Below are positions 1 to 64,000 of a stretch of 64,000 nucleotides of DNA, piece by piece (positions within the stretch are counted from its first letter, which is position 1; the number at the start of each line of letters is the position of its first letter). The stretch covers positions 63,436,454 through 63,500,453 of the forward strand of contig CM056742.1 of the NCBI GenBank assembly GCA_029851415.1. Direction: 5' to 3'. The DNA comes from Eretmocerus hayati (taxonomy: Eukaryota; Arthropoda; Insecta; Hymenoptera; Aphelinidae). A program made the position numbers and the translations under genes. The notes under the pieces were generated by a model, which did not search any database, was not told where the DNA came from, and saw only the letters and a list, made by a program, of their open reading frames with translations.

Positions 1-143
1 AACAGTTTTCGATTTATGGGTAATGAAAACGAAATTTTTTTCATTCTTAGCAATTTGTTCCCATTTCTTTTCAAATGAAATATCTTGTAGGAATGCACCC
101 AGGAAGAATTTTGAGGGTCCTTGTAAAATGTTTACTTTGCCAT
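1..143. repeat. Foldback/MITE-like repeat, copy A, left part
   Basis: This stretch matches 18520-18600 (copy B) at readable identity, for example the shared words AACAGTT, ATCTTGTAG and TTTGCCAT. Copy A continues at 17650 after the LTR element, so the retroelement landed inside an older repeat. The left arm of copy A lies outside the window. Confidence 0.6.
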
Positions 144-177
144 TGTTACGTGGGGTGTCGGCGACAAAGAAAGACTC

Positions 178-222
<45 letters not shown>

Positions 223-490
223 TATATATATATATTGAAATGACGTGGACTATGAATACAAATATGCTGTGTATTTGAGGTAAAGAGTGGATGAGCGGTC
301 TGACGCGGCGCGCGCGAGTCGAGGATTATATATCCTCGGCTCGATGCGCGTCGTGTACAGACACAAAGTGCAAAGTTCGGCAAAACGTGATCGCGCGATG
401 CATTCCTCCAGGTGTGTGCATCGGCGATCGGTTTTGCAGAACCGACGACAGGGTGATTGCTTAATGAGAGCAATCACCCATGTCGTCACA
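144..490 (-). repeat. 3' LTR of the gypsy-class element
   Basis: 347 bp, TG...CA ended, holding an (AT)n tract at about 180-235. In element sense (minus), a TATATAA candidate promoter box lies near 330-337 inside the palindrome CGAGGATTATATATCCTCG. A strong hairpin (GGGTGATTGCT / AGCAATCACCC) occupies 451-480, close to the element-sense 5' edge of the LTR. Confidence 0.88.
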
Positions 491-1063
491 CGTGTGAGGC
501 CGGGACCTTGTCATCCTCGACAAACCCTACTTGTTTTGATGTGAATGATGTTTACATGAATTTTTACATAGTCTTCCCGTGTCATTACATATTGGAACAG
601 TTTTTCTCGGGTTCATTGTTGACTTCGGTCCATTTTATATTGCATCATTATTTCTCGATTATTATATTATTATTATATTATATTATTCATCTGGAGTACT
701 TCAATTGTTTTCAATCTTTTTGTGTTTCTTAACTCTTTTTTTTTATTGATATTTTACCCTCGGCCAATATTTCCTTCATAACCTGTAAAATCCTGAAACA
801 AAGTAACTTTAATCTATGAAATTTTACATCATTTTCTCAATTTTCTGACTGTATCTTCGTGGATCCTCTGACATTTGTAAACAATCTAGTGCTATGTTTT
901 AACGATATTTTGCTATACTTTAACAACATTTTCTCGACATTTTATGGTATTTTCTGAACAATAATTCTGAACCAATATTCTGCGATATTCTAACGATAAT
1001 CTACACTATTTTTTGAACAATACTTTCCAACATTTTGAACAATATTTCACAATATTTTTTTTT

Positions 1064-1320
1064 AACAATATTTGACAATATCTTTGAGCAATATTTTCCA
1101 ATAGTTTTGAACAATTTCCCATCGATATTTCTATGTATTCTTACCAATACTTGTATAATTCTTTGACAATATTTCTTAACAATATTTTACAATATTTTTT
1201 AAACAATATTTGACAATATTTTTGAGCAATACTGTCCAATATTTCTGCACAATTTTCCATCGATATTTCTATGTATTCTCACCAATACTCGTATAATTCT
1301 TTTACAATATTTCGATCAAT
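1064..1320. repeat. Tandem duplication, 138-bp period, AT-rich
   Basis: The unit beginning AACAATATTTGACAATA at 1064 recurs at 1202. Both copies contain CATCGATATTTCTATGTATTC at the matching place, so this is a true 138-bp duplication and not just low complexity. Confidence 0.7.
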
Positions 1321-2196
1321 AATTCCCCAACATTTCTACAATACTTCAACTATTGTTCATACCGTATTCTCACTGAACTCTACAATTTTTCTCGCGATGC
1401 TTACAATATTTTTCTTCCATACTTTCTCACGATATCTTTCAATAATTCCTGAATTAGTTTGACAGTACTTTTCGATACTTTTGCAACCTTATCAGACGAC
1501 GTTTTTCTATGGCATTTTCAATGACTGGAAATCCTTGCCTTCCATGATGAAGATGGAAAACTCGTGAGTGTCATGTGATGTGTGTGGTGTCCTGTATTTC
1601 TTCGTGAATATTCGTCGCCCTGGTATAGATCTGAATCGACATGAAAGTGCACCGATTCGAGTCTTAGTGCCCGACCACGATGACGAAGGTATTTAGTATT
1701 ATGCCAGCTCAGCATTTCTTTCTTCTATTCCTACTTTCTTTGTAGTTCATCAGCTCCTCTCTCCTCATTTTCTTTTGATTTCGGTCTTGATTTCCTTCAT
1801 TTTCGTAGGTGTTTCGGCGGGTCCATCGATTTACTCGCTTGCCCCTCCTCTCTTGGGTCCACGAGCGGGCCTAAAATTAGGCGACTTTGATTGGGCCATA
1901 TATGAGTAGCTGTTTCTTTCTTAAGTGTACATTGTGTGAATGAATTATCTCTTCGTTTCCAATTTTGTGTGCTGTTGTGTATGGTTTTCCATCTTCCCTG
2001 AAATTGCGAATTTTCAATCATTGAGCTCGTTCCATTTCCTCCTTCACATTATATGAATTCGTCGTGGATTGTCATTTTGATCTCACTCTCGAAGTCTGAT
2101 AGAGTATACTATTGCGCTTTCGATTCACCACATGAAAGATCAAAATCACTTCTGGAAAAAAATTGTTGCTCCCAGGACCTATATGAGCGAAGTCCG

Positions 2197-2390
2197 TATG
2201 CTCAAGTGGCCAGACACGGAAAAGCTACTCCGTGTCAGGCCTCTTTTGTATTGCTCGGAATGTGCATGTTAAAGTGGCCAGACACGTAAAGACTACTACG
2301 TGTCAGGCCTCTTTTGTATTGGTCGAAATACGTATGCTAAAGTGGCCAAGCACGGAAAGGCTACTCCGTGTCAGGCCTCTTTTGTACATA
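2197..2390. repeat. Three tandem 68-bp repeats, each with a hairpin
   Basis: Hairpins begin at 2213, 2281 and 2349, exactly 68 bp apart. Each has a 6-7 bp stem, a 10-base loop ending CTACT, and is followed by AGGCCTCTTTTGTA. Stem 1 is GACACGG/CCGTGTC; stem 2 is GACACGT/ACGTGTC, in which both sides changed; stem 3 keeps pairing with one G-T wobble. It lies in the element's 3' region, so an RNA role is possible. Confidence 0.75.
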
Positions 2391-3417
2391 TCCATTTCTT
2401 ATACTTCTACATATGCTTCTGTTGTTATCTATGTACGAGTTGGCTGACGCAGTTTTCACCCTATGATCTTTACCTCATGTAAGTATCGTGCGCTCAGTGG
2501 GTGGTTGGGGTGTGGTGGGTGTCGGAGTGGGGTAGTCTGGGTTGTTTCGAATCCTGTTCTGTAAGGAATGGTTCTATGGGCTTGTCTGATGATTTTTGGT
2601 GTGTATGTGCTTCGTTGGCGGATTTCTGGATTGAAGGAGGACTTTGGGGGGGGGGACACTTTTTTTCCTTGACTACTGCTCATCAGAATCGTGTGACGGA
2701 AGGTCCGGGGATGTGTGCTAAGTTATCGGGGGTGGTTGTGGATGGGCCCCCCGTTGAGGTAACTCCGCGAATAATGACATTTTTTGGGAAGTTCTCCTCC
2801 TGTGACATGGCTCTAACGTTCTCATGTTAGTATATAATTTTTCCGATTTTTCCGACCCATAGGGGGCCCAGGGGCGGGATGGAACTGGTATGTGGGGCAG
2901 GATGTGACGGTGGGTAAGGTAACATGGAACACTTTTGATACGTGAAAATCGTCTTTTCTTTCGTGTTTTGATCGTGTGAGCTGTAAATGAGCTCCCTTGT
3001 GCTAATTCGAATGATTTTCTGAGCTTTCATAATGATTGCGTGAATCTAACGCTCTTTCTTGCTTCTATGTTCATGTGCTGTTGATTTTGCTCATATATAT
3101 TCTTTGCCACTCGTACCTCATAACGTCTATCGTAATTTACTATCTCGATGTAAAATTGGTCATCTGAAATTTTCGCGGCTCACGTGGTCTTTATATTATG
3201 CAAAATTATTGGTCATCTGAAAACTTTCGCGGTTCACGTGTGGGGACCGGGAAAATTTTCACTCACTTTTCTCGTATCGGTATCGTTATTATTTTCGTAA
3301 AATTTTCATGTGACTCACGTGTGAGGGCCGGGAAAATTTTATGATTTTTACTTCCTATTTTACCTCTAAATTCATGTTCTCTATCTGAATACTTAATTCC
3401 TATTCCTATACTACTTC

Positions 3418-5103
3418 TTACTTGCTAGTCTTCTGGTTCTTGACAATTCCTTGCTCTTCCAAAATCTTCAGCTCGATTTCCTGCTTGGCTCTTGTGGCCT
3501 CGTTTGGTCTATGGCGTCTGGGGTTGGTTGTCATTGCGTTTGATGCTGCCACTGCACCCAGCGCTTGCATTGCTTGTGTTGGTGTTATGTTTTCTTGTTT
3601 TTCTTCTGGATTCTCTTCGTTTTGACTTGCGAATAGTATAAACAACATTATTCGATAAATTATTGGCATGAAACTAATAGTCGAGAATAATTTCCATGTC
3701 ATAAATGTAAGTCCTAATCCTCCTATTATTGCGGCTCCTGCTATGGGCAATTTGTTTTCAATTGTTCCAATTTTTCCTGCTATTGCTTTGTATTTTCCGA
3801 TGTTTCTAGTTTTATCCATTATTTCTCGCAAGCTCTTACCCATCTTGAGGGCATCTGCTTGGGCCAAATTTGCTGCTTGGCTGTCTTCCAGGACTTCTGA
3901 TTCCAGAATCTGCTGTACTTCGTATGACTCCCTGCTGCTGTTGCCGCTCCGGATTATTTTTGGTATGTTGAGATCATAGTTCTGAAATATTATTGATGGT
4001 GCGTTGATCGTAATTTTTCTCGACGCGGATAACCTGGCGTTCCGAGTTACGGCCGTGCATCCTGATAGGAGCTTGACGATTCCGATCCCAGCAAGCGGTG
4101 ATGTAGAGTGCTCGCTCCGACGGCACTGAATGAAAATTTGCTCCTCCTCTTTTGTAGAATAAATCCAAGTGTTCGGGTCGTGAAGCTTAAGCCAGAATGT
4201 TTCGTGAATTTTGATCAGCCTGACGTCGCAGTCTGTAACATTTTCAGTTGTAGAATTTAGTGCTCTTTTGATCTCACATGGTGGATTCCTCGGAATTTCT
4301 CGGACTGGTGCGGTATTTTTACAAATAATCAGATCTTCCAGATGTTTGCACTTGTCGATTTCCCCGTGATGAAATGAGATGTACTTGTTTGCCTCCGCTT
4401 CCATTCCAAAGTATGGCCATTTTGGCCAAATATAACCGAATACTTCTCCCGAATTATTTTGAAAAATTTGTTGCACCGGTATAGGAGATGCCTTGTATAG
4501 AGTGTATCTTGATAATTCTAGTAATGAAATTGTGATGATAAATACCAATTTCTCCTTAAATATTGAAACTGAAATTTCCATAATTTTCTCTAGGTCTATG
4601 ATTGGTTCGCCATCTTCTGCCTGTGGAAATGCCGCGTTCTGTACAGCATTTCCTATTAGTGACTTGGAGTTTTCGACGATCTCTGGGGCTAGCAACTTGG
4701 AATGGACCTCTCCTTGTACTGCAAAGGTGAGAATTTCGACTAAAGTGTTTACATCAATTTTCAAATTAAGGATATTTTTTCCCAATAGATTGACCGCATT
4801 ACGTAATACCGCTTCTTTCACTAGGTCGTTTTCTGTTGCTGCCAGGTGATCCATTTGTCCCTGTAATTTCTGTAACATTTTAGTAATTTTACCCAATTGG
4901 CTTTCTATTATTTCTGTTCGGTTCGCTAATAATTTTGCAACTTTTCTAGTATCATTTGCCTGAACTTCTATAATATTTTTGAGTTCTTGTTCAGTATCTT
5001 CGTCCAGTGTACCAAATAAATAGTTACTACCATTACCAATGAATGGTCGTAATTGTTCGCATCGTCGATGTGAACAATTTTTATCTTGTCTCCCATCTGG
5101 ATT
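3418..5103 (-). pseudogene. env: env-like gene, N-terminal portion missing
   Basis: An open frame of about 560 codons. Near its upstream end it contains the LFGTLDE-type motif that in errantiviral and baculoviral F-like envelope proteins follows the fusion peptide. Downstream come a long heptad-like region, several cysteines and C-terminal hydrophobic segments (AIIGGLGLTFMTWKLF and PIIYRIMLFILFA), followed by a charged tail. The N-terminal receptor-binding part and its cleavage site are not present upstream: the frame closes at a stop at 5104-5106, where it overlaps the end of pol in another frame. Such env proteins are normally made from a spliced mRNA, so a 5' exon could in principle supply a signal peptide, but no candidate was found here. 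Confidence 0.75.
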
Positions 5104-5345
5104 TTTACATCTTTCTTCACTTGGTCCACGCCTATTATTTCATACGGTCCCGTATATTCCTTGTCGAATTTACCCTTTCGTGTGTCGTTCAGCAGTGCCA
5201 CCATCTCACCTTCTCGGAACTGCATATTTTTTAGTTTCTTATCGTAATAAAATTTACTGCGGTAGCGACTCTGAATCGAATTAAACATTGCCAGTCTTTG
5301 CAACTCTGATAGGTCTTTCACTAAATCCTGAATATAGTCGTCGTA
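4968..5345 (-). pseudogene. pol: pol C-terminal end (integrase C-terminal domain)
   Basis: About 117 readable residues. It begins at a KDLSELQRLAM region and has the KFDKEYTGPYEIIGV segment, the GPY/F-type module of gypsy integrase C-termini. It is separated from the rest of integrase by the 698-bp hammerhead element (insert plus one target duplication). Removing that length puts both parts in the same frame, so the insertion is what interrupts this stretch. Its end overlaps the start of the env frame. Confidence 0.82.
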
Positions 5346-6044
5346 ATTAGAATGAATTTTTCCTCATCTCATTTTTCATGTATTTGAAATTCCATCAAAA
5401 TCCTTCAAGTTGCGACACTCGAATTGCGAAGTGCCTTGAAGGTACATAGATCGAATTGGAGTAATCCAATATCGATCTATGTCACTTAATCAACAAATCC
5501 GTTGGTTAAAATTAGCTTGCATTAGCCGAGTCATGTGATAATATGATTTGAAATTCCCGCGAGCGATAAAGTCTCGATCGTTCATATCGATCGAGACAAA
5601 AATTCATTCTAATTGCCACCGGTTGTCGGCGAATACACAACCGAGATGAAAACCTTTCTCGCGAGTTGCTGCAAAAGCTCTCGTGTAACATATAAGCCCG
5701 ATCAAAATCATGACCATCAAGCCACTTTGGCTAGGTGACGTCGGGGGCCAACCTCTACTCGGATCTCTTCAGCCCCCCTGAAGAGTCTGATCCGGAGAGG
5801 AAAGACGAAACGCACCAACATCTAGCGTAGAATCAGAATTTTTCGTTCCTCATCTCATTTTTCATGTATTTGGAATTCCATCAAAATCCTTCAAGTTGCG
5901 ACACTCGAATTGCGAGGTGCCTTGAAGGTACATAGATCGAATTGGAGTAATCCAATATCGATCTATGTCACTTAATCAACAAATCCGTTGGTTAAAATTA
6001 GCTTGCATTAGCCGAGTCATGTAATAATATGATAGTCGTCGTAA
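5334..6044 (+). mobile_element. Retrozyme-like element: 1.4 tandem copies of a ~486-bp monomer with hammerhead ribozyme
   Basis: A 13-bp direct duplication (ATAGTCGTCGTAA) at 5334-5346 and 6032-6044 brackets an insert with the plan A-U-A. The ~190-bp segment A (5348-5547 and 5828-6031) is directly repeated around a unique ~290-bp segment U, giving a monomer of about 486 bp. Segment A contains short inverted repeats such as GATCGAATTGGA/TCCAATATCGATC. U carries a complete hammerhead ribozyme on the plus strand. There is no coding capacity. Tandem monomers, a ribozyme and a target duplication of about a dozen bases fit small retrozyme or Penelope-related nonautonomous retroelements and hammerhead satellites. 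The family is inference. Confidence 0.8.
5734..5816 (+). ncRNA. Type III hammerhead self-cleaving ribozyme
   Basis: All conserved hammerhead parts are present. Stem III: GGTG-A-CGT (5734-5741) with ACGCACC (5810-5816), one bulged A. Cleavage triplet GTC ends at 5742. Stem I: GGGGGC (5743-5748) with GCCCCC (5772-5777). Core C-TGAAGA at 5778-5784 (CUGANGA with N=A). Stem II: GTCT (5785-5788) with AGAC (5803-5806), extended by TCC/GGA. Core GAA at 5807-5809, with A5810 pairing T5741. The 5' and 3' ends meet in stem III, so this is type III. Predicted cleavage is between 5742 and 5743. Confidence 0.88.
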
Positions 6045-8518
6045 GTTGCCAGTTTTTCCCGTGGCGGGAAACTTGACGGGGTTCGCGCTTTTTGGCCGAA
6101 TACTAACAGGTGTGGTGGATAGCCCGTGCTATCGTGTGGCGTGATATTATAGGCGTGCATGCATAATGGCAACAGAGTGTCCCAATTTTCGTGTTCGTTT
6201 ATGAATGCTTTCATGTACTCTGTTATTGTGTGGTGCATTCTTTCCATCATGCCATTTCCTTGCGGATGATGAGGAGTGGTTCTGAAAGACTCTATTCGGG
6301 AAATTTTAGCCAAATTTTGCATCAATCTGTTAATAAAATGTGTACCATTGTCCGATAGAATCGCGCCCGGTGTCCCGTATACTGAGATGACTTTATCTAG
6401 AAATGCTCGAGCTGTCTCTTCCGCCGTCGCGTTTTTCACTGGAATCAGGATTACGAATCGTGTAAGACAGTCTTGCACAGTCAGTCCGTATTTATAACCT
6501 ACTTCCGTTTCTTCTAATGGACCATAGTAATCGATAGAAATTTTTTGAAATGGCATCGTTGGCGTGTCCGTTATCATGAATGGTAGACGTGTTTTTACTC
6601 TGACTAATTTGTTGATTGCGCAATCCGGACAGGCTTCTACAAATTTATGAATTTCGGTTCTCATGTGTTGCCAGTAATATTGACTCTGAATTTTCTTGCA
6701 AGTTTTATTGATGCCGTTGTGCGCGCCTAGTGCTGACGTGTGGTATTCCCTCATCAGTCTGAATCTGTCTTCCACCGGTGGAACAGAGATATTGTCTTGC
6801 AACAGTACTACTGTAATGGGAAAACCCGCAAAGCAATTTTCAAAAACTCCAATAAATTTCTCCAATTCGCGACTCGACATTATCATGAGATCCCTTATTA
6901 TTCCCAATGATCTTATCCGGTGTTCTGACACAAATTTCCGTAATTCTTTCACGGCCTTTTCCATATCGATTTTCCCGATATCCCCATCCGCGTGGTCTCT
7001 CATGCATAGGCCGAGAATGTGTTCGTCTTTACGTTTTGATGGTGTGATGTGGCCGATTGAATTCATTTCCGTGAACTTCCTTGGATCGATGAATTTCCTC
7101 TCGACTAACGATTGAATTACCTCTGTTTCCAGGACTGGCTCTGAACTTGTGATATACAAGATGTTCTCTCTGTACTTGAACGGATGGTACCGTACCTTTT
7201 CTATTCGTACGAACGGCGCGGGCTCCTCTCCTCCCGCTGTAGCCCATGGTGGCTTTTCTCGCGGTGGCCGTGCGTTGCTGACCAAGCACTCTTCCAGCGC
7301 GTGAGTGTGAGCGCGAGGCCTTACCTGTGGATCGTCTTGCTCATCGTCTTCTGATGACTCAGCTAGGCCCGTTGACCTATTTACGTTTGTGCTCAATCTA
7401 CTCAGCGCTGATGCACTCGTATTCGGGGAATCATGATTTCTCTCGCTCTGGTGCGCGTCCGTATCTTCCGGTTCGAAATTGTCTAAATCAGGATTTCCCG
7501 AGTTTTCCGACGCGTTCCCGTTGCTTCTGCGTTGGACGAGTGGTGTATAATGTCGTTTAGCTTCGTCTAAGTGTAGATGTATAAATCTCCCGGGTTTGTT
7601 TCCTCTGAAGGGATAAAATTCTACTCTACTATTGGCCTTAAAGTTGTGTACGCATACTTTTACATTATAATGTTCGGCAAAGACCCCGATACAATTATCC
7701 TCGCCGTCTTCATTCCGAGACTCTAAGATCCTTTTCGCGTCCTCCGGCACCGCGCAAATTTCTATCATATCCGACTCTCTCAGAATATCTCTGAGAACTA
7801 GGGCCGTGGTGTCTGAGTTTTCTAGGTGAATAAACGTCCAAAACAGACAGTTTCCCTGTGGAAGGGTGGGGATACCCGTGAAGTGGTCTAGTAAGGCGTC
7901 GGGTTCCGCGCATCCCGATTGTATCGTGTAATTCATCGGAAAATCATTGATTTGCTCAATTTCCATTTGCTCATCCGTTTCTCTCGCGTAACTATGTTCA
8001 TTTTGTGTTGTTGTTTGCGGATCTGTTCTGTTTGCCAATTCGGGTTCGGTTTCGGCAGTCGGTTGAATTTCGACAGGATTTGTTTGCCCTGATGGTGACT
8101 CGTCGTACAGGTATTTCTGACTACCTACCCGATCGTTCAGGATGTTATTTGAAACGGATTCATCGGATGACTCTGTACTCGCGTCGTGAATGTCTAGTAG
8201 CGTCGCGTCTTTCCCGTCGCGCGTCGTTTGCCTCCAGTATAAATTCTTGTCATTTTGAAATATACCTGGGATTCGAACTTTTCCGGACATTTCCCTGATA
8301 TCGGGCTGATTCGGTACTTCTTCTCTCTCGTGACTCATTCTACCGAAATCAGTTTGGTCCATGATTGAATTTATGTCAATGTTTACTCTTGAAGGTGAAT
8401 TTTGTGATTCGTTAGTAATTGTAAACGACTCATCCACAGGTACAATTTGTGAAGCTGGTGAAGTTGCTCGTGCTGCCTGATCCCTCTGCTCCGTTGCTGC
8501 TGCCAGATGCCCTGATGA
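6045..8518 (-). pseudogene. pol: pol: OTU-like cysteine protease region plus integrase
   Basis: One open frame of about 820 codons in a different frame from RNase H upstream, so a one-base shift separates them near 8440-8518. After an acidic, Ser/Glu/Thr-rich stretch comes an OTU-like module: LPQGNCLFWTFIH (putative catalytic Cys), then NCIGVFAEHYNVKVCVHNF, then IHLHLDEAKRHYTPLV (putative catalytic His). Further on lie a connection domain (HILGLCMRDHADG), an integrase zinc-binding region (H..H, CPDC) and the catalytic core with ISIDYYGP, ILSDNGTHF and HPQGNGMMER, giving D, D and E. The frame ends in the hammerhead element. An OTU domain at this position in a gypsy pol is unusual. Confidence 0.82.
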
Positions 8519-10878
8519 TCAGACGGAGTCTCGTTCCCCAGAGATGCGTCATTTGAGCCGCTTGGAGTCGGTGGTTGGAACGACTGCTGCACTGGATTGA
8601 GCGTGTGCTGACGCAGCGGAAATTTTTCTACTTGCATGCGGCATGGCTTATTTTTCTCTGGAGTGCTAGAACTGACTATATTCTTTTGCCAATTAGTTTC
8701 TTTCGTCATGTACGCGAGCTTATCTTTTAATTTCGCTTGACTTAGAATTCCTGATGTTCCGATTTCCGGGTCACTGTGTCTGCGCTGCGGTCCCTTACCT
8801 CTTATTCTTCGCGATCGCTTGACTTTCACACGTCCTTTCCTGCTCTCGGTCCACTCATCGTCTGAGCCCTCTGAACTCTCGGCGCAGTTTTTCTTTCTTG
8901 TTTGTTGATCTTCTGATTCTTCCGAACTAGATCGCGTTACCTTCGATTTCTTTTTCCCATCAATTCGTTCTTTCCGAACTGCTCGCATCGGGAATACCCT
9001 AAACAATTCATCATCCGATCCGACGTCCTCACTCTCGCTCTCTTCATATCCGCTCGCCTGGTCTGAATCCGACGCGTCGACTTCGTCTTCTTCAAATAGC
9101 GATTGCAGCATAAAGATACGGCCTGGTGGGTTGTCTTCTCTACAGCTTGGGTCCTCCTTCTCTCGTTCGTCCGCGATTTGGTACAATTCGTCGCGTGATT
9201 TCTCTGATAAATCTACCTCGCCTTCGCGTAGTATCGGGTTACGTGAGAGCGCGTCTGCTACGTTGTCCTTCCTTTTGCGAAATATGATCCGGGAGTCATA
9301 CCCTTGTAGGGCTGCCTTAAGCCTGTTAAACCGTGAGTCATCCCTTTTTGCCGTATGGAAAAAACGAAGGTTTTCGTGGTCTGTTACAACTGTGAAGCGT
9401 TTTCCCCATAAATACGGTCGAAACTTGTCAATCGCATGGCAAATCGCGAGCATTTCTTTATCATACGTGCTGTACCTTAGTTGCGCGCCCTTCATTGGCT
9501 TTCAAGTATAGCAAATGGGCCTATCCTTCCCAGGTTCACCCTGGGCCAAAATTGCCCCCACCGAATGGTCCGATGCGTCGATGTGTACCCAATACGGCCT
9601 AGATTCGTCAGGTGCTGCTAAGATTGGCTCGCTACACAATGCATCTCGGAGTTTCTCGAATGCCGTCTGTTGTTCCGGACCCCATCTCCATTCGGTACCG
9701 TTTCGCGTGAGTTGCGTGAGTGGGTGAGCCATTTCCACGAATTTATGAATGAACTGGCGGTAGTATCCTACGAATCCTAAAAATTCTTTGACTTTTCGCA
9801 CTGTAGTTGGTACTGGGTATTTCCGGCATGCTTCTATGTTATCCGGATTCGGTTTTAGGCTTCCGCCGCCCACTATATGTCCGAGTACTCGCGCCTCTCT
9901 TTTCAAAAATTGACATTTCTTCGGTTCAATTAATGAATTTGCTTCTTTGATCCTCTCTATGAATCTCCGGAATTTACTTTCATGCTCTTCGAGTGAATTC
10001 GCAAAAATCATCATATCGTCTAAGTAAATAAGGACCTGATCCGGTGTTAGTCCGGCGAACGCCTGGTACATCATTTTCATGAAGGTATCTGGACTTCCGG
10101 CCAGACCCATCCCCATTTTTAGGTAACGGTAGTTTCCGGTAGGCCCAGCGAACCCTGCATAATCAGCGCTTCCCTCATCCATGGCTACCTGGAAAAATCC
10201 CGATTTCAAATCGCATACCGTGATGTATTTCGCGCTCGCGAGTTTTTCTAGGATGTCCGGCGTCGACGGGATAGGTTGTGGAGTCCCTACCGTCTGTTCA
10301 TTCAATTTTCGAAAGTCTGTCACGAATCGCCACCGTTTGTTGCCGTTCTTGTCGGGAGGTTTAGGCACAACCCAACAGTTTGCTGAGTATGGAGTCCTGG
10401 AGTGCTCTATTATCCCTATATCTAGTAATTCATCTATCTCTTCCTACATGATCTTCTGTAATTTAGGCGGTACCCGGTATCTCTTGCATTTGATAGGCTT
10501 GTCTGTATTTAATTTGACTTTATGTTTGAGAATATTCGTAGTCGTTAAAGGTTCTCCATCAAGAGCAAATCTCCAGGGGTTGATACTCAGCAAATGTCGT
10601 ACATGCGCGATTTCCTCGTCTGTGTGACCTTCGACGTCTACAAGTTTCATCAATTTCTCAACGCGTTCTTCGGTTTCCTGCCGCGTATGCACAATTTTCG
10701 GTTGCTGCTCCGACTCAGCATTCAGTTTCCTGCGCATTTCCATTTTGCGGAATACGCAGTTCTTTTCTCGCTTCTTGCTGACCTCACCAGCAAATTTTTC
10801 ATGAGGGAGAATCGTTTCGCAAGGTATTATTTCCACACACGGCTCTGGAATTTCTATTGCATTGCTACTCAAATTCAA
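8383..10878 (-). pseudogene. pol: pol: reverse transcriptase and RNase H
   Basis: One frame interrupted by two in-frame stops, at 10444-10446 (TAG) and 9502-9504 (TGA). In order: a linker, RT start (WRFVTDFRKLNEQT), CDLKSGFFQV, the YLDD catalytic box (LIYLDDMMIF), the LGHIVGGG and LGFVGYYRQFI thumb regions, then RNase H (HIDASDHSVGAILAQ, YSTYDKEMLAICHAI, VVTDHENL, NVADALSR). After RNase H comes a long low-complexity tail rich in Ser, Glu, Asp, Lys and Arg before the shift into the OTU/integrase frame. The motifs are clearly Ty3/gypsy type. The stops make the protein nonfunctional unless suppressed, which is unlikely with two. Confidence 0.9.
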
Positions 10879-10887
10879 AATCTCCGC

Positions 10888-11460
10888 TTATGTATAACCA
10901 TCGTGATTTTTTGCTACAAAATTTCCAAAAAGAACTCCTGGTGCTAATTTTTCCAATGGCACCCATCCAACTTTCTCACTATTGTTCACTTTTACTCGAA
11001 TAATACTCGTGGTTCCTGCTGGCAGATGGATTTTCCCTCCAGAATCAAAGGGAATTTCATATTTGTTTATTCGTAGACATTTTTCTCTCGCGTCTACTAT
11101 TGCTCCGTACTTCGTAAGAAAATCCCAACCTATAAGGCCATCAGTTTTTACAGGAAATTCACTCGGTACAATATGGACCACTGCGTCCCAACCATTTATC
11201 TTCATGATTATTTTCCCCAAAGACTCGACCTTTCCATTTGTCACGCCCGTAATTGAAACCGTTTCTTCTCTGTCTATTTGAGAGGGTGAACCTCGCTCTC
11301 TTTGATTAAACATATATCGGCTCCTGTATCCACATAAAATCTTGCGCGTGTAAACTTTATTTCATCACTGAAAATTGTTACTACTGGTGGGCATCTTCCC
11401 GTTTTCAAACACCTTATTGAAACGATTCTCTTCTCATTTTTCTTTCTACTCTCGATTTCT
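10888..11460 (-). pseudogene. Retropepsin-type aspartic protease, frameshifted
   Basis: The active-site segment YVDTGADICLI is readable at about 11300-11335. The C-terminal half, with GLIGWDFLTKYGAIVD (the conserved ILG/D-type motif near the end of retropepsins), is in another frame from 11313 down to 10888. A frameshift therefore lies around 11270-11300. It sits directly between gag and RT, as expected. Confidence 0.8.
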
Positions 11461-11497
11461 TTGAGCTGCTCGTCGCCTGAGGTTGCCGGCGAGCAGT

Positions 11498-11892
11498 CTA
11501 TTGGTTTAAACGACCCTGTTCATTTTGACCCTGGTGTCCCTGCGGTTGCCCCGCATCTTGGGAATTTTCCGACCTATCACCTCTCGCTCCGGTATTCCTG
11601 CTGTCGCTGCTATTCGATCTCTCATTTCCTCCCTTCGCCCTATTGCCTCTGAACTTTAAGAACTCTTCGTGTGATATTTTCTCTGTAGCAAAATCTTCCA
11701 TCAAACGTGATCATAGCCATACTGGGTGAAATCCCTTCTTGCAGTATGCACATTCAACCCTCTTTGGGCAATATCTCGCAAAATGACCACTTTCATTGCA
11801 CACTCGACATAGTAATCTGTTCGCGTTCTGTCGATTCTGATTGAACCTTCGATCATAATTATGACTGTTGTGTCGTGGATTTCTCTGTGCAT
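11498..11892 (-). pseudogene. gag: gag nucleocapsid region with CCHC zinc knuckle
   Basis: One frame reads CRVCNESGHFARYC, a perfect C-x2-C-x4-H-x4-C knuckle, followed by CAYCKK, a possible second and broken knuckle. Downstream, a Gly/Asn/Gln-rich tail (11498-11704) leads to the protease. The frames differ from that of the capsid ORF, so gag is broken here. Confidence 0.7.
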
Positions 11893-12539
11893 TTGTGTGT
11901 ATGTGTCTGTGTATTCGTTCGTTGAATCGTGTGTGTTTCTGTCCGTGGTTCTGTTTCCGTCCTTAGTATGCTTGCTTGATTTGACGTTCTCGCGTACATT
12001 TCGTTTTGTTTATATTTATTCCTTGCCTCAATCGCGTATATTCCGGCTTCTCTCAATGTTCTCGGTTTCTGTATCATTACTTCCGTTCTGATTCTATCGT
12101 CCAGTAGATACAAAAATCTGTCCTTAGCCGCTTTTTCCACGTCTTTCCTTCTAACCTCTCTTACGCTCTCATCATCGTCTAACGCGAGTTTCATCATAAT
12201 CTCATATCGATCGGCTAACCTTTGTATTCTCCTTTGCAAATCTTCCGGCTCTTCGTTGGTTTTCACGCTCAAGGTTCTTTTTTCGAAAATAATATTGTCC
12301 GGAGATTCTACGACCCTATACCTTTCAAAACTTGCGTCCAAATATTCTTCCACTGTTCTAAAATCCTCAAATTTATTGTAAAAGTCCGTCCTGGCGTTTC
12401 CTTTCAGTCTGTCTTGAATTCGGTCTAGTATATATCTTTGGTCATCCTCACACAGGTTTTTGGGCACCAACCGTCTGACTCTACTCATATAACTTGTTAA
12501 CGTTAACGTTGATCCATCGAATTCCGGTATCCTAATCAA
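11859..12539 (-). CDS. gag: gag capsid region
   Basis: 226 readable residues beginning MIRIPEFDG. The opening 'IPEFDGS..L..Y...VRRL' and the helical, charged body are typical of the capsid region of insect gypsy gag proteins. The C-terminal part is a Thr/Gln/His-rich low-complexity tail. The ORF is open but is cut from its N-terminal and nucleocapsid neighbours by shifts or stops. Confidence 0.65.
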   Translation of the reverse strand: MIRIPEFDGSTLTLTSYMSRVRRLVPKNLCEDDQRYILDRIQDRLKGNARTDFYNKFEDFRTVEEYLDASFERYRVVESPDNIIFEKRTLSVKTNEEPEDLQRRIQRLADRYEIMMKLALDDDESVREVRRKDVEKAAKDRFLYLLDDRIRTEVMIQKPRTLREAGIYAIEARNKYKQNEMYARTSNQASILRTETEPRTETHTIQRTNTQTHTHKCTEKSTTQQS

Positions 12540-12559
12540 GTCTTTCTGTTCATCTTTCG

Positions 12560-13349
12560 TCAGTCATCTATATTCTGAATTTGCTATCAGTTGGTGTGCG
12601 ACCCAAGTCGTATCCGGTGGGTCTGTCTATCTGTATTGTCTCTGGTGTGAGTGGTTAATGTTCTGCGTGTTCATCTGATCGTAGTGCTGGTCCCGGGCGC
12701 TTGTGTTTTGTGGTCTCATTGGGGATGAGTGAAAAATTGGCTTTTGGTTGCTATTAAATGAAGTATTATTTTGATTTCGATTGTAGCCCAAATCTGTTGG
12801 ATAGTGTGGTGGTATGTGTCACGGTCTGTATTGTGATGAATCGGGTGTATTATTCCGCGCATTATTTCCATTGCTCGGTCTACGCGATTCGGTTCGATTT
12901 TGTGTGTGTCTTTCTGGGGTCTGATCGCGTTCCGGGATAATGTTCCGTGGCGGTATGGGGCTATTTGTTCTGCTACCGTTTCGGAGTATTTGGAACATTC
13001 CATCTATCTGTGACTAGAGATTTCCATTGGTATCTCGAACGTATTGGAACATTGCTTTCAACGTATCACTAAAACTGTGTCCCGACTGATTTGACCGCGG
13101 ACGTGCTTGTTCTTCCCTGGGTGTGTTAGTGTCGTGTGCTTGTTCGTGTGATAGTAATTTTTGTATCTCTGTATCGTCAAATTCTGTTCGAAGGTTTTCG
13201 GACTCTATGTCACTCAGTTCATTGTTCACAGGCAATAAGTCTTCGGGGTTCTCTTTCGTCCTCACGTCTCTCGTTGAATCTCTACTATTTCTCCTGCGTA
13301 AGTCCGTTGCAGATTTTGCTTTAACGAATGCTTCTACTTTTCCAAACAT
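12560..13349 (-). pseudogene. gag: gag N-terminal region
   Basis: An open frame of 111 codons (13014-13349) starts MFGKVEAFVKAKSATDLRRRNS and is rich in charged residues. After a stop, an Asn/Pro/Arg-rich stretch continues to about 12560 in changing frames. Only its position upstream of the capsid identifies it; no domain was recognised. Confidence 0.5.
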
Positions 13350-13744
13350 TTTTCAAGAGACTTGGGGACTCGGAAGAGAGAAATTTTATAGTGAGACCTA
13401 TTAGATTAGACTTACTGCGACGCAGCTCGGAGGGCGACGGTGATAGCGATGATCACTGCGTACATTCCCTCCTGGGATTTTCGTTCTGCGTAGATACTCG
13501 TTGGATGCTACGGTGCGTCGCCCTGATGTTGGCGGGTGGGATGCGCTGCCTGGATGTTGTGCGGCTGCTAGTCTTCACCTGATGTTGATAGGTGGCTGGT
13601 TGGTCCACTCTTTACTTGTATCCCACGACGTCCGTAGCGATGTCGAATTGCAGCTCTTGTATCGTATAATTCACTCGCCCGAGTCTACTCACGGATGTTT
13701 TCGCGAGAAAAAATTATTTCTAAGTCGTACACACCTTGCACCAC
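13350..13744 (-). other. 5' leader and candidate primer-binding site
   Basis: The noncoding leader between gag and the 5' LTR. In element sense, one base after the LTR comes TGG followed by TGCAAGGTGTG (13743 downward), which would suit a tRNA 3' end. I could not name the tRNA. Confidence 0.45.
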
Positions 13745-13797
13745 TGTGACGTGGGGTGTCGGCGACAAAGAAAGACTCAGATATATATATATATATA

Positions 13798-13998
13798 TGT
13801 CGTAGTCAGTTTATTCAATTCGCCACTTTATAAAGTGGCTAGCGAGTTTATAAAGTAGCTAGTGACTTTATAAAGTGGCAGCGAGTTTATTCAAGAGTCA
13901 TTCCATCGTTACTCTGCTCGAGTTTTGAATAAACTACCTAGCCAGTTTATAAAGTCACTAGCTACTTTATAAACTCGCGAGGAGCGACACCGCAGTTT
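13798..13998 (+). repeat. Left terminal inverted repeat of the Ginger element
   Basis: Pairs with 17167-17367 with only a few mismatches in 201 bp. It contains five copies of the 8-base palindrome core TTTATAAA, mostly as ACTTTATAAAGT or GTTTATAAAGT with GGCTAG-type spacers. These are likely transposase binding sites or fold-back structure. Confidence 0.9.
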
Positions 13999-14114
13999 AT
14001 CTACTGACATCGACGACTCACATAAACACAATTAAGTAGTATTTGTGGGAGCTTGGTTTTCTATATCAACGTGTAATAATTCGCGCTCAAGTTAGTCCTA
14101 TCTCGCGTTTCACC

Positions 14115-17017
14115 ATGGCCCAGGCTAGCGAAATAATCAGCCGTGACGAATTCGAGGGAAAATTAAAAGACACGCGTGATGCTAAACGAGGTTCTAATAG
14201 CCGCATGTGGGATCGTGATTTCATCGAGAAGGTGATAAAAATCCTAAAGAATGGTGAAAATACGCCGTCTAATCACTACTTCATCAGAAAGTACGAGCTC
14301 TGTCAAATTGGAGCAGAATCTCATGTAATAGTGCGGCGAGAAAAGTTGAGTGACGATTTAATATATGTGGTGTGCATAGAAGAATATTACGACAAACTTT
14401 TAGAATCGCACACGAATACTGGCCATGGAGGACGGGATAGGATGGCTCATTATCTAAAAAATAAGTGCCGCATCCCACGTGAAGCTATTGAAATCTTTAT
14501 TTCGTGTTGCCAAACATGTGCGCGGAAAAAAAGTGTTCCAAATAAAGGTATCGTCACGAATCCTATTGTATCACACGGCTTCAACAGCAGGATGCAAATT
14601 GATTTGATAGATCTCCAGTCTTGTGAATACGATGAGTTTAAGTGGTTATTAGTTGTTCAAGATCATGCGACAAAATTTAATCATCTGCGACCCTTGAAGT
14701 CTAAACATGCCCGTAATGTGGCCGAGGAACTTTACAAAATATTCTTGACTTTCGGTGCGCCATACATACTTCAATGTGACAATGGAAAAGAATTCGTTGC
14801 AGAAGTGATAAAGCAGTTGGTATCTAGGTGGCCACATTGCAAAATTATCCACGGTAGACCTCGCCATCCACAATCGCAAGGCAGTGTGGAGCGAGCGAAT
14901 TCTGACATCAAGACAATGTTAGAGGCATGGAAAATCGACAACAAATCGGATGACTGGCCGCGCGGCTGTTACGAAGTACAGGTATATGCTTGATTATCAA
15001 CACAACTCACAACCCAAGTAATTTCTCAGTTCATCGACATAAGAGTGATTCCGCGCGAAAGCGAACCATGAATTGCAAACATATTTAAAACTCTTTTTTT
15101 CGCCATCATCAATCAATTCGATGGTCCAAAAAATTTAAGCCTTCACTCCCTGTGGGGTGGGAGAAATTTTTTTCGTTTCTCTGGGGAATATTTTTTTGAT
15201 AGAGTTTTTATGAAAAAATATCAATCTTTTTGGTGGAAAAACAATCTGAGACATATCTGCAATTCGTGGCCAGCTATCGCGTGGAACTACTCATAATTGA
15301 CCACATACTTAAACATTTTATTGTGGGTTTCAGTGGAAGAAAAATACGTCCAAGCATCGAATTATCAATAGGACTCCGTATGAAGCTATTTTGGGACCAA
15401 TAAAATTCGGATTATCATCCATGAATTTGCCTTCAGACGTCATCGCATCAATTGATACTGAGGAGGATTTGGATCTCATATTGGCACAGCAGAGTGATAT
15501 TGAAATGCCTCGTACTATCAGGTAATAAATTTTACCTGTACATTGAAGAATTGTAGTTTCATATATATTCAATCTTATAGCTATCGAGATTTCACCGATA
15601 TTGTGATATTGGTCATGTTATGATGAAGATATCTTTTTTTCAGTACAACTCTGACAGAAACTGAATTAGTAGACGATCTCAACCCTGGCCCATCACGTAA
15701 CGAAAGGTAATCGCTCATTTTCTTGGAAATGAGTGAATTCAACTCCTCATCACTTTCGCACCTTATTTTTCAGGTCATACATCCCTGAAGTTGAATCGGC
15801 TGGTAATTGTGGTACTACCTTGAATGATATCAGGTATAAAGATACATTTCCCATTTTGAGATACGATGACTCTTTATTTTTGACTTAACATGGAATGTGT
15901 CCGTTAGGCCAATCCAACCAACTCTAGGACCCGATCATGGTATTCACGTTACTAATTCGTCAGAAGATAGGTAATCTTATTGTTATATTGCCTTACTTTT
16001 ACCAAATTTCGGTCTATTTTTCATAAAGTGAAATCATTTTCAGATCAGAATTCGCAATCCTAGAGCTAGATGATAATTTTCGAGTAAGCCCAATGGATAC
16101 TCCTGAGAGGTAATAATTTGATAATAATTTCAATGGTGTAACAGAATGTTTAGAGAATCTTGTGCTTCATATATATTGCAGATCTGATTCACAAGAAACG
16201 AGGTTGGATCATAACTCTGTATTTGATGGAGAGAGTAGTCACAGGTGAGCCTATCATAACCATTATCAAGAGCACACATGGCTGTCTTTCACATCGAGTT
16301 TCATGAATGTTGTACCTCGATTGTTACAGACAAGATGAACAAGAGACATCTGAATCATGCAGCAGCGTTCAAATCGATACAAGCCACTGTGTTGTTTGTT
16401 GCAATATTTTGGGACCAGATGACATCGTTAAGTGCAGTAAATGTGACTCAGCCATGCACAGTCAATGTGGAAGTTTAGATTTACAAACAGAAAATTCGCT
16501 CATCTGTTTTCATTGTGTTAGAGGAAATCATTTGACTGAAACCCAAGACGATTGTCATCGGCGACAAAAAGCAGCGGCTGAAGAAATGGTCTCAGTCTCA
16601 TCACAGAATTATTTGGCTCTTAATGTAGCTGACTGTATCACACTCTCTGTACCAAGCTTTGATCGGGCTCCGCTAGATCTCCCTCGTATCATCGGAGTTA
16701 TTGTAGATATTCAAAATGGTGTGTACCAAATCGGAACCAAGGATGGTTTGATAAAAGGTTGGTTTCCAAGGTCTGACTTACAGAAAACTGACATAGCAGC
16801 TGTGTCCTTGAGCGACGTCAATTCGGAAGTTTTGCTCACATTAAGGGAAGCTACATCAAAGCAATCTACCAGTGGCGGTCAAGGAATGAAAAAATGCAAT
16901 TGCGGAGCAGGTACCACACAATGTAAGACAAATCGATGCTCATGCTTCAAAAATGATATAAAATGTGGCTCTCGATGCCATCGTTCGACAACCTGTTTTA
17001 ATAAGCTGTGTATATAG
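14115..17017 (+). CDS. Ginger-type transposase (integrase + PHD finger + Cys-rich tail), 8 exons
   Basis: Exons: 14115-14981, 15334-15521, 15644-15706, 15774-15833, 15908-15970, 16044-16109, 16182-16244, 16330-17017. All junctions are GT..AG, and the total is 2,058 nt (685 residues plus stop). The start is chosen for its CACCATGG context; an in-frame ATG also exists at 14043. Exon 1 encodes the zinc-binding HHCC region (HTNTGH, CCQTC) and the DDE core: MQIDLIDL, LQCDNGKEF and HPQSQGSVERAN. Exon 2 continues with RTPYEAILGP, the usual end of this integrase. Exons 3-7 are 60-66 nt, phase 2, acidic/Ser-rich linkers. Exon 8 has a PHD-like C4HC3 finger (CVVC, CSKC, MHSQC, CFHC) and a C-terminal Cys-rich KCNCG...CKTNRCSC...CGSRC motif like CXC/CRC domains. 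No disabling mutation was seen. Confidence 0.85.
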
Positions 17018-17166
17018 TTAAATCCGCTGTACAATGACAAAGCTCAGTGTTGATACTTATTTATTCTTGATTATTAAATGATTGACTTTATCTGTGAATG
17101 AAATACTCAAGTCTTCTCTCATTGATACATCTTTGAAACTACCTACTTCTCCAAATACTCATGAAC

Positions 17167-17367
17167 AAACTGCGGGGTCGCTCCTCGCGAGTTTATAAAG
17201 TAGCTAGTGGCTTTATAAACTGGCTAGGTAGTTTATTCAAAATTCGGGCAGAGTAACGATGGAACGACTCTTGAATAAACTCGCTGCCACTTTATAAAGT
17301 CACTAGCTACTTTATAAACTCGCTAGCCACTTTATAAAGTGGCGAATTGAATAAACTGACTACGACA
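17167..17367 (-). repeat. Right terminal inverted repeat of the Ginger element
   Basis: Reverse complement of 13798-13998 with a handful of substitutions. It ends CTACGACA next to the AT-rich LTR tract. Confidence 0.9.
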
Positions 17368-17649
17368 TATATATATATATATATACATATATATTGAAAT
17401 GAGGTGGACTATGAATACAGATATGCTGTGTATTTGAGGTAAAGAGTAGATGAGCGGTCTGACGCGGCGCGCGCGAGTCGAGGATTATATATCCTCGGCT
17501 CGATACGCGTCGTGTACAGACACAAAGTGCAAAGTTCGGCAAAACGTGATCGCGCGATGCATTCCTCCAGGTGTGTGCATCGGCGATCGGTTTTGCAGAA
17601 CCGACGACAGGGTGATTGCTCAATGAGAGCAATCACCCATGTCGTCACA

Positions 17650-18170
17650 CCATGATAAATCGATTGGTTGATATGCAATTTCGATAAAATGAATAAGAAA
17701 AAAATTTGAGGGGATTCTTTTGTGACTGATGGAGAATTCATGGTTCAAGATATGATAATAGATGGAAATGGAGAATGGACATCGACCAAGTGACGGAGAA
17801 TAGAGAAAAAATGTTTGTTTAGGTGAACAAAAGTTCGGTATGCAGATTGTGGGCGAACATATTCATGTTCAAAATAATTGACTTTTTGAGAAATTCGATA
17901 TACTTTATTATTTTTACTCGCATAAATTGAAAACTGCTACATTGATTGATCTGTCAATCCCCTCAGCATATCTTTGGGCGCTTATCCAGCACTCATATAA
18001 ATTCCAGAAATATTGATGGAAGAGTTCAGGATAATCGTTGCACAAAAAAAACAAGGCACGCACACTAAAACATAAAATACTTGTGCAAATAACCATTTTT
18101 CTCCACCACTGATCAAGTTCGAGAAAAATTGGTCACTTACATTGGGGGGCTCTTGGCGAGAGAAACAGGA
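17650..18170. repeat. Foldback/MITE-like repeat, copy A, right part
   Basis: Resumes copy A after the second CCAT. 17655-17880 aligns with 18605-18830, and 17935-18080 aligns with the right arm of copy B (18870-19010). No coding sequence. Confidence 0.6.
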
Positions 18171-18369
18171 TGGTGACATACGGATTCCCTTCTCGGCAGA
18201 TATCTTTTTCGAGATCTTCTACTCTAATCAATTTTTTATTCTGAAAATCTGCATTTTTACGGATTCGACTTTCACCATTTTGTTCCTCTCGCCGAGAGCT
18301 TTCTATTGTAGGTTACCCTTTCTCTTCCACTATCATCTCTACCACGCAGAAAGTTCATCTTAGTCGGTC

Positions 18370-19020
18370 ATTGTCCGTGTCTGTGGATGTGTGTCTGTGC
18401 GTTGTTTTCTCGTCCACCCGTTCTCCTGAACCCTCCCATCGATCTTTCTGAAATTCATATGAGTGCTAGATGACTACTCAAAGATGTGCTGAAAGGATTT
18501 ATAGATCGATCTATCGAACAGTTCTCGATTTGAATATCTTGTAGAAATTCTTCCTAGAGAAATTCTGAGGAACCTAGTGAAATGTTTATTTTGCCATGTT
18601 GAGCCGATTGGTTCATACCGAATCTCGATGAAATTAGTGAGAAGGAAATTTGGAGTGGTTCTCTTCTGACTGATCGAAAATCCATGATTGAAGATATGAT
18701 TTTAGATGGAAATGGGAAATGGACATCAACCAAGTGACGAAAAATAGGGGGGAAGTGTTTGTTCAGGTACACAAACGTTTGGTATGAAGATTGTGCGCGA
18801 ACATATTCATGTATAAAATAATTCATTCTTTAAAAAATTTGATAATTTTCCTTTTCACTCGCATCAATCGAAAACTGTTTGATAGATTGATCTGCAAACC
18901 CTTTCAGCACATTTTTGGGTGGTCATCTAGCACTCAGATGGATTTCAGAAAGATTGATGGAAGGATTCTGGAGAACCGGTACACGAAAAGTGAGAACGCA
19001 CAGACACACAAACACACGAA
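18370..19020. repeat. Foldback/MITE-like element, copy B, with ~150-bp inverted arms
   Basis: 18370-18530 is an inverted, diverged copy of 18860-19015: for example CATATGAGTGCTAGATGACTAC against GTCATCTAGCACTCAGATG, and GTGTGTCTGTGCGTT against AACGCACAGACACAC. Between them lies a ~330-bp core matching copy A. It is noncoding and of unknown superfamily. Confidence 0.65.
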
Positions 19021-20077
19021 ATGTCGGTTATTTTGGATGTAAACTGCCACGTCAGATACCATCTTTTAGCATGAGAATGGGCGAGATTGCAGTACATTTG
19101 GCTTCTGAGGACGAATATTACGATCAGAATATCACTTTCGAAATATCAGCCCAACAAAATATTCCTGGAACTCATACCACCACCTCAATTTCATTATGTA
19201 CTGGGCATTGTGAATACTTCATACACCCATATACAGTAACCTTGGATATGAATCCATAATATGGATCAAGAAGTGCACCGTTGAACGAGGGGTGACATAT
19301 GGCAGCCCAAAGTTCAAAGAAAATTCCTGTGAGATTCTTAGATTCTTTCGGAAAATGTAAGCTTGTTTCGATCCTGATCAAACCTGAGATGGATGAAGTA
19401 GAATTACGCATTCCCGGATTTCAAGAAAGTTGTAGGTTCGTGTTTTGAACGGAATCTCAACTCCTACTGCAAACTCTACATGGCGAAGTTCCACCGAAGT
19501 TTCATGGATTTAAAACTGAGCGTCACTACGAAAATTCATGCCGTTTTCCTCCACATTGAGCAATGTTGTGACGAGAAGAAGGAAGACTAGATTTTGAAAG
19601 TGAACAAACAGTCAGATTGGTTTACCATGACTTCGAAAGGTTCTGGGATAACCGCAAAGCTGTAAAGTCAAACGAGAACTACGAGGACATACTCCTCCGA
19701 GCAGTGTGAGCTTACGATAGTCTACATGTGGAGATTTCGGTGATTTGTACACTCTTGAGTGACATCGAGACTCTAGAAACATCACACGCAAAGACCTATG
19801 ACTTTTCTCGGAAGTTTGGTAGTTACGTAGAAAAAATTCGTCGTTCTTGAATTTTTAGGAAACATTCTTCAACTCTAATAGGTTCCCCAGAACACGAGTA
19901 TCCTTGAAATGATGAAATATATATCAGTTTGATGGCATTCCCCTGATATTATCTTGGAATGAACCCCCGTTACGATACGAATCATTGCGACTCTCAACGT
20001 GGAACTCACTTGGATGAGGCTTTTGGTTAGTGCTTGGGGATTCTAAAGAAAACTAAAGGCTCCCTATAATAGGAAGC
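19021..20077. other. No recognised feature
   Basis: Ordinary AT-rich sequence with only short chance reading frames. I see no repeat unit, splice-supported gene or RNA gene here. Confidence 0.5.
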
Positions 20078-20333
20078 TGCAGTTATTACGATTGATGTTT
20101 TGGTGACTGTTGTGTACTAAATGACCATAGCACGAAGTTTCACTATATAACTGTTTATTTGTAACTACAACTTTGGAGTACAGGACTATAGGATGAGGGG
20201 TCTTACTTATACGGTGGTATAGTACGTTCTGCTCTCTCGAGGCGCTTTTACATATGGGTATCGCGGCATCATGCGGCGGTGGCAGCACTATGCAGGGATG
20301 CACAGCTCAAGCAGCTGGTGTGAATATATAACA
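20078..20333 (-). repeat. LTR of a second gypsy-class element (3' LTR)
   Basis: About 256 bp. In element sense it starts TGTTATATATTC and ends CTGCA, directly preceded by a purine-rich tract (GGGTGGAGGAG, complement of 20334-20345). An AATAAA signal (complement near 20152) lies inside. The left boundary is set only by a TG dinucleotide and is less certain. Confidence 0.65.
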
Positions 20334-20376
20334 CTCCTCCACCCATAGCTTTGACAACTCTTTTTTAATATTTCTA

Positions 20377-20938
20377 TCACACATTGTATAATTGCCTTGG
20401 TTGGATTTGTCTCGTGGATCTTCTTAGAGGAACATGAATGTGTTCAATGGATTCATTCTTTGGAAGTGATTCTACGTTCCTTTTACTGTTCTGGTTTTTA
20501 GGTGAATTAGAAATGTTGGGATCCATTGGAGGAGTTACATTGACTGTGCTTTGAGTTATGTTTGGGTTATGAGAGTCAGGCTCTATTATAGAAGTGTGAC
20601 TTTTTGGATGGCTTGATTTGGTATTCGAAAGCTCTCGATTAGCTTCAATTTCATTCACTTCGTGATTACAAGATCTAATCTGATTTGTATGACTTTCCCA
20701 CACTCCATTATCATCAGTACAACCAGTGTAGGTCACAGGATTGTGTTTATCAACTAATTTTGCTTGTTTCCAATTTCCAGTGGAATAATCTTTTGTCATA
20801 ACAACTTCATTTTGGTCAAAGCTCATGTTCCTATTGCCTCCGTAATATTTCTCTTGGTCACTCTGTTCTTTCCCAACTCTATCTTTAACTTGAGCCTTTA
20901 ATGAATCATCTCTCTTTCTAAAATTCCTACCTACAGGC
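20377..20938 (-). pseudogene. 3' end of gypsy pol (post-integrase region), 5'-truncated
   Basis: Contains VVMTKDYSTGNWKQAKLVDKH and a VWESHTNQIRSC segment. These are typical of the chromodomain-like end of insect gypsy integrases, where the motif is normally VWRRHVDQI. A low-complexity Asn/Ser/Pro tail follows, ending RRSTRQIQPRQL. The frame stays open upstream to about 20938, where the similarity stops abruptly. It is followed by a purine tract and one LTR, so only the 3' end of the element survives. Confidence 0.75.
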
Positions 20939-21545
20939 AGTCCTCTTTATCCGCGGATTGGTTATCCGCTGTTACCCATATTTGCAGTCCAGCAGTTGAT
21001 ACCCATTCTAAATAACCGCGGTCCGTTGTAAGCCTTATCCGCGATTTTTATCGTTGCGAAAAGTCAAAAAAAAAAAGTTCAACGGTATAACTACAAATTT
21101 TCTCGGCGCTTTCCCAAATTTTGGATTCTGATTCTATGTTAGTGATACAATTACAATAGGCCATCATAGAATAATAATCCCTCTATTAATCTTTTTCATC
21201 CTGCATCATTACGTGATTGAGCGATATGAATAATCGTGGGTTCTAAGAGAGTATACGTGCAATATTCAGATCGGTCAGTTTGTTTTTTTACGAAATAAAC
21301 AACGGGAATATTATGGTACTTGGGAAGGTGAGTCATCCCTCAGAAAAACGGTCTAAATTCTCATAAAATTTCGAAAGAGTACTTCACCAGAATTTCCAAG
21401 TGGAAATGTCTCCTGTGACGGTTGGAACAATATTCTCAACCATCATTTCTCTCTCCTATCTGATCATCGCGTACTATATGTGATGATGGCTCTTCTCAGA
21501 TGTAGCAAAACATCCGAGGAGAGGAGAGAGTTGTGAGTAGTTTTG
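20939..21545. other. Possible DNA-transposon end, otherwise unassigned
   Basis: The words CCTCTTTATCCGCGGATTGG, GGTTATCCGCTG and CTTATCCGCGATT at 20940-21055 recall ends of pogo/Tigger-like elements, but I could not find the matching opposite end. The rest shows nothing recognisable. Confidence 0.3.
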
Positions 21546-21548
21546 CGT

Positions 21549-21549
21549 T

Positions 21550-21596
<47 letters not shown>

Positions 21597-21607
21597 GAGA
21601 GAGAGAG
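21549..21607. repeat. (GA)n microsatellite at the 3' end of element E1
   Basis: A long GA run, interrupted once by GG, directly abutting the ATTG/ATCA-type tail of E1. Confidence 0.9.
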
Positions 21608-22017
21608 ATTGATTGATTGATTGATATTTATCACCCGGGGACAATGGGTCCCATGGGGCACTGAACAAAGTATAATATTTTGAGTTACAAATAAATGCTT
21701 AGATTCTAAATATGAATGCTTGACATAACTACTTGTAGGCTATAAATATATAGAAGGTTACCCTCTCGTAATTTGGATGGGATAAAATTTCAAAGAAAAG
21801 GAATAGAATCAAATCATGTTCATATCAACAGATAGTTCAGATTATATGCGATTATAATCATGGTGATATCTCATTACTTACAAGGTTACCTGGTAGAACA
21901 TGACTCAAGCCAAGAGGGTATGATTCAATCGCAAATCGCATGGTCAGTCTCCAAATTGAAGAGATAGGAGAAGAGATGGCGTTTAAATGCTGCCAGGGAT
22001 GTTGAATTCCTTGGTAA

Positions 22018-24030
22018 CTAGGAGATCGTACTGGGCAACTTATTCCAAAGGCTGGAGGCTGAGACATGAAAAGAGTTTTGGAGGGCAGAAGGATGATACT
22101 TGGGGATTACTAGATCACCGGTCTGAAGTCTGACTGATCTGTGCAGGCTCGTGTTACAAATTTCTATGATGTTTCGTGATAAGTAATGTAGCTTCTGTGC
22201 CTTCAATATTTGAAACAGCAGGCTGGCTAAGAAGTACTCTCTTCGGGCCTTGACCGAGAGCCACCCAAGGCGTATGCGATAGGGGGTAACAAGATCTCTC
22301 CAAGAGATGTTGCCAAAAACGAAGCGTGTACACGCGTTCTGAGCTCGTTGGAGACGAGTGTTTCGCTCATTGGTGAGATCATGATCTACAGGGCAGGCAT
22401 AGTCGAAGTACGGAAGAATGAGGGTTTGAACAAATGACTTGCGGAGGGAAAATGAGAGGGCATGTTGGTGGGGACGTAGTTGACGAAGAGTTCCAAAGAC
22501 GCGCTGACAGATTGACGATACTTGCTTTTTCCAATTCAGGTCTGGAGTGATCCATATACCGAGATTTTTTGCTTCAGTTACAAACTCTACCGGTGTGCCA
22601 TCTATCATTATGGGATGTAGAGACTGCATGTCCAGTAACCGAAGGTTCTCAGTGCTGGCTAATATCATGACTTTAGTTTTCTTCAAGTTTGAACTGAGAC
22701 CATTAGCCAACGCCCATGTATAGATAGCAATTGCATCTCTCTCAACAAGTTCAAGAGCCTCTGTAAGTCCATAGCGATGGCAACTCCGGTAGATCTGAGT
22801 GTCGTCTGCATAGATCATGTAGTGTGAGTAACGTAGTACCTTAGCCAAGTCATTAATGAAGATGGAAAATAAAAGGGGACCAAGGGCTGAGCCTTGCGGG
22901 ACTCCGGATGTCGTTCTTAACCAGTCAGAAACTGTTCCACCTTCATCAATGACTGCTTGACATCTGTCGGCTAGATGAGACAGGAGCCATCGTATTGCAT
23001 GATCATCCACTTGGAATGAGCGAAGCTTTTGGATCAGTATGTTGTGAGGAATTTTGTCAAAGGCTTTTAAGAAATCAAAAAGAACCAGGGTTGTGTACAT
23101 TGACTTATCGATCCCATTGCGGACGTCATCAAGTACCCCAAGCAAGGCTGTTTGAGTGCTATGTCCCTTACGAAAACCGGCTTGGCATGGATCAAAAAGC
23201 TCATATTCTTCTATGAATTTACGCAATTGGTTTGATACCACTTTTTTCATTATCTCAGAACACTCTGACAGCCGAGCTATGGGCCTCAGGTCAGACAGTT
23301 CCGACAGACTACTGGTTTTAGGAATTGGAGTAATGAGAGTGCGTTTCCAAAATTCCGGGAAAGTTGCATTGGTAATGGAAGAGTTGAAAATATCGGTGAG
23401 TGGATCTAGGATGGTAGGACAAGATGTTATGAGATTCTTAACGGTGATATAATCAGTACCAAAAGTCTTCGACTTGGATGATTGGATTATACGTAGAACT
23501 TCTTCTTTGTTTGTGAGCGATAATGAAGGAAGAGGGATGCTGTTGTGGTTTCTTAGAGTGTGGTGCTGAGGTGGTTGAGGAAGGTTGAGAGTTGGATTAG
23601 GGTTAGACATAGAGGCAAAGTGTGAGTTGATAGCATCAGGAGAGAATGTCTTGAAAGGGGAACATAAGTGGGAAGAGACCATGCCTAGCCCGTTAAGAGT
23701 ACTCCATAACCTATTTGAAGTCTGAGCAGTAGAGATTTGATTGGCATAAAATTGACTTTTGGGTGAGCGTAGTAGCTTTTGTACCCGCGATCTTGCAACT
23801 CGATACCTTTGCTTCAGATCAGCTGACTCTGTAAGACGTGCTCTCCTATACAAGTAATCACCCTCTTTCATAAGGTTACGGATTACGTCATTTACCCAAG
23901 GTTTCTTTCGGAAAGGAGTTTTGATAGCTCTAAGGGGGGGCAGATAAGTCGAGCGCATTTGTGATTGAATTATTGGGAGCTGGAACCTTTTCATTGATGT
24001 TGCCAGATAGTGGGAAGGCTCCAAGTTCAT
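22018..24030 (-). pseudogene. E1 ORF2: reverse transcriptase
   Basis: 670 open codons. Motifs in order: GTDYITVKNL, LITPIPKTS, LRPIARLS, CQAGFRKGHSTQTALL, LVLFDFLKAFDKIPH, SGVPQGSALGPLLFSIFINDL and the YADD box (MIYADDTQIY), then NLGIWITPDLNW and PYFDYACPV. The N-terminal part links to the endonuclease in a different frame. A run of seven C (complement near 23933-23939) is the likely site of the shift. An in-frame stop also lies between the two parts. Confidence 0.9.
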
Positions 24031-24079
24031 GCGACAGGTCGCATAAATATCGTTCTTGGTTCAAGTTACGAGAATTCCG

Positions 24080-24825
24080 CTAAGTTACCGTCTTCGGTTC
24101 TTTTACAGTCTTATTGAAGCTAAACTTCAGTTCAATCCTATCATGCCCAACAGTAAAGAGTGCATCAGATTTGGAGTATTCGAGGACATATTCAAGTGAA
24201 CTCACAATAAATAGATCTATCCATGTGTGAGACATTTGTCTATCATTGTTCAACGTATGATGCGTTTGGCTTGATGTGACAAGATGCAGAGAGTAGTCTT
24301 GCAATGATCTATGAATGTATTTGGATTTAAAATCATTCACTGCCATGTTGCAAATGAAGTCACTGGTGATGATAACTGGGGTATATTTTGGCAGTAAAGT
24401 TGATAGAACCTCGAAAAATTCGTTTGGTAAACGTGCATCAGGAGGACGATAGACAACAGCAAATAACAGAGAATTGTTATCCTCAGCAATCTCACAGATC
24501 AAGAATTCTGGGTAATTCGAACGGGAAGAGTCAGATTTGATAAGATCCTTGAATTTGATGGAGTTAGCAGAGTAAACAACTATGCCACCCCCTCCCCCCA
24601 CTCGACCTGACCTATCATTCCGAACAGCGGTATAAATTAGTATACTTATGCTTATGTCAGTATCTAATTCGTTCAGGCGACTTTCAGTAATTGCAAAAAT
24701 ATCATGAGGATTATTATAAAGGAAGGCTTCAACATTGTCGCGATACTTGGGTAATCTGTAGATATTTACATGAGAAATGGTTAGGTAGGATGTGGTGAGC
24801 AGGGTTGGCGGAGGATCAAATCATT
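24080..24825 (-). pseudogene. E1 ORF2: APE-type endonuclease
   Basis: An open stretch with SHVNIYRLPKYRDNVEAF, DIFAITESRLNE (catalytic Glu region), GGGGGIVVYSANSIKF, AVVYRPPDA, and a C-terminal VGHDRIELKF in which a His-Asp-type ending is conserved. It stops at TAG before the RT part. The first-exon-like start is not preserved as an ATG. Confidence 0.78.
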
Positions 24826-25005
24826 CTCTGGATATCATCGATGGACGTGCTTGAGAGTCTCAGGTAGTGCTGAGCTTGGATTCTCACAAAAATCCGTGAA
24901 ATGATAACGTCGTCTGAAAGAGCAGTCGCTACCGGTAGGCCATTGATAACTATATCTGCATTAGATTCATGAGCAAGTACGCGGGGACCGGCAGTCCAAA
25001 TGCTT

Positions 25006-25593
25006 TCAATTTCGATAAACGCGTAAAATCTTCTTCTCCAAGTCTTTGAGTCGAGTTTCTTGATTTTGTAGCATAGAAATGAAATTGGTCATCTGACTCT
25101 CTATTGCTTCTATGCGACCGCTACACTCAGTATTCCGATCCATGATAGTGAGAAGATTCTGAAATATTGCATTGATTTTTTGGTCTGAGTCGAGTGTAGC
25201 GAATTTAGCGAGCGTCTCAGAGTGAGTTAGAGGTTGCGCAGGTCCGGTAGCTGTTAAACTAGATGGCTGTGATGAAAGTAGATATTGTTGCTGTTGTACT
25301 ACGTGAGATAGAGACTGAGACACGACATTTTGTGTTTGATTAGATGAGATTGCTGTTGATGGGAAAGTGAAAGTTGGAGTACCGGGTGTTGTAAAGAAGT
25401 CCTGAGCGTTATTTGACATGGTTCGCGAATTTACATCCACTCTATCGTACATGAATGAGTTTATACAGCAGCGACGAGCAGTGGTGGTTTTGATGTAAGC
25501 GCAGGCGCAGCCGGTGTGAAATATCGCGTTACGATCTTCACAGTAGAATATTTTGTCTCTCTCATTACTACCACATCTCTCACACGTCGGCAT
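25006..25593 (-). CDS. E1 ORF1: zinc-finger and coiled-coil protein
   Basis: 195 codons. The N-terminus MPTCERCGSNERDKIFYCEDRN...HTGCACAYI looks like a PHD-type Cys/His cluster with some spacing lost. The middle is Gln/Ser/Thr-rich. The C-terminus (EAIESQMTNF, LKDLEKKIL) looks like a coiled coil, as in ORF1 of several Jockey-superfamily elements. Probably an RNA-binding ORF1 protein. Confidence 0.6.
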   Translation of the reverse strand: MPTCERCGSNERDKIFYCEDRNAIFHTGCACAYIKTTTARRCCINSFMYDRVDVNSRTMSNNAQDFFTTPGTPTFTFPSTAISSNQTQNVVSQSLSHVVQQQQYLLSSQPSSLTATGPAQPLTHSETLAKFATLDSDQKINAIFQNLLTIMDRNTECSGRIEAIESQMTNFISMLQNQETRLKDLEKKILRVYRN

Positions 25594-25712
25594 TCGGCTG
25601 CTATGGATCTCACCTCAACGTATGTAAAGGTAGATGGTGCGAGCTCGTGGGATCCAGCTATTTGGGTGAATATTGGTATGCCCCGACGAAACAAGAGAAA
25701 GAGAGAGAGAAA

Positions 25713-26140
25713 ATAGAAGAGGTCCAAATGGTTCCAGAAGGAACATGATGTACTGGAGAGGAAGAGAGGAGAGAGAAGATCGGAGATCGAAGAAAGGAGA
25801 AAGAAGAAAGGAGAATAAAGAGATGGGAAAAGATCGAAGAAGGAGAAACAATATCTGCGAGTCGTGAGAAGAGAGACGCTCGATCCTGAGCGCGAGACGC
25901 CGCCGGCCCTGAAGTAATGCTCACGCGGTGCCGGGGCCGGATTGGTAAGTTGGTGGATCTCTCCCTTGTCTGATGGCCAGCGCCGATGGGGAAGGGAGAG
26001 AGGGCTTATCCGGTACGAATGGCCGCATCGATGCGGATTCTAGCCCAGAAGCCTTGAAAAGTATCGGCCAGGCGTGAATGCCCGTCCGGAACCTCTCTAT
26101 AGCTACGTCGCAGCGTATTCCCCCTACAACCACCCGGAAG
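25713..26140 (+). mobile_element. 5'-truncated 3' end of an R1-like element (fragment 1)
   Basis: Matches the 3' UTR of the longer R1-like element at 31843-32275 (shared GAGTCGTGAGAAGAGAGACG and TGCTCACGCGGTGCCGGGGC). It lies between GA tracts at 25691-25709 and 26141-26161. Confidence 0.8.
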
Positions 26141-26161
26141 AGAGAAAGAGAGAGAGAGAGA

Positions 26162-26404
26162 GGTGGATCTCCTTCTTGATTGCCCGATGCCCTAGGTATC
26201 GGACACCAAGGGGAGAGGGATATTACACGGCCGAGCCCACCTCCCGGTGGGCCCCACCCAAACCCGTGTCCCGCCTGGTATGGCCTGCGTGGGCTATGCG
26301 TAGTCCACGTAAGCTGAACCAGCCCGGTAGCTGGGGACGGATCCGAAGGATCTTAAGGCAGATTTTGCCCTCTAACCACCTTAAAAGGAAAAAAAGAAAA
26401 AAAA
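26162..26404 (+). mobile_element. R1-like 3' end (fragment 2), with A-rich tail
   Basis: Starts GTGGATCTCC, as in the 3' UTR of the related elements, diverges strongly, and ends CTAACCACCTTAAAAGG plus an A-rich tail before another (GA)n tract (26405-26416). A second truncated copy in the same orientation. Confidence 0.65.
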
Positions 26405-26669
26405 GAGAGAGAGAGACCCCGTAGGGGGCTTTGGGTGTGACGTTAGGGTTGCACTTGGAGCTTGAGGGAGCGACGCCCCTCCGGACCCGAGTCCTACACT
26501 TACACTAACACACACACTACACCATACATGCACCATACTCACGCCTGCTCAAGCACTACACAAACATACCAACATCATACAGGACACGCATCACACAGAA
26601 CACCACACCCGTGCTGGTCTGGTCCGGGGTCGGCCAGCATGCGATTCCAGGCCCTCGAAGACGAAAGAA

Positions 26670-28516
26670 GATGATGTCCAGCATTGACGGCAAGAATTCC
26701 CCAAGTAAAGCGGGGCCCCATTCGGATCTTGCGGGGGGGGGGGGGCAACGATGCAAAACGCGCCACCAGTGGCACACTCGGCTGGCGGAATAACGCGTAC
26801 AGCTACAAGCGATGGAAATACGCTGCAGGTGGAAGGTGCGGGAGAAAAAAACCTACGCCATGGAGAAGCTGAGCTCGACCCTAGCAGGAAGAGAAACGGC
26901 CCGAGTGACGGAGCAGAGAAGCGAGTGCTCAAACAATCAAAGCTCACATTTCCGAGCCAACAAGGGATGAACGCGAAAGTTCCAGCAGAAGCACGAGAGG
27001 CGGCAGAGAAGCTGCTGAAGATCAACCCCGGTATCAGGATCCAGATCACGCAACCCAGCAACGAGGTTGATGACGCCGTCAACTTCAGCTCAGGCTCGAG
27101 CGAGTCCGACTCCACTATAGGGTCCCAGGGGAACGGAACAATCCTGACTCCTGGAAACGGTTTGCTCGAGAGGGGAGTGCACGATGAGGTGCCTGATAGG
27201 GTGGAAATTGACCACATCCCCTCAACCAGAGATGCGGCACGACAGAGGAGAGGAAACGAGGCGGGCGATCTCATGGGGAAATGGGAAGACCAAGCACTTC
27301 AACTTGGTTATAGGAATAGCCGAGTCCGTTTTCAGCAATCCAGAAGGGACCAAGGGTGACATGGAAGAGCTCAAGAAGATAGGTCACGCGCTCGAAGGCC
27401 TACTCGCGACAGACAAGGCGAAGCGGGCTGCTTTCGAGACAACGCTCGTCGAAACGGAAAAGGCCCTGAAAGCGAGGGGGATTTGTGCAGCCTTCGGTCA
27501 CAGAAAAACCGGCCGCGTCGGGTAGTGGCTTCCAGGGAAGGGGGGCAGGGAAACCGGAATCGCGACCGGGGCAACAACGCGGTTCGAAGGCGACGCGATA
27601 CGGACCTCCACTGGGAGGTTTCGGAACACCGCGCTCGACATCAACGCCCAATCGGCCCGAGCAAAATGGGACTTAGAAGGAAGTGGTGTCAGAGAAACGA
27701 GCGGGAAGGGCAAAGAAGAGCGGTAGATCGGACGATGCCGCCGGAGAGGGAGCGAAAATGAAGCCGAGAAGGGTGAAGCCCAAAGCCGTCCTCGTTACGG
27801 CCAAACAAGGTCGGCTAACCTACGCAGACATGCTGCGCAGGATAAAAACGGATGACCTTGATGGAGAAGTGGGCTCTAAGGTCACGGGCATCCGCAAGAC
27901 CCAAGAAGGCCAAGTCATTCTTGAACTCAAGAAGGGCACCGATGTCGCCACCGTCAAGGCAGCCTTGGCACCAGTCGTCGGGCAAGAAGGAGCTGTCCAC
28001 TGTCTAGCAAACAGCACGACCCTCGAGGTGCTCGGAGTCGACTACGATGTCGACATAATCAAGGTGCGGGATGACCTCGCGAAGGCCCTACCAGAAAACA
28101 AGAAGGGTGCCGTTGTAGTCAAGTCCATCCGGAGTGGCTACCGCGGCACCCAAACCGCTGTTGTCTCGATCGCAACGGGACTGGCCCACCATCTCCTCGA
28201 CTGGAAGGAGCCAAAGGTTGGATGGGGCAGAGTCAGGATCCGCGAGAAGGGTGGCATCCCACGGTGCTATAACTGCTTAGAGTACGGCCACAAGGCCTCG
28301 GAGTGCAAAAAAGAGAAGGCAGAGGAACGGAAACCAAAACTCTGCTTCCAATGCGGCGAACCAGGGCACCTTGCTGCGATTTGCAAGGAAAAACCAAAAT
28401 GCCTAAGCTGTGCGGCGATCGAGTCCAAATCTGACCACAGATCTGGGGCCAGCAACTGCACTGCATACCAGAGGGCAAGAACCACATATAGACGCAGGAA
28501 GGAAAGAAATGGCTAG
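26670..28516 (+). pseudogene. R1-like ORF1 (gag with CCHC zinc knuckles), copy X
   Basis: Three overlapping open stretches (26751-27359, 27184-27525, 27683-28516) in different frames show frameshifts, one probably at the 13-base G run near 26733. The C-terminal part has YADMLRRIK, a gag-like central domain and three knuckles: CYNCLEYGHKASEC, CFQCGEPGHLAAIC and CLSC...H..GASNC. The stop (28514-28516) overlaps the ORF2 start (ATG at 28509) by eight bases, a common arrangement for translational coupling. Confidence 0.85.
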
Positions 28517-31500
28517 CTTCATCCAAGCCAACCTCAGGAAGAGCGGGGACGCAGACGATCTCCTACACACTGTTGCCAAAGAAGGAGGGATCGATGTTCT
28601 GATTATCTCCGGACCGCCTCGGAAGCGCGAATTCTCTCGATCCACATTCGATCACTGGAGGACAGCCGTAATCCAGATCATGAATCCTGCGATCCGTGAG
28701 ACTGGACCAGCTGTTAGTGGCCGCGCTTTCGCTCGAAAGACCATAAAGGGCACAGCAGTCTACAGCTGCTACTATTCGCCGTCGCTCAAGACGCACGAAT
28801 TCGAAGACGAGCTCCACGACCAAGAAGAGGATGTGAGGCAATGGGGGGGGGGGGCAGTTATAATCGCGGGGGATTTCAACTCCAAGGCAGGGCAGTCAAG
28901 CGTGGTAGAGTCCTTCCCCTCAAGCCCCTCCAGTCATGTGTAGAGAGCGCGCCGCGGCGTCGCAAGGGAGGGGCTCCTTCGCCGCGAGCCGCGACGCTCT
29001 CTGCACTTGACTGGAGGGGCTTGAGGGGAGGGACTCTACTACGCTTGACACCCCTGGAGCGCGCCGCGGCGTCGCAAGGAAGGGGCTCCTCCGCCGTGAG
29101 CCGCGACGCTCTCCGCACTTGACTGGAGGGGCTTGAGGGGAGGGACTCTACTACGCTTGACAACCCTGCTCCAAGGAACCGACTTGGAGTGGGGGGCCGC
29201 GTGATAGACGGGGGGTAATACTCGCTGATGCCATGAAGGCATTGGGATTAGTGCTCGCGAACGAGACGGGGGTTATCACCTACTACCGACACGACACTCG
29301 GTCCAGGGAGGGAGGTTCGTCTTCCGTCCTCGACCTGACGTTCATGAGCCCGTCGCTCATGGGACGTGTGACATCGTGGGAGGTTCTGGACACGGAAACA
29401 TTGAGTGACCATCTAGATATTCGGTTTCGGCTTAGGACTGACAGACAGACGACACGCAGACCGTGACCGACGATGTGGCAGGTACGCAAGCTGGATGAGG
29501 GGAAATTCCGGGAAACGATAGGAACAGCCGAAGATCTCCCGATGAACATCACCGCGGACGAGGCTGTGGATATGGTGACGACCACCATCACAAGAGCTTG
29601 TGACGCATCGATGCCTCGCAAGACAACATCATGCTTTTGGAGGAAACCAGAGTACTGGATCACCGACGAGATAAAAGCCCTACGAAGAACGAGCAATAAG
29701 GAAAGGAGAACCGCGTGGCGATCAAAGAAACTAAAACGACCATCACTGGCGGAAGATGATAGGGCGTACAGAGAAGCAAAGAAGGCTCTTGTTCTAGCCA
29801 TCTGGAGAAGCGAAGAGAAGTGCTGGGGTGAATTGTGCGACATGGTTAATGGAGACCCGTGGGGTACGCCATACCGCGTGGTCATGTCCAAGGTCCGACC
29901 CCGGAGGGGCAACCCAGCACCGACCGATGCAGCTACCTTGCGCAGCATCGTGGGAGACCTCCTCCCAGCAGGAGAACCCAGAGTCACATTCCCTCCAGAG
30001 AGCGACGACCCCATCCCGCTCTTCATTATGCAAGAGCTACTCATAGCGGCGAAGAGGCTGCCGAACGGCAAGGCCCCTGGCCTGGACGGCATCCCAAACG
30101 AGGCTCTGAAACTGGTCTTCAAATACAAGCCAGATTTACTCCTCGACCTCTTCAACATCTGTCTGAGCGCGGGAAATTTCCCGGATAAGTGGAAACGCCA
30201 GAAGCTGGTCCTGATACCTAAAGGGCAAGGAGGTCAACGCCTTCTCAGCATGCTCGACAATATCGGGAAAATGTACGAGAAGATGGTGCTCAACAGGGTG
30301 GAAAAAGCCTACGAAGAGAGCGGCGGGCTATCAACAATGCAGTTTGGGTTCCGGAAGGGACGAAGCTTTGTGCACGCGATCGAGGAGATCCAAGAACGGG
30401 TTCAAGCGTCGGTAGGGAACCCATACCAAGGAAGAGGAGGATTCTGTCCCATTATCGCGTTGGACATAAAGAACGCGTTCAACTGCGCGAACTGGGAGCG
30501 AGTCTATCAATCCCAAGCAAGTAAAGTGCCGCCCTATCTACTAGCCATCACGAGTGACTATCTGCGGAACAGGACACTCGTGCACGACACCGACAAGAGA
30601 CAAGAGATCCGGAACCTGTCCGCCGGAATTGGACAGGGATCGGTTTCCGGGCCGTTCAACTGGAACACCCAGTACGACAGTTTACTGTCTATTGAACTGC
30701 CCGAAGGAGTGATAATAGTGGCTTTCGCGGACGACGCGGGGCTCATCGTCTGGTCCGACAACGAGGAACTCTTGGGTAGACGCGCAAACGAGGCGCTGGC
30801 CCGAGTCTACGAGTGCATGATCAGCAGGCTCCTAGAGCTTGCTGTCAAGAAGTGCGAAGCAATCGTGGTCACAAGACGCAGAAAGTTTGACTTGTCCCAC
30901 TTTTACATCAACGGGCAAGAGATCCCACGCAAGACAGAGCTGAAATACCTCGGCGTATGGCTTGACGACAAGTGGTCGTTCAAGAAGCACATCCAGGAGG
31001 CCGCCCAGAAAGCGAGCAGGGTTGGTGCGGCGCTTCAGCGGCTGATGCCGAATATCGGGGGACCCAAGGAAAAGGGGCGCGCACTTCTCAACACCGTCAG
31101 CACCTCCATCATGCTCTACGGTGCACCCGTGTGGGGAAAGAGAGTAGAGAAGACCATCATCGGGAAGAAGATGGGGCCTGTCCACCGGAGAGCGGCCCTG
31201 AGAAGTATCCGTGCCTAACGCACCGTGTCAGAAGATGCGGCTTACGTATTGGCAAGTACACCGCCCATCCACTTGCTCGTCGCGGAGCGAGTGAGGATCT
31301 GGGACCGCCAGAAAGTGATCGGAGCCAAACGAGTACTCACTCCAACGATGAAGGAGATCATCCGCGACAACGAGAACGAAACGACCCTTGAGCATTGGCA
31401 AACTGAGTGGGATTCGTCATTTGCAGATGGCAGATGGACGCACCGGCTGATCCTGACGTAGCGAAATGGACGGAACGCACCCACGGAGAGATAGATTACT

Positions 31501-31826
31501 GGACGACGCAAGCACTGAGTGACCACGGTTGCTTTGGTGCCTATCTGACCCGGTTCAAGGAGAGGACATCCCCAGCATGCCAGTCATGCAGGGACAGCTA
31601 GGATGTCGCTGAACACGCCCTGTTCACGTGCAACGACACACAAAGAGAATGCGCCGAGTTGGATGGATGGCTGGGTGCTCAACTGTTACCTGAGAACCTC
31701 GTCCCGTACTTACTTCGCAACCAGGAGACATGGGATAGAGTTACCGGATACATCGAGGCGGTGATGACCCGTAAGGAGGAGAAAGAGAGGGAGGTGAGGC
31801 GCCTCGACGCCGGTGAATTACAGTAA
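28509..31826 (+). pseudogene. R1-like ORF2 (endonuclease, RT, CCHC), copy X
   Basis: Starts MASFIQANLRKSG; the endonuclease motif IDVLIISGP is readable, with S-G where S-E is usual, and the AGDFNSKA motif is cut by a MITE at 28888-29168. After the MITE come SSVLDLTFMS, DHLDIRF, and an in-frame TGA at 29464-29466. Then RT: NGKAPGLDGIPNEAL, RKGRSFVHAIEEI, IALDIKNAFN, QGSVSGPFNW and FADDAG. Further defects: TAA at 31216-31218, a one-base loss near 31450, and TAG at 31599-31601 within the C-terminal CCHC (CQSC...AEHALFTC). The reading ends at TAA 31824-31826. Confidence 0.88.
28880..29176. mobile_element. hAT-like MITE in the R1 endonuclease
   Basis: The element (28888-29168, 281 bp) starts CAGGGCAGTCAAGCG and ends CGCTTGACAACCCTG, with inverted ends of about 60 bp. 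An exact 8-bp duplication CTCCAAGG lies at 28880-28887 and 29169-29176. CAGGG-type ends with an 8-bp duplication fit hAT. Inside, its right ~125 bp is present twice in tandem. Removing 289 bp restores the endonuclease frame. Confidence 0.85.
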
Positions 31827-32280
31827 ACCTGCCGATTCAAACAGAAGAGGTTCAAATGGTTCCAGGAGGGATATGATGGACTGAAGGAGGAAGGAAGAAG
31901 AGAGAAGATCGAAGATCGAAGATCGAAAAAAGAAGAAAGAAGAAAGAAGAATGACGAGATGGAAGAAGATCGAAGAAAGGGAAACAACACCTGCGAGTCG
32001 TGAGAAGAGAGACGCTTGATCCTGAGCGCGAGACGCCACCGGCCCTGAAGTAATGCTCACGCGGTGCCGGGGCCGGATTGGTAAGTTGGTGGATCTCTCC
32101 CTTGTCCAATGGCCGACGTCAACGGAGAAGGAAGAGAGGGTTTACCCGGTTCAGATGGCCGTATCGATGCGGATTCCAGCCCGGGACTGTTGGGGAGGTG
32201 CTGGCCAGCCGTGTTTGGCTGACCGGTGCCTCTCCTTCGTACGTCGCAGCGTATTCGCCCTACAACCACCTTGAGAAAAA
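31827..32280 (+). other. R1-like 3' UTR, copy X
   Basis: Purine-rich segment (GAAGATCGAAGATCGAAG and similar), then GC-rich sequence shared with fragment 1 (25713-26140). Ends with an A run before unrelated AT-rich sequence. Confidence 0.75.
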
Positions 32281-32541
32281 AAATACGCTGCCAGAAGAAT
32301 TTAGCAGAATGCTCCCTCATTGCCATAGAAGATGTCAACTAATCTCATATTATTCACTCAAAAATTCCAATACATTAAGTTGTTATATTGATCAATTCTC
32401 CTCATAAAATTTTTATTAAAATATTTATTCATCCAAAATATCAATAGAATCAAATAATAAACTTAATCAAATATTCAATCCACTAGATAATAAATTGTTT
32501 CTCAATCATTTCCATATAATCTTACAAAATTTTCATGTTTA
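32281..32541. other. AT-rich spacer
   Basis: No recognised feature. It lies between the R1-like 3' end and the Ulp1-like remnant and is repeated at 56336-56596. Confidence 0.5.
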
Positions 32542-33132
32542 CTAAGGATACTCTCCAAAAATTCCAGTCAATAATATTTTCATCAAATGATTCCGCAGTA
32601 TTATTTCATCAGTACAATAATTCCTCAATGACGGATCCCTACCAAAACAGATTGTTACTGCGTATGCTGTCACTAAGAGACCGCAAGAACTATAATCAAT
32701 CTGTTCTTGCACCTTCTTGAATACTACGAAATCATCTTCTAGTGAAGGATACCTTTTTTTTATGAAATCCCTTTCTTTATCATCCAAATCTTTCAAACTG
32801 TGAATGTCACAATACAGGCTGTCATAAATGAATAGAAATGGTGCTTTATAATGTAAGCACCTCCAATGCTTGAAATCATTCGAGTAGAGAATTTGGATAT
32901 CTTCTTAATAAGTTTCATCAATCATTCCACTTAACTGTGTCAATACCGTGTCTATAGGATCGAAATTGAGATAATTTTTTTTTAGAACCTTCAGAAATGC
33001 ATTGATTGATTCATCTCGTAACCATGATCCAGAACATAATATATTCTTTCGAATTTCATTAAACTGACTTTCTGTAATATCAATTCTTGAACATCCATGA
33101 TCCTTCATTTGTCTTTGATCTTCATCTTAATA
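32542..33132 (-). pseudogene. Ulp1/C48-like cysteine protease remnant, copy 1
   Basis: Two same-frame segments (33108-32905, then 32904-32542) separated by one in-frame TAA. The first has WLRDESINAFLKVL, typical of the start of Ulp1-like domains. The second has FKHWRCLHY (His), FIYDSLY (Asp) and QIDYSSCGLLVTAYA (Gln and Cys), the ordered catalytic residues of C48 proteases, then an R-x-H-L ending. Just upstream (around 33133) TTCTTTTTGTTATTAAG in minus sense looks like a 3' splice site. The domain occurs both in deSUMOylating enzymes and in proteins of many DNA transposons. Here it is probably a transposon-associated remnant. Confidence 0.7.
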
Positions 33133-33292
33133 ACAAAAAGAATATGTCGGTTTACAAACATATGGGTTAGAGATGACTATTCTCAGTTGTAAATAACATT
33201 CGAATTGAAAACCAATTAATCATGGTGATTATATTGGGAAGGAAATGAACGGCTTTCTACAAATTAGTTATTTGAAGAATAAATTACGGGGT

Positions 33293-33661
33293 TTAAATTT
33301 TAATTTCCAGTAGGTGGGACAGAGTGATAGGAATGTAAAGGTCTTTATTCATTTCCATTGATGCGAGAATTCGATTGATGATAGAGAATTTTGGTAAATA
33401 GGTGATTACATTGGGGAAGGAACAAATCAACTGTCGGTGAACTTGAAAATTGGAACAAAGTGTATCATTTGGAACGCAAAATTTCGAGATCGATTCGACG
33501 AAATCTTTCGAGACTTTGTACATGTATTTTGGAGACTGTGGTGATGATGCCAGTGAATTTTGAGCATGATCGGATGGATACTTTTTGACTTGTGAATTTT
33601 TTAATGAGAAATTTGAAATTTTTCGGAAAGAAGCAAATCTTATAAGTGATTTGTACTTCAT
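33293..33661 (-). CDS. Unrecognised 122-codon reading frame
   Basis: Starts MKYKSLIRFASFRK, Ser/Lys-rich, no domain recognised. It could be an upstream exon of the Ulp1-like gene, since it has the same strand and lies about 160 bp away, or chance. It is unchanged in the duplicate at 57348-57716, but the duplication is too young for that to mean much. Confidence 0.3.
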   Translation of the reverse strand: MKYKSLIRFASFRKISNFSLKNSQVKKYPSDHAQNSLASSPQSPKYMYKVSKDFVESISKFCVPNDTLCSNFQVHRQLICSFPNVITYLPKFSIINRILASMEMNKDLYIPITLSHLLEIKI

Positions 33662-33694
33662 TTTACTTCATGAAAAAAATGTAAAGGAAGTAAT

Positions 33695-33870
33695 TCAGAT
33701 GTTTCTCGACGTACTGAATCGATTGGTTGATACGGAATTCTGATAAATTGTGATTATAATGGTTTTCTAGCGCAACGGAAGAGAGGTATGTAAAAGATAG
33801 GATAAAATGAGCTCCAATCGAAATTCCGTATTAACCAATCGATTTAGCACGCCGAGAAACACGTAAATCA
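33695..33870. repeat. Inverted repeat (foldback) element
   Basis: GTTTCTCGACGTACTGAATC near 33700 pairs with GATTTAGCACGCCGAGAAAC near 33850, and the next ~25 bases inward (ATCGATTGGTTGATACGGAATT / AATTCCGTATTAACCAATCGAT) also pair. The ATTGGTTGATA word also occurs in copies A and B of the foldback repeat near 17660 and 18610, so these may be relatives. Confidence 0.65.
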
Positions 33871-34350
33871 ACAGCCTCAGATTTTTTGAGGAAGAAGGAG
33901 AGAATATTTTTAGTTTTTAAGATGAAAAAAAATTACAAATAAATGAAGAAAAATTCATAAGTATAAAAGTAATCATCGGGGGGCACTTAAAATCTAGCAT
34001 TCCCATCTAGAGATGCCTCCAAACATGGCATAAAAATTTCAGGATGATCGATCAAACCAGTGAGGAGTTTTGCTGAGCGATAGAAAACAACATACATACA
34101 TACACACACACAGACACGGACAGAGGGCTCGAAAGACGGGGCTGTAGTAATTTTGTGAGGGCTTATAACGAAAAACTGTTACCTACATTCAATAGATCTT
34201 GGCGAAAGGAAGAGGACTGTACCGATTTCATGTGTTCAAGAGGTTCACTGGAGGAGAAAAAAATTTTTTTAGAAAAAATTTGACGAAAATTCCGCTGGCA
34301 CCAAATGAATGCTTCCTCTTTTGAGAAAGCAAAAGAGGGAGAGAGAGGGA
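33871..34350. other. No recognised feature
   Basis: AT-rich sequence with a short (CATA)/(CA)-rich patch near 34090-34120. It ends in a GA tract at 34336-34352, where E2 is joined. Confidence 0.5.
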
Positions 34351-34738
34351 GAATGAACGAATGAATGAATGAATAACCTTCATTCGCCCAAGGGCAAAAT
34401 ACAAAAATACAGTAGCATATGAACATATGTCACTCTTACATAATGAATACATTACATTCCTAAAAAATTGTCATTTTGGTCAAGGCTATTAGAATTATCA
34501 CAGAAAGTGCCTAGCCGTCTTGAGGCATCGTAAGATGCATAAAAGTCATGGAAAAGAAAAAGAAGAAAAAGTCACGTTTTCATATACATCAGTCTTCACA
34601 AGGAAGATTGAGGGAAAAGAAACATTCTCACGTTTGGGAAGACATATGAAAAATACATGTGCCCACAGAAATATCACAGGAGTCCCAGTTTGGGAACGAG
34701 GAAGCCACGCATAATTTTTCTGAAGTAGAAATTATCAA

Positions 34739-37664
34739 TCAAAACGGGCTCATGCTTATCACAGTTTGAAGCTCAAAATAATGTCTTTTCTCTACATCAA
34801 TCCTCTGGGAAGATTGTGTTAAGAGGAAGTCTTTTAGAGACTCTTTAAATAATGATATCTTCCCAAGCTGCCGAAAGCCCGGAGGAAGGAAGTTCCACAA
34901 GTGAACACATTGGACCTGGAAAGATCTTCTTCCATATTCAAGTCTCATGTTGGGAACTGTGAGTACCCGCTCTTCTAAATCACCCCGTGCGGGGCGTTCG
35001 GATTGGTACCTGGTAAACATCAGAGCTAGGTAGCCAGGTTCTCCTAAGTGCATGATTTTATGGATCAAGAGAGCTGCGAAGTACATTCTCCGCGAATCTG
35101 TACGTAACCAACCCAAACGGTCCCTAAACGGGGTGATGTGCTCGTCTCCCCTAAGATCAGAAATATATCTCACACATGAATTGCTTAGTCTCTGTATCCG
35201 TTGCCGCTGTTCGTCCGTGGCATCGAGGTACACGACCGTGCAATAATCTAAGTGCGGTTGAACTATTGACTCGACTAGGCGAACTCGGAGAGGTCTGGTG
35301 GAACATGCTCTAAGAAACCGCAGACCGTATAGGGCTCTGTTGACTTTCTTAATCAGTTGGTTAATGTGCGGTTTCCACGTCAATTCACTATCAAATGGAA
35401 CACTAAGACTCACGACCGTATCACTGAACGGGATGAACTTTCCCTCCTGTGTCTCAATCCCTGGCATGTCCATTTTCTTCAGATCTTTGATATTTTTCTC
35501 TGAACTGAAGTAGATTGCCTTGGTCTTGCCAGCGTTGAGACACAGGCCGGAACTTCTGGCCCATTCGGCAACTAGTCGTCCTATTTCGCCCAGCAATGCC
35601 TTCCCTGATCTTATTTTTCTCGATTTGGAAATGAATTTGGAGGTCATCCGCATGGAATAGATGATGTACCGACTTTCCGTCTAGCGAACCAGCCAAGTCA
35701 TTCACATACAAGCTGAAGAGGAGAGGCCAAAGGACGAACCCCTGTGGAACACCCAGATTGGTTACGAGCCAATCAGATTTGCCTACATTAGAAGTAATTT
35801 GTTGGGTGCGACCCTGTTAATATGATTTTATCCACAGGAGTGCCGAACTTAAGAAGCCAAGATGTCGTAGCTTCCTCAACAGCTTGGATGGTGAGATTGT
35901 GTCAAAAGCTTCATTAAAATCGAATTGTAGGAGCAGAGTGATCTTCTTCCTGCCAATACCTACTCTGATGTCGTCGGTCAATTTCAATAAAGCTGTCTGG
36001 GTGCTATGGCGTTGCCTGAAACCAGTCTGGAAGCGATCAAGTATCTTTTCGTTCTTCAGAAACTCCGTGATTTGGTCGTGTGCAATTTTATCCAGAACCT
36101 TTGAGAGGAAACACAGCAGCGCTATAGGACGGAAGTCCAAGACCGTTGATGGAGTGGCAGTCTTCTTTAATGCGATCAGCTGCGCTTGCTTCCAAGCCTC
36201 GGGAAAAATGCCATGAGCGAAAGAGGAGTTAAAAATATGTACTATAAGATCACCAATAGCCGGAAGCGCTTTCGCGATCACGCTTTGACGTATCCCATCC
36301 GCTCCACAGGCCTGTGAGGAGAAATGTTTGATAGTAAGGACTACATCGCATAAATTTGTGGGCTCAAATTTGAACCTCTTCTCCAGTGCCGAGTCAATAT
36401 CGTCCATTGCTTCTTTAATATTTTCGTGGGGCAAAATGGAAACCCTCGCAAGGTGTGCCTTCAACTCATCCGGTTCCTCCTCTTTGCTCTTAGGCAAGAG
36501 GCCGAGGTTGCGCATTTCCTTCCAGATGTTCTTCTGTTGATCGAGAGCGTCAGAAAGATGACTTTGAAGAAAGGAGTTACGCTCTCGTTCGATGCGCAAG
36601 TCAACCTCTTCACTGAGCCGGAAGTACTCATTTTGAAGCTCAGGACACTTGCGCTGGTTACGTTGAGTCCGTTCCCAGCACCTGCGCGTCGCGTTTCGCT
36701 TATTCATGAGTACCCGCAGCTCAGGACCAATCCAAGGAGCGTCATTTTTACGTGGATTAATAGTTTTTTGAGGTGCTAATTCATCTATAACGGTCTGTAG
36801 ATTTTCATTCAAGCAGTGAATTACATCTCCCAAACTGGTTTCGGCATTTCCAAGAGCTGTCCCGTCACAGCGAAGCAACCGGTCATTCAATATCTCCGGA
36901 GTGATGTTGCGGAAATCCCTGTAGGTGAAGGAATTTTTTGGCGGAGTGGGAGTGAAGACGTTGATGGTGACGTCAATGACCGAGTGCCTGCCGAAACTGG
37001 GCGAGACTCTGTTTTGGAAGTCAGTAATGATGTCATTGTCATCTACATAAATGTGATCAATCCATGTATGAAATGTATTGGTGGTATGTTGATGAGTCGG
37101 GCCATGCTGCACTATCTGCAAGGCAAGTTCTTCTGTCAGTGCAGTCAGTGTCTTGGTGTCAGGGTGAGCGGTGTCTGACAAATTCTTGTTCAGATCTCCC
37201 ACTATAATTTTATGACTGTAATCTCCACACAGCCGGCGTAACGAGCCAAACAGCCCATCATCCTTCTGCATGGCGAAATTTGGTCTATAGATTGCCACGA
37301 CTAATATTGGGGCTGAGTTGCCTTGCTGTACGCTGCAGAGAAGAAATTCAGGAACGCCAGGTTTCCCTGGCCCAAAAGTATTCGACGAGATCAACATTTC
37401 ATCTTTGAAATCATTGCGCACATACAAGGCAACCCCACCACCCTCTCTGTTGCGATCCTGTCGCAACGATGAAAAACCTGGAATCCGAACGAGACTGTCA
37501 TCCACGTACTCATCTAGCTTCGACTCAGCCACCCCAAATAAATGGTAGGAGGGATCGTTAGCAACGAGCAAGCGTAGATGCTCGATCTTATCTGTTAGGG
37601 AATTAAGGTTGATGAATCCCGCTTTTAGAGAACCACTACTCCCTCGTCGCTCCCCAGCAGCCAT
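34739..37664 (-). pseudogene. E2 ORF2: endonuclease and reverse transcriptase, copy 1
   Basis: Start MAAGERRG. Endonuclease: AGFINLNSLTDKIEHL, LFGVAESKLDE, REGGGVALYVRNDF, IVGDLNKNLSD, TWIDHIYVDD and FGRHSVIDV. RT: QACGADGIRQSV, LIALKKTATPS, DFRPIALLCFLSK, FQTGFRQRHSTQTALL and LLLQFDFNEAFDTISP. An in-frame TAA follows WIKSY (35817-35819). The same frame continues through GVPQGFVLWPLLFSLYVNDL to the catalytic box, which here reads HADD instead of YADD. A shift near 35620 leads to the C-terminal part (GKTKAIYFSSEK, PHLDYCTVVY), ending at 34739. Confidence 0.88.
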
Positions 37665-37669
37665 ATTTA

Positions 37670-37842
37670 GTCAAGGAGTTCTCGCAGGTTCTGCTGCCAA
37701 ATTACCACTCTGCTCCGGTACGGAGGCGCATCTCTGGGTGTTGTTAGAGGATGCACTAGTGCGTTTTCGGATACTTTGACAGGCCATTTGAATGACCTGC
37801 AGATCCGCGAGAGATTCAAACGTATGCGCTCGCTCTCTCACC
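37670..37842 (-). pseudogene. E2 ORF1, C-terminal remnant
   Basis: An open frame reading ERAHTFESLADLQVIQMACQ to a TGA just before the ORF2 start. It has no domain. It is called ORF1 because of its position and because the open frame runs up to the truncation point at the GA tract. Confidence 0.5.
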
Positions 37843-38957
37843 AGAGAGAGAGAGAGAGATTGATTGATTGATTGATAAAGAATTTATTCATGCCTAGGTC
37901 ATGGAAGACTGTAAGGCAAATTGTATTTACATGGTGTAACATTAATGTTTTATACTAAGTAATTTCAGGAATAGTATAAGATCAAATCAGGTACATATTG
38001 AGCATAACAGCATTCCACGAGATGCTCAATAGAATTACATACATTGCAACTTTGACATGAATTTTACACGAACATTCAATCGTAACGATCAACACACTCA
38101 ATATTCCATTTCAAGACGAAAATTCATGAACAGTGTTCATAGCGACATTTGGAAACATCGCAGCGCAACTTGCCCAATAAATCGAAGCAGATTCAATAAC
38201 TGGGCCTATTCCCAGATTTGTTCAATTTCATTTCCTTCGAGATGTGACATCAAAGTAGATTTGAACGAATCCAAGGGCACTCTAATACGGATGCTCAACA
38301 CCCGAGTGGATATATACACATACACATGTATAGCTGAGTATTACTAGATATTCCGATTATACGCAGATTACAGAGAACATGTTTTGCCGTGAGGGTTTCT
38401 GAAAGTAATAGATAGCAATTTCACAATTTGGAGTTTGATAATTCAGAAAAATGCTAAGTGGTAGTAATAATATTCAGATGAGTAAATGGATAAGTTGATC
38501 AATGAAAAATGAATATATAAATGAATGCTCAGACATCTGGTGTCACATTTCAAAGTATCTCAGATCTCGTTTAGAAGTTCTGTTAGTAACCACGTCTTTG
38601 TAATGGGGTTCAGCTTTAGCCCGTCTCGCAATGCTCTATCCCGTCAATTCTGGGCCTGATCGTGGATCAAGATTCCACAAATTTTATTCTTGAAGCCCTG
38701 TTAGTGTTTCAAGTCAAAAACTGTCTCAGGTGCCTTAGCGTTAATAAAAGCGGATGCAGTGATGTGAAAAGATTCCTCCATACTTTTGGTACGCGGCGTT
38801 GTGTATAGCAAGGGCCCAGGGGTATTTCTGCTCGAAGTACGTAAATTAGGAGCATCAAATCTGAGTCGGAAAAGTTTGGCTAGGTATGTGGGCTATTTTG
38901 CCGATATGATGTTGAAACCTAGCGATGACAGTAGATACATTCGACGATGCTCTACGG

Positions 38958-39030
38958 AGAGCCAACCTATGGGTTGGCTCTGTCACGCCCTACCGCTTAG
39001 CTTTATAGAGCTAAGCGGTAGGGCGTGACA
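38958..39030. repeat. Two adjoining perfect hairpins at the end of E3 RT
   Basis: Hairpin 1 is AGAGCCAACC (38958-38967) with GGTTGGCTCT (38972-38981), a 10-bp stem. Hairpin 2 is a 22-bp perfect stem, 38981-39002 with 39009-39030, and a 6-base loop TTATAG. The right arm of hairpin 2 is RT coding sequence (minus sense ...PVTPYRLA), and the left arm is its inverted copy. Preserved at 63013-63085. Confidence 0.9.
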
Positions 39031-40821
39031 GGTGCTGTCCAAGGTATGCTTCCATACACAAACCGAACACATGCGTTCTTGAGTCGATGGAGTTTGAGGT
39101 TTAGTTCATCTGAGACGTCATTATAGACAGCGCAGGCGTAGTCGAAGTAGGGAAAGATGAGAGTCCCAACAAGACGCTGTTTTAATTTTTGATTCGAGGA
39201 TTTTTTGTGGGAGCGCAAAGTGTAGAGGGATCCATGCACACGGCTGCTTATCGAATTCATATGTTTTTTCCAACTGAGGTTGGACTGAAGTTGTACTCCA
39301 AGGTCAAATAATTGATTTAATGGAGTAATGTTGGTTCCGTTGATGATCAGGGGTGGGAGATTCGGTAGCTCAATAGGGCGTAGGAATGCAGAACTGCCAA
39401 GTATGATGAATTTCGTTTCGTCCGAATTGAGTTTAATTGAGTTTTCACAGGCCTACGCGTATACCCGATTTGAGTCCTCGTTTAGCATCTGGATGTGTTC
39501 ATCAGGTGGTTGCCATTGGAGATAGATTCGGGTATCGTCTGCATAGATCCCATGCTTGGTGAAGCGAAGGACTTTTGGAAGGTCATTAATGAATATGGTG
39601 AAGAGTAGGGGGCCCAAGACACTGTCCTGTGGAACCCCTGCAAAGGTTTCCGTGGTTTTTGAGGAAGCGCCATCTTCACCTCGAACAACTTGTCGTCTCC
39701 CTGATAGGTAGCTTGCAAACCATTTGATGACTGTATCTGAATAGTTCAGTGAGCATACGTTGATCTACAACACGGCGAAGCTCTTCAGTGAATCCTAAGA
39801 GTGCAGTTTGAGTTGAGTGATATGATTGAAATCCAGATTGATGCTCATTAAGTAGGCTATGACTTGCTGAATTTTGAGCTAACTGTTTATGCACGGTACG
39901 CTCGCGAAGTTTTGAGATTTCAGATAAGAGTGCAATGGGGCGAGTCTCCGAGGGAGAGGAAGGAGGGTGACATTTCGCGAGAGGGATGATGGTTGCGATT
40001 TTCCAACAGTCTGGAAACTCTCCAGATTTCACTGACGAGTTGAAAAGTTCAATCAAGTGGGGTCAAATTATTGGGTAGGCTATTTTGAGCATATTTGTGC
40101 TGATCAGGTCCGAGCCAAAACAATTTTTAGTGGCCTTTGCTAGGGCTCCATCAACGTCAACACCGGCGATGGGTTTAAATTCAGAAGAATCTGGGATTTC
40201 ATTTTTCAAAAGAGTTTTCAGTAAATCAGACACGTCTTTAGGCTCAAATGCTGGGGTTTGACAGGATATAGCGGCAAAATGACAGTTGAGAGCATCAGAA
40301 GGAACGTAACACAGTGGCGATGGAGACTTTGGTATAGTGTCCCATACTTCCAAGTTGCCTCCAGAGAGTCTTAGGATCAGTCGATTCATCAAGCATGGAC
40401 GAGAGATAGTCATTTTTGGCAGCGTCTAGTTTGTTACTTACAACTCTCCGAAAGTCGCGATACGACGAGATATCAGAAGATTTACCATATGTTCTAGCTC
40501 GCCTGTAAGCAGCATCTCTCGTAGCCATGACTGGCCGCATATCGGCTGAGACCCACGGTTTTGACTCGAGCAACGTGATCAAAGCTCTATATTAAGATAT
40601 TTGATAGAGACTGGTCATGAAGTGAGGCATGAGAGCACAAAGAAGAAGCCAATTCAGTACAAGCTTTCGTTCGATTCAGTCTCAGTTGAAGATCAGCATG
40701 AAGATTATTTTTGTTTAGATTCTCCAGATTTCGAGTTGTGATGGTTTTCGGTTGTGTTGCGAGTGACGGGAGTTTGAATTCGAGTGAGATTAGGTCATGG
40801 CCTGCAGCAAAAGGCACGTCG
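39003..40821 (-). pseudogene. E3 ORF2: reverse transcriptase part
   Basis: Several short stretches in shifting frames give RT motifs: DLISLEFKLPS (end of endonuclease), [80 protein letters not shown], the YADD box ([10 protein letters not shown]) and PYFDYACAV. At least four frameshifts or stops are present. The end is replaced by a hairpin (38981-39030). Confidence 0.82.
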
Positions 40822-41160
40822 CACTATACTTGTGGGGACTCAAGAGTGCCGGATAATCCGCTTCACTCGAATTCATGAGCTATCTAGATGAAACAAAATG
40901 GATTTTCTTCGCAATTCCCTAAGCTACAAGATGTGCTTACCTGTTTTTTACTTAAATGCGAAAGGTCGGAGGGGGGAGGAGTTGAATGGAAAAAAATATA
41001 TTAACACGGATTTTACCGAAAAATGAACTTGGGATGTCCGGGGCATGAGTCCCACTGCCACCTGGGGAACACTCGATAGACATTCTTTGCGCGCATACCT
41101 AGAGTTTCAGCTCAACCCCGGGTCCGGGAACGAGTGCTGGGATCTCTGAGGATGAATTTT
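40822..41160 (+). repeat. Outer inverted repeat, left
   Basis: Nonrepetitive ~340-bp end segment, mirrored at about 48870-49208 with roughly 95% identity by eye. Contains CACTATA at its edge and no obvious second recombination-signal-like element. Confidence 0.88.
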
Positions 41161-43090
41161 CGTCATGATGGAGTGCCAAAATGTAGGAATTTCACCAAAA
41201 TCACGGTTTCGAGGTAGTTTGCGGTTCTGCTGCCATGTTGAGAATACTTGTGGTGTATTACGTCATTGACTAACAAGATTTTGAGCTCAATCCCACGTCT
41301 AGGAATTGGTGCTGACAGCTTTGAGATCTATTATCAGCTCGAACTGTCCCTTGGGCACTGCCAACATCGCTATATGACAGTTTCTAGGTAGGATTTTGAT
41401 GAGCTGCCGAGTCGGAAACGGTTTAGTCATATTCTGGATATGGTTAACAGAATTTCAAGCCCAACCCCGATGCAAGGAATTGGTGCCAGAAATTTCTAGA
41501 TCGATTTTATGAAAAAATTGACCCTATTTCGGTACGAATCTGATTGAAGATGATTCATTTTTGACGAGATTTTGACTTGCTGCCGAATTTGCGAAGATTC
41601 TATCACATTTTGATTTGGATGAACGAATTTTCTAACTCAATCCCGAGTCTTGGAATACGTGCTGGGATCCTGGACACCAACTTTCGTTCATAATCGAATG
41701 CCAAACTGTGAGAATTTCACCGAAATCATGGTTTTGAGGTAGTTTGCGGTTCTGCTGCCATCTTGAGAATACTTGTGGTGTATTACGTCATTGACTAACA
41801 AGATTTTGAGCTCAATCCCATATCTAGGGATTGGTGCTGACAGCTTTGAGATCTACTATTAGCTCGAACTGTCCTTGGAGCACTGCCAACATCGCTATAT
41901 GGCAGTTTCTAGGTAGGATTTTGATATGCTGCCAAGTCGGAAACGGTTTAGTCATATTCTGGATATGGTTGACAGAAGTTCAAGCCCAACCCCGATGCAA
42001 GGAATTGGTGCCAGGAATTTCTAGATCGATTTTATGAAAAAATTGACCCTATTTCGGTACGAATCTGATTGGAGATGATTCATTCTTGACGAGATTCTGA
42101 CTTGCTGCCGAATTTGCGAAGATTCTATCACATTTCGATTTGGATGAACGAATTTTCTAACTCAATCCCGAGTCTTAGAATACGTGCTGGGATCCTGGAC
42201 ACCAACTTTTGTTCATAATCGAATGCCAAACTGTGAGAATTTCACCAAAATCACGGTTTTGAGGTGGTTTGCGGTTCTGCTGCCATGTTGAGAATACTTG
42301 TGGTGTATTACGTCATTGACTAACAAGATTTTAAGCTCAATCCCATGTCTAGGGATTGGTGCTGACAGCTTTGAGATCTATGATTAGCTCGAACTGTCCC
42401 TTGGGCACTGCCAACATCGCTAAATGACAGTTTCTAGGTAGGATTTTGATATGCTGCCAAGTCGGAAACGGTTTAGTCATATTCTGGATGGTTGACAGAA
42501 GTTCAAGCCCAACCCCGATGCAAGGAATTGGTGCCAGAAATTTCTAGATCGATTTTATGAGAAAATTGACCCTACTTCGGTACGAATCTGATTGAAGATG
42601 ATTCATTTCTGACGAGATTTTGACTTGCTGCCGAATTTGCGAAGATTCTATCACATTTCGATTTGGATGAACGAATTTTCTAACTCAATCCGGAGTCTTG
42701 GAATACGTGCTGGGATCCTGGACACCAACTTTTGTTCATAATCGAATGCCAAACTGTGAGAATTTCACCAAAATCACGGTTTTGAGGTAGTTTGCGGTTC
42801 TGCTGCCATCTTGAGAAAACTTGTGGTGTATTACGTCATTGACTAACAAGATTTTAAGCTCAATCCCACGTCTAGGAATTGGTGCTGCCAGCTTTGAGAT
42901 CTATGATTAGCTCGAACTGTCCCTTGGGCACTGCCAACATCGCTAAATGACAGTTTCTAGGTAGGATTATGATATGCTGCCAAGTCGGAAACAGTTTCGT
43001 CATATTCTGGAAATTGTAAGCAGAAGTTCAAGCCCAACCCCGATGCAAGGAATTGGTGCCAGGAATTTCTAGATCAAGTTTAGGCGAGAA
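41161..43090 (+). repeat. Left arm outer array, ~525-bp higher-order repeats
   Basis: The word GAATTTCACC starts at 41187, 41712, 42237 and 42760, giving periods of 525, 525 and 523. Each unit holds three related ~175-bp monomers, recognisable by a conserved TGCTGCC followed by about 35 bases of (A/T)-rich sequence and a CCCGATG- or CCCGAGT-type word. The right arm has only two such units (48309 and 48833 in reverse). Confidence 0.85.
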
Positions 43091-46080
43091 TTGACACGGG
43101 TTCGGTCGAAATTCGATTGAAAATGCCTGATTCTAGATAAGAATTCCATATGCTGCCAACTTGCAAACTATTCTATGACCTTCTAGAATGAGTGAGCTCC
43201 ATTTTAACCTGAATCTCGATTCTGGGGATCGGTGCCAAGAAATCTAAGATTCATTCTAAGCGGAAATTCACACGAGTTCGGTTGAAATTCGATTGGAAAT
43301 GCCCGATTTCAGATGATAATTCGATATGCTGCCAACTTAAAAACTATTACATGACATCCTGGGATGAGTAAACTACATTTTGAGCTAAATTTCGATCCTG
43401 GATATCGTTGCCAGGGGATCGCGCATGCACTCCATGCAAAATTTGACGCGACTTTGATTGAAAAATTATTGGAGATGCTGGATTCTAAATGAGATTCCGA
43501 TAAGCTGCCAACTAAGGAACTATTTCATAACATTCTGGGATGAGTGAGCAACATTTTGAAGTGAATCCCGATTCCGGAATCGAGTGCCAAGAAATCTGAG
43601 ACGCAATTCATGCAAAATTTGACGCGACTTCGATTAAAAAATTATTGGAAATGCTGGATTATAGATGATATTCCGATATGCTGCCAACTTAGAAACTACT
43701 TCATAACATTCTGGGATGAGTGAGCTATATTTTGAACTGTATCTCCATCCCGGAGTCTGGTGCCAAGAAATCTAAAACGCGATCCATGCAAAATTTGACA
43801 CGATTTCGATTCAAACATGATCAAGAATGGGGGATTCTAGATGAGATTCCGACATGCTGCCAACTGGAGAACTATCCCAGAACATTCTGGGATGAGTGAG
43901 CTACATTTTGAACTGAATCTCTATCACGGAATCTGGTGCCAAGGAATTTGAGACGCGATTCATGCCAAAATTTGACACGATTTCGATTCAAATATGATTG
44001 AAAATGGTGGATTCTCGATAAGATTCCAATATGCTGCCAACTTAGGAACATAACATTCTGGGATGAGTGAGCAACATTTTGAAGTGAATCCCGATTCCGG
44101 AATCGGGTGCCAAGAAATCTGAGACGCGATTCGTGCAAAATTTGACACGATTTCGATTTAAATGTGATTGTAAATGGTGGATTCTAGATAAGATTTTGAT
44201 ATGCTGCCAACTTAGAAACTATTCCATAACATTCTGAGATGAGTGAGCTACATTTTGAAGTGAATCCCGATTACGGAATCGGGTGCCAAGAAATCTGAGA
44301 CGCGATTCGTGCAAAATTTGACACGATTTCGATTTGAATGTGTTTGTAAATGGTGGATTCTAGATAAGATTTCGATATGCTGCCAACTTAGAAACTATTC
44401 CATAACATTTTGAGATGAGTGAGCTACATTTTGAACTGAATCCCCATTCCGGAATCGGGTGCCAAGAAATCTGAGCCGCGATTCTTCCAAAATTTGACGC
44501 GACTTCGATTAGGAAATTTTCGAAAATGCTGGATGCTAGACGAGTATCCGATATGCTGCCAAATTAGAAACTATTCCATAACATTCTTGGATGAGTGAGC
44601 CACATTTTGAACTGAACTCCGATTCCGGAATCGGGTGCCAAGGCATCTGAGACGCGATTCATGCAAATTTTGACGCGACTTCGATTAAGAAATTGTTGGA
44701 AATGCTGGATTCTAGATGAGATCCCGATATGCTGCCAACTTAGTATCTATTTCATAACATTCTGGGATGAGTGAGCAACATTTTGAACTGAATCTCTATC
44801 ACGGAATCTGGCGCCAAGAAATTTGAGACGCGATTTATGCCAAAATTTGACACGATTTCGATTTAATTATGATTGAAAATGTTGGATTCTAGATGAGATT
44901 TTGATATGCTGTGAACTTAGAAACTATTCCATAACATTCTGGGATGAGTGAGCTACATTTTGAACTGAATTCCGATTCCGGAATCGGGTGCCAAGGCATC
45001 TGAGACGCGATTCATGCGAAATTTGACGCGACTTCGATCCAAAAATTATTGAAAATGACGGATTCTAGATGAGATCCCGATATGCTGCCAACTTAGAAAC
45101 TATTCCATAACATTCTTGGATGAGTGAGTTGCATTTTGAACTAAATCTCTATCACGGAATCTAGTGCCAAGGAATTTGAGACGCGGTTCATGCCAAAATT
45201 TCACACGATTTCGATCCAAATATCATTGAAAATGGTGGATTGTAGATGAGATTTTGATATGCTGCCGACTTAGAAACTGTTCCATAACATCCTGGGATGA
45301 GTGAGCAACATTTTGGAGTGAATCCCGATTCCGGAATCGGGTGCCAAGAAATCTGAGACGCCCTTCGTGCAAAATTTGACACGATTTCGATCTATATACG
45401 ATTGTAAATGGTGGAATCCAGATGAGATTACGATATGCTGCCAACTTAGAATCTATTTCATTCTATGCTGTGATGAGTAAGCGATATTTTGAACCGGGTC
45501 TCCATCCCGGAATCTGGTGCTAAGAAATTTAAGACGCGATTCATGCAAAATTTGACACGACTTCGATGTGAGAATTATTGAAAATGCTAGATTTTGGATG
45601 AGATTCCGATATACTGTCAACTTAGGAACTGTTCCATTTGATATCGTGATGAGTGAGCAATATTTTGAACTGAATGTCGATTATGGGGATAGGGCTGAAA
45701 ATTATCACATGTATATTATGAGAAAATATAGATAAGCTCAGTCCAAATCCGGTTGGAAACGCTTGATCCAAGCTCGATATGCTGCCCAAACTATCATATG
45801 ACATTCTGTGTAGGGTGAGCTACATTTTCAGCTGAAATCCCATATGGAAATTGGTGCCAGATAATCCCGGATTCATCCTTCTTGATGAATGACATAATAT
45901 CAGTTAAGATATGATCGAGATTGTTCCGCTCTAGATCGGAATCAGGTATGCTGACAACTTGAAAACCATCTCACGACAACCTGGGACAAGTGAGCCCAAT
46001 TCGGAGCCTAATCTCGATCCTCGGAATCCGTGCAAAAAAAATTTTAAACCAATGTTTAGCGAAAAATCACATGAGATCCG
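43091..46080 (+). repeat. Left arm inner array, ~176-bp monomers
   Basis: About 16 monomers, each with GATATGCTGCCAACTTAGAAACTATT-like, GGGATGAGTGAGC, CGGAATCGGGTGCCAAG and TTTGACACGATTTCGAT-like blocks in that order (quoted in parts). The spacing of TGCTGCC is about 176 bp. Adjacent monomers differ by perhaps 10-20%. Mirrored by about seven monomers at 46650-47940. Confidence 0.85.
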
Positions 46081-46600
46081 TTCAAATCTGATCGAAAATG
46101 TTACTGTTAGATTTGTGTTCTATTTGCTGGAAACTAAAAAATAGTCCGTTCAGTCTCTCTGATGAATGAACAAGATCAGAATTATGAGGGAACATGCATA
46201 TTTCACAACTCGGGTTCCTCCTTATTCCCAGTTTCACTTTAATAAATCCCAGTCCGTGAACAGTTATGTACAAAAGAGATAAGATGCGCCAACATAAAGT
46301 ACTATGTTACAAATGGATGACTAACGTCCGATTTTCTATCCTTCGATTCCTAATAGTACTTCATTCTTGGCGCTTCTCATCTCTCTTTTACATAACTATT
46401 CACGGACTGGGATATTTGAAAGTGAAACTGGGAATAAGGAGGAACCCGAGTTGTGGAATATGCATGTTCCCTCATAATTTTGATCTCTTTTATTCATCAG
46501 AGAGACTGAACGGACTATTTTTCAGTTTGCAGCAAATAGAACACAAATCTAACAGTAACATTTTCGATCAGATTTGAACGGATCTCATGTGATTTTTCGC
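46081..46600. repeat. Palindrome centre
   Basis: Inverted halves meet near 46333: CCCAGTCCGTGAACAGTTATGT on the left matches ACATAACTATTCACGGACTGGG on the right (shown in part). The loop between AAGTACTAT and ATAGTACTT is only about 40 bp. The centre is noncoding. Confidence 0.85.
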
Positions 46601-48869
46601 TAAAAATTGGTATTAAATTTTTTTGCACGGATTCCGAGGATCAAGATTAGGCTCCAAATTGGGCTAACTTGTCTCAGGTTGTCATGAGATGGTTTCCAAG
46701 TTGTCCGCATACCTGATTCCCATCCAGAGAGGAACAATCTCGATGTTGTCTTAACTGATATCATGTCATTCATCAAGAAGGATGAATCCGGGATTATCTG
46801 GCACCAATTTCCGAATGGGATTCCAGCTAAAAATGTAGCTCACCCCACACAGAATGTCATATGATAGTTTGGGCAGCATATCGATCTTGGATCAAGCGTT
46901 TCCAACCGGATTTGGACTGAGCTTATCTATATTTTCTCATAATATACATGTGATAATTTTCAGCCCTATCCCCATAATCGACATTCAGTTCAAAATATTG
47001 CTCACTCATCACGATATTAAATGGAACAGTTCCTAAGTTGACAGTATATCGGAATCTCATCCAAAATCTAGCATTTTCAATAATTCTCAAATCGAAGTCG
47101 TGTCAAATTTTGCATGAATCGCGTCTTAAATTTCTTAGCACCAGATTCCGGGATGGAGACCCGGGTCAAAATGTAGCTCACTCATCCCAAAATGTTATGG
47201 AATAGTTTTTAAGTTGGCAGCATATCGGAATCTCATCTAGAATCCACCATTCTTGATCATGTTTGAATCGAGATCGTGTCAAATTTTGCATGATTCGCGT
47301 CTCAGATTTCTTGGCACCAGACTTCGGGATGGAGATACAGTTCAAAATATAGCTCACTCATCCCAGAATGTTATGAAGTAGTTTCTAAGTTGGCAGCATA
47401 TCGGAATATCATCTAGAATCCAGCATTTCCAATAATTGTTTAATCGAAGTCGCGTCAAATTTTGCAAGAATCGCGTCTCAGATTTCTTGGCACCCGATTT
47501 CGAAATCGGAATTCACTTCAAAATGTTGCTCACTCATCCCAGAATGTTATGAAATAGTTCCTCAGTTGGCAGCATATCGGAATCTCATTCAGAATCCAGC
47601 ATTTTCAATAATCTTTCAATCAAAGTCGCGTCAAATTTTGCGTGGAGTGCATGCGCGATCCCCTGGCACCGATATCCAGGATTGGAATTTAGCTCAAAAT
47701 GTAGTTTACTCATCCCAGGATGTCATGTAATAGTTTTTAAGTTGGCAGCATATCGAATCTTCATCTGGAATCGGGCATTTCCAATCGAGTTTCGACCGAA
47801 CTCGTGTAAATTTCCGCTTAGAATGAATCTTAGATTTCTTGGCACCGATCCCCAGAATCGAGATTCAGCTTGAAATGGAGCTGACTCATTTCAGAAGGTC
47901 ATAGAATAGTTTGCAAGTTGGCAGCATATGGAATTCTTATCTAGAATCAGGCATTTTTGATCGAATTCCGACCGAACTCGTGTCAATTCTCGCATAAAAT
48001 TGATATGGAAATCTCTGTAACCAATTCCTTGCATCGGGGTTAGGCTCGAAAGTTTGCTCACCATCTTCAGGATATGACTAAACCGTTTCCGACTTGGCAG
48101 CATATCAAAATCCTACCTAGATACTGCTATATAGCGATGTTGGCAGTGCTCAAAGAACAGTTCGAGCTAATAGTAGATCTCAAAGCTGTCAGCACCAATC
48201 CCTAGACATGGGATTGAGCTTAGAATCTTGTTAGTCAATGACGTAATACACCACAAGTATTCTCAACATGGCAGCAGAACCGCAAACTACCTCAAAACCG
48301 TGATTTTGGTGAAATTCTCACAGTTTGGCATTCGATTATGAACAAAAGTTGGTGTCCAGGATCCCAGCACGTATTCCAAGACTCGGGATTGAGTTAGAAA
48401 ATTCGTTCATCCAAATCAAAATGTGATAGAATCTTCGCAAATTCGGCAGCAAGTCAAAATCTCGTCAAAAATGAATCATCTTCAATGAGATTCGTACCGA
48501 AATAGGGTCAATTTTTCCATAAAATCGATCTAGAAATTTCTGGCACCAATTCCTTGCATCGGGGTTGGGCTTGAAATTCTGTTAACCATATCCAGAATAT
48601 GACTAAACCGTTTCCGACTTGGCAGCATATCAAAATCCTACCTAGAAACTGTCATATAGCGATGTTGGCAGTGCCCAAGGGACAGTTCGAGCTAATAATA
48701 GATCTCAAAGCTGTCAGCACCAATTCCTAGACGTGGGATTGAGCTTAAAATCTTGTTAGTCAATGACGTAATACACCACAAGTATTCTCAACATGGCAGC
48801 AGAACCGCAAACTACCTCAAAACCGTGATTTTGGTGAAATTCCTACATTTTGGCACTCCATTATGACGA
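46601..48869 (-). repeat. Right arm arrays (inner ~176-bp and outer ~525-bp repeats)
   Basis: Reverse-complement relatives of the left-arm arrays, with fewer units: about seven inner monomers and two higher-order outer units, against about 16 and four on the left. Confidence 0.85.
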
Positions 48870-49208
48870 AAATTCATCCTCAGAGATCCCAGCACTTGTT
48901 CCCGGACCTGGGGTTGGGCTGAAACTCTAGGTATGCGCGCGAAGAATGTCTATCGAGTGTTTCCCAGGTGGCAGTAGGACTCATGCCCCGGACACCCCAA
49001 GTTCATTTTTCGGTAATATCCGTGTTAATATTTTTTTTTTCCATTCAACTCCTCCCCCCTCCATCCTTTCGCATTTAAGTAAAAAACAGGTAGGCACATC
49101 TTGTAGCTTAGGAAATTACGAAGAAAATCCATTTTGTTCCATCTCGATAGCTCATGAATTGGAGTGAAGCGGATTATCCGGCACTCTTGAGTCCCCACAA
49201 GTATAGTG
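48870..49208 (-). repeat. Outer inverted repeat, right
   Basis: Mirror of 40822-41160; ends CAAGTATAGTG beside CGTCG. Confidence 0.88.
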
Positions 49209-49850
49209 CGTCGGTTTTACAGTAAGAGCGGACGAATCTCAACGAGGGAACGATTAAAAGGTCGAGCCAGATGTCACTCCGGAAGTAATCAACGTGAAGA
49301 AGGTGGTGCATCGGTTCCGACGGTACAAGTTCTAAACTATGTGCAAGAAGGAGATCTCGGAAGTAGTTAGAGTCTTGGTGATCTTGATGCATCGGAAAGT
49401 TGAAATCTCCAGTTATAATGAAATTGGGGTATTGTGGCGTATGTTGGGCGATGGCTGCAAACAGCGCAGTTTGATATGCCGCATTTGGATACGCTTCATT
49501 TGACTTCAACGAACATGTATTCTGGCGTATTATCAAACTGTGGATCAGAGCAGGCTATGATTCTAGATTGGTAGCAGTTCTTTACGTAGAGACCTACTCC
49601 TCCTCCACTTTTACGAGCACGATCATGATGAAGGAAATCAAAACCGTCTAGTGCAAAATTGGAAGTAGATTCATCCAGTTCAATTAAAGTTTCACTTAAG
49701 GCAATGGCGTCAAGTGAGCCATGAGAGGTTGAAAAGTATTCAAGATCATTGAAAAGCGCCGGTAGACGGTTAATGTTGCTGTGGCAGAGAGTAAAGTGGC
49801 GCTTTGATTTTGGGTTACTTGTCTGAGCAGATTTTTTTCAGATATATTGT
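49209..49850 (-). pseudogene. E3 ORF2: APE-type endonuclease part
   Basis: Readable motifs include NFIITGDFNFPMHQDHQD (the GDFN box), HHLLHVDYFRSDIWLDLLIV and SYCKTDA, in at least two frames, with upstream fragments around 49560-49850 matching the N-terminal endonuclease. The palindromic element cuts it just after YCKTD. Confidence 0.75.
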
Positions 49851-50787
49851 GGAGACTGCTGTTGTTGAGAATTTTGGAACTGTTGATGTTGGGAAGAATG
49901 TGGGTGACTGGGTGGAAAATGAGGTGACTGCGTTCGAGGAGTAAGCTGAAAGTGATTTGAAGAAGTGAGGTTAGGTTGCTGTGAAAATTGACGTATTAGG
50001 AAGGCGTTATAGTTTTGTTGTTGAGTTGTGAGGAGCATGGTATTACTCGAAGTGTGTTGGGATGAATTTGAGAATGACTGGCCTGGGATATGATTTGCGT
50101 GTGGCTGATACTGTTAAGGGGGCATTTGACCCTGGCCAGGGGCGGTTGCAGCGTGGTTTAGATTTTGATGCTGTGGAGGATTCCGAGCTTCAAGATTCAT
50201 CAGATCTGCAATGGAGTGGATTGGAATGGGGCGCGAGTCACGGTCTGGTCGCATGCAGACGATGAGTTTTCTAACAGTGGGGTGGAAGTGATTGAGCTCT
50301 TCGGATTCAATGTACGCTTCCCGAAGTGGCTCATAGGTAGGACGCGGCCAGAGAGGCGTAACACATACTTTTGTCCTTCACTTTCATTAAAAATTGACTG
50401 CGTGGTATAACTCTTCAAACGATTTGCTCTAGCCATCATCTCATTACGCACTGATGGTGAAATAAGCTTAACTACTGCTGAAAAGGAATATCTCTGTTGG
50501 GAATTATGAGATTGTGGAGCGGACTGAGTGCTGGTGTTGGAGGGCATGGGCCACAATCGGATTGATGTAATGAACTTCAAGTAGTCTTGAGCATTCATGG
50601 CATTTTGAATAGCTAGTGAAGTGTTATTAGAATGATTTAATGGAATACCTGAGACGCGCAGTTCACACGAGTCAGTAAGCAGATTGTTTGAGGTCATATG
50701 ATTCAATGTTTTACGAACTTCAGCTAGTTCTGTTTGGATCCTGTGATCAGCTTTAGCAACTGAGGATTCGAGTACGTCTAGACGATC

Positions 50788-50788
<1 letters not shown>

Positions 50789-50863
<75 letters not shown>

Positions 50864-50873
50864 TTGAAGCGCG
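50789..50873. repeat. (GA)n microsatellite inside E3 ORF1
   Basis: About 80 bp of nearly pure GA. It may be an expansion within ORF1 or the scar of a deletion or insertion. Confidence 0.9.
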
Positions 50874-51059
50874 AGTCCACAGACTGTTCAAATGGCAAAG
50901 AGTGTGTTTTGTGCCAATCGGCAAACTATGTTGGCATCTCACTCATGTTTGCTGGATCCGTGCACGATACTTTAGATGCACGTGAGTCTGATGGTGAAGG
51001 GGGGGGGGTCGAGTTGATCAGGGAGACGCTTGCGGTTTTGTGATGGGGTTACCTCTGAG

Positions 51060-51085
51060 GTGTGTGTGTGTGTGTGTGTGTGTGT
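51060..51085. repeat. (GT)n microsatellite inside E3 ORF1
   Basis: About 13 GT units, read as Thr-His repeats on the minus strand. It lies next to the point where the ORF1 frame breaks. Confidence 0.9.
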
Positions 51086-51365
51086 TTGAGAACAGTGGCG
51101 CGTTTCCTATAGTAGGCGAGACGGGAATGATGCGATCAGGCTTTGAACCGGCGGGAAGGGCTTGAGCGCCCAGCAAATTCGATGGTGTGGGAAACTGTGA
51201 CTGATCTTTATCACAAGTGGCGCAAATATGCAAGTCTACGTTCCACCGCCAAGATCCTTTCAAACACACTAGATGAAAACGCTTGTTACACAGCTTGCAT
51301 CTACATAGTGCCCTGACACCTTGTTCAATCTCAATGTTGCAAGCAGGACATATTCTATCACTCAT

Positions 51366-51993
51366 ACCGCATCAGATGCCAGAATGAGGAATAAAGTTCG
51401 TCTGTCTATATTAACAACAGCGAGAGCCTTAAGTGAGAACTTTAACAGCTGTGCGACAAATGTATGTGTTATAGATTATACGAAGCATAAGACAGGCAGC
51501 GGCATGAGTGAGCAATTGTACTGCTTCGCGATGTAAACGAACCGATTGACGCAACGATTTACTACCTGCTTTGCTATAATAGCTAGATTTGACTAATATA
51601 TGTCTACATATGTATATGTGCACAAAGCGGCAAATCGTCTTTCCCGGACACTGATGCGTTGAAATGATGATGCTCGATAAAAGTATCACCGAGCCTATAT
51701 CTCTCATTCTTAGATAAAATTTGGGCAGAACTCACTATATGGTAAGAATGATGGTAGCACTGATAGACGTTCTCGTTAAGGAGTCTGATTACACGTACAC
51801 ATACACATACAATAACTTAAAGACACAAAGACACTGCCTGCTTAAATTTTTGCTCTTGCATGATTCACTCCAGAGTGCAACAGGTCGATTCACTTCACAT
51901 TTCAGCAGCAAAACGGAATTGTGTAGATAGTTTGTTCATGAGACTGTTACGAGTTAATCGTCAGCTGTTTCGATGTCTCGTTACTGACTCGTT
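51366..51993. other. Unassigned sequence, perhaps E3 5' UTR
   Basis: No gene recognised; short chance frames only. Ends at a GA tract (51994-52012). Confidence 0.4.
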
Positions 51994-52022
51994 AGAGAGA
52001 GAGAGAGAGAGCGCGCTCGACA

Positions 52023-52889
52023 TCAACGCCCAATCTGCCCGAGCAGAACGAGCCGTGGAAGGAAGTGGTGTCGAAAAAGAACGCGAACAGGGTGAAGGAG
52101 AGAGGTAGAACAAATGGCACCGCTGGGAAGAAAGCGAAGATGAAGCCAAAACGGGTGAAGCCCGAAGCCGTCCTCGTCACGGCCAACAAAGGTGGGCCAG
52201 CCTACGCAGACATGCTGCGCAGGATGGAAACGGATGACCTCGATGAATAAGTGGGCCCTAAGGTCACGGGCATCCGCAAGACCCAAGTCCTTCTTGAACT
52301 CAAGAAGGGCACCGATGTCGCCACCGTCAAGGCAGCCTTGGCACCAGTCGTCGGGCAAGAAGGAGCTGTCCACTGTCTAGCAAACAGCACGACCCTCGAG
52401 GTGCTCGGAGTCGACTACGATGTCGACATAATCAAGGTGCGGGATGACCTCGCGAAGGCCCTACCAGAAAACAAGAAGGGTGCCGTTGTAGTCAAGTCCA
52501 TCCGGAGTGGCTACCGCGGCACCCAAACCGCTGTTGTCTCGATCGCAACGGGACTGGCCCACCATCTCCTCGACTGGAAGGAGCCAAAGGTTGGATGGGG
52601 CAGAGTCAGGATCCGCGAGAAGGGTGGCATCCCACGGTGCTATAACTGCTTAGAGTACGGCCACAAGGCCTCGGAGTGCAAAAAAGAGAAGGCAGAGGAA
52701 CGGAAACCAAAACTCTGCTTCCAATGCGGCGAACCAGGGCACCTTGCTGCGATTTGCAAGGAAAAACCAAAATGCCTAAGCTGTGCGGCGATCGAGTCCA
52801 AATCTGACCACAGATCTGGGGCCAGCAACTGCACTGCATACCAGAGGGCAAGAACCACATATAGACGCAGGAAGGAAAGAAATGGCTAG
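52023..52889 (+). pseudogene. R1-like ORF1 (gag), hybrid copy
   Basis: In-frame TAA after TDDLDE (about 52248-52250). The downstream part is identical in plan to copy X, with the three CCHC knuckles intact. Near the join it reads KTQVLLELKK where copy X has KTQEGQVILELKK. Its stop overlaps the ORF2 start, as in copy X. Confidence 0.85.
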
Positions 52890-55881
52890 CTTCATCCAAG
52901 CCAACCTCAGGAAGAGCGGGGACGCAGACGATCTCCTACACACTGTTGCCAAAGAAGGAGGGATCGATGTTCTGATTATCTCCGGACCGCCTCGGAAGCG
53001 CGAATTCTCTCGATCCACATTCGATCACTGGAGGACAGCCGTAATCCAGATCATGAATCCTGCGATCCGTGAGACTGGACCAGCTGTTAGTGGCCGCGGT
53101 TTCGCTCGAAAGACCATAAAGGGCACAGCAGTCTACAGCTGCTACTATTCGCCGTCGCTCAAGACGCACGAATTCGAAGACGAGCTCCACGACCAAGAAG
53201 AGGATGTGAGGCAATGGGGGGGGGGGGGCAGTTATAATCGCGGGGGATTTCAACTCCAAGGCAGGGCAGTCAAGCGTGGTAGAGTCCTTCCCCTCAAGCC
53301 CCTCCAGTCATGTGTAGAGAGCGCGCCGCGGCGTCGCAAGGGAGGGGCTCCTTCGCCGCGAGCCGCGACGCTCTCTGCACTTGACTGGAGGGGCTTGAGG
53401 GGAGGGACTCTACTACGCTTGACACCCCTGGAGCGCGCCGCGGCGTCGCAAGGAAGGGGCTCCTCCGCCGTGAGCCGCGACGCTCTCCGCACTTGACTGG
53501 AGGGGCTTGAGGGGAGGGACTCTACTACGCTTGACAACCCTGCTCCAAGGAACCGACTTGGAGTGGGGGGCCGCGTGATAGACGGGGGGTAATACTCGCT
53601 GATGCCATGAAGGCATTGGGATTAGTGCTCGCGAACGAGACGGGGGTTATCACCTACTACCGACACGACACTCGGTCCAGGGAGGGAGGTTCGTCTTCCG
53701 TCCTCGACCTGACGTTCATGAGCCCGTCGCTCATGGGACGTGTGACATCGTGGGAGGTTCTGGACACGGAAACATTGAGTGACCATCTAGATATTCGGTT
53801 TCGGCTTAGGACTGACAGACAGACGACACGCAGACCGTGACCGACGGGGTGGCAGGTACGCAAGCTGGATGAGGGGAAATTCCGGGAATCGATAGGAACA
53901 GCCGAAGATCTCCCGATGAACATCACCGCGGACGAGGCTGTGGATATGGTGACGACCACCATCACAAGAGCTTGTGACGCATCGATGCCTCGCAAGACAA
54001 CATCATGCTTTTGGAGGAAACCAGAGTACTGGATCACCGACGAGATAAAAGCCCTACGAAGAACGAGCAATAAGGAAAGGAGAACCGCGTGGCGATCAAA
54101 GAAACTAAAACGACCATCACTGGCGGAAGATGATAGGGCGTACAGAGAAGCAAAGAAGGCTCTTGTTCTAGCCATCTGGAGAAGCGAAGAGAAGTGCTGG
54201 GGTGAATTGTGCGACATGGTTAATGGAGACCCGTGGGGTACGCCATACCGCGTGGTCATGTCCAAGGTCCGACCCCGGAGGGGCAACCCAGCACCGACCG
54301 ATGCAGCTACCTTGCGCAGCATCGTGGGAGACCTCCTCCCAGCAGGAGAACCCAGAGTCACATTCCCTCCAGAGAGCGACGACCCCATCCCGCTCTTCAT
54401 TATGCAAGAGCTACTCATAGCGGCGAAGAGGCTGCCGAACGGCAAGGCCCCTGGCCTGGACGGCATCCCAAACGAGGCTCTGAAACTGGTCTTCAAATAC
54501 AAGCCAGATTTACTCCTCGACCTCTTCAACATCTGTCTGAGCGCGGGAAATTTCCCGGATAAGTGGAAACGCCAGAAGCTGGTCCTGATACCTAAAGGGC
54601 AAGGAGGTCAACGCCTTCTCAGCATGCTCGACAATATCGGGAAAATGTACGAGAAGATGGTGCTCAACAGGGTGGAAAAAGCCTACGAAGAGAGCGGCGG
54701 GCTATCAACAATGCAGTTTGGGTTCCGGAAGGGACGAAGCTTTGTGCACGCGATCGAGGAGATCCAAGAACGGGTTCAAGCGTCGGTAGGGAACCCATAC
54801 CAAGGAAGAGGAGGATTCTGTCCCATTATCGCATTGGACATAAAGAACGCGTTCAACTGCGCGAACTGGGAGCGAGTCTATCAATCCCAAGCAAGTAAAG
54901 TGCCGCCCTATCTACTAGCCATCACGAGTGACTATCTGCGGAACAGGACACTCGTGCACGACACCGACAAGAGACAAGAGATCCGGAACCTGTCCGCCGG
55001 AATTGGACAGGGATCGGTTTCCGGGCCGTTCAACTGGAACACCCAGTACGACAGTTTACTGTCTATTGAACTGCCCGAAGGAGTGATAATAGTGGCTTTC
55101 GCGGACGACGCGGGGCTCATCGTCTGGTCCGACAACGAGGAACTCTTGGGTAGACGCGCAAACGAGGCGCTGGCCCGAGTCTACGAGTGCATGATCAGCA
55201 GGCTCCTAGAGCTTGCTGTCAAGAAGTGCGAAGCAATCGTGGTCACAAGACGCAGAAAGTTTGACTTGTCCCACTTTTACATCAACGGGCAAGAGATCCC
55301 ACGCAAGACAGAGCTGAAATACCTCGGCGTATGGCTTGACGACAAGTTGTCGTTCAAAAAGCACATCCAGGAGGCCGCCCAGAAAGCGAGCAGGGTTGGT
55401 GCGGCGCTTCAGCGGCTGATGCCAAATATCGGGGGACCCAAGGAAAAGGGGCGCGCACTTCTCAACACCGTCAGCACCTCCATCATGCTCTACGGTGCAC
55501 CCGTGTGGGGAAAGAGAGTAATGGACGGAACGCACCCACGGAGAGATAGATTACTGGACGACGCAAGCACTGAGTGACCACGGTTGCTTTGGTGCCTATC
55601 TGACCCGGTTCAAGGAGAGGACATCCCCAGCATGCCAGTCATGCAGGGACAGCTGGGATGTCGCTGAACACGCCCTGTTCACGTGCAACGACACACAAAG
55701 AGAATGCGCCGAGTTGGATGGATGGCTGGGTGCTCAACTGTTACCTGAGAACCTCGTCCCGTACTTACTTCGCAACCAGGAGACATGGGATAGAGTTACC
55801 GGATACATCGAGGCGGTGATGACCCGTAAGGAGGAGAAAGAGAGGGAGGTGAGGCGCCTCGACGCCGGTGAATTACAGTAA
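52882..55881 (+). pseudogene. R1-like ORF2, hybrid copy
   Basis: Same endonuclease and RT as copy X, with differences. The G run before AGDFN has 13 bases instead of 12, which shifts the frame before the GDFN motif. The TGA before WQVRKL is present. The 319-bp deletion removes the region after WGKRV. The C-terminal CCHC lacks the TAG found in copy X (Trp codon instead). Confidence 0.87.
53254..53550. mobile_element. hAT-like MITE, copy 2
   Basis: The same insertion as 28880-29176, with the same CTCCAAGG duplication. It was inherited through the segmental duplication and is not an independent event. Confidence 0.85.
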
Positions 55882-56335
55882 ACCTGCCGATTCATACAGA
55901 AGAGGTTCAAATGGTTCCAGGAGGGATATGATGGACTGAAGGAGGAAGGAAGAAGAGAGAAGATCGAAGATCGAAGATCGAAAAAAGAAGAAAGAAGAAA
56001 GAAGAATGACGAGATGGAAGAAGATCGAAGAAAGGGAAACAACACCTGCGAGTCGTGAGAAGAGAGACGCTTGATCCTGAGCGCGAGACGCCACCGGCCC
56101 TGAAGTAATGCTCACGCGGTGCCGGGGCCGGATTGGTAAGTTGGTGGATCTCTCCCTTGTCCAATGGCCGACGTCAACGGAGAAGGAAGAGAGGGTTTAC
56201 CCGGTTCAGATGGCCGTATCGATGCGGATTCCAGCCCGGGACTGTTGGGGAGGTGCTGGCCAGCCGTGTTTGGCTGACCGGTGCCTCTCCTTCGTACGTC
56301 GCAGCGTATTCGCCCTACAACCACCTTGAGAAAAA

Positions 56336-56596
56336 AAATACGCTGCCAGAAGAATTTAGCAGAATGCTCCCTCATTGCCATAGAAGATGTCAACTAATCT
56401 CATATTATTCACTCAAAAATTCCAATACATTAAGTTGTTATATTGATCAATTCTCCTCATAAAATTTTTATTAAAATATTTATTCATCCAAAATATCAAT
56501 AGAATCAAATAATAAACTTAATCAAATATTCAATCCACTAGATAATAAATTGTTTCTCAATCATTTCCATATAATCTTACAAAATTTTCATGTTTA
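56336..56596. other. AT-rich spacer, copy 2
   Basis: Duplicate of 32281-32541; nothing recognised. Confidence 0.5.
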
Positions 56597-57187
56597 CTAA
56601 GGATACTCTCCAAAAATTCCAGTCAATAATATTTTCATCAAATGATTCCGCAGTATTATTTCATCAGTACAATAATTCCTCAATGACGGATCCCTACCAA
56701 AACAGATTGTTACTGCGTATGCTGTCACTAAGAGACCGCAAGAACTATAATCAATCTGTTTTTGTACCTTCTTGAATACTACGAAATCATCTTCTAGTGA
56801 AGGATACCTTTTTTTTATGAAATCCCTTTCTTTATCATCCAAATCTTTCAAACTGTGAATGTCACAATACAGGCTGTCATAAATGAATAGAAATGGTGCT
56901 TTATAATGTAAGCACCTCCAATGCTTGAAATCATTCGAGTAGAGAATTTGGATATCTTCTTAATAAGTTTCATCAATCATTCCACTTAACTGTGTCAATA
57001 CCGTGTCTATAGGATCGAAATTGAGATAATTTTTTTTTAGAACCTTCAGAAATGCATTGATTGATTCATCTCGTAACCATGATCCAGAACATAATATATT
57101 CTTTCGAATTTCATTAAACTGACTTTCTGTAATATCAATTCTTGAACATCCATGATCCTTCATTTGTCTTTGATCTTCATCTTAATA
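56597..57187 (-). pseudogene. Ulp1/C48-like protease remnant, copy 2
   Basis: Duplicate of 32542-33132 with the same internal TAA and the same His, Asp, Gln and Cys positions. One residue differs (KKVQKQ against KKVQEQ). Confidence 0.7.
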
Positions 57188-57716
57188 ACAAAAAGAATAT
57201 GTCGGTTTACAAACATATGGGTTAGAGATGACTATTCTCAGTTGTAAATAACATTCGAATTGAAAACCAATTAATCATGGTGATTATATTGGGAAGGAAA
57301 TGAACGGCTTTCTACAAATTAGTTATTTGAAGAATAAATTACGGGGTTTAAATTTTAATTTCCAGTAGGTGGGACAGAGTGATAGGAATGTAAAGGTCTT
57401 TATTCATTTCCATTGATGCGAGAATTCGATTGATGATAGAGAATTTTGGTAAATAGGTGATTACATTGGGGAAGGAACAAATCAACTGTCGGTGAACTTG
57501 AAAATTGGAACAAAGTGTATCATTTGGAACGCAAAATTTCGAGATCGATTCGACGAAATCTTTCGAGACTTTGTACATGTATTTTGGAGACTGTGGTGAT
57601 GATGCCAGTGAATTTTGAGCATGATCGGATGGATACTTTTTGACTTGTGAATTTTTTAATGAGAAATTTGAAATTTTTCGGAAAGAAGCAAATCTTATAA
57701 GTGATTTGTACTTCAT

Positions 57717-58405
57717 TTTACTTCATGAAAAAAATGTAAAGGAAGTAATTCAGATGTTTCTCGACGTACTGAATCGATTGGTTGATACGGAATTCTGATA
57801 AATTGTGATTATAATGGTTTTCTAGCGCAACGGAAGAGAGGTATGTAAAAGATAGGATAAAATGAGCTCCAATCGAAATTCCGTATTAACCAATCGATTT
57901 AGCACGCCGAGAAACGCGTAAATCAACAGCCTCAGATTTTTTGAGGAAGAAGGAGAGAATATTTTTAGTTTTTAAGATGAAAAAAAATTACAAATAAATG
58001 AAGAAAAATTCATGAGTATAAAAGTAATCATCGGGGGGCACTTAAAATCTAGCATTCCCATCTAGAGATGCCTCCAAACATGGCATAAAAATTTCAGGAT
58101 GATCGATCAAACCAGTGAGGAGTTTTGCTGAGCGATAGAAAACAACATACATACATACACACACACAGACACGGACAGAGGGCTCGAAAGACGGGGCTGT
58201 AGTAATTTTGTGAGGGCTTATAACGAAAAACTGTTACCTACATTCAATAGATCTTGGCGAAAGGAAGAGGACTGTACCGATTTCATGTGTTCAAGAGGTT
58301 CACTGGAGGAGAAAAAAATTTTTTTAGAAAAAATTTGACGAAAATTCCGCTGGCACCAAATGAATGCTTCCTCTTTTGAGAAAGCAAAAGAGGGAGAGAG
58401 AGGGA
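57717..58405. other. Spacer with foldback element, copy 2
   Basis: Duplicate of 33662-34350, including the inverted repeat (about 57750-57925) and the GA tract before E2. Confidence 0.6.
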
Positions 58406-61400
58406 GAATGAACGAATGAATGAATGAATAACCTTCATTCGCCCAAGGGCAAAATACAAAAATACAGTAGCATATGAACATATGTCACTCTTACATAATG
58501 AATACATTACATTCCTAAAAAATTGTCATTTTGGTCAAGGCTATTAGAATTATCACAGAAAGTGCCTAGCCGTCTTGAGGCATCGTAAGATGCATAAAAG
58601 TCATGGAAAAGAAAAAGAAGAAAAAGTCACGTTTTCATATACATCAGTCTTCACAAGGAAGATTGAGGGAAAAGAAACATTCTCACGTTTGGGAAGACAT
58701 ATGAAAAATACATGTGCCCACAGAAATATCACAGGAGTCCCAGTTTGGGAACGAGGAAGCCACGCATAATTTTTCTGAAGTAGAAATTATCAATCAAAAC
58801 GGGCTCATGCTTATCACAGTTTGAAGCTCAAAATAATGTCTTTTCTCTACATCAATCCTCTGGGAAGATTGTGTTAAGAGGAAGTCTTTTAGAGACTCTT
58901 TAAATAATGATATCTTCCCAAGCTGCCGAAAGCCCGGAGGAAGGAAGTTCCACAAGTGAACACATTGGACCTGGAAAGATCTTCTTCCATATTCAAGTCT
59001 CATGTTGGGAACTGTGAGTACCCGCTCTTCTAAATCACCCCGTGCGGGGCGTTCGGATTGGTACCTGGTAAACATCAGAGCTAGGTAGCCAGGTTCTCCT
59101 AAGTGCATGATTTTATGGATCAAGAGAGCTGCGAAGTACATTCTCCGCGAATCTGTACGTAACCAACCCAAACGGTCCCTAAACGGGGTGATGTGCTCGT
59201 CTCCCCTAAGATCAGAAATATATCTCACACATGAATTGCTTAGTCTCTGTATCCGTTGCCGCTGTTCGTCCGTGGCATCGAGGTACACGACCGTGCAATA
59301 ATCTAAGTGCGGTTGAACTATTGACTCGACTAGGCGAACTCGGAGAGGTCTGGTGGAACATGCTCTAAGAAACCGCAGACCGTATAGGGCTCTGTTGACT
59401 TTCTTAATCAGTTGGTTAATGTGCGGTTTCCACGTCAATTCACTATCAAATGGAACACTAAGACTCACGACCGTATCACTGAACGGGATGAACTTTCCCT
59501 CCTGTGTCTCAATCCCTGGCATGTCCATTTTCTTCAGATCTTTGATATTTTTCTCTGAACTGAAGTAGATTGCCTTGGTCTTGCCAGCGTTGAGACACAG
59601 GCCGGAACTTCTGGCCCATTCGGCAACTAGTCGTCCTATTTCGCCCAGCAATGCCTTCCCTGATCTTATTTTTCTCGATTTGGAAATGAATTTGGAGGTC
59701 ATCCGCATAGAATAGATGATGTACCGACTTTCCGTCTAGCGAACCAGCCAAGTCATTCACATACAAGCTGAAGAGGAGAGGCCAAAGGACGAACCCCTGT
59801 GGAACACCCAGATTGGTTACGAGCCAATCAGATTTGCCTACATTAGAAGTAATTTGTTGGGTGCGACCCTGTTAATATGATTTTATCCACAGGAGTGCCG
59901 AACTTAAGAAGCCAAGATGTCGTAGCTCCCTCAACAGCTTGGATGGTGAGATTGTGTCAAAAGCTTCATTAAAATCGAATTGTAGGAGCAGAGTGATCTT
60001 CTTCCTGCCAATACCTACTCTGATGTCGTCGGTCAATTTCAATAAAGCTGTCTGGGTGCTATGGCGTTGCCTGAAACCAGTCTGGAAGCGATCAAGTATC
60101 TTTTCGTTCTTCAGAAACTCCGTGATTTGGTCGTGTGCAATTTTATCCAGAACCTTTGAGAGGAAACACAGCAGCGCTATAGGACGGAAGTCCAAGACCG
60201 TTGATGGAGTGGCAGTCTTCTTTAATGCGATCAGCTGCGCTTGCTTCCAAGCCTCGGGAAAAATGCCATGAGCGAAAGAGGAGTTAAAAATATGTACTAT
60301 AAGATCACCAATAGCCGGAAGCGCTTTCGCGATCACGCTTTGACGTATCCCATCCGCTCCACAGGCCTGTGAGGAGAAATGTTTGATAGTAAGGACTACA
60401 TCGCATAAATTTGTGGGCTCAAATTTGAACCTCTTCTCCAGTGCCGAGTCAATATCGTCCATTGCTTCTTTAATATTTTCGTGGGGCAAAACGGAAACCC
60501 TCGAAAGGTGTGCCTTCAACTCATCCGGTTCCTTCTCTTTGCTCTTAGGCAAGAGGCCGAGGTTGCGCATTTCCTTCCAGATGTTCTTCTGTTGATCGAG
60601 AGCGTCAGAAAGATGACTTTGAAGAAAGGAGTTACGCTCTCGTTCGATGCGCAAGTCAACCTCTTCACTGAGCCGGAAGTACTCATTTTGAAGCTCAGGA
60701 CACTTGCGCTGGTTACGTTGAGTCCGTTCCCAGCACCTGCGCGTCGCGTTTCGCTTATTCATGAGTACCCGCAGCTCAGGACCAATCCAAGGAGCGTCAT
60801 TTTTACGTGGATTAATAGTTTTTTGAGGTGCTAATTCATCTATAACGGTCTGTAGATTTTCATTCAAGCAGTGAATTACATCTCCCAAACTGGTTTCGGC
60901 ATTTCCAAGAGCTGTCCCGTCACAGCGAAGCAACCGGTCATTCAATATCTCCGGAGTGATGTTGCGGAAATCCCTGTAGGTGAAGGAATTTTTTGGCGGA
61001 GTGGGAGTGAAGACGTTGATGGTGACGTCAATGACCGAGTGCCTGCCGAAACTGGGCGAGACTCTGTTTTGGAAGTCAGTAATGATGTCATTGTCATCTA
61101 CATAAATGTGATCAATCCATGTATGAAATGTATTGGTGGTATGTTGATGAGTCGGGCCATGCTGCACTATCTGCAAGGCAAGTTCTTCTGTCAGTGCAGT
61201 CAGTGTCTTGGTGTCAGGGTGAGCGGTGTCTGACAAATTCTTGTTCAGATCTCCCACTATAATTTTATGACTGTAATCTCCACACAGCCGGCGTAACGAG
61301 CCAAACAGCCCATCATCCTTCTGCATGGCGAAATTTGGTCTATAGATTGCCACGACTAATATTGGGGCTGAGTTGCCTTGCTGTACGCTGCAGAGAAGAA

Positions 61401-61897
61401 ATTCAGGAACGCCAGGTTTCCCTGGCCCAAAAGTATTCGACGAGATCAACATTTCATCTTTGAAATCATTGCGCACATACAAGGCAACCCCACCACCCTC
61501 TCTGTTGCGATCCTGTCGCAACGATGAAAAACCTGGAATCCGAACGAGACTGTCATCCACGTACTCATCTAGCTTCGACTCAGCCACCCCAAATAAATAG
61601 TAGGAGGGATCGTTAGCAACGAGCAAGCGTAGATGCTCGATCTTATCTGTTAGGGAATTAAGGTTGATGAATCCCGCTTTTAGAGAACCACTACTCCCTC
61701 GTCGCTCCCCAGCAGCCATATTTAGTCAAGGAGTTCTCGCAGGTTCTGCTGCCAAATTACCACTCTGCTCCGGTACGGAGGCGCATCTCTGGGTGTTGTT
61801 AGAGGATGCACTAGTGCGTTTTCGGATACTTTGACAGGCCATTTGAATGACCTGCAGATCCGCGAGAGATTCAAACGTATGCGCTCGCTCTCTCACC
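58406..61897 (-). mobile_element. CR1-like element E2, copy 2
   Basis: Near-identical duplicate of 34351-37842, including 5' truncation and tail. Confidence 0.85.
58794..61719 (-). pseudogene. E2 ORF2: endonuclease and reverse transcriptase, copy 2
   Basis: Same layout, TAA (59872-59874) and frameshift as copy 1, showing both defects predate the duplication. The catalytic box reads YADD here, whereas copy 1 has HADD, a single-base difference (59709 A against 35654 G). A few other residues differ, for example KSKEKEPDEL against KSKEEEPDEL. Confidence 0.88.
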
Positions 61898-61913
61898 AGA
61901 GAGAGAGAGAGAG

Positions 61914-64000
61914 ATTGATTGATTGATTGATAAAGAATTTATTCATGCCTAGGTCATGGAAGACTGTAAGGCAAATTGTATTTACATGGTGTAACATTAA
62001 TGTTTTATACTAAGTAAATTCAGGAATAGTATAAGATCAAATCAGGTACATATTGAGCATAACAGCATTCCACGAGATGCTCAATAGAATTACATACATT
62101 GCAACTTTGACATGAATTTTACACGAACATTCAATCGTAACGATCAACACACTCAATATTCCATTTCAAGACGAAAATTCATGAACAGTGTTCATAGCGA
62201 CATTTGGAAACATCGCAGCGCAACTTGCCCAATAAATCGAAGCAGATTCAATAACTGGGCCTATTCCCAGATTTGTTCAATTTCATTTCCTTCGAGATGT
62301 GACATCAAAGTAGATTTGAACGAATCCAAGGGCTTTCTAATACGGATGCTCAACACCCGAGTGGATATATACACATACACATGTATAGCTGAGTATTACT
62401 AGATATTCCGATTATACGCAGATTACAGAGAACATGTTTTGCCGTGAGGGTTTCTGAAAGTAATAGATAGCAATTTCACAATTTGGAGTTTGATAATTCA
62501 GAAAAATGCTAAGTGGTAGTAATAATATTCAGATGAGTAAATGGATAAGTTGATCAATGAAAAATGAATATATAAATGAATGCTCAGACATCTGGTGTCA
62601 CATTTCAAAGTATCTCAGATCTCGTTTAGAAGTTCTGTTAGTAACCACGTCTTTGTAATGGGGTTCAGCTTTAGCCCGTCTCGCAATGCTCTATCCCGTC
62701 AATTCTGGGCCTGATCGTGGATCAAGATTCCACGAATTTTATTCTTGAAGCCCTGTTAGTGTTTCAAGTCAAAAACTGTCTCAGGTGCCTTAGCGTTAAT
62801 AAAAGCGGATGCAGTGATGTGAAAAGATTCCTCCATACTTTTGGTACGCGGCGTTGTGTATAGCAAGGGCCCAGGGGTATTTCTGCTCGAAGTACGTAAA
62901 TTAGGAGCATCAAATCTGAGTCGGAAAAGTTTGGCTAGGTATGTGGGCTATTTTGCCGATATGATGTTGAAACCTAGCGATGACAGTAGATACATTCGAC
63001 GATGCTCTACGGAGAGCCAACCTATGGGTTGGCTCTGTCACGCCCTACCGCTTAGCTTTATAGAGCTAAGCGGTAGGGCGTGACAGGTGCTGTCCAAGGT
63101 ATGCTTCCATACACAAACCGAACACATGCGTTCTTGAGTCGATGGAGTTTGAGGTTTAGTTCATCTGAGACGTCATTATAGACAGCGCAGGCGTAGTCGA
63201 AGTAGGGAAAGATGAGAGTCTCAACAAGACGCTGTTTTAATTTTTGATTCAAGGATTTTTTGTGGGAGCGCAAAGTGTAGAGGGATCCATGCACACGGCT
63301 GCTTATCGAATTCATATGTTTTTTCCAACTGAGGTTGGACTGAAGTTGTACTCCAAGGTCAAATAATTGATTTAATGGAGTAATGTTGGTTCCGTTGATG
63401 ATCAGGGGTGGGAGATTCGGTAGCTCAATAGGGCGTAGGAATGCAGAACTGCCAAGTATGATGAATTTCGTTTCGTCCGAATTGAGTTTAATTGAGTTTT
63501 CACAGGCCTACGCGTATACTCGATTTGAGTCCTCGTTTAGCATCTGGATGTGTTCATCAGGTGGTTGCCATTGGAGATAGATTCGGGTATCGTCTGCATA
63601 GCTCCCATGCTTGGTGAAGCGAAGGACTTTTGGAAGGTCATTAATAAATATGGTGAAGAGTAGGGGGCCCAAGACACTGTCCTGTGGAACCCCTGCAAAG
63701 GTTTCCGTGGTTTTTGAGGAAGCGCCATCTTCACCTCGAACAACTTGTCGTCTCCCTGATAGGTAGCTTGCAAACCATTTGATGACTGTATCTGAATAGT
63801 TCAGTGAGCATACGTTGATCTACAACACGGCGAAGCTCTTCAGTGAATCCTAAGAGTGCAGTTTGAGTTGAGTGATATGATTGAAATCCAGATTGATGCT
63901 CATTAAGTAGGCTATGACTTGCTGAATATTGAGCTAACTGTTTATGCACGGTACGCTCGCGAAGTTTTGAGATTTCAGATAAGAGTGCAATGGGGCGAGT
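61914..64000 (-). mobile_element. CR1-like element E3, copy 2, runs off the window
   Basis: Duplicate of 37859-39945, with RT fragments (63058-63949) and both hairpins at 63013-63085. The window ends before the position where the palindromic element sits in copy 1. Confidence 0.85.

Follow-up and report, generated by a model that had tools for sequence, protein, structure and literature searches.

A Transib-type foldback family with satellite arrays as arms in Eretmocerus hayati

Tandem repeats in the arms of known transposons

Tetris, from Drosophila virilis, is a non-autonomous foldback transposon with long inverted termini, each made of an outer flanking domain, tandem repeats of ~220 bp and an inner domain, and its repeats also build long satellite-like arrays of up to 66 copies (PMC4079207). 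The family described here, from Eretmocerus hayati, is likewise non-autonomous and has the same order of domains in long inverted termini. Tetris differs in making 8–10-bp duplications, in inverted termini that do not exceed 1.7 kb and in being assigned by its authors to Mutator (PMC4079207). By contrast, the E. hayati family has 5-bp Transib-type duplications and ~175-bp monomers organized in three-monomer higher-order units; one arm reaches ~45 kb, as judged by sampling, and the layout has a counterpart in a transposase-bearing Transib.

Galileo, of the P superfamily, is a foldback-like element whose terminal inverted repeats are also extended by tandem repeats; its longest copy, at 9,021 bp, has arms of 4.2–4.7 kb (PMC4168063). 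It has a P-superfamily transposase, and its tandem repeats are described from a single D. willistoni copy (PMC4168063), whereas each complete copy measured here (ten in all) consists of monomers over 81–89% of its length. Helitrons and Helentrons have been described as moving satellite-like arrays through genomes, as this family does, but those arrays are central and lie in rolling-circle elements, unlike the mirrored arms of a cut-and-paste element.

Transib is the superfamily related to RAG1, the antibody-gene recombinase. A typical Transib has short inverted termini around one gene. The E. hayati family shares with Transib its CAC ends, 5-bp duplication and CGNCG target, and Transib transposase genes are present in the genome, but the termini of this family are multi-kilobase satellite arrays. 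No report of a Transib foldback or a Transib-borne satellite was found among the literature matches listed, and the main text of PMC10482854 and PMC13116730 does not name Transib. How satellites start, spread and gain higher-order units is an old question, usually studied once the origin is lost.

The palindromic element and its insertion site

The window is the whole 64,000-bp stretch of E. hayati DNA that was analysed. A foldback element of 8,387 bp occupies positions 40822–49208 and is flanked by identical CGTCG target-site duplications at 40817–40821 and 49209–49213; no strand is assigned to the element, its duplications or its centre. The original prediction of a palindrome that ends in CACTATA and is flanked by a CGTCG duplication is thereby confirmed, its interval of 40817–49213 including the duplications. 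Both ends read CACTATA and match exactly over 20 bases. At up to three mismatches they occur nowhere else in the window (0 expected by chance), and the exact 20-base pattern had 0 matches in viral contigs and 0 in the genome contigs collection. An Rfam search of the window also returned 0 matches.

The left terminal domain (40822–41054, + strand) begins with CACTATACTTGTGGGGACTC and is not part of the array. It is followed by an outer left arm (41055–43150, +) of four 525-bp higher-order units, each made of three diverged ~175-bp monomers, and by an inner left arm (43152–46111, +), a simple array of ~176-bp monomers of which the final three are diverged. The palindromic centre of ~438 bp (46112–46548) contains a ~46-bp loop whose orientation varies among copies. 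Beyond it lie the right arm (46549–48974, − strand) and the non-array right terminal domain (48975–49208, −), with TATAGTG as its last bases. A profile search gave 43 monomer matches, some partial, of which 29 are forward and the following 14 reverse; the right arm thus has 15 fewer than the left and is ~2.6 kb (~15 monomers) shorter. TRF reported a period of 176 at 43091–45682 (14.7 copies) and 46983–47957 (5.5 copies). The longest stop-to-stop frame inside the element is 113 codons, which agrees with the predicted inverted ~176-bp arrays without a gene. The higher-order units, the shorter right arm and the centre are additions to that description. Very long, repetitive inverted termini with little or no unique centre are the mark of a foldback element, and this element has them.

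The inverted arm blocks measure 1,485, 1,198, 849 and 850 bp at 90–93% identity, and global alignment of the arms gave 93.9–96.7% per block, except for one 10-base block at 90%. Eleven of the 12 right-arm monomers of at least 150 bp match a left-arm monomer at 92–99%, while their best match within the same arm reaches only 59–94%. On this monomer comparison, the arms are copies of each other.

The element lies in a non-LTR retrotransposon on the − strand. The upstream part (49214–50925) holds N-terminal frames and the start of an endonuclease-like frame, named by eye; the downstream part (39006–40816) holds the end of that frame and then broken frames that resemble reverse transcriptase by eye. 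When the flanks are joined with a single CGTCG, an open frame is restored and reads ...RFVRSYCKTDVPFAAGHDLISLEFKLP..., so that the clean empty site that had been proposed is borne out. The interrupted frame is probably the retrotransposon endonuclease, going by its by-eye likeness to the open reading frame at 24080–24820; a Pfam search of the empty-site frame piece, with a protein entered with eight wrong residues at its start, found nothing.

A dispersed family and its relation to Transib

The element end recurs in the genome, with 392 candidate ends, of which the 40 scored are all 95–100% identical. Identical 5-bp flanking duplications were found in 13 of the 14 complete copies read (the window copy, L009, L010, L011, L013+14, L015+16, L017, L019, L020, L021+L053, L025, L027+L054 and L024..L026), just as the original prediction had called for ends recurring with GC-rich 5-bp duplications; the exception, L012, has unlike flanks (AGACG/CGTCG). 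These duplications show that the element moved as a unit. Ten of the 13 duplications are CGNCG, a share to be read with the query in mind, which began with CGTCG and biased the scored ends toward such flanks. Only eight of 15 further single ends have CGNCG, as do two of four partnerless ends (L018 and L028, the others being CGGTG in L022 and TGTCA in L023). In an alignment of 30 ends, each of the first seven columns departs from the consensus in at most one row.

The first monomer begins at element bp 233–234 in all ten complete copies measured. The centre is 437–446 bp long in eight of ten copies and alignable in all six that were aligned; the usual centre is absent from L010, which has none and whose forward and reverse monomers are not in clean order, and from L015+16, where the centre is 1,037 bp. 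The arms of L009 are 100% identical across the outer 533 bp. Within six of the ten copies compared (L020 being omitted for a right end split by an insertion), the arms are 98.9–100% identical, against a between-copy mean of 97.6%. Because arms within these copies are more alike than those of different copies, the family appears to have been recently active. In the other four, including the window copy (96.1%), a copy's own arms are no more alike than those of different copies.

The Transib end consensus is CACWATG, from which CACTATA departs in its last base. Transib and RAG-like ends have 5-bp duplications and an invariant 5′-CAC (PMC7204232), and the ends of this family have such an RSS-heptamer-like 5′-CAC. 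CGNCG is the Transib target in insertions into moth viruses (PMC4735498); Drosophila Transibs make 5-bp duplications (PMC3276498) and are described as favouring a motif other than CGNCG. The E. hayati genome contains Transib transposase genes, with the Transib-type proteins P0022, P0023, P0024, P0027 and P0031. The predicted autonomous relative, a Transib with its first ~30 bp in common with the window element, was not found, nor was a transposase gene with CACTATASTTGTGGGGACTC ends; this applies to the one gene-bearing Transib examined, whose arms are different and which was read short of its outer ends. For each of its seven listed copies, a 1-Mb radius contains none of the 40 scored ends. 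We infer that the window family was moved by a Transib transposase, and the predicted Transib-type, satellite-armed element is supported.

The gene-bearing Transib, at C1:43.80 Mb, belongs to a different family. Its transposase gene (E = 9e-96 to the solved transposase 6pqn) lies between inverted repeats of ~175-bp monomers in 526-bp units, of which 2.0 and 1.3 were read in the two arms. Kinship between its monomer and that of the window was considered, and the likeness is too weak to claim: the best nhmmer E value is 0.11, and the best score is 3.9 bits, where 60 pair-block shuffles gave no more than 2.3. That another Transib transposase gene is framed in a similar way suggests a rule, not an accident. 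We give an even chance to a broader proposal, in which the Transibs of E. hayati as a lineage, including members with a transposase, remade their inverted termini as satellite arrays of nucleosome length with higher-order units of three monomers, in at least two families with unrelated ~175-bp monomers, and single insertions mature into arrays of tens of kilobases. If so, higher-order satellites would arise and disperse by means of a RAG1-related transposase, and a constraint, for instance nucleosome phasing, would underlie the ~175-bp length that the families share.

Growth and origin of the arrays

Arms hold 10 to 33 monomers across the ten copies measured. A second copy of the window insertion sits in a tandem segmental duplication (99.9% identity across 990 bp that take in flank and element end); its left arm is one 525-bp unit shorter, and it also carries a ~6-kb insertion. 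The largest copy spans 48.4 kb, with CGACG on both sides and a right array of ~44.7 kb in which nine of nine sampled stretches are 94–99% monomer in a single orientation. Its continuity rests on this sampling and on the matching flanks, for which chance agreement between two independent CGNCG insertions is about one in four. As a long head-to-tail array of one monomer family it has the form of a satellite. The monomer is abundant elsewhere (799 first-look candidates, 40 scored), and a long array exists, as predicted, though inside an element and not apart from one.

Taken together, a mobile Transib-type palindromic family that seeds and spreads satellite arrays is very probably the best explanation. 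An element with Transib-type ends would insert at CGNCG-like sites and make a 5-bp duplication. Since complete copies share the same ends, the same array start and mostly the same centre, a single palindromic founder with inverted monomer arrays would have given rise to the family. From one insertion to another, and inside single insertions, arrays would then lengthen or shorten in steps of a whole monomer or a 525-bp unit; these length changes are seen, and they may come about through slippage, unequal exchange or conversion of one arm by the other. Some insertions would reach tens of kilobases and become satellite arrays that keep their transposon ends, as one case suggests by sampling. The transposon would thus both disperse the monomer and seed satellite arrays. 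A single HiFi assembly seems to hold several stages at once: shorter-armed copies, medium copies, the ~45-kb array, which target duplications still enclose, and a duplicated insertion that gained or lost one 525-bp unit. The model of satellite birth is therefore directly testable, in a RAG1-related superfamily. The copy that seems to have grown into the 45-kb array may give a view of the beginnings and dispersal of satellite DNA.

Large palindromes are easily misassembled, and one copy has arms identical over its outer 533 bp; even so, an artefact is extremely improbable as the source of the palindrome, given that the window arms differ in sequence and length, that the same architecture is found again, with target duplications, at independent sites and that the assembly was built from PacBio HiFi reads (PMC10482854). 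It is also very unlikely that the family belongs to CACTA/EnSpm or another superfamily with CACTA-like ends. The ends do start with CACTA, and a transposase bearing them was not found, but CACTA/EnSpm duplications are 3 bp, against the 5 bp of 13 of 14 copies, and CGNCG, so often the target here, is a Transib target site.

The transposon might instead be only a carrier, a pre-existing wasp satellite having been taken up between Transib ends. The dispersed abundance of the monomer, the terminal 233 bp without a monomer match and the two of ten sampled arrays that break off with no terminus in the next 5 kb are in keeping with such a capture. We consider it unlikely, since the other eight arrays run directly into a terminus, terminus and array join at an identical position in all ten copies measured, and a second Transib family of this genome repeats the layout but is built of an unrelated monomer, which favours growth inside transposons over one lucky capture. 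Somewhat more plausible, though still doubtful, is that monomers were selected as extra transposase-binding sites, as has been suggested for Tetris and Galileo, and that their satellite-like look is a by-product. Mirror-image arrays at both ends and the layout common to the second family fit this idea, and the authors of the Tetris study consider such an advantage for Galileo (PMC4079207). Against it, no relationship is detectable between the monomers of one family and those of the other, and an array of ~254 monomers seems beyond binding needs; no shared motif was shown between element end and monomer. Selection for binding sites can coexist with the seeding and spreading of satellites by the transposon.

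Sampling outward from L023 found monomer up to about C1:120043400 and none at 120045000, then two forward monomers at 120047500 and none in five later samples. The insertions inside L020, L021 and L022 have longest frames of 132, 83 and 101 codons, none of which was taken as a transposase. A 7.3-kb stretch past the L018 array has frames that resemble an LTR retrotransposon by eye.

The window element and its insertion site

The palindromic Transib-type element occupies window positions 40822-49208 and is flanked by CGTCG at 40817-40821 and 49209-49213. Its two ends share the exact 20 bases CACTATACTTGTGGGGACTC, in opposite orientation. When the element and one CGTCG are taken out, the non-LTR retrotransposon that it interrupts regains an open frame. 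Judged by eye from its likeness to a relative inside the window, this is probably an endonuclease frame; the restored endonuclease-like piece was not recognized by Pfam. The window lies at C2:63436454-63500453 (C1, C2 and C3 denote scaffolds) in an assembly of 692,130,109 bases and 17 scaffolds, which combines PacBio HiFi, Illumina and Hi-C data (PMC10482854).

The first ~233 bp of either arm contain no monomer matches. Further inward are monomers of ~175-176 bp; the left arm has 29 matches and the right arm 14, partial ones included. The outer left arm is made from four 525-bp units of three diverged monomers apiece, which are 86-97% alike over 300-base stretches, except for one such stretch that is only 61% alike and extends into the inner array. 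The inner arm is a plain 176-bp array (14.7 and 5.5 copies by TRF), and the centre is a palindrome of ~438 bp with a loop of ~46 bp. The two arms align at 93.9-96.7% per block, apart from a 10-base block at 90%, with gaps of 843 + 205, 523 and 1,058 bases that correspond to about 6, 3 and 6 monomers. Among the 12 right-arm monomers of at least 150 bp (two shorter ones were left out), 11 pair with a left-arm monomer at 92-99% and the twelfth does so at 86%; within their own arm, their best matches are at 59-94%. This pairing across the palindrome argues that the arms are copies of one another or are held alike by exchange.

Elsewhere in the window, an LTR retrotransposon at 3418-5139 (-) and 6017-12563 (-) carries a frame resembling envelope (Pfam Baculo_F, E 1.7e-37) and adjoining reverse transcriptase, RNase H and integrase frames.

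Family members, target sites and monomer arrays

Members of this family insert as one unit with a 5-bp duplication. A genome search with the outer 341 bases of the window element, CGTCG included, gave 392 first-look candidates, 40 of which were scored, all at 95-100% identity. Of the scored ends, 24 were read at length, as was the window copy, and 15 were read for 100 bases each. The stretches read contain 14 complete elements; four ends (L018, L022, L023 and L028) have no partner in them. Identical duplications flank 13 of the 14: CGCCG in six, CGTCG and CGACG in two each, and TGGCG, TGCCG and CGGCT in one each. The remaining one, L012:303-7290, looks complete, but its flanks differ (AGACG vs CGTCG), and it is possibly a recombinant of two insertions. 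A CGNCG flank is also present at 8 of 15 further single ends and 2 of the 4 partnerless ones; since the query carried CGTCG and thereby preferred CGTCG flanks, the CGNCG share is biased upward, a bias that leaves the match between left and right duplications unaffected. Moth Transib insertions are described as targeting CGNCG (PMC4735498), and Drosophila hopper and transib2 prefer a different motif (PMC3276498).

Monomers make up 81-89% of element length in the ten copies measured. The centre is 437-446 bp long in eight of these and 1,037 bp in L015+16; in L010 it is absent, and forward and inverse monomers are not cleanly ordered. Arms of the same copy are 98.9-100% alike in six of ten copies compared (L020 left out), and in the other four, which include the window copy, they are no closer to each other than are arms of different copies (mean 97.6%).

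Searching the genome with the monomer of the window array gave 799 first-look candidates, of which 40 were scored (at least 392 matches). From ten monomer clusters distant from the 40 scored ends, 5 kb was read outward, and eight arrays close in a terminus of the window type, flanked by CGGCG, CGTCG, CGACG, CGACG, CGGCG, CGGCG, CGGCA and CGGCG. The other two (L072 and L073) stop with no terminus found within 5 kb and would be either truncated elements or free arrays. Since eight of ten reach a terminus, most of the sampled arrays seem to belong to elements.

Changes in array length

Array length shifts by whole units among copies with a common layout, and, by sampling, one array of ~45 kb lies within an element. 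Arms in ten complete copies measured hold 10-33 monomers and are not always equal. Thirteen of the 14 complete copies are 6.3-12.2 kb long, foreign insertions counted in some (L020 and L021). The fourteenth and longest, at C3:57403885-57452297, spans 48,413 bp with CGACG at both sides; its left arm of 16 monomers is followed by ~44.7 kb of inverse-orientation array, or ~254 monomers by sampling, and the monomers have the expected orientation in both 10-kb ends and in all nine samples of 800 bases.

The window insertion is present twice, the second copy being in the duplicated segment directly right of the window with a shared flank (L064:1-990). The two are 99.9% identical along 990 bp, of which 876 bp are flank and ~114 bp the beginning of the element. 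In the part read, the left arm of the second copy is short of one 525-bp unit, and a foreign insertion of ~6 kb lies close to element base 114. The segmental duplication itself is in tandem (window 27630-39945 vs 52012-64000), with 8,481 bp at 99.7% and 3,520 bp at 98.1%, and runs beyond the window. Both segments carry a 112-bp GC-rich direct repeat (95%) adjoining non-LTR retrotransposon frames, at 28945-29168 and 53319-53542.

When the centres of six copies were aligned and compared by eye, L011 and L019 seemed to have matching variants on the two sides and the other four one of each, a pattern that would fit conversion between arms. The family may descend from a single founder, and its mirror symmetry may stem from an early single inverted duplication maintained by inter-arm exchange. 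The arrays could have grown via unequal exchange, slippage or template switching inside the palindrome, and the ~175-bp period may be under selection or constraint.

A second Transib family with a transposase gene

The Pfam RAG1 profile gave seven sub-threshold matches in the genome (best E 0.345), with near-identical frames across the six loci fetched. One of the transposase proteins aligns along 465 residues with the solved transposase 6pqn, that of the Helicoverpa Transib, at E 9.2e-96; its matches to RAG1 chains are weak. An E. hayati protein record is 100% identical to the transposase query over 98% of its length, and four more Transib-type proteins are on record for the species (P0023, P0024, P0027 and P0031).

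At C1:43799502-43805699 (L082+L079+L081; 6,198 contiguous bases read), the gene, a frame of 627 codons from stop to stop, lies between inverted repeats that both extend beyond the stretch read. In the 1,055 bp read of the left repeat, a 526-base unit occurs 2.0 times (97%), and the 683 bp read of the right one hold 1.3 units at 99.3% to the left in inverse orientation. The unit has an internal period of 175 (65%), and its thirds are 67-74% alike, vs 58% for shuffled letters. Comparison detected no kinship of these monomers to those of the window. A gene flanked by inverted 526-base-unit repeats with unrelated monomers points to a different Transib family of like plan, with the transposase at its centre. 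All seven matched transposase genes lie more than 1 Mb from every one of the 40 scored ends. A Transib transposase acting in trans would move the window family.

Tandem-repeat foldbacks (Tetris, Galileo) and transposon-derived satellites are already known. The part of the literature searched yielded no Transib-type foldback, no higher-order units in foldback arms and no transposase-bearing Transib with satellite arms. In the wider reading, a Transib lineage of E. hayati, transposase-bearing members included, would have made its termini into ~175-bp satellite arrays with three-monomer units, in at least two families with unrelated monomers, and single insertions would mature to tens of kilobases. 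We put the chances of this reading at about even; that only 2.0 + 1.3 units were read beside the transposase gene lowers them slightly.

At four of the six transposase loci (L075-L078), the frame is cut to 328-372 codons and adjoins a 526-base self-match, and it looks as if an arm took the place of the gene start.
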